The notes under the pieces are model-generated. The model was not told the origin of the DNA. It ran no database searches and saw only the letters and a list, made by a program, of their open reading frames with translations. Position numbers and translations under genes: made by a program. A stretch of 64,000 nt of DNA. Source: Branchiostoma floridae (taxonomy: Eukaryota > Chordata > Leptocardii > Amphioxiformes > Branchiostomatidae). The first letter of the stretch is position 1. Every line of letters starts with the position of its first letter. Where the stretch lies: the NCBI RefSeq assembly GCF_000003815.2, contig NC_049981.1, positions 2,431,880 through 2,495,879 of the forward strand. Direction: 5' to 3'. Shown piece by piece: positions 1 through 64,000 of this stretch.

Positions 1-567
1 AGTTGTTCCATTTTACCTTTCAGTCCCAAAGATCTGTCTAAGACTTGTCCAAAATCAGGGGTGCGTACTTTAATTGGGGTGCGTATTTTATTCGAGAATA
101 TACGGTACTCAAACAAATGAACGAGGGGGGGTTTGTAGACAGACATTTCGGACAGCATCCACTCTTCTGTCTGCAACAGATTCTCTCTGATACACCTTAC
201 AAGTTGCTTGAGTAACTTTCGTATTGAGTATCTCAAAAGTGTACAGTCAGAATATGTGGCTATCAAAAATTCAAAGGCAAAACATCTATCAGCTTTTGTT
301 TCATTGAATGCCGTGTATGAATACTGAAATAGGCTCAAATATATCAGATGTTGACAATGCTGTGTGAAATCTTGAACTCTCCCCCACCCAATTCAGCTGA
401 CATGCGAAATCAACCGGTTTTGTACCAGTTTGTTATACACATAAGTTTCCTGCGCTTTGGATCCAGAGTGTGATAGAATGACGCTATGAAAGCCCATGTG
501 ATAACAGATTGACATTAAAAGACAGATTGATAATGACATTAATTGTTACACAAATCCCCCCCCCCAG
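1..567. other. Intron upstream of MFHAS1-like exon
   Basis: No exon could be recognised here. The stretch is AT-rich and ends in a polypyrimidine tract (poly-C) and AG acceptor at 566-567. The MFHAS1-like gene enters the window in this intron, so its earlier LRR exons and start codon lie to the left. Confidence 0.6.
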
Positions 568-3500
568 GTCCCAGCTGACTGTCCTGGTACTGCTCAACAC
601 GAGGCTCACCATGCTGCCTGATGACATCGGTGAGCTGTCGAACCTGGAGGTCCTCCGCCTCAGCTTCAACCACATCCGCACCCTCCCGCCGGGCATCGGC
701 AAGTGCCACGCTCTACGCTACCTCGCCGCAGACCACAACGCTCTACGGGAACTCCCCCGCGAGCTCGGCCAGCTCGCTGACACCCTGGTGTCTTTGTTTG
801 TCAACAACAACGAGATCGTCAAGCTGCCGTTCGAGCTGGGCTTGCTGCGGAATCTGCGGTACCTTTCGCTGGAGAACAACCCGATCGAGTTCCCGCAGCC
901 CAACATCCTGCAGCAGCCTCTGCAGCACATCCTGGCGTACCTGCGACCGTACCTGGGAGAGACGGTCGAGGACCGAACTGTCCGCGTGGTGCTCATGGGT
1001 GCGTAGAACTTGTCTGTCTGTTCTGGTGTACATGCACCCGTACCTGGGTGAGACCGTCGAAGACCAAACCATCAGCGTGGGCTCGTGGGTGTGGAATTTG
1101 GGTCCTTTTTGTTCTGTATATGACATCTTGAATATATTCATAAATCATGAATATATTCACTTGCTTGTTTACCTTATAATCTGGGTGATCGATGATGATG
1201 TACGTGTCTTACAGGTGGAAGGGGCGCAGGGAAGACGACGCTTCTACATGGGATGCAGCGTAAGTACTGGATCGGGACCGCCCCCGACCCAGAGAAAACC
1301 GTCTACATCGACATCGCAGACGTGAACCTTACTGAGATCCAGCTGCGAGTGTTTGACCTGGCCGGAGATGCAGACGTATTCCAGACGCAGCTTCCGTTCG
1401 TCCCGCGCCGCTGCCTCTACCTCGTCACCTTTGACCTGAGCGTGGAAGCTGTTGACCCTGACAGTGACCTGACGTTCCAGCTGGAGGCGTCGCTGTCGAA
1501 GATCTGCGAGCATGCACCAATGGCGTACGTAATTCTGGTCGGCACGCATGTGGACGACAAACGACTCACGAAGGACATTCTCGACTACACCTGGGGCAAG
1601 GTGAAGACAGTTCTGTACTTTCAATTTCTCAGAAATTACAGTGAATTAAATTATTGTACACTAGAAATTATTGTGTCACTGTCATTATTATTTTGAATAA
1701 TATAAAGACCAAATACATAAATGTAGTTATGTTCTTTATATCCTTTTTCATGGACACTAAATCTGTACTCCTGTTTTCTTTGTGCCTTGACTTAAGTCAC
1801 CAGACATTCCAGACAATACTATGACTTTCAATACATACATTAGGCAACAAAAAATGACATGCCTCCCTCAATAGATTGTAACCTTCTACCAAGTGTTTAA
1901 AATACTTTATATATACTTTATATACTTCATATTTTTGTGGTTGTATGTAATGTAAATGAATTGTAAGTTCAAGAACAGCATATACATGATTCAGCTAAAA
2001 GGCTGACATTTTAACGACGTAGATAAACCATTGTTTCTTTCCCTTCCCTCCAGGTGAACGCCCTGTTACAGCGAGCGCGCCCGTCACACCGTGAGAACTT
2101 CAGCGGGGAGTCGTCTATCGGGAACTGCCTGCTGTGTCAGAAGGCCGATCACCTCTACCGCGTGGCAGAGACACGGAACGGGCCCGGCTACGTCACGGTC
2201 GACAGCTTTCGACAGAGGACGCAGTCCATAGACTTAGGGCGACGCTGGAGCTTTGGGAAGGCGGACGAATTTGAGTCTCCGCACATCCTGGGGTAATTTT
2301 GCAAATTCAAGATGTGTTTAGTGAAAGTCCTCCTCGGTTAGGGACACTGAATTGCATAGGATTTAGAAAGACTAAAAAGATTCAGAGACATACAATATTT
2401 GCCCATGACATTGTAGATAGTAATGTTTGATGTTGCACTTTGTAGAACAGTCGCTTACAATGGTTAAAACAGTCATGTAACAAATGTGGGCAGTTTAAGA
2501 GACGTAAACAAACAAACAAATAAACATGTTAACAACTCCTTTTAACCGTATACTCCAAACAAATGAACATGGAAACAACCCCTCTTTAACTCGAATGTAA
2601 GTTCATCTGTGATGGTAGTCAACATTATGTTACAATTTTAAGACCATATATCTGTACCTCTTTAACTCCTCTCTGTTATAATCAGTTACTTTGAGGTGAG
2701 CGGAAAGCGACCGTGCCCCAAACCGCTCTTCAGCATCAGTAACCGGATCCACAACGAGAGCATCGAGCAGCTCAAGTACGCCATGGAAGGCTACGCGCAG
2801 CTCCTGCGTGACCCCTGCCCCAACATCCCGAAGAAATGGAGCGAGATGATCCGCTTCCTTCGCTACGAGGCGCCGCAACAGAACGCCCACCTCCAGACGC
2901 ATCCCATCATGCCCTTCGACGTGTACTGCGCCATTGCAATGACTTGTGGGATACTGTCGGAAGAGGAGATCACCGTGATGACTCAGCACTTTCACCAGCA
3001 GGGCGTGTTCCTCCACTACTCCGACTCCCCCGAACTGACCAATCACGTCTTCCTCAGCACAAAGTGGCTAACCAGTCAGCTTGGAAAGCTCCTGTCACAT
3101 GATCATGAACAGCCACCAATCAGTGCAGAAGGTTTCCTTGACCACGACATCCTGCCCAAGGTGAATGAGTAAATGGTTAATTTGGTATAGACATCCGGTA
3201 GCCAAAGGTGGAATCGCATACCACTGACAATGCAGTATAAACAGTTTGTAAATAACAGCATGGAAATCTTATTGAGTAAATTGTCATCATCAATAGACAT
3301 TAAGATCAAATATGCAAACAACAAACAATAGTGCCTACACAGATTGAATGTCTCCTCCTCATGTGCTATCTTTCAGTAATGGAAGATATGGGATGGGCAA
3401 GTTTGTTTGTTTGTTTATTCTGTATTTAACCAGGGCGAAAGCACTAGCATATCACCTGGCGGCGTTTTTCAAAGCCCCTTGGGGAGAACCCAGAACATGA

Positions 3501-5479
3501 GTCATAGATAAAGTTCAACAAAAACAAATTAACTTCAATAACATAATCATATATCAAGTTCTATGAAACCACATTACTTATTAAGTAACATAAACATAAC
3601 CAGATTTAACTGACATAACAAGTCTCTGTATCTGTTTGCTTTCCACTTTCATAAGTCTGTCTGAGTTCCTTTTGGTCATGCTTTTGCCATCTCTTATCCT
3701 TAGGTGTGGGCAGATGTGGAGGAAAGGTACCACGGGACGCTGCTTGCCCTCTTCCGCCATGTTGGAATCAGCGTGAAGGTCTGCGATACAGAGCGAGACG
3801 TTTTCCCTGGGCGAATCCCAGCGTGTCGTCCTGATGACGACATCTGGAATGCAGACCTGGCGCCGGAGGAGAGCCAGATTACGTCGGTTTTCAGCTTCAG
3901 TCGGTACCCGCTCTCGTTCTTCTCCTCGCTGGTTGCGGCAGTGGAGCGAGACCGCGCCCATTCCAAGCTGCTTGTGAAAAACCCAGCGGTGTACCGACAG
4001 AACTGTGTAGTGTACGTCAGCAGCAGCGTCCCCACGGGCTGCGCCGTGTGTCGTAAGCGGAACCTCTCCCACGGTGATGCCTGGCACCTACGGGAGGCAG
4101 AGATACCCGACACCACAGCCGCTGGGCAGGAGGATGATCGCGAGGATTCCCGTATTGCTCATCTCTTGGATGTACCAGAGTTTTCGGAGGAGCAAAAATC
4201 CCGATCGACATCGTCTGAGTCACTCAATGTGCAGGAGGAACCGGAGTTACCCGAGGCAGATCAGCAGAAATCGCCGGCAGTCATCTTCGACAGCTCAGAT
4301 AGCGAGAGTTCGAAAACTGACTTTGTGGCCACCCAGAAGATGCACTTCTATCTGAACCCGAAGAGTCGGAGTTTAGAGGTCATAGTTCGAGGGGAGCGGC
4401 CATGCTGCGGGATGGAGCACGTGCGGGAAATCCTGGCAGGAATCTTCATGGGAAAACCCAGGTTGACACATCAGGAGAAGGTGGTCTGCCCCTGCTGCCT
4501 GCTAGAGGGAAAACCCGCCCCTGCATTCTTCGCTCGCGACCCAGATATGGAGCCAGACGGGGTGCGGGCCACCCACCAGAACAGCCACCAGCAGGACGGG
4601 GAGGAGATCACCTGTCGAAACAGCCATCAGCTGGGCACCTGGCGTGACCTTCTGAAAGGGACGATACCAGAGAGCTTCCGTGCCAGAATGCGATGTGGTA
4701 ACCATGGTGATGCCGACTCCACGGACAGTATTGTGTGTCCCGCCTGTGTTCTGGAGAGGCACCCAGAACCAGCGGTGTTCGAACACGACGAGGTTGGCAC
4801 AGAAGAGCAGAAGCCGCTGGTGTGTCAGAACGGCCACGAGCTGGGGACCTGGGGAGACATCGCTAACGGGAAGATCCCAGAGAAATACCTGCAGCACCGG
4901 GAGGGGACGGAGAACGGAACAGATCTCCCTCAGAAGGTCACAAACAGAAACAGCGCGGAGGTCACAGAACAGCAAGTCATACAGCACACCCCGTCGCTTA
5001 CCAACCAGTCTCATGACAGGAAAGAGGAAACAGCAGAAACAGCAGTAACCATGAAAACAAACTTGGAGAATATAAACGGCAACACAAACAACAACAACAA
5101 CAACAAAGACGCAGTGGGTTCATTTCCATTGCTGGAACAGATGCAAAGAATGATGGGAGAGAGCCCCTCAGATGAGGCTTTGATGAACCTTGCTCAAACA
5201 GAATCACTTTCCGACCCACCAAACCCCACCTCGCGAAGTCCCGACTCACCGCGTACCTCCAAACGGAAAAGCTATTCTGAAGACTACCCCCAGGAGCAGA
5301 ACCCATTCGACGAGCCCACTTGTACTTACAACAGCCCCTCCCAGCAGTATCCAGAGGAACTGAACCCATTTGAGGAAGTGGAGGAGCGAGTGGCGACAAT
5401 CCAGGTCGATGAAATGTACATAAGCAGTCCCCTTGCCAACTCCAGTGTGCTGGGTCCTGAGGACAGTGCTGTGCAGTAG
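568..5479 (+). CDS. MFHAS1-like LRR-ROC-COR (Roco family) protein, 5' partial
   Basis: Five exons join in frame: 568-998, 1215-1600, 2054-2292, 2686-3160 and 3704-5479 (about 1,101 residues visible, stop TAG). Exon 1 holds about five leucine-rich repeats of the LxxLPxxIGxL type. Exon 2 is the ROC GTPase: the P-loop GGRGAGKTT straddles the exon 1/2 junction, followed by the G3 motif DLAGD and the G4-like THVD. Exons 3, 4 and the start of 5 form the COR domain. The tail (visible residues about 740-910) has Cys/His-rich repeats, then a Ser/Pro/Asn-rich region to the end. Roco proteins of this class act as cytosolic GTP-binding scaffolds in innate and stress signalling; human MFHAS1 modulates TLR signalling. 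No kinase domain follows COR, which favours MFHAS1 over LRRK. Lancelets have expanded this family, so the precise orthologue is uncertain. The N-terminus is outside the window. Confidence 0.9.
1028..1090 (+). repeat. Diverged copy of MFHAS1-like exon 1 3' edge
   Basis: The first bases of the intron repeat the end of the preceding exon: CCGTACCTGGGTGAGACCGT here matches CCGTACCTGGGAGAGACGGT in the exon, and the match continues through the copied splice-donor region. It is an old partial duplication of an exon edge. Confidence 0.75.
4386..4905 (+). other. Cys/His-rich tandem modules in MFHAS1-like tail
   Basis: Two modules are recognisable. Each has a CPxC pair, a Lys/His-Pro-x-Pro-Ala stretch, a C-x-N-x-H pair, and the block LGTW-RD/GD-x7-IPE (for example CRNSHQLGTWRDLLKG and CQNGHELGTWGDIANG). 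A shorter CCGMEH segment precedes them. The Cys and His spacing suggests a zinc-binding fold; this is inferred from spacing only. Confidence 0.7.
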
Positions 5480-7100
5480 CGCCCCCCTGCAGGTCCCAGC
5501 AGAACTGAACATACTGATGCAGTAAAGTGCAGATTGTGCACATTATTTGTGACTATTGATTAAGGATCATTGATTGTATGTCATTTATTGATAGTTATAG
5601 ATGACTACCAGTAGCGACTGGTCAGCACTGGGTACTTGCCTGTACTTAATAGTTATGACTATGCTAAAGAATTTCAGGTGAATGTGCATCCACAAATAGT
5701 TTCATTCAAACCCCACCAAAGCTGCTTCAAACATTAATGCTTGAAACAGTAGACCCAGGAGTATATGCTGTATATTCTATATAGATAAAATCTAGATCTT
5801 TACATAATATATTCTGTATTCACGAATTAAAGGAGGTTAATTAAATCTATCCAGTTTTCTGGACCCACCAAACTCCTTTATATGCAGGAGGGTGACAAAA
5901 CTGGCCTTAGACCCACCAATGTGTGCAGTAAAGTACTGATGAGGCCTTTTCTAATCACCCCCAAGCCAACCACCTTTGGGCACTTTGGAATAGTCCGGAC
6001 CCACTTATTGCTGCTAGACCAAACCAAGTGTTTGGATATTAGGGGGTGAATGAGAGCAAAGGAAAACAAACAAAGAAACTCAACTGTTACTTGAGAAGCT
6101 CTTTAATGCTAGTATTACAAACAGATGAAGTTGTGGAGACCAAAAAGCCATTTCAGATGTTTGAATGATTCAGTGTAACAAAACTTCCCACCGACTCCGC
6201 CCAGGGGTTTATAGATTTGTATCAAAAGAGAGGAGAATAAGTTTTAAACTTTTCCCTTTTAGAATTTTGTGTTTGTTCATGTGTCTCCATGACGTGTTAA
6301 TCAAAGATTTGACTCCAGTCGCGCCTTTTCTTGTTTCTGCATGTTTAAAATGATGTTCGTTAATTATTTTTGTTGTAAAGAAAGGTTCAGAACTTGGAAT
6401 TTTAAGCAGTTTCCAAAATGCCCTTGTTTTAGATTGGCCATGTTGTTGGTAGTGGTTTTTATGTCATTCTATATGAGTACTTGAGTACTTTCATGACAGA
6501 AATAGATATTGATTAGAAGAACACAAAATGTCAGAAGTATCTACATCAACATATATAAGCAAACTTGTTTGTACATGTTTTTATCAGGCTAGAAAGTAAA
6601 TAGATCATTGAATTACCCTTATGATATCTTTTAAAATGTTTCTGTAAGTAATGAATCATATGCAAAGGCTAGATTCTGTGCTGGATGTCAGTATTATGTG
6701 TTGTTTGTGTATTATTTATTTATAATGCCAACAGATAATTATTGTTTTTTTTTTTCAAATGTGTATTGTATTTTATATTGTTATGGTGTTGATGGTACTT
6801 TTGTTCATTGGTTCATTCATTTTTCTTTCCATTCTACATTTGTCCTTGCTCAAAATGCCCACCTATTTTTTATTTTTTATTTGCATGCATCATGATTGTA
6901 CATGTAGGTAGACATTCATGAAGCAACTTGAAATTTTACAAGCAGAAATTTGCTGCCGCGTGAGCTAAAGTGGAAAAACATTATATTTAAAGCCCAACAA
7001 CTTGAAGAAAATCTAATGAAGACTTGGAGCATTGAAAGTTGGAAATTTACACGTTAGTTGCCACTTGGCAGCTGATAAGTTTAACTGAATTGGAGTGCTA

Positions 7101-7586
7101 CAGTCAAACCTGCCCAAGACGACCACCCGGGGGACCGGAAAAAAGCGGTCGATTTGGACAGGTGGTCGCTGAGAAGAGTATCGACTCAAAACATGCCCGA
7201 TGGAAAGTATAAATGGTTTCCATTGTGCTTAATGGCATAAAGCAAGCACACTGCATGCATGCAAATTAGCGAGGTCTTTAATCTCAAATACAACAGACAC
7301 ACTGTAAACCTGTAAATTTAACCCCAAAATCCGACGAAAAATGGCCGATTTCAGCACAAAATCGTGCTAGTTATCATCAAAAATCGATGAAAACCTCAAT
7401 TTTGAAAATGATGCGGTCGTTATGGGTCCCAATTTGAGTCCGTCGCGGTCACGTTGGCCAGGTGGTCGTTGAGAAAAGGTCGCTTAATGCTTACGTCAAT
7501 GGGAAAATAAATCGGGACCGAGAAAAAGTGGTCGAAATGGCCAGGTGGTCGCTGAGAAGAGGTGGTCGCTCGGGCAGGTTTGACTG
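7101..7586 (+). mobile_element. TA-flanked MITE, CAGTCAAACCTGCC family
   Basis: A 486-bp element with terminal inverted repeats CAGTCAAACCTGCC / GGCAGGTTTGACTG, bracketed by TA dinucleotides at 7099-7100 and 7587-7588. The TA target and CAGT start fit a Tc1/mariner-type non-autonomous element. The interior repeats the theme GGTGGTCGCTGAGAA near both ends. A longer copy in the opposite orientation lies at 24863-25736. Confidence 0.8.
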
Positions 7587-8422
7587 TACTTAAGTACTAT
7601 GTGTAGAACTGTATAACAAGCTTTTGTGATTTACTCTCATTGTTGTTCGCTAAAAAAATTGTAGAAAAAATTCTAACTGCTAACACTTTCCAGGGAACCG
7701 AAGTATTTTCAGCACAGTTTCTGTACCTTCAGTGTTAGTGAAGTTTGTAATTGTTGTATGCTCCAAACAGAAGTGGAAATAGATTTTTATGAATGTCACA
7801 TGCTTGATTTTGGTGTCTTTTATTGTTGACTGATTTATTGTGACGTTACAGCCATAAATGACATCATTTGGGCTCCCAAAACTGGTGCAAAAATATTAAA
7901 GTTTGTTCCCCAAAAAAAGTTGCCTATATCATCTCATTCTCAATGCAATGGCCGTTTTGCTGGGCTGAATTCTGAGATGAAACAGCAAAACCATATTGAC
8001 CTGGAATCTGAAATGGGATTTCTGACAAAATGTTGCAGTGCAACAGCGCCCTCTATCAACTATGATATGAACTGCAGCCTCGGAGATGCACAGTCAGAAA
8101 CCTGCGCGGTCTTGTCAGGTTTCTTTCCCAAAGGGCCATATAATCATTTGACCTAAGAGAATGACAATAATTTTTCACAACACGTCAAAAATGCGTTTGG
8201 GTATGAACCCTTGCTCTCTGATCTTTACACGCGATGGAAGAAGTTAGAGTTTGTACTGAGTTACTTGTCAGTCCCACTTGTATTTCTCTAAGATTAATTC
8301 CCCTTCCCCAAAAGCAGCTCAAGTCAATTCCTAACTACAGATTCAGAATTGCGTTTCTAAGTACGCAGGCTTTCTTGGTGTACCTCACAATGTCATCATT
8401 TCCATGTTTATATATTGTAAGT

Positions 8423-8515
8423 AAAAACTATAATTGATGATTGAGCCCTATCATACTGTGTTGGTTAAACAGTTTAACACAGTATGATAGGGCTCAATCA
8501 TCAATTATAGTTTTT
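8423..8515. repeat. Perfect 40-bp inverted repeat (hairpin)
   Basis: Arms 8423-8462 and 8476-8515 are exact reverse complements, separated by 13 nt. The loop itself contains the palindrome GTTAAACAGTTTAAC, so a longer stem with a 4-nt bulge is also possible. Confidence 0.9.
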
Positions 8516-8699
8516 AATTCCCAGTCACTGATATCACAGTATTTTGATTTGAACGGTTCATGATCCAGCACTTCAAATTCAGTACTTAAGATCTAAAATC
8601 CTATAGATTTTGGACTATTTTTTCAATCGGTAATCAAATTTGGCACTAAATTATCCTCCTGTCGTGAAGATTTACGACGCTCTCACACTACTACTTCTC

Positions 8700-8890
8700 A
8701 GCATTCCCTTGCATGGATCCCGCCAAATCGCCGTCCCAGCGGACCAATCAGGGGGCGTGTAGCGGGTCACGTGAGGCGAAGTTGACCTACGTGATCAGCA
8801 ACCTTCGATGTTGGCCGTGTCCAGAATGGCGGAAATCTCGGCCTTTCGCGCTTCTTTCCCCGCCCTGTCGTGATACAGCCGCGCCAGAGG
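8700..8890 (+). promoter_or_regulatory. CpG-rich promoter / 5' UTR of DDT-BCL9 gene
   Basis: GC- and CpG-rich stretch just before the start codon. It holds a CCAAT box (8744-8748), a CACGTG E-box (8768-8773) and a YY1-like AATGGCGG (8825-8832). The arrangement is typical of TATA-less housekeeping promoters. No TATA box was seen. The CpG-rich character continues to about 9080. Confidence 0.55.
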
Positions 8891-11800
8891 ATGCCGAGAG
8901 CCCGGAAGAATGCAGGTGAGGTGCCGTGCGCGGCGTGTGGGCGGCGGGGGTCGCGCGGAGGGCCGAAGAGATGCGCAGGGGGAGGGGTGAAGGGAGGGTG
9001 GGTGCCATGTTGGTCCGAGCTCAGACGGTCTGCATGCTTGCATGAGATCGTCGCTGTGGTGGAACTGGCTCCGTGTTTACGTGATCGCGTCATGTGAGAG
9101 GTAAACAGACCCTACACGCTACAAACCACGCAAACATCGCCGCTCCAGTCGGCTATTAACGGCCTCCAACCCGTCGGAATCGCTCCCCAAAACCCGGGGT
9201 GTGTAGCTCTGGCCGCCTCTGTTTACTACAGTTTGATACCTTCTGTATAGATATGCAAACGCCCCCCTCCCCCTTCTCCATTCACACTCACCCCTCCCAC
9301 TGTATAGTTTACACAAACGTGTGTCACACATTCACACACACAAACACATCATAGAGCTGATTAGTAACACGCGTCCATTCTGTTTGGGATTCTTCCCACT
9401 AAACAGTTTGTGCAGAAACTGGTTTGTTTGGGTGTGTAAGGGGGGATTCTTTAGGTTGTTTTGTTTTCATTTGCAGGACAACTTTCACCTATTTGAGTCT
9501 GACTTTGCATTTTTTTCTCCAACATCTTCTTCAGTGATAATCAGTGATATGTAGTTTGATATTCTATATTGACCAATATAGAACAATAGTCATATTGCAA
9601 TCATATCCTATCAAATTTACTTTCTGTCTTGCAGGTATTTTTTGTTCACAAATGCATGCATCTTTCCCCACCCAAGTTTGAGTTTGTTGTATACTTGTTT
9701 ATTTTTTTGTCTACATGTGACTTTTGGTGAAATGTTGTCACTCATTTCATTTTGAAGATTTGACATTCATTAAACTGTAGATTCATTTAATTTTTCGATG
9801 TTTTTTTTCTGGAGTATTAAGAGAATGGGGATTTTCAAGATGTTTTTAGACACACAGTTTAAATGATTATGTAGTGCACAGTAGACAACTTATAAGACAC
9901 ATATTCACAGCGTTGTAAATTCACGATAAAGAAGAAACAGTAAAGATAAAACCACCGCAAACATGTCAAGATTTCCAATACTGATACTGAAAGAAAGCAT
10001 GCCCCTATATTGTCCTCTACAGCACAATACAAATTCGTCTCAAATTATCAATTCTATCAATCAGCGTCTGAAAGACATTTATTTTCAAACTTTTTTAAGA
10101 GAGATACACAATGACAACAAAGGTGGATCCGCTAAAAACAAATTGAGGTCTTACAGACTGTTCAAGTCCACTTATAATGTGGAACAATACCTGGATATTG
10201 ACAATATTCGGCACAGGACGGCCGTCACAAAACTACGAGTCAGTTGCCACAAGTTACACATCGAAACCGGAAGACATAACCGCACTCCTCTAGAACAACG
10301 AATATGTAGATACTGCAATCTAGATAAGTTAGAAGACGAACATCATTTTGTAGTAGAATGTAGTTTGTACAAGTGGGTTTATGAGCTGGTGGCCTGGGTT
10401 CGGCACAGGTTTGAATCCCGAGAGCCAGTAAACTGTTCCTACTCACCTCTTCAGCTCCCACACCAGGAATCGAACCCAGGCCTTGGTGGTGAGAGCGCCA
10501 AATCCTAACCACTAGACCACTGTTTCTACTGGTCTCTTACAGTATATTGCCCCAAACACCTTCATAGACCCTAACTCTCATCAACAAGCTTTAAGTCTGA
10601 TGGACTCTTTGATATTTTTTTAGACATTGCCTCCAGTGAGAGAAGTCTTATATTAACGTGTTAGCTAGTGCTGCATATCTAAACTCATATTCAGGTTCAG
10701 GCCAGGATTCAGGATCGGGTCTGGACTCGTAAATACAAGCAAATTACAGGGATATAATGTTAAAAAGAAAGCCACTGTTTTCGGTCATTTTTCTACATTA
10801 TGAGTTGAGTCTACCTCGTTACACTGCATAGCAATATTTACAATGTATGGATACGACTTTGTTGCGAGGTGAGGACGTCTTGAAATATGCGCACTTCCCA
10901 CCGCCGCTTGAGTTGCCCGCCATTTTATTCAACTCTCCGGTGAACCAAAGTGTGCTTTAGAACGCGTTCGGTGGTTTGCTCGAATCGTTACTGAAGTTTG
11001 TTGAAAGTCCCTGCTAAGCTCCGAAGATCTGCGACCGCAAAGGTCGATTCGGAAATCTACGGCCGTCTTACTTCCAGAAGTAAGGGCTTACTTTGGCGTT
11101 GTTGATTAGCGCTAGAAATGTGAAAAAATGATGCAGATAAGTTTGAAAAAAGTTACAAATGTCAATCTGACTGGAGATTTTAAAGTTTGAACAGAAAATT
11201 TGAAATTTGAAGTCAGTAGTTGACACAAAGGGTCAGTAATGAACACAAAATGTTGTTGTCTTTTTTACAGTGCAAATTTCACTTACTATGGAAGGTTGTA
11301 GATGGTTTAGAACAAAAAATAGTATATAAGTAAGATTGCTTTTTGCATGTCCGGACTTGGTTTCCGACATTTAGTTGTTCAATGTTCAATGTTCAATGTT
11401 TTATTTTATTAAGGTTCTCGCGGGCAAACACACATTCACCCGAATTTTGACCTTATTACACACGTCAGGCTTACCAAAGCCACACAAAACACATAATAAC
11501 AACAGCTGCATACAAACAACGACTTGTAGATTCCAGTTAACATTTGTATAACATACATAATAGATTAAAATCAACGTATTGGAAAACGGTACCGAGTTAA
11601 CAAGCAGTACAGGAATGGCTAACAACAAGTGTTAATAGCACTACTGTGTAACCTTCTTGTTGTATAGACGGATGGCGCTATGGAGGAAGGACTTGCTGAG
11701 TCTCTTAGTACGGGCTTTTGGTAAACTGATTGTCCTAGAGTTTCTAAGTGTGCGTCCCGTGGCCCCTGTTCTTGTGGGTGGAACCATGTCATGTAGGGGG

Positions 11801-14800
11801 TGGTCTTCCTTGAGCATGCGTTCAAACAGCTGTACCGCTGCCTCCTCCCGTCTGACCTTCAGTGTTGGCAAGTCGGGCACACTGCGTCTACCTCCAAGGG
11901 AGATGATGCGCAGGGCCCGGCGCTGTACCCTCTCGATGGCCAGTTCCTGCTCCTTACTGCACCCGACCAGTATCACATGGCCATACTCAAGTACTGGACG
12001 TACAAGTGACAGGTATATCTGTATCAGGTCCGTTATACTGGTACCTTGCTTCGTCAACAGACGCAGATAATATAGTCTGCGCGATGCTTTACTGATCATT
12101 GCAGAGATCTGTTCGTCGAAGGTGAGGTTCTTGTCCATGTAGAAACCTAGCCCCTTGGCACAGTCAACGGATGGGACTGGTTGGCCTCCAAGTGTGATCA
12201 TAGGTGGAATCGGAGCAGATTTGCTGAAGCAGATCTGGAGAAGTAAACTCTTCCCACCGTTCAGCGTCATCCTGTTGTCTTCTGCCCAGGAGTTAAGATG
12301 TGTAGACTCCTCTTCAACAGTTGTATCCTGATCGGCTAAAGGCACAGGAATAGTCCTCGACAGAGAAACGTCATCGGCATATCCAACATCCATTGTGTCG
12401 TTGTACACGGTGGAGCGTGTGCTCATGAACAGCAGAAATAGGTACGGAGACAGCACTCCTCCCTGGGGCACCCCTGACGTTAGGGTGCGCCAGGAGCTGC
12501 TCTCCCCGTCCATAACCACTCTCTGCCGTCGGTTCTGTAAGAAGCTGAAAATCCATCTCTGCATACGAGGGCTGACGTGAATGTCAATGACACGCTGGAG
12601 AAGCAGAGCATGGTCCACGCGATCGAACGCCTTACTCATGTCAGCGAAGATGGCTCTGACGAGCGTCGGCTTGTTTGCGTCCACAGCTGTCAGCCACGTT
12701 TGCACCATGCGAACAAGAGCCAGGGTCGTTGACGAACCCTTTGCATAGGCGTACTGGTTCTTGATGACTGACTGGATGGAGGGTAGCAGCCTTTTCAAGA
12801 TGCATCTCTCTAGAAGCTTTGCTAAGACTGAGAGGAGGGACACTGGTCTCATGTCACGAGCTTGACATGCACCGGGAAATTTTGGCACCGGGACCACGTT
12901 TGCAGACTTCCAGCCTACAGGAACTGTCCCCTCTGCGTATGAGGCGTTGAAAAGGTGGGTCACAATCGGAGCAAGGTCCTCTGCGAACTCAGTAAGAATC
13001 CAGTTAGGTAAACTGTCGGGCCCGCATGCCTTCTTGGGTTTGACGGACTTCAGAAGGCACTTGACCTCCCCAATGGAGCACAAGTCAGGACCTGGGTCAC
13101 CTAGTGGTAGGGGGAACATGTAAAGTGGAACACTTTGGCAACATTTGTTGTTTTTGTACTTGGACTTAAACATTTTTACAAGTCGAGTTCCAGTTCAAAG
13201 TTTTACGTACACAGCACTAGTGTGAGCACCCTTCAAAGGGAATCCATTTCTATTTTTACTATTAATTTTTGATATAGTATAATTAGATGCTTGTATGCAC
13301 CTGTTCATTTGAACAATATGTTAATAATATACATGTCTCTCATGTACATTAACAGTATTACCCACATGAATTTTTGATGTTGCAAGCAGCACATAAGTAT
13401 GATAATCAAACATATTTTCTTATTTTTGTCATATTTTAAAACAGTCAGGAATATGACATTACCATACCATATATCTAATTTTTACTCAGGGCTCGAAATT
13501 CAATTTTGGGATTAGGTGCACTGGTGCACCCAGCTTAAGAAATTGGGTGCACCAAAAATTTTTTGAGTGCACCACTTTAAATTGAAGTAATAACCTAGTA
13601 ATAAAACTTAGTTACAAGCTATCAAATTAGTTAAACAAGTACCATGATAGACATTTTTATTATCTTTCTAACACTTAGATGTCAAGAATATGATATATAC
13701 TAGTATACTTTGATATCTTATACACACAACCTAAGAAAATAATTGGGTGCACAGCTCCAAAAAAGCCCTGTTACTTTACCAATAGCTGTTGTTAATTGTA
13801 GTTTAGCATTTCATGTAAATTAGTATAGAATTGAGGACACCAGTAATAATGTTCATGTCTTCTATTTGCTAATAAAAGGTTATCAATTTATATCTGAAAG
13901 AGTAGGGAAGAAATGATTAATGGTTTTATGATTTGCAGAAAGTTTCATTGACTTGATAAAGGGAAATTTCTGACAACTTGCAGTTTAGAATATTATTTAA
14001 TTATAAGTAAACTCAACAGAGGAGTTACACAAGAGCTGATGTTTTGGTGACCGTCTGTCAACTTCCTCAGGCAATACTTCTGGTTCTACTCTGCACTGCA
14101 GGTATAGGTGGCGCTGCTTACAATGCAGTCCCTAACATATTGCCTTATTTACATAGTCAAGACACTTCTTAAGAATGTGATCCCACATGTGTACCATCAA
14201 ATGGCTTAGAAGTAGCATTTGCAAGTTAATTGGGCCATTTCCTTGCTTTCTACGATTTTTGATCTTAGAGTACATTTGTAGGCCTAGGCTATAGCCCAAA
14301 AGAGTCTATACCCTCCTTCAGCATAGTTCATGACTGGAGTGGATTTTCCCCAAACTCTCGCCTCACTAGAAATTTACTGGCTTTGACAAACTCCAAAATT
14401 GCAAATACTCCTCTTCCTTCTACTCATAACATTAGAGGAGTAACTGCTCTGGCAGACCCTCCAAAAATAATAAACATAAGCAAAGTGAGCACTAGCTGGT
14501 TGTGCAGAAGAATTCTACAATATCCTGCTCTGGCATACAACTATCTAAGTCCTCCTTGAAACTTGTCCACATGGAGACCATTTCCTGACTTCCCTGTAGT
14601 ATACACAGAGTGACAAAGCCTGTCATGGCTGTAACTTGTAACGAAGCACATATCCAGAACGTATTTGTGCATGCAATGATGCAAGTGAACATAAGGTGCA
14701 CTGGAGTGTCACTGACGTTTCGAAAGTCACATCCAGTTGCTTGGGTAACTGCTATGTGGCATATCTGCTTATTACCTGGATGTCTTGCCTTCATGATGTA

Positions 14801-17800
14801 TGAACTCCCTTTCCAGTTATCATCATTTTTTCCACCTTTATATTATAGCACTTCATCATGTTTTGCACTGTTGTAGACTAGTATATATTGACAGACGTCA
14901 CAAGCAGTTTCACTCACATTGTATAAATGTCCAATGTCACAGAGATACAAACATCTCACATACAGGCAGACCAGCAAGGAGCCTGGGAGCTAGTCTCTTA
15001 ATACAATTTGCCTGACTGTTTAAACTTTAGGGTTATAATTGTGTATGTATGTTTTACAGAACCAGAGGTGCAACAGGACGTGTGAGGAGCCTGGGAGCTA
15101 GTCTATTAGTATTAGCACAGTTAGCCTGGGAGCCAGACTGTTCTGGGTTATAATTGTATACAGAACCAGAGGCGCGGCAGGACCTGCAAGGAGCCTGGGA
15201 GCTAGTCTATTAGCACAGTTAGCCTGGAAGCCAGACTGTTTAGGGTTATAATTCTGTACTTGTGTTTTACAGAACTAGAGGCTCGGCAGGACTTGCGAGG
15301 AGCCTGGGAGCTAGTCCAAGTCGCCCAGTTCCTCAGGCTGTTCAGACAAAAGCTTGGGTTTGCTGACATCAACACACAGGTTTGTTTATTTGTTTGTTTA
15401 TTTATTTGTTTATGTTTGGTCAAATTTGCAAATCACTGAAAATTGAACAAGAATTGGTACATAAAAATGCAGTGATAACAAAAAATGTTATGATACTTTT
15501 AATATGTATATCATCCTATTTAAACTTTTAGGTTTCAATTGCAATGAATTGAAAAACAATTTGAAAAATTTGTATATTTTTCTGTGCAGAAGTTTCTCAT
15601 TTGCAAATTTTTCACACAAACAAAACCCCAACCCACTTGAAAAACTTGTTTGGCTTTTTCAAGGTGTATGATGAAACACTACTTTAGGCTACGGTTACAT
15701 GCCAGAGTCAGCATACCCTGTGGACCCCACCAACACAAAGTGGCACATCCCGTATACACAGACTTGTTACAGGGAGCAACCATTTCAGCACCTGTAAAAG
15801 GGGTGATGCTAATACTATAGTTTGACTTATGAAAAGCAGAACTGTGTATATTAGTAACATTAGTGAACTACTGTATGTTTTCATTCTCATCATTTTCAAG
15901 GTTCTCTTGTTATTATTGTTGAACTATTGTCATTAAATCAAAAATTGTTATTTTTAGGTTTAGTAAAGTGTTATTGGCAGACCTTTTTACATGATTAAAT
16001 TTGCTATATCGTTGCATACAGTATAGGTGACAGTATTGTTTGTGGCTTGTTGATGGTGTTAATGCCATTGTTGTTTACGTTGTTGTTGTTGTTGACGTTG
16101 TTTCCAGCGGCTGGAGGCGGAGCTGCGGCAGCGTGACAGCGCCCCCCTGGCCGACACTCTTGCTCGCCTGCTGCGATACCTCTTCACACGCACCGATATC
16201 AGGTTAGAATATATATAGGTCATAGGTCAGAGTTCGTGCGATAATGCCTCACATCAGGTGAGAATATGCAAATGTCATATGTCAGAGTTCATGCAGCAAA
16301 GCCTCACATTAGGTGAGAAGATGCATATGTCATAGGTCAGAGTTCGTGCAATTAATCCTCACATGCACTGACATCAGGTGAGAAGATGCTTATGTCAAAG
16401 GTCAGAGTTTATGCAATTCTGCATCACAGGTACTGAAAAGCACCCAAAGAAGGTGAAGTCAAAGTTTTTGTCATCTGTTCTAAAATATGCTGTATATTAG
16501 TGTACAATGGTACCAAAACAATTGAGTACATGCATATTACCCAACACGAATTATACACCAAGCCAAATTTGGTGCACAACTACAATCTGTGATACACAAA
16601 AATGCACATTACTGTAATTCACCTTGTCTTCTCGGTACCAAACTTTCATGGTCGGAGAAAATTTAACTTGTTCTCGGAACTAAATGTTCACGGTGGTGGC
16701 AGGTGCATATAAAAAAGTATATTGTATTATTTGTTATCAGTAATGATAAGTTCACGTTATAGTCATCACCGTGAAAACTGTGAACACAAAAGTACATTGA
16801 AAAAGTCAGGAATTACAGTATGTAACGGGGGCCGCCCTAAGACGGTCCCCGTCGTAAGACGGTACGGATTTTTTGCTGATCTTATTATCCATAAGTACAC
16901 CGTGTTTGTTGCCACTGACTATGCTGATTACAAAGGTAAATAAACCAAGTCCATGCACACAACTTTAATTTGCATTCCAAGTATACTTTAACATATTTAA
17001 TTCATGTTTTTTTAAGAGCAGAATTCTAACAGTAATGTTGACAGTGCTGAATCACTGCGGTCACCGGCCTCTGCGTATTGGCGGCTCGTGTCGCTAACTA
17101 TACGAACTCATCCAAGCAGTCACACAACTGCCATGATACACATAAATAAAGCTCCATAAAACACTATGAATATGGGTCTTCAAATGTTTGTTGAGTAGAA
17201 AAGCAACCAAAAGCAAGCGACATAAACATTGCCACCATTGTACTCCCAAGGGAGTGTGGCCGTGAAGGTGGCAGACTAGAGAACGCTCCAAAGATTTATT
17301 TGACTGTAACAAATGATTCGTGCTGTCTATGAAAATAAAACTTGACAGAGAGATGTAGACGATATTTTCATATAATCAGACAGAGTTTTGTTGATGTTGG
17401 CGGTGTCGTTTTTTCGTAATAGTTTTTTTAGTCGGGCATTCACAATCAGTGCATTCAGCCCATTGCCCGTAAAACATCAGCTTGATTGTTCTAGGTACAG
17501 CCTTCCTCATGTGAGACAAGAAGTACATACAGTCACAATTTTATTGTCAAAAGAAAGCTAAAATATCATACTATTAATTTTTTTCTGTGTACTTAGATTT
17601 ACCACTTACTTCTGAAGAGAGCAAAATATAAAAAAAGCGTACCGAGTTAGGCACACTGTCCAGCGTAGCACAAAATTGGAAGGTTACATACACGAAATTG
17701 TCTCTCAGTGTTTGCCGCTTGTAACACGCAGCGCGAAAGGTTCATGAACCACATGAATGCATTTCTTATTCAAGTATGTTGTTCAAATCTATGAGTAAAA

Positions 17801-20800
17801 AATTCAGTCATTAAAATTTGACCACTCTCAGGCAACTAGCGATGGAGCGCCATGAGTTTGAGCGCATGAAAAAGCGTACCGTGTTGGGGCACCTCCCGTT
17901 ACTACCCATTTTCAGCCCTGCAAGAAAAAAGAAGGAAAAAGATTGATTTAGATAAGTAAAGCATCAGCTGATTTGACTGTTATACAACAGGAGGGGCCTT
18001 GCTGTAGATGTAGATGGAAAATATTAGTTTTAGGTCATAGGTCAGGGTTCATAGGGCAGGATGTAGACCTTTCTGAGCTAGGTACCGGATGGTGTTAATT
18101 TGTGGGGGAGTGGATATTAATGAGGTGCCGTTATCGACCGGCACACGTAATGGCTCCCCAGGGTATACTGCCCAAACCGCGCTGTTACTAATGTGCGCCG
18201 CGGGAATTTTAGCGGTCAGGGGATATGGTGTAGCTCACGACATTTAATTTGAGAACATTCGTTTTCTAGCTGGCCTTGTAGCAATCAAATAACTTTGAGA
18301 TGATGAAATTTAGCATTTGATTAGTCACTATAATTAAGTTATCATCAAATAATCAAGAATTACTGTGCAGATTGTTTCAGATTGCTGCTATATTGTTGCA
18401 CGATGTATAAAAAATTGTTGCTTGCAGGTTGATATTTTGAGCCATTAGATTGTACAAGATGGATTAGACTATGAATAACTTGTTTTTATCTGAAAGATTA
18501 CAGAATCATGTATAATTATATGTTAGTAAGGGAATACATAAGAGTGTTTTTTATCCATTTGTTACAACATATAGACAGAATATAGAAATGTATTTTATTA
18601 TCCTATTGTTACCACATGTGACAGAATATAGAAATGTATCACATGTGCCATCGGGGCTTGAAATACCACCTGCATATGCAAGTTAGTGCAGGTAAAATTG
18701 GAGCTGTGCAGGTATTTCTAGTGTCTACTTGCACCTAACCTGCACTGGTCTATGTACTGGGTTTGCAGAAAAAAGTATTTTGAGCCCTGGCCATGTTCGA
18801 GCCTTTTGCCAAGAACATGTGACAGAATATACAAACTACAGAAATATGGATTTATGAGCCCAGTCCTCCACAGGAATCATGGGATACCAGGGCTTGAAAT
18901 ACTTTTTTCTGCATACCTGCACTGGTGCAGGTAACATTGAAAATTACCTGCACCCGACAAATTTTGCCTGCACCACTCTGAATTTAGGAATTTTAGATCA
19001 TACTAAAATAGTTCAAGAACCATTGCTATTTTTTCTTTTATACTTTATAGGTAGTAACAGTCAATGCAGCTAATGACAATCTAAACTATATACAGCTACA
19101 TTATAGGACGTTTATGTAGAAAACATGGACCAGTGCAGGTTAGGTGCAGGTAGACACCAGAAATACCTGCACAGCTCCAATTTTACCTGCACTAACCTGC
19201 ATATACAGGTGGTATTTCGAGCCCTGGATACAAAGAAACGCAGTGCTCAAAATACCCACTTGCACACATGCTAATGCAAACACATTTTCAATGATTTTGC
19301 CTGGCATAGGTTAATTTCAAACTCAGGTAGCTCATTGCAACCTGAAATTTTGCAGTTTTAATACCACTTTTCCCCCACCTTTGTGCATAAGCTTTTATAT
19401 TCATTTCTTGAAAAGATAAAACATAAGAAAAGATAATGGATTAGTAAATGACTTGAAGAAAATGATAACTTGAAAGTGGAACAACCTGAAATGTTGATGG
19501 CACAAACTGGCTTATGACTCAGGTTGCCGCCTCAGCAATCTGGCTGAAAAAAAAAAGTATTTTGCGCACTGAAACGTTTTGTTTAGTTCTATATGCCTCA
19601 GAATGATTGTGGATTTATAAAACATGAAATTTCCACAACTACCAATATGTGCATCACATAGATTAGGTCTGGCAGGAGGGGGATCATATAGGGGCTGTCT
19701 CAGAAGTTCAGTTTCATTCAGTAAACAATATTGGTAATGTACATGTAACATGACAGTTACTGTTTGTAATGCATGCTTGGTAAATTTCAGATCTGTTAAT
19801 TCAAAGTTTAATTTTATAGTGGCTTCCATGTCAGATTACTAAGATTTACCTACTTTGTGAGAATTATCAATTACTTTGTAATATTTTCTTTTTGTTTGAC
19901 TTTGAGCAAAGAAAGCCCTTAATGCACAACCAATAGCACTATTTTAATGTCCTAATGAAGATTTTTGCAAATTAAAAGGTTCTTTTAGTACTGAATATTT
20001 TACCAACCAGTGGTTCTGATACATCCAGGTAAACCAGTGGCTGTATTTGGTGGCTTAACCAATCATGGAGCCTGATACATCCAGTGTAACCAATGGCTGT
20101 CTTTGGTGGTTTCAACCAGAGTGCCACTAATCAGGTGCCTTGTTACATCCAGACTGACTAATGGCTGTCCTTTCAGACATAACCAATCAGGGAGCCTGTT
20201 ACATCCAGTTTAACCAATGGCTGTCTTTGTTCCTCCAGGTTGGGCAGTTGGGAGGCTGATGTGAAGAGAGTTCTGACGGAGACTGGCAGCCAATGGAAAC
20301 CCTTCGCTTCTGGCGCATCATACGCAGACATGGACCCCTACCAACGGGTGAGTCCGGCGTTGTTGTTATTTTGTTTTTTGTTTTCATTTCTTTATTGAAG
20401 TTTGGGTGAAAAGCAAAATGCTTACATTTAAAAAGCCATCTCTTTGAAAACATTAGTAGAAACAAAAAAATATTGACTTGAGTAAGAACCCAACATATCT
20501 AAAAATGCCAGATGGATTATGAAAAGCAATTAATGAGAAATAAAACAATGAACCACTGCAGGCAATTGCAAAAACTAACTGTTCAATCTGTATTAAAAGT
20601 GTGAACAATATGGGCTGTTACACTTTCATGGGTGGAAATGCCAAACAAACTAATGTTGGTAAGAAGCTGACCTGATGCTGATGAGCTGGTCCCCAGAATG
20701 TGTCATCTGCTGAAGTTTTTCCAGACAAACTAGTGTTGGTAAGAGGCAGACTTTGTATTGGCAAACTTGTTCCTATTTTTTGTAATTATAAATCTACGTC

Positions 20801-23800
20801 AGTAAGAAGGAAAAAGGTGCTGTTGAGTCGCCCCCAGCGTATAATTTATTCATTACAGAAACTGCAGGAGATGAGAAATGAATATCGTTAAGATGTGACA
20901 TGGTACAGCTGAGCCAGTCCCCGCAGTGTAACATATTCATTACAAATATAGTCTCAGTTGCTGGCAAAATGATACTGATAAGTGTGTGATGTTGGACTGC
21001 TGAGCTGGTCCCCTTGCGATGTTTATGCATTGCAAAAGTCTGAGACGGGAAATGAAACTGCTGACATCAGCAGACTCTGATTCTCCAGCCCACGGCAAAG
21101 CGCAGGGTTCGAAGCCTACGGCTGGAGACATGTCTAGAGCATAGTCCGGCCACTTGTATCTGCGAGAGGTACCCTGCAGTCATTATTGCGTATGGGACAG
21201 GTTTCTGGAGACAAGAGATATTTCTGCATGTGAGACAAGTTTCTGGGTTCAACAGGTATTTCTGGAATGGAACAAGTTTCTGGTATCATAGATGTTTCCT
21301 CGTCGGGGACAGGTTTCTGGGTACTACAGGTATTTCTGCGTATGGGACAAGTTTCTGGGTGCAGCAAGGATTAAAGCTTATGGGACACTTTTCTGGGTAT
21401 GACAGGTATTTTTGTGTATGGGACACAAGTCTCTGTTACTGTAGATATTTCTGTGTACAGGACAAGTTTCTGGGTAGGACAGATATTTCTGCATATCTGA
21501 CAAGTTTCTTGGGAGGACAGATATTTCTGTGTGTACAGGACAAGTTTTCGTTACTACAGATATTTCTATGTATGGGACAACTTTCTGGTATGGCAGATAT
21601 TTCTGCATAAGTTTTTGGTACTACACTACAAATATTTCTGCATATGGGACAAGTTTTTGGGTAGGACAGATACTTCTGGTTATGAGACAAGTGTCTTGTA
21701 CGGCAGATATTTTTGCCAATTTTTCTGGGTAGGACAGATATTTCTGGTACAGGACAAGTTTCTGGTAGGACATCTGTGTTTCTGCGTATGGGACAAGTTT
21801 CTGGTACCCCAGATATTTCTGTGTATGGGACAAGTTTCTGGTCCAACATTTTCTTGTGTGGGACAAGTTTCTGGGGAGGACAGATATTTCTGCGTTTGGG
21901 GCGAGTAACTACAGATATTTCTGTGTATGGGACAAGTTTCTGGTACCCCAGATATTTCTGTGTATGGGACAAGTTTCTGGTACCCCAGATATTTCTGTGT
22001 ATGGGACAAGTTTCTGGTACCCCAGATATTTCTGTGTATGGGACAAGTTTCTGGTACCCCAGATATTTCTGTGTATGGGACAAGTTTCTGGTACCCCAGA
22101 TATTTCTGTGTATGGGACAAGTTTCTGGTACCCCAGATATTTCTATGTATGGGACAAGTTTTTGGTCCAACGTTTTCTTGTGTGGGACAAGTTTCTGGGG
22201 AGGACAGATATTTCTGCGTATGGGGCGAGTAACTACAGATATTTCTATATATAGGACTATTTTCTGGTACTACAGATATTTCTACGCATGGGACAAGTTT
22301 CGTCACGACAGTCTACAGATACTAACTTGAAGGGTGTTAACAAATTACAAACTGTATTACGGTACATCATCACAGTTTCAGTACAGTAACAGGATGTGTT
22401 GTTATGTACAGCTGGTGTTCCTGAAGGGCGTTGCGGACCACGTGTTCGAGCAGAAGGTGGACGAGTTGTCAGAGTATCTGGACGAGACGTACGACCCTGA
22501 AGACATGGTGAGCACTTTCACTTTTTTCTTCAAGACAAACTGAGCAAGACAAGAAATGTACTTGAGATTTTTGACATGCTGAAATGTACAGTTCTTCAAG
22601 TCAGGCTTTTAGACAGGCATGCGTCCAGGCATCATTTGGTCACACTTTTCTTGAAATAACAAGAAATTGGACGCACTAGACATCCTTACACTGGGGAGCA
22701 GGTCCTCTGACAAGCATGAAATTCTGATTGACCATTGATGCCACTAGGTAATTTGTGGTCGCAGTCTTCTACTGTGACCTCTCCTTACAGTAATTAAATG
22801 CTCCTTAGAATAACCTTAGAATGCACCATTTTAACTTAAAATTCTTGAAAACTCTGCACCATGGAAGGTGGAGGTTGTCCCCGATTTACCACGACTCACC
22901 AAGAAATTTGGACCCCCTATGAGAATCCTTGCTGAAAGCCTGTTTACAGTATTAACCTGTTGTTGTCTGCCATGCCCACAGAGAGCCGTTCCTATTGGCC
23001 AGGACAGTCTGAAGAACACCTACTGGTACTTCGATGGTGAGTAGGAAAGTCTCTGGATGGTTTTTGTGAAGCCTCAGCGATGTCATGTATCCACTATGGT
23101 GTCATGTTTTATGAACTTTGGGAGATAAGTAAAATACTGAGTGTTTTTTTTAATGTGTGAGGAACGAGTGGGTACTTAATCATAATGTGAAGGAGTTTGC
23201 ATTTTTATGTCCTAAAACATAACCTGTCATAAACATAACACCCCCTTCTGGAGTTCAGTGCTCATTTCCACCTCTGACCCCTTCAGGTCAGTGTAATCTG
23301 CATATTACCTCTGACCCTTCTAGGTCATGTGTACATTGACTTCTGACCCTACTGGTAATATTATCTGCATATTTACCTTTGGCCCTTCCAGGTAATATGA
23401 AATCTGCATATTGACCTCTGACACCTCCAGGTCAAGCCCAACTGCACATATCCGGTCTTTTATGTCCCTCGTAGTAGTAGGATATTGGTAAATATCCTTG
23501 CCTTCAGATTTGGTCTTTTTACACAGCTACTTGTTTCTCCTCAGACTTGCGGCTGTACAAAGAGACAGTCGGAAGGAAGGGGGAGAAGTGGGAGTGTGTC
23601 TGCAGCAATCTTAAGGAGTGGACCTCCTTCGTCAAGAAGTTCCGCAAGTCGTCCCACCCCCAGGAGAAGGAGCTCTACGAGTTTCTGCATGGCCAGCTAC
23701 TGCCGCTTATCCTGGGGCCACTTCAGACACTGGAGGGACTGTCTCAGGTAAGAACCCCCCTCGGTACCCCCTCTCAGCTAACCCCCTCAGGTAACACCCC

Positions 23801-24477
23801 CTCCCCCAGCTGCTGCTGCTGCTTATCCTTCTTATCCTTCAGACACTGGAGGGACTCTCTCAGGTAAGCACCCACCCACCCACATACACCCACCCACCCA
23901 CCCACCCATACCCCCGGCACAACCCCCCCCCCCCCCCCACGCCCCCCACACAAACACACAAACACGCAACACACACACGGTAACACCCCCCTGCCCCAGC
24001 TACTGCCCCAGATGTTGGCCATGCTTCAGACACCGGAGAGACTCTCTCTAGTGAGAATCCCTTCATGTACTGACTCTCAGCAAACCCCTTCAGAGCCTCC
24101 TCAGGTAAGAAACCCCCTCAGGTACTGGAGGGACTCTCTTAAATAAGACCCTCCTTAGACCTGTACATGTCCTGCTATATTTATGATAAGAGGTTAAGTT
24201 AAGATGTTCCCATCCCCAGGATGCTACAAGGAGGTTTGTGGGGTTAAAAGAAACAGGTTAAGGGTTAAGATTGTTGTTCACCCCCTCCCCACCACAGGAC
24301 GCTGACAGAAGGAGGTTTGAGACAGCCGAGTTCTTGAGGAGGGAAGAGCAGGAGGTGAACCAAGTCATCCACCCTGCCAGACATGATGGTAACAACATTA
24401 CCAGACACCGAGGGCCCCTGACGGTTCCCAGCAGTACTGCAACCTCCACTGCCTCAGTAGCCCCACCAGAAAACATG
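8891..24477 (+). CDS. CECR2-like DDT/WHIM protein region (5' half of a possible DDT-BCL9 gene)
   Basis: Exons 8891-8915, 15273-15379, 16108-16202, 20239-20347, 22412-22507, 22982-23036, 23545-23747 and 24298-24477 keep frame throughout. The start ATG at 8891 was chosen because its phase (1 nt left over) is the only one that opens exon 2. The protein begins MPRARKNAELEARQDLRGAW. Exons 2-5 match the DDT region of CECR2 (WELVQVAQFLRLFRQ; LRQRDSAPLADTLARLLRYL). Exon 6 carries the WHIM-type signature VPIGQDSLKNTYWYF, and exon 7 matches the following CECR2 segment (EKELYEFLHGQLLPLI). DDT/WHIM proteins are nuclear partners of ISWI ATPases. CECR2's bromodomain is absent: exon 8 is a charged helix (RRRFETAEFLRREEQE) and ends in phase 0, which fits the first BCL9 exon at 25891. 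It may instead be a separate truncated gene. Confidence 0.8.
9963..10380 (+). mobile_element. Fragment of a retroelement Pol C-terminus
   Basis: An open frame in intron 1 encodes a segment with TKLRVSCHKLHIETGRH followed by RICRYCNLDKLEDEHHF and VVEC. This C-x2-C...H...C Zn-ribbon block is common at the C-terminus of invertebrate non-LTR retrotransposon polyproteins. There is no reverse transcriptase core, so it is a truncated relic. Confidence 0.5.
10456..10526 (-). repeat. tRNA-Glu-derived SINE head / tRNA pseudogene
   Basis: The - strand shows an A-box TAGTGGTTAGG, a CTC anticodon context (GCGCTCTCACC) and a B-box GGTTCGATTCC, all as in tRNA-Glu. The acceptor stem does not pair (GAAACAG against TGTGGGA), so it is not a working tRNA. 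It adjoins the Pol fragment. Confidence 0.7.
11376..13195 (-). mobile_element. 5'-truncated CR1/L2-like non-LTR retrotransposon
   Basis: A - strand frame (13173-11641, 510 codons) encodes a near-complete reverse transcriptase. It has ADMSKAFDRVDH (motif A), SGVPQGGVLSPYLF (motif B) and GYADDVSLS (catalytic YADD, motif C), followed by thumb and tail regions. The AP endonuclease expected upstream is missing, as usual for 5' truncation. The 3' end carries a short tail of ATTGAAC repeats (11376-11398), typical of CR1/L2-type elements. It lies antisense in intron 1 of the DDT-BCL9 gene. The uninterrupted frame suggests a fairly recent insertion. Confidence 0.9.
13487..13770. mobile_element. MITE with 5-bp TSD (CAGGGCTCGAAAT family), copy 1
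   Basis: 284 bp, from CAGGGCTCGAAATT to AAAAGCCCTG, flanked by TTACT on both sides (13482-13486 and 13771-13775). The interior carries GGTGCACTGGTGCACC-type motifs. There is no coding capacity. Ends resemble hAT-type termini, but the duplication is 5 bp, not 8. Confidence 0.75.
14966..15211 (+). repeat. Tandem copies of the exon 2 5' edge with acceptor site
   Basis: Before the true exon 2 (15273) there are three earlier versions of its start: about 14966-14996, 15058-15106 and 15161-15210. The last two have ACAGAACCAGAGG followed by GGAGCCTGGGAGCTAGTC, matching the real ACAGAACTAGAGG...GGAGCCTGGGAGCTAGTC. Each copy loses the frame soon after, so they are decoys of the real exon. Confidence 0.85.
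16203..16440 (+). repeat. Tandem copies of exon 3 donor region
   Basis: About four units of roughly 60 bp follow exon 3. Each carries a splice-donor-like ATCAGGTGAGAA or ATTAGGTGAGAA, plus GTCATAGGTCAGAGTTC. The true junction reads ATATCAG|GTTAGAA. The array appears to have grown from the exon 3 border. Confidence 0.7.
16612..16818. mobile_element. TA-flanked MITE (CTGTAATTC ends)
   Basis: 207 bp with ends CTGTAATTCACC / GGAATTACAG and TA on both flanks (16610-16611 and 16819-16820). The interior contains GTTCACGGTGG-type motifs resembling those in the element at 56599-56806. Confidence 0.65.
18652..18789. mobile_element. MITE with 5-bp TSD, copy 2 (internally deleted)
   Basis: 138 bp from CGGGGCTTGAAATACC to GTATTTTGAGCCCTG, flanked by GCCAT at 18647-18651 and 18790-18794. 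It shares its first 100 bp, in inverse orientation, with copy 3 at 18888-19226. Confidence 0.8.
18888..19226. mobile_element. MITE with 5-bp TSD, copy 3
   Basis: 339 bp from CAGGGCTTGAAATAC to GTATTTCGAGCCCTG, flanked by GATAC (18883-18887 and 19227-19231). The interior is rich in CTGCAC/GTGCAG motifs. It lies beside copies 2 and 4, making a cluster of the family. Confidence 0.8.
19241..19571. mobile_element. MITE with 5-bp TSD, copy 4
   Basis: 331 bp from CAGTGCTCAAAATACC to GTATTTTGCGCACTG, flanked by AAACG (19236-19240 and 19572-19576). Its termini differ slightly from the other copies (CAGTGC for CAGGGC) but are inverted repeats of each other. Confidence 0.8.
20008..20236 (+). repeat. 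Diverged tandem repeat leading into exon 4 acceptor
   Basis: Units of about 50 bp carrying TACATCCAG and AACCAATGGCTGTC run up to the acceptor of the exon at 20239. The last unit merges into the real splice site (GGCTGTCTTTGTTCCTCCAG). Confidence 0.6.
21190..22315. repeat. 37-bp minisatellite, about 30 units
   Basis: A long tandem array with the core GGGACAAGTTTCTGG and ACAGATATTTCTG. The central part (about 21910-22150) has near-identical 37-bp units with TACCCCAGATATTTCTGTGT; the edges are diverged. It lies in the intron before the exon at 22412. It is open in several frames only because the unit lacks stops; it is not coding. Confidence 0.9.
23826..24140 (+). repeat. Copies of exon 7 3' edge and donor
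   Basis: The exon end CTTCAGACACTGGAGGGACT + GTCTCAG|GTAAG recurs at 23837-23864 (with CTCTCAGGTAAGC), 24024-24054 and, weaker, near 24122. Between the copies are CACCC/CCCCC-rich low-complexity stretches. The copies retain splice-donor consensus. Confidence 0.75.
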
Positions 24478-24862
24478 GTATGTTTACTGATGACGCAGCA
24501 AAGCTGAAAGTACTGTGTACGTGCGTACACACAAGAGGTGCTCCCATATCTATACAAGTGGAACTGTGCACCTAGTTGTAGACTGTAGGTGCAGCTAGAT
24601 ACAAAAATGTATTTGTAAAGGTTTGTGTACGGTAAGTAGTATTATACAGCATATTCTTGACATTCAAGTATCACTCACATTCAAGTATCAGAAAAATAAT
24701 AATAAGACTTTTGTGTTGTATTTGTTTAGAATCTTTTAAGTTATTTTTTCAGATTTATGTTCTGAAGAGGGGCAGCAAGGTTTGCAATTAGGTTTTGCTG
24801 GTATGATTTCATGTTGTGCATCCAAAATGTTTTCTGTTAGGTTTGGTGCACCATTGCACCTA

Positions 24863-25736
24863 CAGTCAAACCTGCCCGAGCGACCACCTCTTCTCAGCGA
24901 CCACCTGGCCAATTCGACCGCTTTTTCTCGGTCCCGATTTTTTTCCCCATTGACGTAAGCATTAAGCAACCTTTTCTCAACGACCACCTGGCCAACGCGA
25001 CCGGCCCAAATTGGGACCCATAACGACCGCGTCATTTTCAAAATTGAGGTTTTAATTGATTTTTGATGATAACTAGCGCGATTTTGTGCCGGAATCGGCC
25101 AGTTTGCGTCGGATTTTGACTGCCATTATGATGTTATGTTTAGAATAGATAAAGATGACAGCGGTCAATGGGTGGGTCAATGGGCAGTCTACTGTAATAT
25201 GGGAGGAAATTTCGTAAGAAAATCCAAATTAAGTTGTTACAGAAGTTTTTTTTTAAAAATCTATATCATTATTATAAAGTGAAACGTATATAGCCTTATA
25301 CTTTTTAAGAAAGATCTGTGTAGCTCAACCTTTTTAAGAAAGATCTGTGTGAGTGCTTGTGTCCAACTGTACTGTAAATTCACCCGTGGGTGAGTACGCT
25401 ATCGGGACGTACCGGGCATCGAATTCGAAAGGTGCACCGTAGTTATTTCAAATACGGCAATCAAGAACACAGCGGCGCTTAAAGGCTTGTATGGTAACTG
25501 ACAGCATCAAAGGTCCCTTACTGTCTAAAACGTTTGTGTACACATATTGAGCTTTAAAACGCTTCTTTGCGTGCGTGCAGTGTGCTTGCTATTTGCCATT
25601 TAACACAACGGAAACCATTTATACTTTGCATCGGGCATGTTTTGAGTCGATACTCTTCTCAGCGACCACCTGTCCAAATCGACCGTTTTTTTCCGGTCCC
25701 CCAGGTGGTCGTCTTGGACAGCTGCAGGTTTGACTG
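24863..25736 (-). mobile_element. TA-flanked MITE, CAGTCAAACCTGCC family, long copy
   Basis: 874 bp between TA dinucleotides (24861-24862 and 25737-25738), with the same termini and near-terminal GGTGGTCGCTGAGAA motifs as 7101-7586 but inverted, and with about 390 extra bases. It fills most of the intron between the DDT half and the BCL9 half of the gene and leaves little room for a separate BCL9 promoter. Confidence 0.8.
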
Positions 25737-25890
25737 TATTCCCAAACATGAATATGGATCCCTGCACAGTAGACTCTTACTTGCTAAAAGCATTCAGTTG
25801 TTGCCTAACTGTGTCTAAGAATGTTAGAAAAGTTCAAAGCCTTAAGACAAATCATGTTCTGATAATCACATTGGCTCTCCCCCTTCCCAG

Positions 25891-28800
25891 GCTGACATCC
25901 ATGTATCTGAATCGGAGCAGAACTCGGGCCAAGATGAGCCCCTTCAAAGGGAAGCAGATGGAACCAGTTCAAACCAGTTCAGACCTGTTCCCACCCAGGA
26001 TGGAACAGGCCCCAAACCGGACAGAACCAGTCCCAAACCAGACAGAACTGGTCCCAGCCACAACGTAACCAGCCCCAACCTGAATACCACCAGTCCCAAC
26101 CAGGACAAAACCGGTCCAAACCAGTTTAGAACGGGTTCTGGCCAGTCTCAGGAGGACACAGCCAGTTCTGACTGGTCCAGCTCTGACCTGCCGCCGCTCA
26201 AACCCTCAGGAAAGAAGAGGAAACGGGAAACGTCGACGGATTCGCGAGATAGCAGCGGGACAGGACAAAGTGACACCAGCAAGGGCGACACAAGTAAGCC
26301 GTTTCTGTCACCTGTAAACAATATCAGTATCATGCATCGCTTCTGAGGTAACACTTTGTGTTACAGTGTGGCAAGATCTGAGGATTCTGTAGTTATTCCG
26401 CAGTTGCCAAAAGAAATAGTAAGAAAACTATATTCAAATGAGTTCCTGATGATGTGTGATGCAGCAAGTCAGGAAAAAAGTACTTTTGAGTCCTGCCCAA
26501 GCATGTCTCAAATGTTGTTCCACCCTTGACAACAAGTATAAATGTTTCAGGAACCCCCGAGTTGATGGGCCCCCCTCTGGCACCACCCCCCTCCAGCCTG
26601 CCCCCTGCAGCTGACGCCCCCCCTCTACAGAACCCCCCTGCGAAGAAACAGCAGCAGTATGCCTACATCTTCTCCACGGAGCTGGCAAACAAGGCAAGTA
26701 CTGTGGAGTTTTGTGTCACACATAAGACCTGGGAGCAATGTTGTATCCCAAACAACCATGGCATAACCATATGACAATGGACAGGACCAGATCTGTAATC
26801 CAGCTCGAGTTTGCTGTAACATGGTCTCTTCTAAAACGCGATACTTCTGTCCCCCTAGGCTGCAGAGGCGGTACTGCAGGGACGTGTGCAGTCCATCGTG
26901 GCGTTCCACATCGAGCACGTGACTCGGGCGCGACTCAGCCGCATGCGCCACAGCGAACAGGTGCGTGGACTTTTTCATTTCAGCTTCGTTAAAATTACAT
27001 TCATCATGTCTTAATGACTTTGAAACTGGTCAACATATTACTCTATTCATGATGTCTACATTTCCTACTGTTGTCAGTAGTTGTCTGTTTCTGTTTTCTG
27101 CCTAGCATTTTGTTTAGTGGCAGTGCTTTGGGGTTTGTTTTTTTTAAAGCTTTGTTGAACTTATGGCACCAGCTGTATCAGTTTGGTAACCCCTGGCAAC
27201 AGGTTATTAATTTGGTAACCCATGGCAACAGCTGTATCAGGTGTAGGTCGGTAACCCATGGCAACAGCTGTATCAGGTGTAGGTCGGTAACCCATGGCAA
27301 CAACTGTATCAGGTGCAGCTCGGTGACGCATGGGAACAGCTGTATTAGGTGCAGCTCGGTTACCCATGGGAACAGCTGTATCAGGTGCAGCTCGGTTACC
27401 CATGGGAACAGCTGTATCAGGTGCAGCTCAGTTACCCATGGGAACAGCTGTATCAGGTGCAGCTTGGTGGCCCAAGACACCTTAGCATCAGGTGTAGGTT
27501 GGATACAGCTGACAGGTGTCTTCCCTTTTCCAGGTGCAGTCCGGTAACCCATGGCAACAGATGCAGGCCAGCCAGATGGGTTATGGTTCAGACTTGGCAC
27601 TGAACCCATCAGCGGGCCCGGGAGGAGCGCCGCCCCAACAGCTACCCTCCAAACCACCCCCACCATACCCGGGCAGCGCCTCCCTAGAGGCAGGGGGGAC
27701 GGAGGGCCTGACACCGGAGCAGCTTCGCCATCGCCAGGAGCGGCTGATGACCATCCAGCGCATGCACAAGCTGCTGTTCCCTGAACAGGCGCAGACGGCG
27801 CCCCCTAGTGACTCCCTAGCAGCACAGCAGCAGCTGGACCTGGCCAGCCTACAGGGGCAGCCCCTGGGGCGGGGGATGCCGGGCGGCCCACCACGACCCG
27901 TGGGCCCCGGGGGACTCAACATGCAGCAGCAGCCCAGCCCGGGCAACCTACCTCCCAATCAGATGATGTCACCGCACGGAATGATGACATCACAAGCAAA
28001 CATGATGACATCACAGGGTTGGACCGACCCTTCCCAGAGTGCAGCAGCTCACAAGGTGGCCATGATGGGGCTGGGGTCGCCGGGGTCAGAGGGCATGGGT
28101 TCGCCGGGTCAGCTGGGCGATGATCAGATGTCGGCTGCGCAGATCGAGTGGCGACGGCTGGAGGAGAGTTTCTACCGCGAGAAACGGAAACGGATGCTGG
28201 AGCAGCAGATGATGCGTGGAGGGCCGTATGGGGGACAGAGGTAACTCACTCACACTCATTCACCGACTCACAGTCACTCACACTCACTCACACACTCTTT
28301 ATGCGTACACTCATTCACTCTTTCACTCCGTTGATTGATGGAGGGCTGTACAGGGTACAGAGGTACACTAACTTATTCACTCTCTTACTCATTCATCAGC
28401 ACTTACTCCTTCACATACTCTCTTACTTACCAGCTAGCTGTAAATACATACTAGCTTAACATTTAACTCAGACTACAAAATGTGGAGCACACAGAGGCAG
28501 CTGCAACCTATGAACAGTGGCAAAATTTCAGCATTTTGAAAATGAATGGCTAGTAAAAGACACTTATACGCTCTAGTGTTTCAAGTTGTCAGTTTCTTTA
28601 TTTGTCCTGTAAAATTTATTTTTCAATGTGTGCGGGGAACAGCATTGTCCAAGTTGTTTTCAGCCCATAATGCTTTACCCCTGCCTCCATTCTAGGTACC
28701 CTGGTCCGCAACAGTTCTTACCTCAGGACTATGATGGCCCCCCAGACTCCCAGGGGGCCTTGCAGACTATGCAGCCGCCACCACCGTACCAGGACCTGGC

Positions 28801-31800
28801 GCGGTTAAACCGACAGCAAACTGGCTTCTCTACCTCATTCAGTGAGCCCTACACACTGCTGCAGTCACAGCCACAGGGGGCGCCGCAGGACAGACATCCA
28901 ATGCTGCAGTCTCAGCCACAGCCACAGGGGGCGCCCCAGGAAAGACATCCAATGCTGCAGTCCCAGCCACAGCCACAGGGGGCGCCCCAGGACAGAAATC
29001 CTCTTCTGCAGCCCCAGCCACAGGGGGCACCCCAGGACAGACATCCAATGCTGCAGTCCCAACCACAGCCACAGGGGGCGCCACTGGACGGCACCTCCCC
29101 CAACTTCAGTATTAGCCAACAGCTTCAGGAAAGGGCGCGGCTATCGGCCCAGCGGGAACAGCTTCCGCAGTATGCAGGTGGGCAGCCAGCCAGACACCCA
29201 GCCCGACCACCATTTAGACACCCAACAGGACACCCAGCTGCACACCCAGGCGGACACCCACAACGCTTCATGTACCCCATGCAGGACCGCCCTCGCCCCC
29301 AGGTTTGTATCTCTTAAACAGGTATAACTATGTAGTGCACCAGCTTCTGTGTCTATATATGTATGGCTGATATGAGAACCCTTAAGAACAACACACCAGC
29401 TTCTGCATCTGTATGTGTATCTGTATAGTCGTATAAAGCTCCCTTCAACATAAAATTCCAGTGTCTATATGTGGATTTATCTGTATTTGCCTTTTGCACA
29501 ACACACCAGCTTCTATATCCATACAGCTAGTTACTCCCTTCAGCATAACACACCAGTTTCTATATCTGTATAGCCCTAATAGTAATAACCCCCCTTTAGC
29601 TTCTGTATCTTATCATGGAAGGTCATCTGTGAACCCTCTGGTATAACTCTCCAGCAATAGTTCTTGGAGAAAAATAATTTTGGAACACTTAAAAACTGGA
29701 TTGATAAATCTGACTCATGACAGTTTCTTGTTTTGATTTTTACATCCAAACAAGGTCTCCCCATCACAACAATCTGCCATGCAGAGATTGATGATGTCAC
29801 AGCAGAGTCTGATGATGTCACAGCAGGGACCGATGACATCACCAGGTATGATGTCACCGGATGGGTCGGATGGAGGGCTGCTGATGGAGTTCCCGCGGCA
29901 ACGACACCAACCTGGCAGCGATATGATGTCACCCAACTCTGCAGCCAGCCCACAGGGTCAGATGCCACTGGGGGTCAAGGGGCAGAGTTCAGGGGGAAGT
30001 GAAGGCACCCCCCCAGATAACGGTCGGTCCAGCCAGCAGTCAAACCAGCCTGAAACCAGCCTGCCCTCGAACTCACAACCCAACTCCAGACAGCCTAGCC
30101 AGATGCCCAACCAGCCCACAACCAGCCACCTTCCCAATGAGCCCACAACCGGCCAACAGCAATTGTCTACAACAACGCAACCTTCTTCCAACCAGTCTAC
30201 CACTGCCCAACCCTCAGTGAACCAGCCCTCTACCAGCCAGCAGCTGTCCAACCAGACAGTATCCAGTCCAGCCGTTACCAGCCAGCCGCCGACCTTTGCC
30301 CCCAGCTCCCTGCAACAGCTGGAGCAGCACTTTTCCAAGAGGTTCATGCCGGGCTTCGACGAGGCGCCGTTCAGTAAAACCACCGCCATTAGCACCACTA
30401 ACGCCATGACCTCCGGCTCCACCACTGTTACCATGACAACCGCCGCGGTGTCCAGTCGAACCGGGACCTCGGCTTCGGACGGTTCTGTTGCCATGGCGCC
30501 CAAGTTCAAGGCTCCCCCTCCCCCGACTAACGGCGTGAAGCCATTGGCCAGCGGTGATAACGACAATGTCGCGTCTCCACACGCTGCTGCTGAAAACAGA
30601 ACTGTGTCACCTGCTGGGTCATCCCCAGCACAGGTCAAAGGACAAGGGTCAGCAGATTCAAAGCCCATGTCCCCAGCTGTGAAGTCACCTGCAGTTCCCC
30701 AATCTGCCCAGCAGGGGTCCTCGCCAGCACCGGTGCCCTCCCCCAAACTGAAGCGGCAGCCATCTCCAGCCCTGGCAAACTCCCCGGCCGTGCAGTCTTT
30801 ACGCTCCCCCGCGCCGGGCTCGCCATTCGCTCAGCCGCTTAAGTCGCCCATGGAGAAAAAGTCGCCAAAGATTCCACCGCCATTGAAGTCACCCTCAGAG
30901 GTCAAATCTCCCATGATGCCACAGAGGCAGTCGCCAGGACTGAGGTCACCCACAATGCCTCAGGAAGCAGGCAGTGGTGTTCCGAGCTCTCCTGCTGTGC
31001 CCATCAAATCCCCCGCTGTCCTCAAGTCTCCCAGCATGCCTAGCAATTCTCCCATGATGCAGCAGGTCAAGTCGCCCATGAGGCGGCAGGAGAGTTCCCC
31101 AGTGGTTACCATGGTGAGGCAAGAAATCCCCAAAACCATGTTGCCGGAGAGGTCACAGGTCATCCCCACAACAATGCGACCTTTGTTGCCAAGGCAACCA
31201 CAGCAACTGGACACCATGAGTCAAGGTCAGAGGCTGGCAATGATGGCTGGTCAAAGTGCAATGTTAGGTCAAAGTTCAATGGGACCACAGATGTCAGTGG
31301 CCTCGTCAGGACAGTTCAGCCATCAGATGGGCGGTTTCCCCCGGCAACCATCACCAGGGCAACGCCATATGATGGGCCGTGCAGCGCAGTACCTGGCCCG
31401 TCCGCCAGGTGGCGACCTGGAGAACCAGTCGAGAGGGAACATTATGTACTCCCAGTCACAACTGGTTCAGATGCAGGCACGCTATATGGCTGGGCTGAGG
31501 CAAGACACCCCCTCACCAGCAATGGTACCTCCCGGAATGAGACAGGACACCCCCGCTGCAGCAATGGTGTCATCCCAGCCCAGGCCCACCTTTGAACCCC
31601 AGACACCTGTGGAAATTGGACCAAACACGGAGTTCGCCCTGGCTTTCCAGAAACGGGGGCCCCCCTCCCCACCACAGAACAGGTTTCCCAGCCCACAGCA
31701 CTCCCAGCCCCCACACCCTGGGGATCCAAGATACTCCCACCCTGGGGACATGCAATTCAGCGAGCCTCAACAAGTAATGGATGCAAGATATCCTCACCCC

Positions 31801-33145
31801 GGGGACAGCAGGTTCCCCCACCCTGGGGAGAGATTTCCCCAACCTGGGGAAAATAGGATCCCCCACCCAGGGGACAGCAGGTTTCCCCACCCTGGAGACA
31901 GCAGGTTCCCCCACCCAGCAGAAAGGTTCCCCCACCCTAGGGAGGAAAGGTTTTCCCACCCAGGGGACAACAGATTTCCCCACCCTGGGGATAACCGGTT
32001 TCCACATCCTGGGGTCAGCAGGTTCCCCCAGCAAGGCAACCAGAGATACCCCCACCCTGGGGAGAGATATCCCCACCCTCACCCCTCCTTAGACAGTAGG
32101 TTTCCCCACCCAGGGGAAGGCAGGTATGGGGAGGAGAGGTACCTGGCCCAGGCGGCCGGGGATAGCCGGTTTGTGGCACAGCGGATGGCAGGGATGCTGC
32201 AGGTGGGTTGGTTTTTAACAGCCAAAAAATGACTGAAATTCCACAACAGTTTACAACTCATAAGAAAGTACATTGTTTATTTGAGCTTTAAATTATCTAT
32301 CAGCACTTCACTTGGTGCTATATGGCACTTCTAGGGCTGTTTGAGCTGTTTGTTTGGTGTGCCTTATGTTCATTGTTCACATAAGAGTGTGAAGTATTGC
32401 AGGGAACTTGACAGCCTATGTTTGTGTTGTATTTCTGCAGGACGGTCTGGAGGAGGCGAGCTTGATGGACAGGTCAGTAGCACTACAGAACCTGCAGAAC
32501 ATGCTCGGTCCACCGCGATCCATGGCAGAGTCACTTAGCAACAACATGGAGGCGTTTCCAGGGCAACGACAAATGGTGGAAGAGATGAGATCGCAAGAGG
32601 CAGTGCAAAGCATGTTGGGAAGGATGATGCAGTCCCACAATGCCATGGGAAATGCTGCCATGCAAAAGTCTGGCATGCCTGCAGGTCTGTCCCATGGTGC
32701 AATGCAAGGACCAAGAATGACCACGCCCTACAGCACAGCAGATGGGGCCATGGCAGCAGGTCAAGGGTCGGTGGGAGGTCAAATGTCAGGAGGTCAAATG
32801 TCGCCAGGGGGTTTGATGTTCAAAGCGCCGGGGCCGATGGGGGATGCTGGGATGGGCGTTCCCGTACAGGACATTCAGCAGACTAGGAAGGCACAACGGT
32901 TCGTGTTGCCAACGGAAACACCAACCAGAACTCTGCAGTATTTTCCCGCAGGGAAACCTGCCGAGCGGGCGCCGCACCCGGGCATGATGCAGCCCGCTAT
33001 GAGTGCCCCGAACCTCTCGGCCAATCAGGAGCCTCAAAAGAGGATTTCTTTCTCCGAGGAGAACCTGATGCAAGCTGGGGTCAGAGCAATGAACCCTGGG
33101 TATCCTGCAATGAACCATGGGTACTCAGGCTACCCTGGACAGTAG
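25891..33145 (+). CDS. BCL9: BCL9 orthologue (Wnt transcription co-factor)
   Basis: Exons 25891-26293, 26551-26693, 26859-26960, 27534-28240, 28696-29302, 29755-32202 and 32441-33145 keep frame to TAG. The first exon ends with KKRKRET, a likely NLS that aligns with BCL9's KGKRERSISAD region. HD1 (IFSTELANKAAEAVLQGRV, then QSIVAFHIEHV) binds the Pygopus PHD finger in known BCL9 proteins. HD2 (LTPEQLRHRQERLMTIQRMH + KLLFPE) is the beta-catenin-binding helix. An HD3-like helix (AQIEWRRLEESFYREKRKR) and the C-terminal TLQYFPAGKPAE motif are also conserved. The protein acts in the nucleus linking beta-catenin to Pygopus. The HD1 intron uses a GC donor. Two exons contain coding minisatellites. The first exon has no Met and its frame closes upstream, so it must be joined to an earlier exon; the CECR2-like exon at 24298-24477 fits in phase. 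Confidence 0.9.
27171..27476 (+). repeat. 36-bp in-frame array derived from the HD2 exon 5' end
   Basis: About eight units of roughly 36 bp. The core GGTAACCCATGGCAACAG followed by CTGTATCAGGTGCAGCTC copies the acceptor and first codons of the exon at 27534 (CAG|GTGCAGTCCGGTAACCCATGG). The later units are exactly 36 bp and read VQLGYPWEQLYQ in tandem, parallel to the exon's VQSGNPWQQMQ. Confidence 0.85.
28855..29085 (+). repeat. Coding minisatellite in BCL9 (QPQGAPQxRHPMLQS)
   Basis: Five tandem copies of a Gln/Pro-rich unit, CCACAGGGGGCGCC at DNA level, inside the BCL9 exon 28696-29302. All copies stay in frame. Such tracts are expected to vary in copy number. Confidence 0.85.
31725..32125 (+). 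repeat. Coding minisatellite in BCL9 (RFPHPGDS)
   Basis: Roughly fifteen imperfect copies of an 8-residue RFPHPG-D/E-S/N unit (DNA core CCCCACCCTGGGGA) near the end of the large BCL9 exon. They are rich in His and Pro. The region upstream (about 30600-31150) is rich in KSP motifs, as in vertebrate BCL9. Confidence 0.85.
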
Positions 33146-35230
33146 GACTGATCCATTAAGTGGTTGGGGGGGGGGGGTGCAGGGTGAGAAATGTTGCCAT
33201 ATCCAGTGAAAATATAGAGAGCAGGACATGAGATATATTTGTACATATGTGTTTTGCAGGGCATGATGGGTGAGATGGCTCTGCTTATGACCTGTGACCT
33301 TTACAGCCCAGATGTGTACCTTGTTGTACATTTTGCATGTACTCTGGCCGTGGTGTGGCTCTGCAGCCCTTCTTCACTGTCCTGTACTGCCAACTGTGAT
33401 GTTGTGATGTACAGACTTGACCTGACCTGTCATCTGTATCTTAGTATACTTTCCGGGGAGCACACTTCACAGGAACACACTTTCTAGAAGAAACACTCAA
33501 AACATACACTACCAAACTTACCAAATTCAAAACATTTTTCTATATCACATTTTGTTGGAGAGTGAATTGAAATGAAAAACACGTAGAAAATTTGTAGGAA
33601 AACTGCTCATTAAGGAAAAAACCTGGTCTGAAAAGGATTCAGATTACACTTGTAAAGTGATTGGTCAGGTCAGGTCGGGCTATGAATTTGACACATTTGA
33701 TTTTTGGCCTCCTGAAGATGCAGCTGAATTCGGAATTTTCCAGCCACCAGACCTTTTGTAGCAATGTGAGGGTCCAGTTGATTCATAAGTGGGACCGTTT
33801 TTGGCGATGCCACGGGGGCGGAGCCCTTTTGTTGTACGGGTGGTTTTGTTTAAGGTGCCTTTGTACTGACGTTTCAGGCCTCTACGAGGTCCTATCAACT
33901 GTGCCATATATGGATTGGGAGGGGTAGGTTTGTGGGTATATTGTATGATGGAATATACATGTATGTATCATTGCCAAATTCTACTGTATTCAATGAGGGG
34001 AAAATCTGTACACTGCCATATAAGGGAGCTGTTTGGAGAAGTGATTATCAGCATTTTTAAACCAGTTGGTTCAGTTGTTTCTTTTTTATTCTTTTTGTTT
34101 TGATCAGTGCCACCAACATGATTAAGTCATGCAAATTTATTCCATGGTTCATTTTAGAATAAAAAGTTGCCAAGAGGAATAAAAGAGCTGGGGGGAAAAC
34201 TTGCAGCCAACTAGATTCACCGTACACTCTACCAGTACTGCTGCTTGCTTGTTTTCCCATGTGATTTGGTCATTTGGGAGCCACTGTAGACGCATGTTTG
34301 GGCCACCATAGGCACATATTTGGGCTACCATAAATGCATTTTGGGTCTCTGGCTACATTTCAAGGTAACCTTAGACATGTTTTTGGTGCAAAAAAATTCT
34401 TCTACCCTTCTTTACTCCATCAGTGTTATTGTCAAGGTCAAAATTTCGCACAATGTTTTTTGAAGGTCAGCTGGACATTCATAGATTTTGGGGGTGTTCA
34501 ATTGAGGGGGGGTGCTGTCAGTAGCAGACAGGCTAATTTTCAGTAACTGCAGATCCCCTTCTGTGGATTACATTGATCAGTGCACCACTTACATCCAGTC
34601 ACTGCATAGTTCCTTCTTTTGTAACTTTGATCATATGGAGTGAAACCATGAGGGGGGGGGGGGGGCTTTCTTGACAGCAGGGACAAGGGTAGGGAGGTCT
34701 ATGCAATACTTGTGGGTATCACACCAGAGTGGGCTCACAGCTGAGGGTGTCACACCAGTGTGGGCTCAATGTTGAGGGTATCACACCAGTGTGGGCTCAC
34801 AGCTGAGGGTATCACACCTGTGGCCTCACAGCTAAGGGTATCACACCATAGTTGGCTCGCAGCTGAACGTTTCACACCATTGTGCATTCACAGCTGACGG
34901 TATCACACCATTGTTCTGCATTGGGGCAGATATTTTCTATTTTTGTCACTTTCTTGAGTTGTAAATGTTCATTTTATCTTTTGTGGTACAGGAGATGATT
35001 ATGTACAGCGGGGTGGGGGACAGGAAGTTCCCCTAACTAGTACTAAAGTCTGTAGGTCATGTGTAGGTCTGTATGTAGAGCTAGCGGAAAATCTGCAATA
35101 TATGATAGGGAACAAGTTGTGTTACATACAAACTGTTTTCATGTTGAAAATGTTCTTGTTTAAATCCTGTATAACTTTTGAGAGAAATACAACATATCTT
35201 GGAGGAAATATGCTCAACTTCAGCAATAAA
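33146..35230 (+). other. BCL9 3' UTR
   Basis: Begins after the TAG at 33143-33145 and includes a poly-G tract (about 33166-33178), a weak tandem repeat of about 40 bp with TATCACACCAGTGTGGGCTC (34716-34910), and ends near an AATAAA at 35225-35230. An earlier AATAAA near 34157 could be an alternative site. No coding exon seen. Confidence 0.5.
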
Positions 35231-37260
35231 AACTCTTTATATCACTTCAGATTTGACGTCTTTATTGTTTCACTCATTCAGAACTCTCCAAGCAGAGGTT
35301 CGGGTTCATCTCCGGCTGATTTCTATGTCTTTTAGGGAATTTTTATCATCCTTTTTTATCAAAGTTGTTTTTGTGTGCTATAAGGATTGGGGTCAGGTAG
35401 CCTACAATACGATGGATATGTGCTTTGTATGCAAACTGTATGTGTACCCAGGGTCCCCCTAAAAAGCAGCTCCTATGCCTCTGAGGGAGCAACCCTGAAT
35501 AAAGAAAACAAAAACAGATACATAATAGATTTTAAAAAAGGACAAGAGAAAACCTGATAAAAACACCTAAAAAATACTTGAAAAGCCAACTGGAGCCAAA
35601 CCTCTGCTAGGAGTGTACTCCTGCTCAACAGACAGAATGATTCAGCCAGGCACACTCAAGGATATTCATCTTCCAAAGTCAACCATTCTTACCATCATGA
35701 CACTGACTAGGTTTATATCATTAGCTTGGCTGTTTAAATGCAGCAGCCAGCGCTACCTGACTAGCCGAAGGCATAGTGTTAAACAGGGCGAGCTGAATCG
35801 CGTTCACAATAAAACACGTTCACCCTTGATCCAGTTTCACACCAATCCACATTCGTATTCCATGTAATTCTGAAGTAAACTCAGGTCCAGTTTGTGCTCT
35901 GAATCACATTGTCATGCCAAATTCGAACCATCTGCTGACAACAGCTCCCTCTACCGATCTGACATGTTAGTAATTGTTATCGTCGCCACATAAGGCCCTG
36001 TTACCATGGTAACTGTTTACTTGGCCAAACGGGTGAACTCGTGTGAGTAATAAATGATTCATTAGCGCAAGGAGCTTTTATAATGTTCTGCATAACCGGT
36101 AAAACACCCACGTTGTACATTACATGTGATCACTCTTTCAGGTATAAGCTGCTCATTCACACCTCTTCTTGTGTGGTGCTCCAGGTGTGGGTCTCCTCAA
36201 ACACAGGACCTTCGGCTTAACGTCCGACCCGAAAGGCTCTCTCTAACCAAAGCGGCCATTTTCACTTGCTGTGTCGAGTTAGGGATTTGAAATAGGTGTA
36301 AAGCAGCTTTCCAGTCATCACTGGCACCTGCTAGGAATTCGAACCCATAACCTTTAGATTCCTAAGTCAACATCCTCATCACAAATTCGCCTTGCCACTG
36401 AGAGGTGCACATTTTCTCCTTGTTAATCAATGTTTAAGCTAAGTTGTTTTTCACTCATATTTAGCTGGCATTTACCCGAACTTAGCTTGTGTATATGTGA
36501 TAATGGAGGTGACGTCATTGGCGGGAAAGTTACCAAATGTGTTGGGAAGTTTGAAATGTCAAGAGGCGGTAATGCGATACAAGTGCTGTTAAGTTTTTGT
36601 TCCAACATTTGCATGTTGCTCGCCGTGCACTTTGCATTTACGCAAAGGTGAACAATAGAATTTTGATTTGAGGCCAGTGGGTTGCTATTCTAGAAGGACA
36701 CTGTATCGCTCTCCTTTCAAAACCTTTTATCTCTCCAATTGAAGTCAAGTACCCATTCTTACACCTTGGTTGAGTGAGGAAAGTCTTGATCCCCATTGTT
36801 TGTTTTTCGTTATCTTTTTGTATTTTCATGCTTTGATGTAGTGTAGATGTAATTGTTTTACATTTGAATCAGTTTTTTATGCAAGGGCATAAAATAAAAA
36901 ATGAATTAAAAGATAAGCATTAACACAAAATGAAGCCTCAGATGTCCAAAATCGAAAGGTCACGTCGTTCGAATCCTGGCGGTCGGATATATGTTATGTC
37001 CATAGGAAACAAGGCGAGGTCGAGTTGGTGCTTTTCTAATGGGCTTGAGATTTGCTATAGAAACTAAGACGTTGATTTTGAAATCTAGTTATTAGACTCG
37101 TATATATTTTCAATTTCCTGCATGCGGTAAAAGTCTTTTCTGGAAGCTCCAACAGCAAAGTTTGAGCTCCTCGGCAACTCCAGCTCCAACGGCACCGAAG
37201 TTGCCTTGGAAACCGCCAATCACCGACCACTCCTGAAGTTTCTCACCAACCAGCGCTCAC
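35231..37260. other. Intergenic DNA with SINE-like segment
   Basis: No coding exon recognised between the BCL9 poly(A) signal and the peptide gene promoter. It contains a tRNA-derived SINE-like piece (36090-36410, - strand). Confidence 0.4.
36090..36410 (-). repeat. tRNA-derived SINE-like element
   Basis: On the - strand a tRNA-like head carries the B-box GGGTTCGAATTCC after an anticodon-arm-like stretch. It is followed by a body with GGTCGGACGTTAAGCCGAAG. Head-plus-body order fits a SINE; boundaries are approximate and no TSD was identified. Confidence 0.4.
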
Positions 37261-37369
37261 CCTCCCGTGTTACGTCACAGGCTACACACACACACAGCTT
37301 GAAAAGAATAAAGTGAGTTCTGAAGGTGCAACAGGTTGCTACGACGCCCAGGGCACTCCGGGGTCATGT

Positions 37370-37553
37370 GTCAACAGGTGTGACTCCGGTTCACCTGTGC
37401 AGCACACCTGAGGTTCCCACCTGCCGACAGGAAAGGTGTCTAAACACACCTGCCGTTCCCAACCTGCCGACAGGGGAGGTGTTTAAATCTGCGTGCAGGG
37501 GGAGAGGAGCGTCAGACGAAGCCGAGGAGTCTTCCTGTCCTGACGTGACGTCA
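37370..37553 (+). promoter_or_regulatory. Proximal promoter of peptide precursor 1
   Basis: Several CACCTG E-boxes / AGGTGT T-box-like half-sites occur in a short duplicated module (ACCTGCCGACAGG, 37421-37480), with an AT-rich TTTAAAT just downstream. A perfect CRE, TGACGTCA, at 37546-37553 overlaps the start codon. No experimental start site is known. Confidence 0.45.
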
Positions 37554-39175
37554 TGATGATCCAAGTTGGTGTCGTGCTTGTACTGGTGGGGCTGCAGCTG
37601 GTGCAGGTAGGCGGAATGTCTCCTTAAGTCTTTACGTCTTAGATCTTAAGTCTTTACGTCTTAGACCTGCAGCTGGTGCAGGTAGGCTGAACGTCGTCTT
37701 ACGTCTTTACGTCTTACATGTTAAGTCTTTACGTCTTAGACCTACAGCTGGTGCATGTAGACTGAAAGTCTTCTTACGTCTTCCGTCGTAAGTCTTTACG
37801 TCTTAAATCTTCACGTCGTATGTGTTAGACCTGCAGCAGGTGCAGGTAGGCAGGGCAGAATGTTTTCTTACGTCTTTACGGTCTTACGATTTAAGTCTTC
37901 AAGTTTGTACGTCCTAAGTCTTTACATGTTGAGGCAACTTGGAGCTGTACTTGTCCTGGTGGGGCTGCATCTGACGCAGTTAGGCAGGGCAGAGCGTTTT
38001 CGATAGTCAAGAACGAGCTGACTAAGGATACAGTGAACGTTATCCAAACCTTTTGGATCTACCCAATTGTAACATGTAATATAACCTGCCGTTTCCTCCC
38101 CAGACCAGCCCGCTCCCCGTCCATCAACCCAGACAGCTTCCGGACAATCTGCGGGAGGAGCAAGGTAAGGAAAATCACTGCGATTCACTATTAGTATTAC
38201 ACGACAGTGACTTTATCATGTTCAGTCGGCTTTACACGTTGAAACTAATGTACTAGTGTTGATCTTTCTGCCAATTTATTTTAGTGACGCTAAAAAAGAC
38301 TGATTTCAGGATGTTATTCAGTTACACAGCAGGTTGAATTGTCCTTGCATATAAATCACCGATATTGCTACACATGAGAGGAACATGTTTTAAACATTTC
38401 AGTTAAGCGTCGGCTTCAAGATCTCCAGGAGAACCTCGGCAACGGCTTTCCTAGAAAGCGACAATTCCAAGATCCCCAGGAGAACCTCGGCAACGGCTTT
38501 CCTGGAAAGCGACAATTCCAAGATCCCCAGGAGAACCTCGGCAACGGCTTTCCTGGCAAACGACAGTTTCAAGATCCCCAGGAGAGCCTCGGCAACGGCT
38601 TTCCTGGAAAGCGGCAGTTTCAAGATCCCCAGGAAAGCCTCGGCAACGGCTTTCCTGGAAAGCGACAGTTTCAGGATCTCCATGAGAACCTCGGTAACGG
38701 CTTTCCCGGCATACGGCAGTTTCAAGATCCCCAGGAGAGCCTCGGCAACGGCTTTCCCGGCAAACGGCAGGTTCAAGATCCCCAGGAGAGCCTCGGCAAC
38801 GGCTTTCCCGGAAAGCGACAGTTTCAAGATCCCCAGGAGAACCTCGGCAACGGCTTTCCTGGAAAGCGGCAATTTAAAGATCCCCAGGAGGACCTCGGCA
38901 ACGGCTTTCCCGGCAAACGACAGTTTCATGATCCCCAGGAGACCCTCGGCAACGGCTTTCCCGGCAAACGGCAGTTTCAAGATCCCCAGGAGAACCTCGG
39001 CAACGGCTTTCCCGGCAAACGGCAGGTTCAAGATCCCCAGGAGAACCTCGGCAATGGCTTTCCTGGAAAGCGGCAATTTAAAGATCCCCAGGAGGACTTC
39101 GGCAACGGCTTTCCCGGCAAACGGCAGTTTCAAGATCCCCAGGAGAGCCTCGGCAATGGCTTTCCTGGCAAGTAA
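37553..39175 (+). CDS. Multi-copy neuropeptide precursor 1 (QFQDPQENLGNGFP-amide type)
   Basis: Three exons: 37553-37606, 38104-38164, 38403-39175 (295 residues, stop TAA). Exon 1 is a signal peptide (MMIQVGVVLVLVGLQLVQ). Exon 2 is a short spacer (TSPLPVHQPRQLPDN...) ending in phase 1. Exon 3 opens with a KR site and runs through 15 perfect-length 51-bp units. The commonest unit is QFQDPQENLGNGFPGKR: KR cleavage, an N-terminal Gln that can cyclise, and a Gly that can serve for amidation, predicting a 14-residue pGlu/amide peptide. Position 8 varies (N, S, D, T). Unit 1 ends PRKR, unit 6 ends GIR, and the last unit stops after GK. This is secretory-pathway cargo for neurons or endocrine cells. 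I do not recognise the peptide family. A poly(A) signal AATAAA lies at 39715-39720. The repeat exon has no ATG of its own. Confidence 0.9.
37666..37990 (+). repeat. Tandem copies of peptide gene 1 exon 1 donor
   Basis: The exon 1 end CTGCAGCTGGTGCAG|GTAGGC is repeated at about 37668, 37742 and 37830. A fourth, longer copy (CTTGTCCTGGTGGGGCTGCA, 37950-37969) ends with a ruined donor. Stretches of TCTTAAGTCTTTACGTCTTA separate the copies. Confidence 0.85.
38411..39175 (+). repeat. 15 x 51-bp coding tandem array
   Basis: The mature-peptide array of precursor 1. All 15 units have identical length with only substitutions. Repeats such as GGCAACGGCTTTCC are almost invariant at the DNA level, which suggests recent amplification or homogenisation. 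Confidence 0.95.
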
Positions 39176-39540
39176 CCGCTTAAAAACCACAGGAAGGCGG
39201 CCGCAAAGGCTCCTTTCTTCCCTCACAATCGTTAGCCATGGTTGAAACCACTGTGAAGTCAAGGCAAGGTCTATCGCGCCACCTAGCGTGTAATGTAGAT
39301 TTTGCATTCTCGTTCTGCTAACTTCTACACTTCATTGGAACTGGAACAAAAGCAATGTAATAGGATCACTAGGCAGCTAAGTAGCTGGTATTGTGACCGC
39401 ATACATATTTTGTACCAAAATGAACATAACGTGTTGATAATTGAATAATACTAGCGGTAAACTTGAAGAAATGCTCCTTGTAAATCCCGCTCTGCACTTT
39501 GTACTGTGACTCCAAAAGTTGCTCACATCTCTAAACTTAG

Positions 39541-39612
39541 CCCCAACCCTATCCAGAACCCTAACCCTGACTCTAACCCTAAACTAATCCACAACCCCAA
39601 CCCTAACTTCAC
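39541..39612. repeat. Interstitial telomere-like repeats
   Basis: Degenerate CCCTAA-type units (AACCCTAACCCTGACTCTAA and neighbours) in the 3' UTR region of peptide gene 1. They are short and imperfect. Confidence 0.5.
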
Positions 39613-39896
39613 GCACGCACGCGCATTCGCCTCACGTAGCCAAAAAATCTGGCTAAGCACAAAATTGGTTCCGTTATGGCAGTTTCTACTTCTTCACTTT
39701 CTCAGATGGGATGTAATAAAGCATGGCATGAGCAGTGCTGGTACTGGTGGAAGTCTTCTGTTTGGCTCTGTGCGCAACGTTGTAGTATATAACAAAGTTA
39801 GGAGAGGTAGAAACGGATAGATATATAGATATCGATAGAGTAAGGAGCCGTTGGATAGAGATAGATAGACGGGGTTCAGATGTGTTTGTATGTGAG

Positions 39897-39992
39897 TGAG
39901 TGAGTGTGTGTGTGTGTGCGTGTGTGTGTTTGTGTGTGTGTTTGTATTTGAATTCGTGTGTATGTGTGCCCGTGTTTTATGCCTGTGTGTGA

Positions 39993-40070
<78 letters not shown>
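39897..40070. repeat. (GT)n and (CT)n microsatellites
   Basis: Simple repeats: TG-rich to about 39990, then a pure TC run of about 55 bp, then TG again. No other content seen. Confidence 0.9.
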
Positions 40071-40071
<1 letters not shown>

Positions 40072-40249
40072 CTTCAATCAACGTACTATGAAAATACTCA
40101 AACGAAAATCACATATAAATCTTAAACTTTCAGTAAGTAAATGGAAATGGCATACTTCGACATTATCTTTACCCAAGGCAGGTAAATCAGGGCAGATTGG
40201 TCAAAGGCAACGAACTTGAATAAACAAGACTATTTTAAAAACAGTATGG

Positions 40250-42239
40250 AACAAGAGTTCGTAGACCTCAGGCCTGCATGAAATGTATTGGGTTTCTGTA
40301 GACCTATTGGGTATTTTTGCCTTTTTGTCTGTGGTACGTGGTTGGAAAAATGAGCTTTTTACCGTGTTGGTTGTGCACCATGCAAAAGTCTGACTCTGAA
40401 ATTCCATTTTCTGAATTTGTAAGTTTGGACATGGATGAACATTACTTATTTTGGATTTCTTAAGTATGTAACCAACCACAGTACTTTGAAGTTGTTGAGA
40501 CGCTACCTTTTTTTGTCTCAGATGGCCCATGCACATGTAGTTACTCTGTCACATGATATACTAATATCTTCCTATTTCAATGTACTGACCTAATGCAGCT
40601 GCTAAGTCTCCTTGGTTTGTGTTCTTCCAATGATATTCATTAAAGATTTATTTCTGGGGTGTTATTCACTTGACATCGGAATGTTACTTGCATAATTTGA
40701 CCAATGATACTTTTATCTGTAGTTCCATAGACATTAGACAATATGAATAGTGGTAGCCCCCATGCAGCAGCAACAGTTAGTCCCCAGGGTGGTATGATAT
40801 TTTCATTCAATCCATCCAACCCAAACCTAAATCTCCTGTAGTATCTAAGCCAAATTTAACAGCATAATTTACTATGAAAAATGTCCTTGTCAATCCCATT
40901 TATAGATGGCAAGCTGCTGGCAATGGAAGCTTTGAAAAGTTCAGAAGCTGTTGTAGTCAGAGCAAACACCCAGCAAACATCCCCGCAAACCAATGAGCAG
41001 TTGCTTAGAAGGGGAATTTCATCATATATTTGCCGCGACAAAATGCAACAAACGATACTGAATTTAAAACAGAACAAAGCTAAGCCTCCACCACTTAACC
41101 CTGCCTGTACCATAGATTAAGCAGGCCCAAAAACCAAGCGAATATGACTAGCCCAAAACAACAAATTACCTGTATACAGTATGGAAATGGCATTACCAAA
41201 GAAACAAAAAGAAACACAGGACAAATACACATACCTTTCTCTTATGCCCACACTCTATACAGTTCTCCTCCACATTAGAAAATTGCATCTTCTTCTGTTT
41301 AAGTTCAAGTTCAACCATGATTGCCAACAGGGTAAAGGAACTTGTACCGAAACTTAAAACTCAGTACTATACAGCTCTAGAAACACCACAAAGAGTAATA
41401 AGCAAACTCCAATTATACCTGACCAACAGATATATAATCTTGTACACTCCCGTCATCTGGCAAACTGTCAGTGCCACTAAGTAACCTGATACATTGAAGG
41501 TGGCCCAGGCCAGATGATGGTTCTACACCCAACCATAATCTGTTTTTAAAACCAAGCAGATATTGGGAGGATGCCCCAACCACACAAAAACAGGATCAAC
41601 CTATACAGTATCAAGTTCAAGCACTAGGAGGCCCAAAATCAAACCTGACCACCAGGACACCACAAACAACTCACGTACCAAATAGCAACACAATGGTACC
41701 TTGCGTTCCGGAGATACAGCGCACGCCCCGTGCCCGCACAAAAGGTAACCTAAAATGTCAAGTTCAAGCACCAAGGGCGCCAAAATCAAAATTGAGCATT
41801 ATTCAGCCACCGCCGACACATGTGCCAAATATCATCGCGCCAGCACCAGCCGTTCAGAAGATATAACTCCGGAAACACCCCTCCCGGACACAAAATTCGA
41901 CCTGCCGGGTCAAGTTCAAACGCGACAAGGCCCAAAGTCAATCCTAGGCAACAGGCAACAACCCCCCACCCATGCACCAAAAATCGTCGCAATCGCGCGT
42001 ATCGTTCCGGACACACAGCGCCAAAAGTGCCCCCAAAACACCAAAAATGCCACCTGCAATGTCAAGTTCAAACGCCAGGAGGCCCAAAATCAAACCTGAG
42101 TGTTAGGCTACCACCCCCAACCCACGTACCAAAAATCGTCGTGCTCGCACCATCCGTTCACGAGATACAGCGCCCTACATCCCCGGCTACCGAAAAGTTC
42201 CCACCAGCATCAAAACCATACCTGCATACATGCAGGTAA
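40250..42239 (-). repeat. 2-kb repeat, copy A
   Basis: 1,990 bp, reverse complement of copy B. One end is a palindrome (TACCTGCATGTATGCAGGTA), the other ends CTCTTGTT. The first 700 bp hold four diverged tandem units of about 160 bp with GATTTTGGGCCTCCT and GAACTTGACATT. There is no long ORF and no TSD was found, so the class is unknown. Confidence 0.85.
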
Positions 42240-42599
42240 AAAGCCTCTAATATGGCACCTTCCTACCCACCTAGTTCTTGGACCTCATATTGTACTTCAT
42301 CGATAAAAAAACGTTACCTAACGACCACAGACAGAAGTTAAGGGTCAGGGGAGTCATTCTATCAGTTTATAATTCAATGTCAAATTAATAAGTATTGTTG
42401 TTTTGTCACAGCAGCACGGTATTATGGAATGTGATGATATATATTTAAGTTACAACAAAGATGATAATTATGTATCTTGAGGCATTCTGTTGTAATTTTC
42501 TGTGACAGGAAGACTCATCATCATGACAAGACTACAAGAACAAGAATAGCCACGCCTTCGCAACGTTTTCAACGAAGGATTGATGTACGTGTTCAACAT

Positions 42600-42638
42600 T
42601 CTCTCTACCCACTCCCTATCTCTGTCTCTCTTTCCACA

Positions 42639-42676
<38 letters not shown>

Positions 42677-42715
42677 TCTCTCTCTTCCATTTCTCTCTCT
42701 CCCTCTTTCTTTGTG
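42600..42715. repeat. (CT)n microsatellite between repeat copies A and B
   Basis: Imperfect CT/CTCC tract in the roughly 590-bp spacer that separates the two inverted 2-kb copies. Confidence 0.85.
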
Positions 42716-42831
42716 TGTGACCGTCTCTGTGTAAGTGATTTCCATGCAACCTTTTGCCATTTCCTTTCCAGAGTAAATACTATAACTCCTATGCAATATC
42801 TATGACGTATCTGCAACTATCTGTAATATTG

Positions 42832-44936
42832 TTACCTGCATGTATGCAGGTATGGTTTTGATGCTGGTGGGAACTTTTCGGTAGCCGGGGATGTAGGGCG
42901 CTGTATCTCGTGAACGGATGGTGCGAGCACGACGATTTTTGGTACGTGGGTTGGGGGTGGTAGCCTAACACTCAGGTTTGATTTTGGGCCTCCTGGCGTT
43001 TGAACTTGACATTGCAGGTGGCATTTTTGGTGTTTTGGGGGCACTTTTGGCGCTGTGTGTCCGGAACGATACGCGCGATTGCGACGATTTTTGGTGCATG
43101 GGTGGGGGGTTGTTGCCTGTTGCCTAGGATTGACTTTGGGCCTTGTCGCGTTTGAACTTGACCCGGCAGGTCGAATTTTGTGTCCGAGAGGGGTGTTTCC
43201 GGAGTTATATCTTCTGAACGGCTGGTGCTGGCGCAATGATATTTGGCACATGTGTCGGCGGTGGCTGAATAATGCTCAATTTTGATTTTGGCGCCCTTGG
43301 TGCTTGAACTTGACATTTTAGGTTACCTTTTGTGCGGGCACGGGGCGTGCGCTGTATCTCCGGAACGCAAGGTGCCATTGTGTTGCCATTTGGTACGTGA
43401 GTTGTTTGTGGTGTCCTGGTGGTCAGGTTTGATTTTGGGCCTCCTAGTGCTTGAACTTGATACTGTATAGGTTGACCCTGTTTTAGTGTGGTTGGGGCAT
43501 CCTCCCAATATCTGCTTGGTTTTAAAAACAGATTATGGTTGGGTGTAGAACCATCATCTGGCCTGGGCCACCTTCAATGTATCAGGTTACTTAGTGGCAC
43601 TGACAGTTTGCCAGATGACGGGAGTGTGCCAGATTATATATCTGTTGGTCAGGTATAATTGGAGTTTGCTTATTACTCTTTGTGGTGTTTCTAGAGCTGT
43701 ATAGTACTGAGTTTTAAGTTCCGGTACAAGTTCCTTTACCCTGTTGGCAATCATGGTTGAACTTGAACTTAAACAGAAGAAGATGCAATTTTCTAATGTG
43801 GAGGAGAACTGTATAGAGTGTGGGCATAAGAGAAAGGTATGTGTATGATTTGTCCTGTGTTTCTTTTTGTTTCTTTGGTAATGCCATTTCCATACTGTAT
43901 ACAGGTAATTTGTTGTTTTGGGCTAGTCATATTCGCTTGGTTTTTGGGCCTGCTTAATCTATGGTACAGGCAGGGTTAAGTGGTGGAGGCTTAGCTTTGT
44001 TCTGTTTTAAATTCAGTATCGTTGGTTGCATTTTGTCGCGGCAAATATATGATGAAATTCCCCTTCTAAGCAACTGCTCATTGGTTTGCGGGGATGTTTG
44101 CTGGGTGTTTGCTCTGACTACAACAGCTTCTGAACTTTTCAAAGCTTCCATTGCCAGTAGTCTGTGTAACACAAACTCCGCTGTCCAGGGCTGTAACTGG
44201 CCCCTCCCCGCGGGCCGGCGGATGTTTGGCGGGCTGCTATAAGCGAGATTTAATCAGGCTACATTGCCAGCAGCTTGCCATCTATAAATGGGATTGACAA
44301 GGACATTTTTCATAGTAAATTATGCTGTTAAATTTGGCTTAGATACTACAGGAGATTTAGGTTTGGGTTGGATGGATTGAATGAAAATATCATACCACCC
44401 TGGGGACTAACTGTTGCTGCTGCATGGGGGCTACCACTATTCATATTGTCTAATGTCTATGGAACTACAGATAAAAGTATCATTGGTCAAATTATGCAAG
44501 TAACATTCCGATGTCAAGTGAATAACACCCCAGAAATAAATCTTTAATGAATATCATTGGAAGAACACAAACCAAGGAGACTTAGCAGCTGCATTAGGTC
44601 AGTACATTGAAATAGGAAGATATTAGTATATCATGTGACAGAGTAACTACATGTGCATGGGCCATCTGAGACAAAAAAGGTAGCGTCTCAACAACTTCAA
44701 AGTACTGTGGTTGGTTACATACTTAAGAAATCCAAAATAAGTAATGTTCATCCATGTCCAAACTTACAAATTCAGAAAATGGAATTTCAGAGTCAGACTT
44801 TTGCATGGTGCACAACCAACACGGTAAAAAGCTCATTTTTCCAACCACGTACCACAGACAAAAAGGCAAAAATACCCAATAGGTCTACAGAAACCCAATA
44901 CATTTCATGCAGGCCTGAGGTCTACGAACTCTTGTT
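42832..44936 (+). repeat. 2-kb repeat, copy B
   Basis: 2,105 bp: the 1,992-bp element plus a 104-bp MITE with its 9-bp duplication. Nearly identical to copy A (inverted, 592 bp away) and to copy C. It is uninterrupted at the A-run near 44668-44674 where copy C is split. Confidence 0.85.
44158..44261. mobile_element. 104-bp Mutator-like MITE in copy B
   Basis: Starts TAGTCTG, ends CAGGCTA (short inverted termini), flanked by a 9-bp duplication CATTGCCAG (44149-44157 and 44262-44270). Copies A and C keep the empty site. A 9-bp duplication is the usual Mutator signature. Confidence 0.7.
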
Positions 44937-45659
44937 TGGAAAGTTGTGATTACCGGAAATGACGACATAACATGGCTTTGTAGCAAAGCATGGGCTAGAC
45001 ACAGCGCAACACTTCCGGTGGCGGTGAACTCAAACAGACAGCAGCAGAATGTAATGTTTACAGAGATTTTACGGCGCTAGGAACGCGTGGAATCGCTAAT
45101 AACCCATCCGGTAATTTAGGGTGTCACGCTCGCAAACTATAAACTAATAAATGAAATGTATTGATAATAAATCAATCAGTATCGATATTAAATGTCAAAG
45201 TGACACGTAAGCCCTGATATAGTTTGACGGAAGCTGTATTCATCAGCAAACGGCAGTACAGAGAATACCTTTCAGGCTGGGGTACATTTTTATTTTTCGT
45301 AGATATAATATATTAGTTATTCTCTGACATTAATACGCCTTCGCTCTGTTTCTGAATTTGTCGAAGTTCAATCTTTGTTCCACTGGAACTATCATGCCCA
45401 GATCCGTTCGCTTTTGTTTAGCATACAGAATCCTCCTTCCCTACGTTAAAAGCCGATGCGATGTCCGATGCCAAATTTAGGCAAAAACCTCCGGATCTTT
45501 TCTTGTCGAACACAATATCTGCAGTATGCATTCACAACGAACCCACTACGAAACGGTATTCACTACATGATGTCCGCCGTTTTAAAATTATAATTTCCGT
45601 CATTCCTATAATGATAAAACGCGAGCATGTCGCTACGACATTTAATATCGATACTGATT

Positions 45660-45840
45660 AATTTTGTAATTTATGACCGATATCTCTGACGTCGATCCGG
45701 TGTGTGACGTCATACAGATAGGTATAATCCCGCGCGTTTGGCGGATTCCAGTCAGAATCTCAGCTGAGAGAAACAGCGTTTGGCGGGAAAATCACAGAAT
45801 CGTCTGCGCTGAGTCTGAGAGAAACAACGTTTGGCGGGAA
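45660..45840 (+). promoter_or_regulatory. Proximal promoter of peptide precursor 2
   Basis: A perfect CRE TGACGTCA at 45705-45712 and a half CRE at about 45688. A TATA-like GGTATAATCC lies at 45721-45730. Three TTTGGCGG motifs follow, two of which read TTTGGCGGGAAA, the E2F consensus; the last ends at the start codon. Confidence 0.5.
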
Positions 45841-47731
45841 ATGGATCTGATGACGCGGGAACTCTTGTTCTTCTTCCTGGCAGCAGTTTGCGTGCAGGTA
45901 AGTCGCCATTTGGCCCGGCACGTCGGTTTCTACAGAAGGCTTTCAAGGTTCAGTGTGGCTAATGTAACTACTAGTATGGGTGAGTACCGGTACAGGTACA
46001 AAACCAGATTTTCTTGTTCGACCGATCCAGGAAAAAAAACAACGTGAGAAAAATCAGGTAGGCGTTCACGCCGCATGGTTCTTTTGGGGCTTGCAGGTCC
46101 AAGAAAGCAACAAGAGCGAAGCAGAGGAGACTTGACAGTCAAACTTAATTGAAAACAGAGACAGGTAGTGTTCTTTCCATGAGGATAGGATTTTAAAACA
46201 CTAGTGGACGTCGCATATGCATACTCTACAAAACAGAATTCTTGAATTAGTGAAATCAATGGACCATTGTTTTGAGTATCGCCCATTCCCATTGGTCTTC
46301 AAAGATAATTAGGTCCAGGTTCAAGTCCGGACCTGAACCTGATCTTCTGGACCTGAACCGGACCTGTACTATACCCAGAATTTTCTGTACCGGTACCCGC
46401 CCCTAGCTACTAGTGACTAGTATATCACAGTCAAATCTCCAAGCAGATGTGGGGTCTAGCTTGTGTTTTGCAGCACCCTGTGTGTCGTGCGCGTTTGTCA
46501 GGAATTCAGGGAGCAGAGAAAACACCGGCCGGCTGGAAGACGTACACATAGCGGCCATCGAAACAGCCGTACATCTGCTTGGAGATTTTCGGACAGCAAT
46601 ATCAGTCAAACCTCGAGCTCTTACCCGTCGTGTGTACAAAAATGTTTTTTGTTATGATTGTATTTCAGAATCGTTCTCTTTGAAGACCTTTGAAATGTCA
46701 CCCTAAAATCTACCAGTACCTGTTACACTTCATATCAAGATCGCTAGGAGTCACACCGTACATGACACGCCCCGTTGACTTTATCAATGATAAAAATAAA
46801 CAATTCTCCCCCTTTCCAGGCCAGTCCGCTGGGCAAGACTGGAGCAGACCACGATATCGATGGATTCGACTTAGCGGCCAAGGACGTGGAGCGTGAGTAT
46901 GGGGGTTTAAAAGCAACCACTGCCGGGCGGACACAGACAATTATGCAAGGGAAGTTATTTCATTATATATCTTTGAAAAACACTCATTCAGCCAGTTCAT
47001 GAATTCAGAGCTTCCCATTGTTACAGAACTACGCTTCAGGGGAATATCATTGTCGTACCTTGTTTCAAACATACAAATCTAACGTAAAGTATTCACATTA
47101 TTTAGCCTAACTGCCATTCTAGTTAGTTTTCCGTGGCCCCCCAAACTCTAGCCAGGTTGCCATCCTATTTAGTTTACCTAGGCTCCCATAAAATGTGAGG
47201 CTGAGGGGAGGGTATAGGAGCCCCAGATGGCACAATTATCGCCACCTGTCATTGTTTAAGCTTAACAGTCTCAATACTGCCCCTGACACAGTCTTCTACA
47301 GGCCCGAGAATCCGGATTCTGGAGTTCCGGAGAAGCGATGGGGAGGGGCGTGCCTGGGCTGCCCTCCGGACCCAATCCTGATATCCGGACGAGCTTCTCC
47401 GGATTCCGAATCCACCTTACCGGAAAATCCACACCACGAGAGTCCGGATTCCGGAGTTCCAGAGAAGCGGTGGGGAGGAGCTTGTCTCGGCTGCCCTCCG
47501 GACCCAATCCTTATATCCGGGCGGGCTTCTCCGGATTCCGGAACCAACTTACCGGAAAATCCGCACCACGAGAATCCGGATTCCGTACCACAAGAGGTTC
47601 CGGAGAATCTACAGCCAGTGGCTCCGGATTCCGGGCGATCGGATGTGCCACAGAAACGGTGGGGAGGGGAGTGCCTCGGTTGCCCACCCGATCCCATCAT
47701 TCTCCTGGGGAAGAGAAAACGATCCGCGTAG
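45841..47731 (+). CDS. Neuropeptide precursor 2 (WGGxCLGCPPDP-amide type)
   Basis: Three exons: 45841-45897, 46820-46892, 47292-47731 (189 residues, stop TAG). Exon 1 is a signal peptide (MDLMTRELLFFFLAAVCVQ). Exon 2 is a spacer (ASPLGKTGADHD...). Exon 3 holds three related peptides after EKR or QKR sites: WGGACLGCPPDPILISGR twice and WGGECLGCPPDPIILLGKRK once. The Gly before basic residues predicts amidation, and CLGC predicts a tight disulfide. Acidic spacers rich in PENPDSG separate them. The ATG at 45841 was chosen because it begins the hydrophobic segment; an upstream in-frame ATG (45673) would bury it. The acceptor at 47290-47291 was chosen on phase. Exon design matches precursor 1. I do not recognise the peptide family. 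A poly(A) signal AATAAA lies at 48521-48526. Confidence 0.85.
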
Positions 47732-48876
47732 CCGGGAGGCTCAGCATGACCATCATCTTCATGGCGGTCAGCACCGTGCAAACTAGAATTGACCGACACG
47801 GACACCGAACGGACTGTTCCTAACTAAAGACGTGTTTCTCTTAGTGTAGACTTTACCAAATGGGCTGGTCCTAACTTATGTTCTAACAAATGTAACGTTA
47901 CTTCTCTTGGTGTTAAGGTCACGATCTTTCTTTTGAAACGGTTGTAAGATGACATAAAGCCAGAGTATTCCTCAACCAACAGCCAAAGACTGCATGCACT
48001 ATTGAAAAATCTACAATTTAATGTATCCCGTCATAACTTGCATTAAAAACGGTATACAAGATCATCCACGTGAACGTGTGCTTTTTCCGAGTACGAGTTA
48101 AAATATTTAGATTATAAGACTTAGTTCGTTCCTTATGAGAAAAGGATGTCACTAGAGTTGCATGTTAAGAAGGAGCCTTTCTCAGGTTTCGAGCTGTTAG
48201 TCTGTTCAATTCGATTTTATTTTATAGTTTAGATATTGCGTAATACGTAAATGTATGACTTAAAGACAACAAATGTCAAAATGCACAAACGTAAGAAAAC
48301 TCGTTTTTTCATCTCTGAAGTGAGTATCTTTCGAACTCCGCAGCGCCGCACCGGTGTCCCAAGTGCAGTGAGATACCGGTGCCACCTTAAGGTGAAGTCT
48401 GAAGGAAGACAACACCTGCTAAGGACAGGTAGACTGTACAATGGATTTTGTCTTTGACTTTGTGAAAGAAATATGTTCTTCCGATGTATTTGTTCATCCG
48501 GTATAACTTAGGCCACAGCTAATAAATTTAATGGCATCCGCGCGCTTATTGATTTTCGCCTGATTAAAAAAAAAAACAATAATTTTTTTCTTCCTTGGAA
48601 CAGGAGTTTCCTTCTTTGGAGATGGTAAACATGCGGAAAAAAATAACGGAATTGATCATGAGCAAATGTGTTGTAGCCTAATGATAGCCTCTACCAGGCT
48701 TCGTGGATCGGTGGAGTACTAGTAATTGTAGAAATTGAACAAATAGAGTCAATAGTATGCTAGAGGAGTCGGCCGGCCAGTAAATACATGAGCCGACCCA
48801 CATTTGCTAGCCTAATGATCGTACTTGTAGAAGTAACACTTAGCCAGGTAAACTACATAGTTAGAAGTAGAACTAG
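47732..48876. other. 3' UTR of peptide gene 2 and intergenic DNA
   Basis: No coding exon recognised. AATAAA at 48521-48526 is the best poly(A) signal for peptide gene 2. The stretch ends at copy C of the 2-kb repeat. Confidence 0.4.
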
Positions 48877-50924
48877 TTACCTACATGTATGCAGGTATGG
48901 TTTTGATGCTGGTGGGAACTTTTCGGTAGCCGGGGATGTAGGGCGCTGTATCTCGTGAACGGATGGTGTGAGCACGACGATTTTTGGTACGTGGGTTGGG
49001 GGTGGTAGCCTAACACTCAGGTTTGATTTTGGGCCTCCTGGCGTTTGAACTTGACATTGCAGGTGGCATTTTTGGTGTTTTTGGGGCACTTTTGGCGCTG
49101 TGTGTCCGGAACGATACGCGCGATTGCGACGATTTTTGGTGCATGGGTGGGGGGTTGTTGCCTGTTGCCTAGGATTGACTTTGGGCCTTGTCGCGTTTGA
49201 ACTTGACCCGGCAGGTCGAATTTTGTGTCCGGGAGGGGTGTTTCCGGAGTTATATCTTCTGAACGGCTGGTGCTGGCGCGATGATATTTGGCACATGTGT
49301 CGGCGGTGGCTGAATAATGCTCAATTTTGATTTTGGCGCCCTTGGTGCTTGAACTTGACATTTTAGGTTACCTTTTGTGCGGGCACGGGGCGTGCGCTGT
49401 ATCTCCGGAACGCAAGGTGCCATTGTGTTGCCATTTGGTACGTGAGTTGTTTGTGGTGTCCTGGTGGTCAGGTTTGATTTTGGGCCTCCTAGTGCTTGAA
49501 CTTGATACTGTATAGGTTGACCCTGTTTTAGTGTGGTTGGGGCATCCTCCCAATATCTGCTTGGTTTTAAAAACAGATTATGGTTGGGTGTAGAACCATC
49601 ATCTGGCCTGGGCTACCTTCAATGTATCAGGTTACTTAGTGGCACTGACAGTTTGCCAGATGACGGGAGTGTGCCAGATTATATATCTGTTGGTCAGGTA
49701 TAATTGGAGTTTGCTTATTACTCTTTGTGGTGTTTCTAGAGCTGTATAGTACTGAGTTTTAAGTTCCGGTACAAGTTCCTTTACCCTGTTGGCAATCATG
49801 GTTGAACTTGAACTTAAACAGAAGAAGATGCAATTTTCTAATGTGGAGGAGAACTGTATAGAGTGTGGGCATAAGAGAAAGGTATGTGTATGATTTGTCC
49901 TGTGTTTCTTTTTGTTTCTTTGGTAATGCCATTTCCATACTGTATACAGGTAATTTGTTGTTTTGGGCTAGTCATATTCGCTTGGTTTTTGGGCCTGCTT
50001 AATCTATGGTACAGGCAGGGTTAAGTGGTGGAGGCTTAGCTTTGTTCTGTTTTAAATTCAGTATCGTTTGTTGCATTTTGTCGCGGCAAATATATGATGA
50101 AATTCCCCTTCTAAGCAACTGCTCATTGGTTTGCGGGGATGTTTGCTGGGTGTTTGCTCTGACTACAACAGCTTCTGAACTTTTCAAAGCTTCCATTGCC
50201 AGCAGCTTGCCATCTATAAATGGGATTGACAAGGACATTTTTCATAGTAAATTATGCTGTTAAATTTGGCTTAGATACTACAGGAGATTTAGGTTTGGGT
50301 TGGATGGATTGAATGAAAATATCATACCACCCTGGGGACTAACTGTTGCTGCTGCATGGGGGCTACCACTATTCATATTGTCTAATGTCTATGGAACTAC
50401 AGATAAAAGTATCATTGGTCAAATTATGCAAGTAACATTCCGATGTCAAGTGAATAACACCCCAGAAATAAATCTTTAATGAATATCATTGGAAGAACAC
50501 AAACCAAGGAGACTTAGCAGCTGCATTAGGTCAGTACATTGAAATAGGAAGATATTAGTATATCATGTGACAGAGTAACTACATGTGCATGGGCCATCTG
50601 AGACAAAACAAGAAAGCTTTTAAAAAAAGCTGGCCGGGGCGCATTTGGAAGGACTACCTCAAAATTTCATGTTGTGTTCCAGTAAAATGTGCATCATTAT
50701 TAAACTAGAAGTTTATATCTAAAATCTATGGGAAGTTGGCTGGAAACCTTTGTTCACTGGTATAATTGGATTTTCCGGCGTACTTTTGTGGGCGGAATTG
50801 TATCCCTTGTGTGCGCTGTGTGCCGGATATAAAAATCGTAAAAGAAACTCCGGTGCGAGACCACAGCCAAAGGCGGGAAGAGGTCCCGGATGTGCATTGT
50901 CGTTCTTTCTTCGTGACAGAAATT

Positions 50925-53900
50925 TCACTGTGGAGAACCTCTTAATTGGAATTCCACACGAATCCAGTGATCTTTGATTCTACCAATGGGATGTTGTGGA
51001 CTCTTCAGTATGAAGCGTAGAAGTGCATCAGTGCGTCTATTAAAGTGTATCGCACACATGACAGGGTCTGATCTCATTAGGTTCCATTTGTCTTGTTGTG
51101 GTAATGCTTTAGCTTCTTCATAGGTCAGGTCAGGATTCAGGGTCATGAACAATTCTGGCCAGTTTAAATCATTAGCAGACACAGTGACAAACCATGTTGG
51201 TGGTCCAATAGTGTTTATTTTTGCTAGCAAGTTTAGCAGTTGGTCCTTGAAGTAAGCTGCTGTTCCACGTATATTCTTCATAAAAGTGTATGATGTGCTT
51301 TCAACATGTTGATCAATTTCATGATGCAGATCGCCTGCTGTTAGTGGCTGTGCTATGGATTGTGATCTAACATTACTCTGCTTTTGCATTCTACATACAA
51401 TGGATATCTGACTGTACAATTTCTTGATTTCATACGAGTTCAAGGCAAAGAAGAGCCATGGGATGTTTTTTCTCCAGCAATCATTGATATTGAGCAAACG
51501 TGATTGGAAGTACTGTAAGTCTGTTAGTTGTACATCACGCGTCTGTTTGAAGCCATTTTTACCATATGGGTATAACTGTGGAAAACAGTGTTCCTCAAGA
51601 TCAGTCTCTTTAAATATGCTTTGTGGTGGTGATGTTTCACGTGGTAGTGATATCACTGGGACATTGTCTGTTACATTCTGCAACAGAGATTGTAACTGGA
51701 CATTTGGATTAATGTAGTTACAGGGAAAAGCTGAGAGTTCTTGGACAGTAGAAGGTGCACTTGAGAAGTCTGGTTCATTGGCGTCTGTGATCATTGGATT
51801 GAATTCACTTGACTTTTTTACCCAGTTTTCAAAGGTAGCTATGTTCACATGTGAATATAGATGATTATGCGTTACCAGCCATGTAAGAGCTTCATGCATT
51901 TTGGAAAATCGTACAATGTGTTGTGGGTCTGTTCTTTGTGTTTTACTTTCATTTGTCTGACAAGGGTGTACTATTACTAGCCCAGCTGTATCTTGGCTAT
52001 GTGGTAACAGTTGGCAAGTAGTTTCAATGTTGGTAGGGAAACTTATGGCTTGACCTTGTTCACCAAATTGTCCACCTGGTAATACAATTAACTTGATGAA
52101 GGTGTATTTCAAACTGACAAGTCTTGTTTCCATTCTACTGAGTTGTTTCAGGCATGATGGAATGTCACCTGGATCCATATTGTTAGTCCAAGCATTGGGT
52201 ATGGGTTTGTCTTTTTCAAGACAAATCAAACACTTTGAACAGAGATGATGTTGACCAGAAATATCATTGACTATTTTGTCTATGACAGCATTGTTGCAGT
52301 TTCGCACTTGGTCATGAAATAACAATTGTCTACATATGCTACAGTAGTACTTTGGCTGCTGTTTTATATAGCAATGAAATGCAGGAAAGTCTGATTTGTA
52401 TTGTTCACTGGTATAGTCTATGCTATGTTCTCTAACATATTTTGTAGCCAATGTTTTTCTCACTCTATCACAGTTTTTCCTCTGTCGTTGCGTTTTTTCT
52501 TGTGAAGATTCTTGTTCAGCTCTTTTTGCTTTGCTAGCTTTGCGTGATGTCCTTTGTTTTGCAAGTCTTTCGGCTTTTTGCTCAGGGGTCTCATTTGCTT
52601 GTTTTGCTTTGTATGATGCTCTTCGTTTTGCAAGTCTATCGTCTTTTTGCTCAGGGGTCTCATTTGCTCGTTTTGCTCTTTCCTGTGCAAGTCTATCTGC
52701 TTTTTGCTCAGTTGTCTCATCTGCCTGTTTTGCTTTGTATGAAGCTCTTCGTTTTGCAAGTCTTTCATCTTTTTGCTCACGGGTCTCATTTGCTTGTTTT
52801 GCTTTGTATGATGTTCTTCGTTTTGCAAGTCTTTCATCTTTTTCCTCAGGGGTCTCATTTGCTCGTTTTGCTTTATATGATGCTCTTTGCTGTGCTGCTT
52901 TTTGCTCACAGGTCTCATTTGCTTTCTTTGCTTTGTATGATGTTCTTTGTTCTGCAAGACTCTCTGTCTTCTGTTGATAGGTTTGTTTTTCTTGTTTGTC
53001 CTTGCATATTGCGCTTTGGATTGCAAGACCTTGCACTTTTTTATCATTTAAATTTGATGCTGCATTTGGTGACATTACTAATTGATTCAAGAGGCCTTCA
53101 TTCCTGTTCTCTGGCATAGCACTTGGATGTTTGCTTGTGGTGCATGGCACAATGTTTTTCCCAGTACTTTGGTTACAATGTGGTGCAAATGGAAATGCTG
53201 TGTTTGGTTGTTGTAGGTTCTCTTTCGTAGATACAAACTCTGGTTTAACCAAGGTGTATGTGTGTTGTTGTTGAACTTGAAAGCAGTTTTCTGACTCAAT
53301 CATAGAAGAAACATTGCTAGTCAGATTGATAATGTGTATACCAGTAGGTTCAACTGATAAGAAAACATTTTCTGCTTGTACTGGGACAACCTCAAAATTG
53401 CATGTTGTGTTCCAGTTAAGTTGTTGCAAGAATGAAACTAGATTGCTGTTTGAACTGTGCATGCTTAAAGTAGAAGTGCCATGGCTATCTGGCAATGCTG
53501 TTATGGGACTTCTGGCATGTGAGTCATAAACAAAATACTTGTTATCAGCGTGCAACAATGCTACTGTTGAACCAGTTATTCCATGTGCTGTTATGAAAAG
53601 ACAAGTGTTGGATTCAGCAAATGCTGCTTCTAGGGCTTTCTTTAAGGTGTAATAAGGATAGACTGCTTCTGTGGCAAATATGTCTCCAGTGTAAGACTCT
53701 TTTATTGATACACGTACAGTATTGTTGTAAAGTTGCAAATAGTCTGGAATATCATCAACGGAGAGGAACTCCACACCAGATCTTAGTGATGGTTTTATGT
53801 AGGTGTATAGTGCATCTCCTTGAAAAAGTACACCATCAAGGTCTGTACTTGTCCAGGTAATTGCTTGTCTGCAAGTACTGTGGTTAACAACTGCCATTAA

Positions 53901-53990
53901 AGCATTTGCAGTGCATTGTTTGCCTCTATTATCTCCACTGAAAATGATGTCACCTTGGTGGTATTTTCCCGATAAAATAGATTCACACAT
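50925..53990 (-). CDS. Helitron-like Rep N-terminal protein with cysteine-protease head (truncated)
   Basis: 1,021 residues. Residues 1 to about 190 resemble the papain-like protease domain of the peptidase C76 / herpes tegument type: GKQCTANALMAV with the likely catalytic Cys, WTSTDLDGVLFQGDALY, and YFVYDSHAR with the likely His/Asp. A Lys/Arg-rich region of 24-residue repeats (SYKAKQANETPEQKAERLAK pattern) follows, then a Cys-rich segment (YYCSICRQLL; LCSKCLICL). The end matches the Helitron_like_N domain: FPQLYPYGKNGF, MKNIRGTAAYF, GPPTWFVTVSANDLNWPEL, RVEFQLRGSP. The frame stops right after RGSP, just before the region where the HUH endonuclease motif is expected. The protein would serve rolling-circle transposition if complete. 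Confidence 0.85.
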   Translation of the reverse strand: MCESILSGKYHQGDIIFSGDNRGKQCTANALMAVVNHSTCRQAITWTSTDLDGVLFQGDALYTYIKPSLRSGVEFLSVDDIPDYLQLYNNTVRVSIKESYTGDIFATEAVYPYYTLKKALEAAFAESNTCLFITAHGITGSTVALLHADNKYFVYDSHARSPITALPDSHGTSTLSMHSSNSNLVSFLQQLNWNTTCNFEVVPVQAENVFLSVEPTGIHIINLTSNVSSMIESENCFQVQQQHTYTLVKPEFVSTKENLQQPNTAFPFAPHCNQSTGKNIVPCTTSKHPSAMPENRNEGLLNQLVMSPNAASNLNDKKVQGLAIQSAICKDKQEKQTYQQKTESLAEQRTSYKAKKANETCEQKAAQQRASYKAKRANETPEEKDERLAKRRTSYKAKQANETREQKDERLAKRRASYKAKQADETTEQKADRLAQERAKRANETPEQKDDRLAKRRASYKAKQANETPEQKAERLAKQRTSRKASKAKRAEQESSQEKTQRQRKNCDRVRKTLATKYVREHSIDYTSEQYKSDFPAFHCYIKQQPKYYCSICRQLLFHDQVRNCNNAVIDKIVNDISGQHHLCSKCLICLEKDKPIPNAWTNNMDPGDIPSCLKQLSRMETRLVSLKYTFIKLIVLPGGQFGEQGQAISFPTNIETTCQLLPHSQDTAGLVIVHPCQTNESKTQRTDPQHIVRFSKMHEALTWLVTHNHLYSHVNIATFENWVKKSSEFNPMITDANEPDFSSAPSTVQELSAFPCNYINPNVQLQSLLQNVTDNVPVISLPRETSPPQSIFKETDLEEHCFPQLYPYGKNGFKQTRDVQLTDLQYFQSRLLNINDCWRKNIPWLFFALNSYEIKKLYSQISIVCRMQKQSNVRSQSIAQPLTAGDLHHEIDQHVESTSYTFMKNIRGTAAYFKDQLLNLLAKINTIGPPTWFVTVSANDLNWPELFMTLNPDLTYEEAKALPQQDKWNLMRSDPVMCAIHFNRRTDALLRFILKSPQHPIGRIKDHWIRVEFQLRGSPQ
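52528..52965 (-). repeat. Coding 72-bp repeats in Helentron ORF
   Basis: About six tandem units of roughly 72 bp encode a 24-residue KAKxANETPEQKxERLAKRRxSY motif, predicted to be helical and highly charged. Confidence 0.85.
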
Positions 53991-54027
53991 TGTTCACAAT
54001 ATATGTGTTCTTTGCTTGACTTTATTT

Positions 54028-54345
54028 GCACAATGCACAGTGCTCAGTGGCACGATTGAGTCTGGTGTGTGCAAAATGCACAGTGCTCAATGGCACGATT
54101 GGTCTGGTGTGTGCAAAATGCACAGTGCTCAATGGCACGATTGGTCTGGTGTGTGCAAAATGCACAGTGCTCAATGGCACGATAGGTCTGGTGTGTGCAA
54201 AATGCACAGTGCTCAATGGCACGATAGGTCTGGTGTGTGCAAAATGCACAGTGCTCAGTGGCACAATTGGTCTGGTGTGTGCAAAATGCAGTGCTCAGTG
54301 GCACGATTGAGTCTGGTATGTGCAAAATGCACAGTGATCAATGAT
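54028..54345. repeat. 42-bp minisatellite, 7 units
   Basis: Unit core CACAGTGCTCAATGGCACGA plus TTGGTCTGGTGTGTGCAAAA. It lies upstream of the Helentron ORF start and inside the element. Confidence 0.95.
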
Positions 54346-55242
54346 CTGTTAATAGGTCTCAAGGTCTAATTTGGTTGGATCAAGGACTCTCTTTCAAACC
54401 TCTTTGGTTGGATGCAAAATGTAATGCGTAGATTTCAGCAGAAGAAGTATAAATGTGTACTGTGTAAAATCTTATTGAGTACAGACTTTTGCTAGCTGTA
54501 AGTTTCTGTATATTACTGTGTCACTTGTATATATAGCAGAGAACAGTCTAAGGCGTCACTGAAACAGAAAGAAAATATTGTCTTGATCACATAACATCTT
54601 ACTAGTACCAACAAAAAGCAAAAATCTACAAAAGTTCAGGTGTGACATCTTGCCAACTGCTTTGCTGATTGTTTAACAGTTAGCTACAATCCGTTGTTTT
54701 CTACTATTCTTTGGAAATGTATGTTTTAATGTATTAGAATCCGATCCATCTTTTCAACTTGTACGATATTTTTACAATCAAAAATGCCCTGCATAATGCC
54801 TCGCATCGGCTCAAGCACAGTGCACCATTAAACTATCTAAATTCTCGTCAATCCCCACACACTGGTTTTACTAAAAAAACTATATACCGTTCCTTGGAAA
54901 TATGTTTCAATGTGTCCGAATTCATGATCACTATCTTTTCAAATTGTACGTTACTCTTACGATCGAAAATGTCCTGCAGGACCTCCTGCAGCTGCATATA
55001 TAGACGCACGCCCCCCTCCCACCCGCACGTAAACTGTTCCAATCGTTGCACAATAAACTTGACTGTATACCCTCCACAAAATCTTTCGTCAAATGTCGTG
55101 CTCATTTTACTCACATGACACTACGCCTTAGAATGTAATGTTATATTTTAATACATCCGAATTCCAGAAAGATAACTTTACAAACTGTACCAATTTCTGT
55201 ACGATAAAAATCTCACCTCCTCCGCACCGTCAACGCCCGTGA

Positions 55243-55460
55243 GGGTATTTACCGGAATAACCCGAAATGACCCGGAATAACCCGGAATAACCGTAATATT
55301 TCTTGTTCCCATGGCCATATATACATTATTTTATGCCAAAATATTGCATTCTGCGATCTTAACTTATCAAAGCACACTGTATTTCGGTAGCTTTCATCCT
55401 TTATTAAGGTTATTCCGGGTTATTCCGGGTTATTCCGGGTTATTCCGCTAAATACCCGGA
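55243..55460. repeat. Inverted arrays of ATTCCGGGTT
   Basis: Left arm 55243-55293 (ACCCGGAATA repeats starting GGGTATTTACCGG) pairs with right arm 55408-55457 (TTATTCCGGG repeats ending CTAAATACCC). A roughly 114-nt spacer separates them. Located in the 5' region of the Helentron. Confidence 0.85.
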
Positions 55461-55634
55461 CCCGTCAACGCTATCGCAAAATGAACCGTGCGATTTAACG
55501 ACAACTCCTCAAATGTTACATGACCAGTGTTTTACTGCAAATCAAGAAACATTTTCCTTTCCTAGACTTTGCTAATGAGCGCTGCAATGTTTTCTGTACG
55601 AGTAGAGGTCATGGATAAACAGTATTCTTACAAC

Positions 55635-55750
55635 GTTTATTTGAAGGGCTAAGAAGGGCTGAGAATTGTCGTAAAAACGCACGGTACATTGCGTTTATTT
55701 GAAGGGCTGAGAAGGGCTGAGAATTGTCGTAAAAACGCACGGTACATTTT
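55635..55750. repeat. 58-bp direct duplication
   Basis: Two near-identical copies of GTTTATTTGAAGGGCTGAGA through GCACGGTACATT in the Helentron 5' region. Confidence 0.9.
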
Positions 55751-56085
55751 GCGACCATAGCAGACCCATCCAAGGACGAACCATTAAACCGGGGACAAAG
55801 CCGGGCGCCTGCGGCGCCCCGGCAAAAAGGTAGCGTCTCAACAACTTCAAAGTACTGTGGTTGGTTACATACTTAAGAAATCCAAAATAAGTAATGTTCA
55901 TCCCTGTCCAAACTTACAAATTCAGAAAATGGAATTTCAGAGTCAGACTTTTGCATGGTGCACAACCAACACAGTAAAAAGCTCATTTTCCAACCACGTA
56001 CCACAGACAAAAAGGCAAAAATACACAATAGGTCTACAGAAACCCAATACATTTCATGCAGGCCTGAGGTCTACGAACTCTTGTT

Positions 56086-57170
56086 GGATAGCTGTAACAG
56101 TGGCACCAATATGGTAGCCACGAGTGAAGTTACCAACTTGGTATTAAAGTGATATCAGTCTACCACACTAGTGTCACTCACTACACAATTGCAAGAACAC
56201 GTCTTTTATGTAGGAATGAATGCCTTCTTGGCGGCAATATTTTGTCACTTCTATTCTTGTTACAACGTTCATGGTGTCTATTTTGAAAATGCATGTAGCC
56301 ATCTTGTTTTATTATACCCATCTCGTATTTTTTCGCCCTATCTCACTATTTTTACAGTCTGTCTGAAGAGGATGTCATCCATAAAAATTACTTGCTGTGT
56401 CGTTATGTAATCGAACAATACGCCGGATAACGTTTCAAGGTAATTGTTGCAGGAAATTACTAAACCGATCACCCTTTACTTTAGAAACGGTCCTCTGGGA
56501 CGAACCTTGGGGTGCACTAAAAGTTTTTTGTTTGGCTTCGTGGTGACGATAGGCAATATTCTCACATGACTATGGCGTCAATAGTTTTCGCCATGATACT
56601 GTAAATGCAGAAATGTTCGCGGTGGATTAATGTTCGCTGTTTTCGCGGCGGCCGCTTCACCGCGAATTTAAAACCACCGCGAACATTTTTCCTTAACAGT
56701 AAGAGACTACAGTGCATGGTGCTACCGCGAAATTAAAACCACCACGAAAAGTCCATGTTCCCGCTACCGCGAAATTAAATCCCCGTGAACTTAAATGCAT
56801 TTACACTAGATGGTTCAATTACCGCCAGGAACGTAGCAGGTAAATTGAAATCTGTGACCAGTTACGTAATTAAAATCGTCAAAAGCGTCGTGGTGTGTTA
56901 ACCTGTTGTGTTGCATTTTACCCGTACTGTCTACCTATCTGATATTGTGTATTGAATTGAAGTCGTCCATTTTTTCATGGCTCTCCAGTCATCCTTTGCC
57001 TAATTTTCTGCATGCTTGAAATTCCATTCATAAGGCACAGGTCATGCATTCATTTTATTTTACCTGGGTCAAGTTTTACGTTTATCTTGCAGTGCCGCTC
57101 CTCTCCGCTAGAGGGATGACGATCTGTTGGATTTTCTCGTCATTTTTTGCCTCCTCCAGTTCACCTCACG
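56086..57170. other. Intergenic DNA
   Basis: No coding exon recognised. Contains the MITE at 56599-56806. Confidence 0.4.
56599..56806. mobile_element. TA-flanked MITE (TGTAAATGCA ends)
   Basis: 208 bp, ends CTGTAAATGCAG / TGCATTTACAC, TA on both sides (56597-56598 and 56807-56808). The interior consists of inverted GTTCGCGGTGG / CCACCGCGAAC stretches giving a largely palindromic fold. Confidence 0.75.
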
Positions 57171-57420
57171 GCCGTGACCTCTGACCTTCAGATTGAAGTC
57201 ATTGGTGCCCTCATACACGACGTATGACCTGACGCTTGATGCTACAGGTCTCTTCGTACATGACCTCTGCCCTGCAGCTTGATATTACAGGGCCCTTCGT
57301 ACATGACCTCTGACCTGAAGATTGATCTTACAGGTACATTCTTACATGACCTTTAACCTGCAGCCTGATCTTACAGGTCATATCGTACATGACCTCTGAC
57401 CTGAAACTAGAGGTTACAGA
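57170..57420. repeat. ~50-60-bp tandem repeat with DR1-type motifs
   Basis: Five diverged units of CGTACATGACCTCTGACCTG + A/CAG-x-TTGAT-x-TTACAGGT. Perfect TGACCTCTGACCT occurs at 57175-57187, 57304-57316 and 57390-57402, the direct-repeat-1 arrangement bound by HNF4/RXR-type receptors. Confidence 0.8.
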
Positions 57421-58082
57421 TGCCCCAAGTTGCACCTCTGGGATATTTACTGCATCATGCATGGTGCTCCACCCCCACCGTCCTATGTTAACAATTTGGT
57501 GGAAAAGGTTCTGCAAAACTTGGTTAACTAGCTTGACTGATTCGCAACAAAAAGCCGGATTTATTTTACTTTCAAAACTGTGAGGATGTTTTACCATGTA
57601 AAAATTCATCTTCACATTGCACTTGAGAGAACTGTGTTTAATGCACAGTGCACAACTTGTTGGGTCCTTCTCACATCCAGCACTTAAGGCCACAAAAGTT
57701 TATTTTTTAGGTCCTTTCATACCAGATAACATGCCTTGGAGTGGCCTGTCTGCAGCTATGAATTTCTGACCTTCCAACTCCTCATGTTTTGTTAAATCAG
57801 GCATTTTCAGCCTATGAAACTACATTTGCATTAATCTCGTCATGAAGTTCAGATATTTTAGACAAATGGGCTGAATTTTTTGTCCATTCTATCATGCAAA
57901 TTTCTGTGGTGGGTTGGAGAGACAGGTCCTTCAGACAGCCCTGGTGTGGCCTACATGAAGGAGAAACAGGATGTCCCTGTAGCCCAACTGGCTGCAGCCT
58001 CAAAGTTGAGCTCCTGGCGCCGATCACTTGTAGTTAGTAACTGGGAAGGGCATCTTTGCTGGAATTGCATTCATCTTTCCAA

Positions 58083-58157
58083 GTTTTTTTTTTTATAAAC
58101 CTTGGTCTTTTGCAAGTATCAAGTTTTTTTTTTTAAACCTTGGTCTTTTGCAAGTAT
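58083..58157. repeat. Tandem duplication next to poly-T
   Basis: Two copies of poly-T followed by AAACCTTGGTCTTTTGCAAG. Confidence 0.85.
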
Positions 58158-58159
58158 CT

Positions 58160-61100
58160 GTATCATATAGCCGGTATAACCGCCCTTTGGTGTAACACAC
58201 CAGCTTTGCAGGCACACAGCGCGCAGCAGCTGGTTATATTACACCGAAGGACCTGTAATACCTAACTTTTGCACATCTATCTGCAAGCGTTCTTTGAAAC
58301 TGAGGAAGGAACGTAAAATTGGGGTCCTGCATCCGAGGTGCCTTGAACAGCCTCAATACTCATATGGATACCTATTGTCTGTACTACAAGGTGAATTATG
58401 ACAAAAATAATGGGACGTCTGAGTCGTGAGGAGAAACCAAAGCATCAGTTTTATTAGCCACTCTACTCTGTGCTGTCTGACATGCAGAATGCAGACGGAC
58501 CGTCTGCCGACAACACATCGCGCTGTGTGCCCCCCCGCGGAGTCCCGCCACAGGCCAGGAGCGAATACCGCACTAACGAAACGGCAGAGTTCGCCCACAG
58601 GCCTGGGGCATCATCGGAGCCTCCGAGGGGTTACATGAAGAGCTGGAGTGTCGACAATGAGACAAAGGAACAAATGGAGAATACAGGATTCCCCTATAGG
58701 AGCCCCAGGGTTGGAGCCATCAGCCATACAGGATTCCCCAATCACAGCCCCATGGTTGAAGGCATCAGCCATACATAATTCCCCTGTCAGAATCCCAGAC
58801 AGTTTCAGGAGTCCCCTATCAGAGCCCCAGAGAGTTACAAGAGCCCCCTACCAGAGCCCAAGATTGAGCAGTTTCAGGGTCGCCCTGTTTGGGCCAAGGT
58901 GGTTGCAAACTCTCCCAATAGATAATAAATAACCTATACATACAGCAAGAAACCCTTTCAGGCCCCAGATGGAGAACCCCCTTGTCTTATCAGGACCCCC
59001 GTCTTGAGGAACCCCCTGTCTGGAGGAACCCCCTTTCTGGGTCCCAGATGGAGGACCCCCCCTGTCTGGGCCTAGCAAACAGACACCCTTGCCAGTCACA
59101 GGTTCAGAATTGCACTTGCGGGCTGCACACATTCCACACAAGACACCGAGTCTTTCTTTCTTTCGATTCATTTAACTCTACAAGACGTCTTGGGGCGTTT
59201 CAGACGTCTAGAGGGAAACCCTACCGTCCTACGAGAAACGTCCCACAGAAAGGGCAGAATGTTGTGCACACGCTTTGCTACACAGCAGCTAAAAACATAC
59301 AGCAAAAGTCTGACACTTGGCACTTGTCACATTGGCGATGGCTCCTAGCTACGTCTCAACCAATGACGATACATCCATCCCCCGCCCCACCGTTGGCATG
59401 GTAACAAGTGGTCACCGTGGTGACACATTTATCAGTTTATGTTAACAACGAAATGTTGGTTGAAGTTTGGCAAGAGTTAAAAGTGCCGAAGTTTGATATG
59501 TGCACCGTGCTGTCAAGTGTTACCAGCGCACATGGGTGGGGAGGGGGGCAAGCAAACCCACAACTAGGAACCAGCATCCTTCTGCAGAACAGTTTCAGTA
59601 TTCTGGCAACACTGACATGGGTGGTACTACCTTGTAGGCTGGGGTGGTTAAAAACTGGATCTATCTGGCTATAACTGGTTTTGACAGGCTGTAACTGGTT
59701 TTGACTGGAAATAACTGACTCTAACATATAGTAATTGATTCTAATAGTATGCACCTGGTTCTGACAAGTTGTAACTGGTCTAAACTGGTTCTGACTGATT
59801 CCTAAGGATGCTAGTTGGTCACTAGTGGTGGTTTTGCGTGACATAACATCATTAGAACGCGATAAAGGTGGTCTTGAATTCAACACGACTTGAATATCTT
59901 GGCTTAAAAAGGTTTAGTACATTGACATTCTTTACAAAATACTTACAACTGAAAGTTTCTGATTAGTAAAGTGGTTGAATAAAGGCGTGGATTAGGGTTA
60001 GGGATAACTAGGCAGCTACGGTCATAGTTTCCTTCTCCTGAGGGGTCGCTACCCCCAGGTCAATAAGTACATTCAGTCAGAAGGTCAAAGTTCATTATTG
60101 CAACACACAAGAATTTGGTCCCTCTCCAGATAGTGGTTCCTTCCTCCCCCAAGGCTGTGGTACGGTCCAATCCCACAGAGGAGGAGGGCTTTATCTTCCA
60201 CAAACTATTCTTTACATCCTTCACACTGCCTCCCCCATCTCCGACATGGACTTTCCCATTTTTTATGGAGTATAATAAGATGCAGCAGAATAGTCCAAGT
60301 GCAGTGGGGGTGCAGCTAGAAGGGAATGTTAAATTTCTGGGCTACATAAAATCAGTGCCTGCTACAGTAAAGTACATCACAAGGGAACCTGTTAGTGTGA
60401 GAAGTGTGGTAAGAACCTATCCCCCCATATACCATAGTGGTTCTGTCCTCCTGAGGTCATAATGGGTGATACCATCCCTGTGTGGGGGTCGCAGCCTCCT
60501 GTGAGGAGACAACATTCTGCCCTAGTCCTGCGGATGCGACATAACAGATAAGTCAGCGGTTACCTAGGCAATAGCGAATCACTGCTGGGAAAGCGTTAAC
60601 AAACTAGCTAGCTACAGCCTCCTCTGCACTTCAGCTCAGGGTAAAAAAAGTACACGGAGGTTCTAAAATCAACATTAGTTACATACAGTTTTATGTCCTG
60701 TCATCGGCCGACTTCAACAGTAAAAATCTCTGTAACAAGCAAGTTAAAATCTCATCAGGCCAGACAAACCTGTTACCATGGATACCCATACTTTCCACAA
60801 TGGATCAAAATGCCCTAGACTGCGATGTCAATCATCCATGGTTACCAGGGCAACCCTCTGGCGAGTACAGGCGCAAGAATCACTAGGCTAAATGTGCTAC
60901 AGTAGCAGGTCCCAGAAACAATAGACTAAAAGCTCTGCCCCAGAGGCATTGCCAAAAACAGGTAGCCAGGGCTCCCCACATCAGGTACAGTTATTGCACT
61001 ATCTAGGAGACTGGGATGGTGTGCTAGTACACCACTCCGCCCCCGTCCCTAACAGGGGGAGGGGGGCACCGAAGAACAACACATTTACAGGGAAAAATCC

Positions 61101-61743
61101 GTCCTTAAAAAAGCCAGAGGGTGACAGTCTTACATCACACATCCCAGGGACATAAATTAATTACATACATAATTTATGCGCATATTTAAAAATTGTCTAT
61201 ACAGGTCAGAGGTTAATCTTGACTGTGAATGGGTGAAGCCGTGCAACAAAGTGTGGACAGAGGACAAAGGTCAAAGGCCGCCCAAAGGTCGGGGGCAGAT
61301 TTTGGTATGTACATGTATCGTCCACACTAGCCAGGAACAGACGTCGGCCGCGGCCATGCGAACAGACCGGCACTCACGCCGGGAAACAACTTTCTCACCC
61401 CCAGCCAGACTTGGTTTAACCCAGACTGGTCCACTGCAGAAAGGGGGTGTTTGTCCCTCCCCCGTCCGAGGGAGTGGTAGAATCTGGTGCTCGCATGGCC
61501 GTGCCTGTAGCCTTCACAAAAGCACTCCACAAACCGGTTTTAAGTGAGGTACAAACCACACGTACGCGCACGGACGTAACGTCGGGAGGACACGGTGTAA
61601 ATATCTTAGCTGAGTCCAGGGGCGGACGGAATGAGTGCTGCGTACGTACAGACAGACATTCCGTGCGCCCATGTTGGGAGGGAGTGGAGGGCGGAGTAAG
61701 GATACCTGATATGCGTACTAAGTGGTGCCCGGTTGGTTCGGAC
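58160..61743. other. Downstream region of G-alpha-q, no gene recognised
   Basis: Probably includes the 3' UTR of the - strand G-alpha-q gene near its right end. It holds low-complexity tandem stretches (CCCC/CAGAGCCCCAG-type at 58690-58870 and AACTGGTTTTGACTGG-type at 59650-59810). Several open frames exist but none resembles a known protein. Confidence 0.35.

Positions 61744-64000
<2,257 letters not shown>

Follow-up and report, generated by a model that had tools for sequence, protein, structure and literature searches.

Position 37553 to 39175 (plus strand) of a 64,000-nucleotide stretch of Branchiostoma floridae DNA, hereafter the window, raises two questions: whether it encodes a peptide precursor and, if so, to which known family the peptides belong. 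On the evidence of exon structure and repeat composition, the locus is very probably a three-exon gene for a prepropeptide of the multi-copy amidated neuropeptide type. Its predicted secreted product appears to give rise to roughly twelve short, hormone-like peptides of nearly the same sequence, which we could match to no named vertebrate peptide.

Organization of the probable precursor gene

Joining of the exons, starting from the ATG at 37553, yielded a coding sequence of 888 nt (295 amino acids and a stop codon). The gene and its repeat units are laid out as follows.

37553..37606, plus strand: exon 1, MMIQVGVVLVLVGLQLVQ, signal-peptide-like; donor CAG/GTAGGC, phase 0
37926..37986, plus strand: exon 1 duplicate within intron 1, diverged, MLRQLGAVLVLVGLHLTQ; donor GT lost (CAGTTAGGC)
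38104..38164, plus strand: exon 2, spacer TSPLPVHQPRQLPDNLREEQ, 61 nt; acceptor CCCCAG, donor AAG/GTAAGG, phase 1
38403..39175, plus strand: exon 3, VKR followed by 15 units and the stop codon TAA
38411..38461, plus strand: unit 1, degenerate, RLQDLQENLGNGFPRKR; Arg first and no N-terminal Gln, ending in RKR without an amidation Gly
38462..38665, plus strand: units 2-5, QFQDPQE[N/S]LGNGFPGKR
38666..38716, plus strand: unit 6, QFQDLHENLGNGFPGIR; ends in GIR, dibasic site lost
38717..39124, plus strand: units 7-14, all ending in GKR
39125..39175, plus strand: unit 15, QFQDPQESLGNGFPGK followed by the stop codon; ends in GK-stop
39715..39720, plus strand: candidate polyadenylation signal AATAAA

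This confirmed the signal-like exon, spacer exon and 15 gap-free 17-residue units described in a sequence-only reading of the locus, and nothing was found to contradict the anatomy given there (KR-bounded repeats, N-terminal Gln and C-terminal Gly). Scored with a splice-donor weight matrix, the donors of exons 1 and 2 ranked in the top 0.8% and 0.1%, respectively, of all GT sites in the window. The precursor combines a signal sequence, judged from the hydropathy of its N-terminus alone, with dibasic-bounded repeated peptides and an amidation Gly, as is expected of the general class; upstream of the N-terminal hydrophobic stretch there is no positive charge at all, which counts against our preferred explanation.

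Within intron 1 (37592-37986), tandem copies of the 3' end of exon 1 were observed, with an identical CAG/GTAGGC donor at 37682 and at 37846. The diverged copy listed above matches exon 1 at 38 of 48 bases over 37939-37986; intron 1 holds a duplicated signal exon.

The exon-3 array has a period of 51 (14.8 copies, 89% matches, no indels); each of its 15 units measures exactly 51 nt, and the stop codon closes the final one. D4, E7 and the GNGFP stretch (G10, N11, G12, F13 and P14) are invariant in all 15 units, while positions 2, 3 and 8 are the most varied in kind; position 2 is F in 12 units, L in one and V in two. Among units 7-14, V replaces F2 in units 8 and 13, whereas Q3 is replaced by K in units 10 and 14 and by H in unit 11. 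Of the 14 internal unit ends, 13 retain the dibasic KR. The two commonest peptide forms, QFQDPQENLGNGFP and QFQDPQESLGNGFP, occur in four copies each, namely the exact peptide of the sequence-only reading (4) and its Ser-8 form (4), and seven further forms occur once each.

Of the claims made earlier about the units, a Gln at the first position held in 14 of the 15 and failed in unit 1, which begins with Arg, whereas the description 'mostly GKR last' was borne out by 12 units, the exceptions being unit 1 (RKR), unit 6 (GIR) and unit 15 (GK-stop). From these exceptions, 13 amidated ends are therefore predicted (units 2-5, 7-14 and 15), in keeping with the 'about a dozen' copies proposed. Unit 6 is probably left fused to its neighbour, unit 7, or else is cut at its single Arg, and in unit 15 amidation could still follow trimming of the Lys.

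Evidence on coding constraint in the array, and its genomic surroundings

When 14 full units were compared with their consensus, the proposed frame showed 35 synonymous and 22 nonsynonymous differences, against 4/53, 5/52, 9/48, 28/29 and 7/50 in the other five frames; these counts include repeatedly any change common to several units. With each distinct variant taken once, 10 synonymous and 13 nonsynonymous changes remained where 6.4 synonymous ones were expected (p = 0.04), nonsynonymous changes still being in the majority, which counts against our explanation. Since duplication or conversion links the units to one another, their mutual likeness is no independent evidence, and because they are not independent of each other the synonymous excess gives modest support. 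Whether the constraint is concentrated in the C-terminal half varies with the cut, a point against our explanation: synonymous/nonsynonymous counts were 6/2 for codons 10-17 against 4/11 for the rest (p = 0.04) and, for codons 10-14, 3/0 against 7/13 (p = 0.07), both cuts having been picked post hoc. Overall, coding constraint on the array is supported by these counts, though not overwhelmingly.

The length of the open frame is weak evidence by itself, because a stop-free 51-nt repeat is open in two other frames as well; a minus-strand open frame at 38399-39331 and a plus-strand one at 38394-39245 were rejected as by-products of the repeat. The same property, together with the degenerate state of units 1 and 6, would suit a non-coding minisatellite or a dead gene whose frame merely happens to be open, an account made very improbable by the frame-specific synonymous excess, the in-phase splice sites and the signal-like first exon.

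A search of the 513 Mb genome with the array as query gave three matches, all at the array itself, and thus no paralogue among the 65 best candidates scored. The pattern Gly-Phe-x-Gly-Lys-Arg-Gln was found 28 times in the genome, 12 times in the array and 16 times scattered (seven of these being one identical sequence), as compared with eight matches for the reversed control pattern; no second cluster was present among the 28. No comparable GKR-rich array was found within 40 kb on either side of the window.

Further elements were observed in the window. A second precursor-like gene lies on the plus strand at 45841-47731, 6.7 kb downstream of the 15-copy precursor, and comprises:

45841-45897, plus strand: signal-like exon, MDLMTRELLFFFLAAVCVQ
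from 46820, plus strand: spacer exon, ASPLGKT...
within 45841-47731, plus strand: last exon, containing two copies of KRWGGACLGCPPDPILISGR as well as KRWGGECLGCPPDPIILLGKRKRSA

It is predicted to encode amidated peptides with a Cys-x-x-Cys pair, although its exon 2/3 junction is ambiguous. The frame of its last exon had no Pfam match, and the gene corresponds to one significant locus in the genome. Kinship of the two precursor genes was considered, but it is not established since plus-strand DNA matches between them reach at most 17 bases and they have in common only the exon junction VQ/(T/A)SPL. The cAMP response element TGACGTCA occurs three times in the window against 0.8 expected:

36510: TGACGTCA, 1.0 kb upstream of the 15-copy precursor gene
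37546: TGACGTCA, touching the start codon of the 15-copy precursor gene
45705: TGACGTCA, 136 bases upstream of the start codon of the second precursor-like gene

Little weight is given to these sites because nine more lie in the 80 kb flanks. A BCL9-type gene (27513-33145, plus strand) precedes the precursor by about 4.4 kb, with PF11502 matched in the frame 27513-28241 and its extent to 33145 judged by eye from open frames. At 482-3172 (plus strand), three consecutive frames matched leucine-rich repeat, Roc and COR-A models, which marks a gene for a ROCO-type protein. Two minus-strand open frames were assessed by eye, one at 11641-13194 resembling a retroelement reverse transcriptase and one at 50925-53993 (1022 residues with an internal repeat) probably encoding a mobile-element protein.

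Relationship to known peptide families

In the Pfam scan of the precursor no family exceeded the cut-off, a single match to DUF5338 falling below it, and a PDB search with the first 109 residues gave no match. Of six peptide motif strings, five occurred nowhere in the literature searched, and the sixth, FQDPQE, occurred in 13 papers which, to judge from title and opening of the abstract, deal with unrelated proteins. The statement that the precursor matches no named chordate family is uncontradicted, and that it is undescribed is supported only within the literature searched (supplementary files, Jekely 2013 and Mirabeau and Joly 2013 lying outside its scope). A resemblance to the pedal peptide/orcokinin (PP/OK) family, known from protostomes and echinoderms, had, however, been missed: among 11 families compared, the predicted peptide is closest to PP/OK.

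Members of this family, such as Aplysia pedal peptide, crayfish orcokinin, starfish SMP and sea cucumber AjPPLN2, share with the lancelet precursor a short peptide repeated many times between KR sites, a hydrophobic residue near the N-terminus and, in several of them, Leu followed by Gly-Phe near the C-terminus, and some deuterostome members are amidated. According to the parts of PMC9793003 consulted, the family is characterized by a hydrophobic residue near the N-terminus, an Asp-X-Leu core in echinoderm members and an aromatic residue near the C-terminus. The first of these is present in the lancelet units (F2 in 12 of 15, otherwise L in one and V in two), as is the last (GFP in 15 of 15), whereas Asp-X-Leu (X being Pro or Thr) is absent from the peptide, which has Asp-Pro-Gln and Glu-Asn-Leu instead and further differs in its pGlu start, C-terminal Pro-amide and chordate host. 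In excerpts from the literature, the hydrophobic position 2 and C-terminal Gly-Phe-x find counterparts in orcokinin NFDEIDRSGFGFN and pedal peptide PLDSVYGTHGMSGFA (PMC5656890), L-x-x-G-F in starfish DPLSAGFTD and LSSGFH (PMC5814872, PMC5656890) and IGNG in a bryozoan member (PMC4990251). Amidation is no objection to a PP/OK assignment, because sea cucumber members and two from sea urchin are amidated (PMC6586643, in part).

The resemblance was quantified by shuffling the peptide 4000 times against the 11 families, the control families comprising 2 to 5 members each, and PP/OK being represented by seven groups (19 peptides copied from papers; AjPPLN2d, one FDSIG variant, two bryozoan PEP variants and some starfish type-2 peptides were left out). 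Shuffled peptides scored as well in 14 cases for PP/OK, the best of the 11 families, in 90 for orexin/allatotropin, in 151 for bombesin, in 190 for NPS/NG/CCAP and in 253 for SIFamide/NPFF; with any one PP/OK group omitted the number ranged from 6 to 37 of 4000. In a similarity test, the mean similarity of the candidate to the seven groups exceeded that of all 50 control peptides (10 of 60 with fewer than eight residues having been dropped before the count) and of all 19 held-out PP/OK members, the latter being scored on six groups and the candidate on seven.

These results would be explained if the gene were a far-diverged PP/OK precursor, making it the first from a chordate, with peptides that would target muscle or cilia in the manner of PP/OK peptides, a possibility that we regard as tentative and doubtful. 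The family was picked after the resemblance had been seen, its reference set of seven groups exceeds those of the other families, the p-value corrected for 11 families is ∼0.04, and orexin/allatotropin also came to 90 of 4000 shuffles. The nematode NLP-14/15 peptides alone gave a non-significant 866 of 4000, and in the similarity test two of the four scored above the candidate and two below. Nor did a starfish-type query reveal a convincing precursor elsewhere in the genome: there were 30 weak matches (best E 0.03), and three such loci (L010-L012), when translated and inspected by eye, were other repeats without regular KR-bounded peptides. Because the echinoderm Asp-X-Leu motif is missing and the nematode peptides alone are non-significant, the peptide is not filed as a PP/OK member, the link being kept as a bold and rather unlikely reading. 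Probably, the gene instead encodes a lineage-specific orphan neuropeptide of no PP/OK ancestry, its likeness being a convergence of short motifs. This is consistent with the Pfam and PDB results, with the ease of chance matches for short peptides and with the statement in the part consulted of PMC5656890 that PP/OK peptides were, as of 2017, unidentified in hemichordates, cephalochordates, urochordates and vertebrates; against it stands the rank of the peptide above all 50 controls. The portions covered of PMC5860471, PMC4772807, PMC5818035 and PMC6156427 report no lancelet PP/OK peptide, and the literature basis also took in parts of PMC5627052, PMC3890597, PMC7642236, PMC8557429 and PMC9598280. 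As of 2017 no PP/OK receptor was known, as stated in a section of PMC5656890, and no paper on one was found in the literature searched.

Membership of the NG-type (NPS/CCAP) or TRH-type precursors is extremely improbable. Asn-Gly-Phe near the amidated end recalls NGFFYamide, and the shuffle result of 190/4000 points the same way, yet the 15-copy precursor gave no Pfam match to neurophysin, a domain of the lancelet NG precursor, and its peptide has a long N-terminal extension. Moreover, the B. floridae NG precursor carries two SFRNGVG copies (PMC6156427, in part), and two FRNGVGK sites matching this prediction were found 153 nt apart on a contig (C4) other than that of the array. TRH-type precursors likewise combine many copies with a pGlu start and an amide end, Pro-amide in the chordate forms, but their peptides have three or four residues against 14 here, and a TRH-type precursor of lancelet is already published; the part consulted of PMC4772807 gives pQHP-amide for vertebrates, pQSP-amide for lancelet and pQWYT-amide for starfish. 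The shuffle test gave 961/4000 for TRH and the Pfam scan of the precursor showed no TRH match, so that this assignment too was rejected. A genome scan with the TRH model PF05438 matched nowhere, controls included, and hence says nothing on TRH.

Predicted processing and significance

The N-terminus of the precursor would give entry to the secretory pathway, and prohormone convertases would cut after the KR pairs seen between units. A carboxypeptidase would take off KR, the exposed Gly would be converted to a C-terminal amide at the 13 predicted usable ends, and the N-terminal Gln, found in 14 of 15 units, would cyclise to pGlu. Peptides of 14 residues would result, chiefly pGlu-FQDPQE(N/S)LGNGFP-amide (predicted mature form pGlu-FQDPQENLGNGFP-amide), with a fixed C-terminal GNGFP-amide, a variable middle and a calculated [M+2H]2+ of 786.858 or 773.352 for the amidated 14-mer. 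Their most likely role would be that of a neuropeptide or gut hormone signalling via a G-protein-coupled receptor, which they would presumably bind with the constant GNGFP-amide end. Each of these steps of processing and activity is deduced from established prohormone biology. The acidic, Gln-rich composition of the peptide might also fit a secreted repeat protein, or an epithelial or gland peptide without a signalling role, but this is improbable given that nearly every unit has an amidation Gly and an N-terminal Gln beside the KR sites, an arrangement typical of signalling peptides.

A new multi-copy peptide precursor is thus a sound prediction for this locus, ordinary in kind and unusual for want of a clear family, its peptide being predicted to be either lineage-specific or a far-diverged relative of PP/OK. 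The latter would be a candidate link to a family unreported from chordates in the literature covered. If the peptide is an orphan, the neuropeptide set of the lancelet would gain one defined, easily synthesised ligand and a target for receptor pairing.
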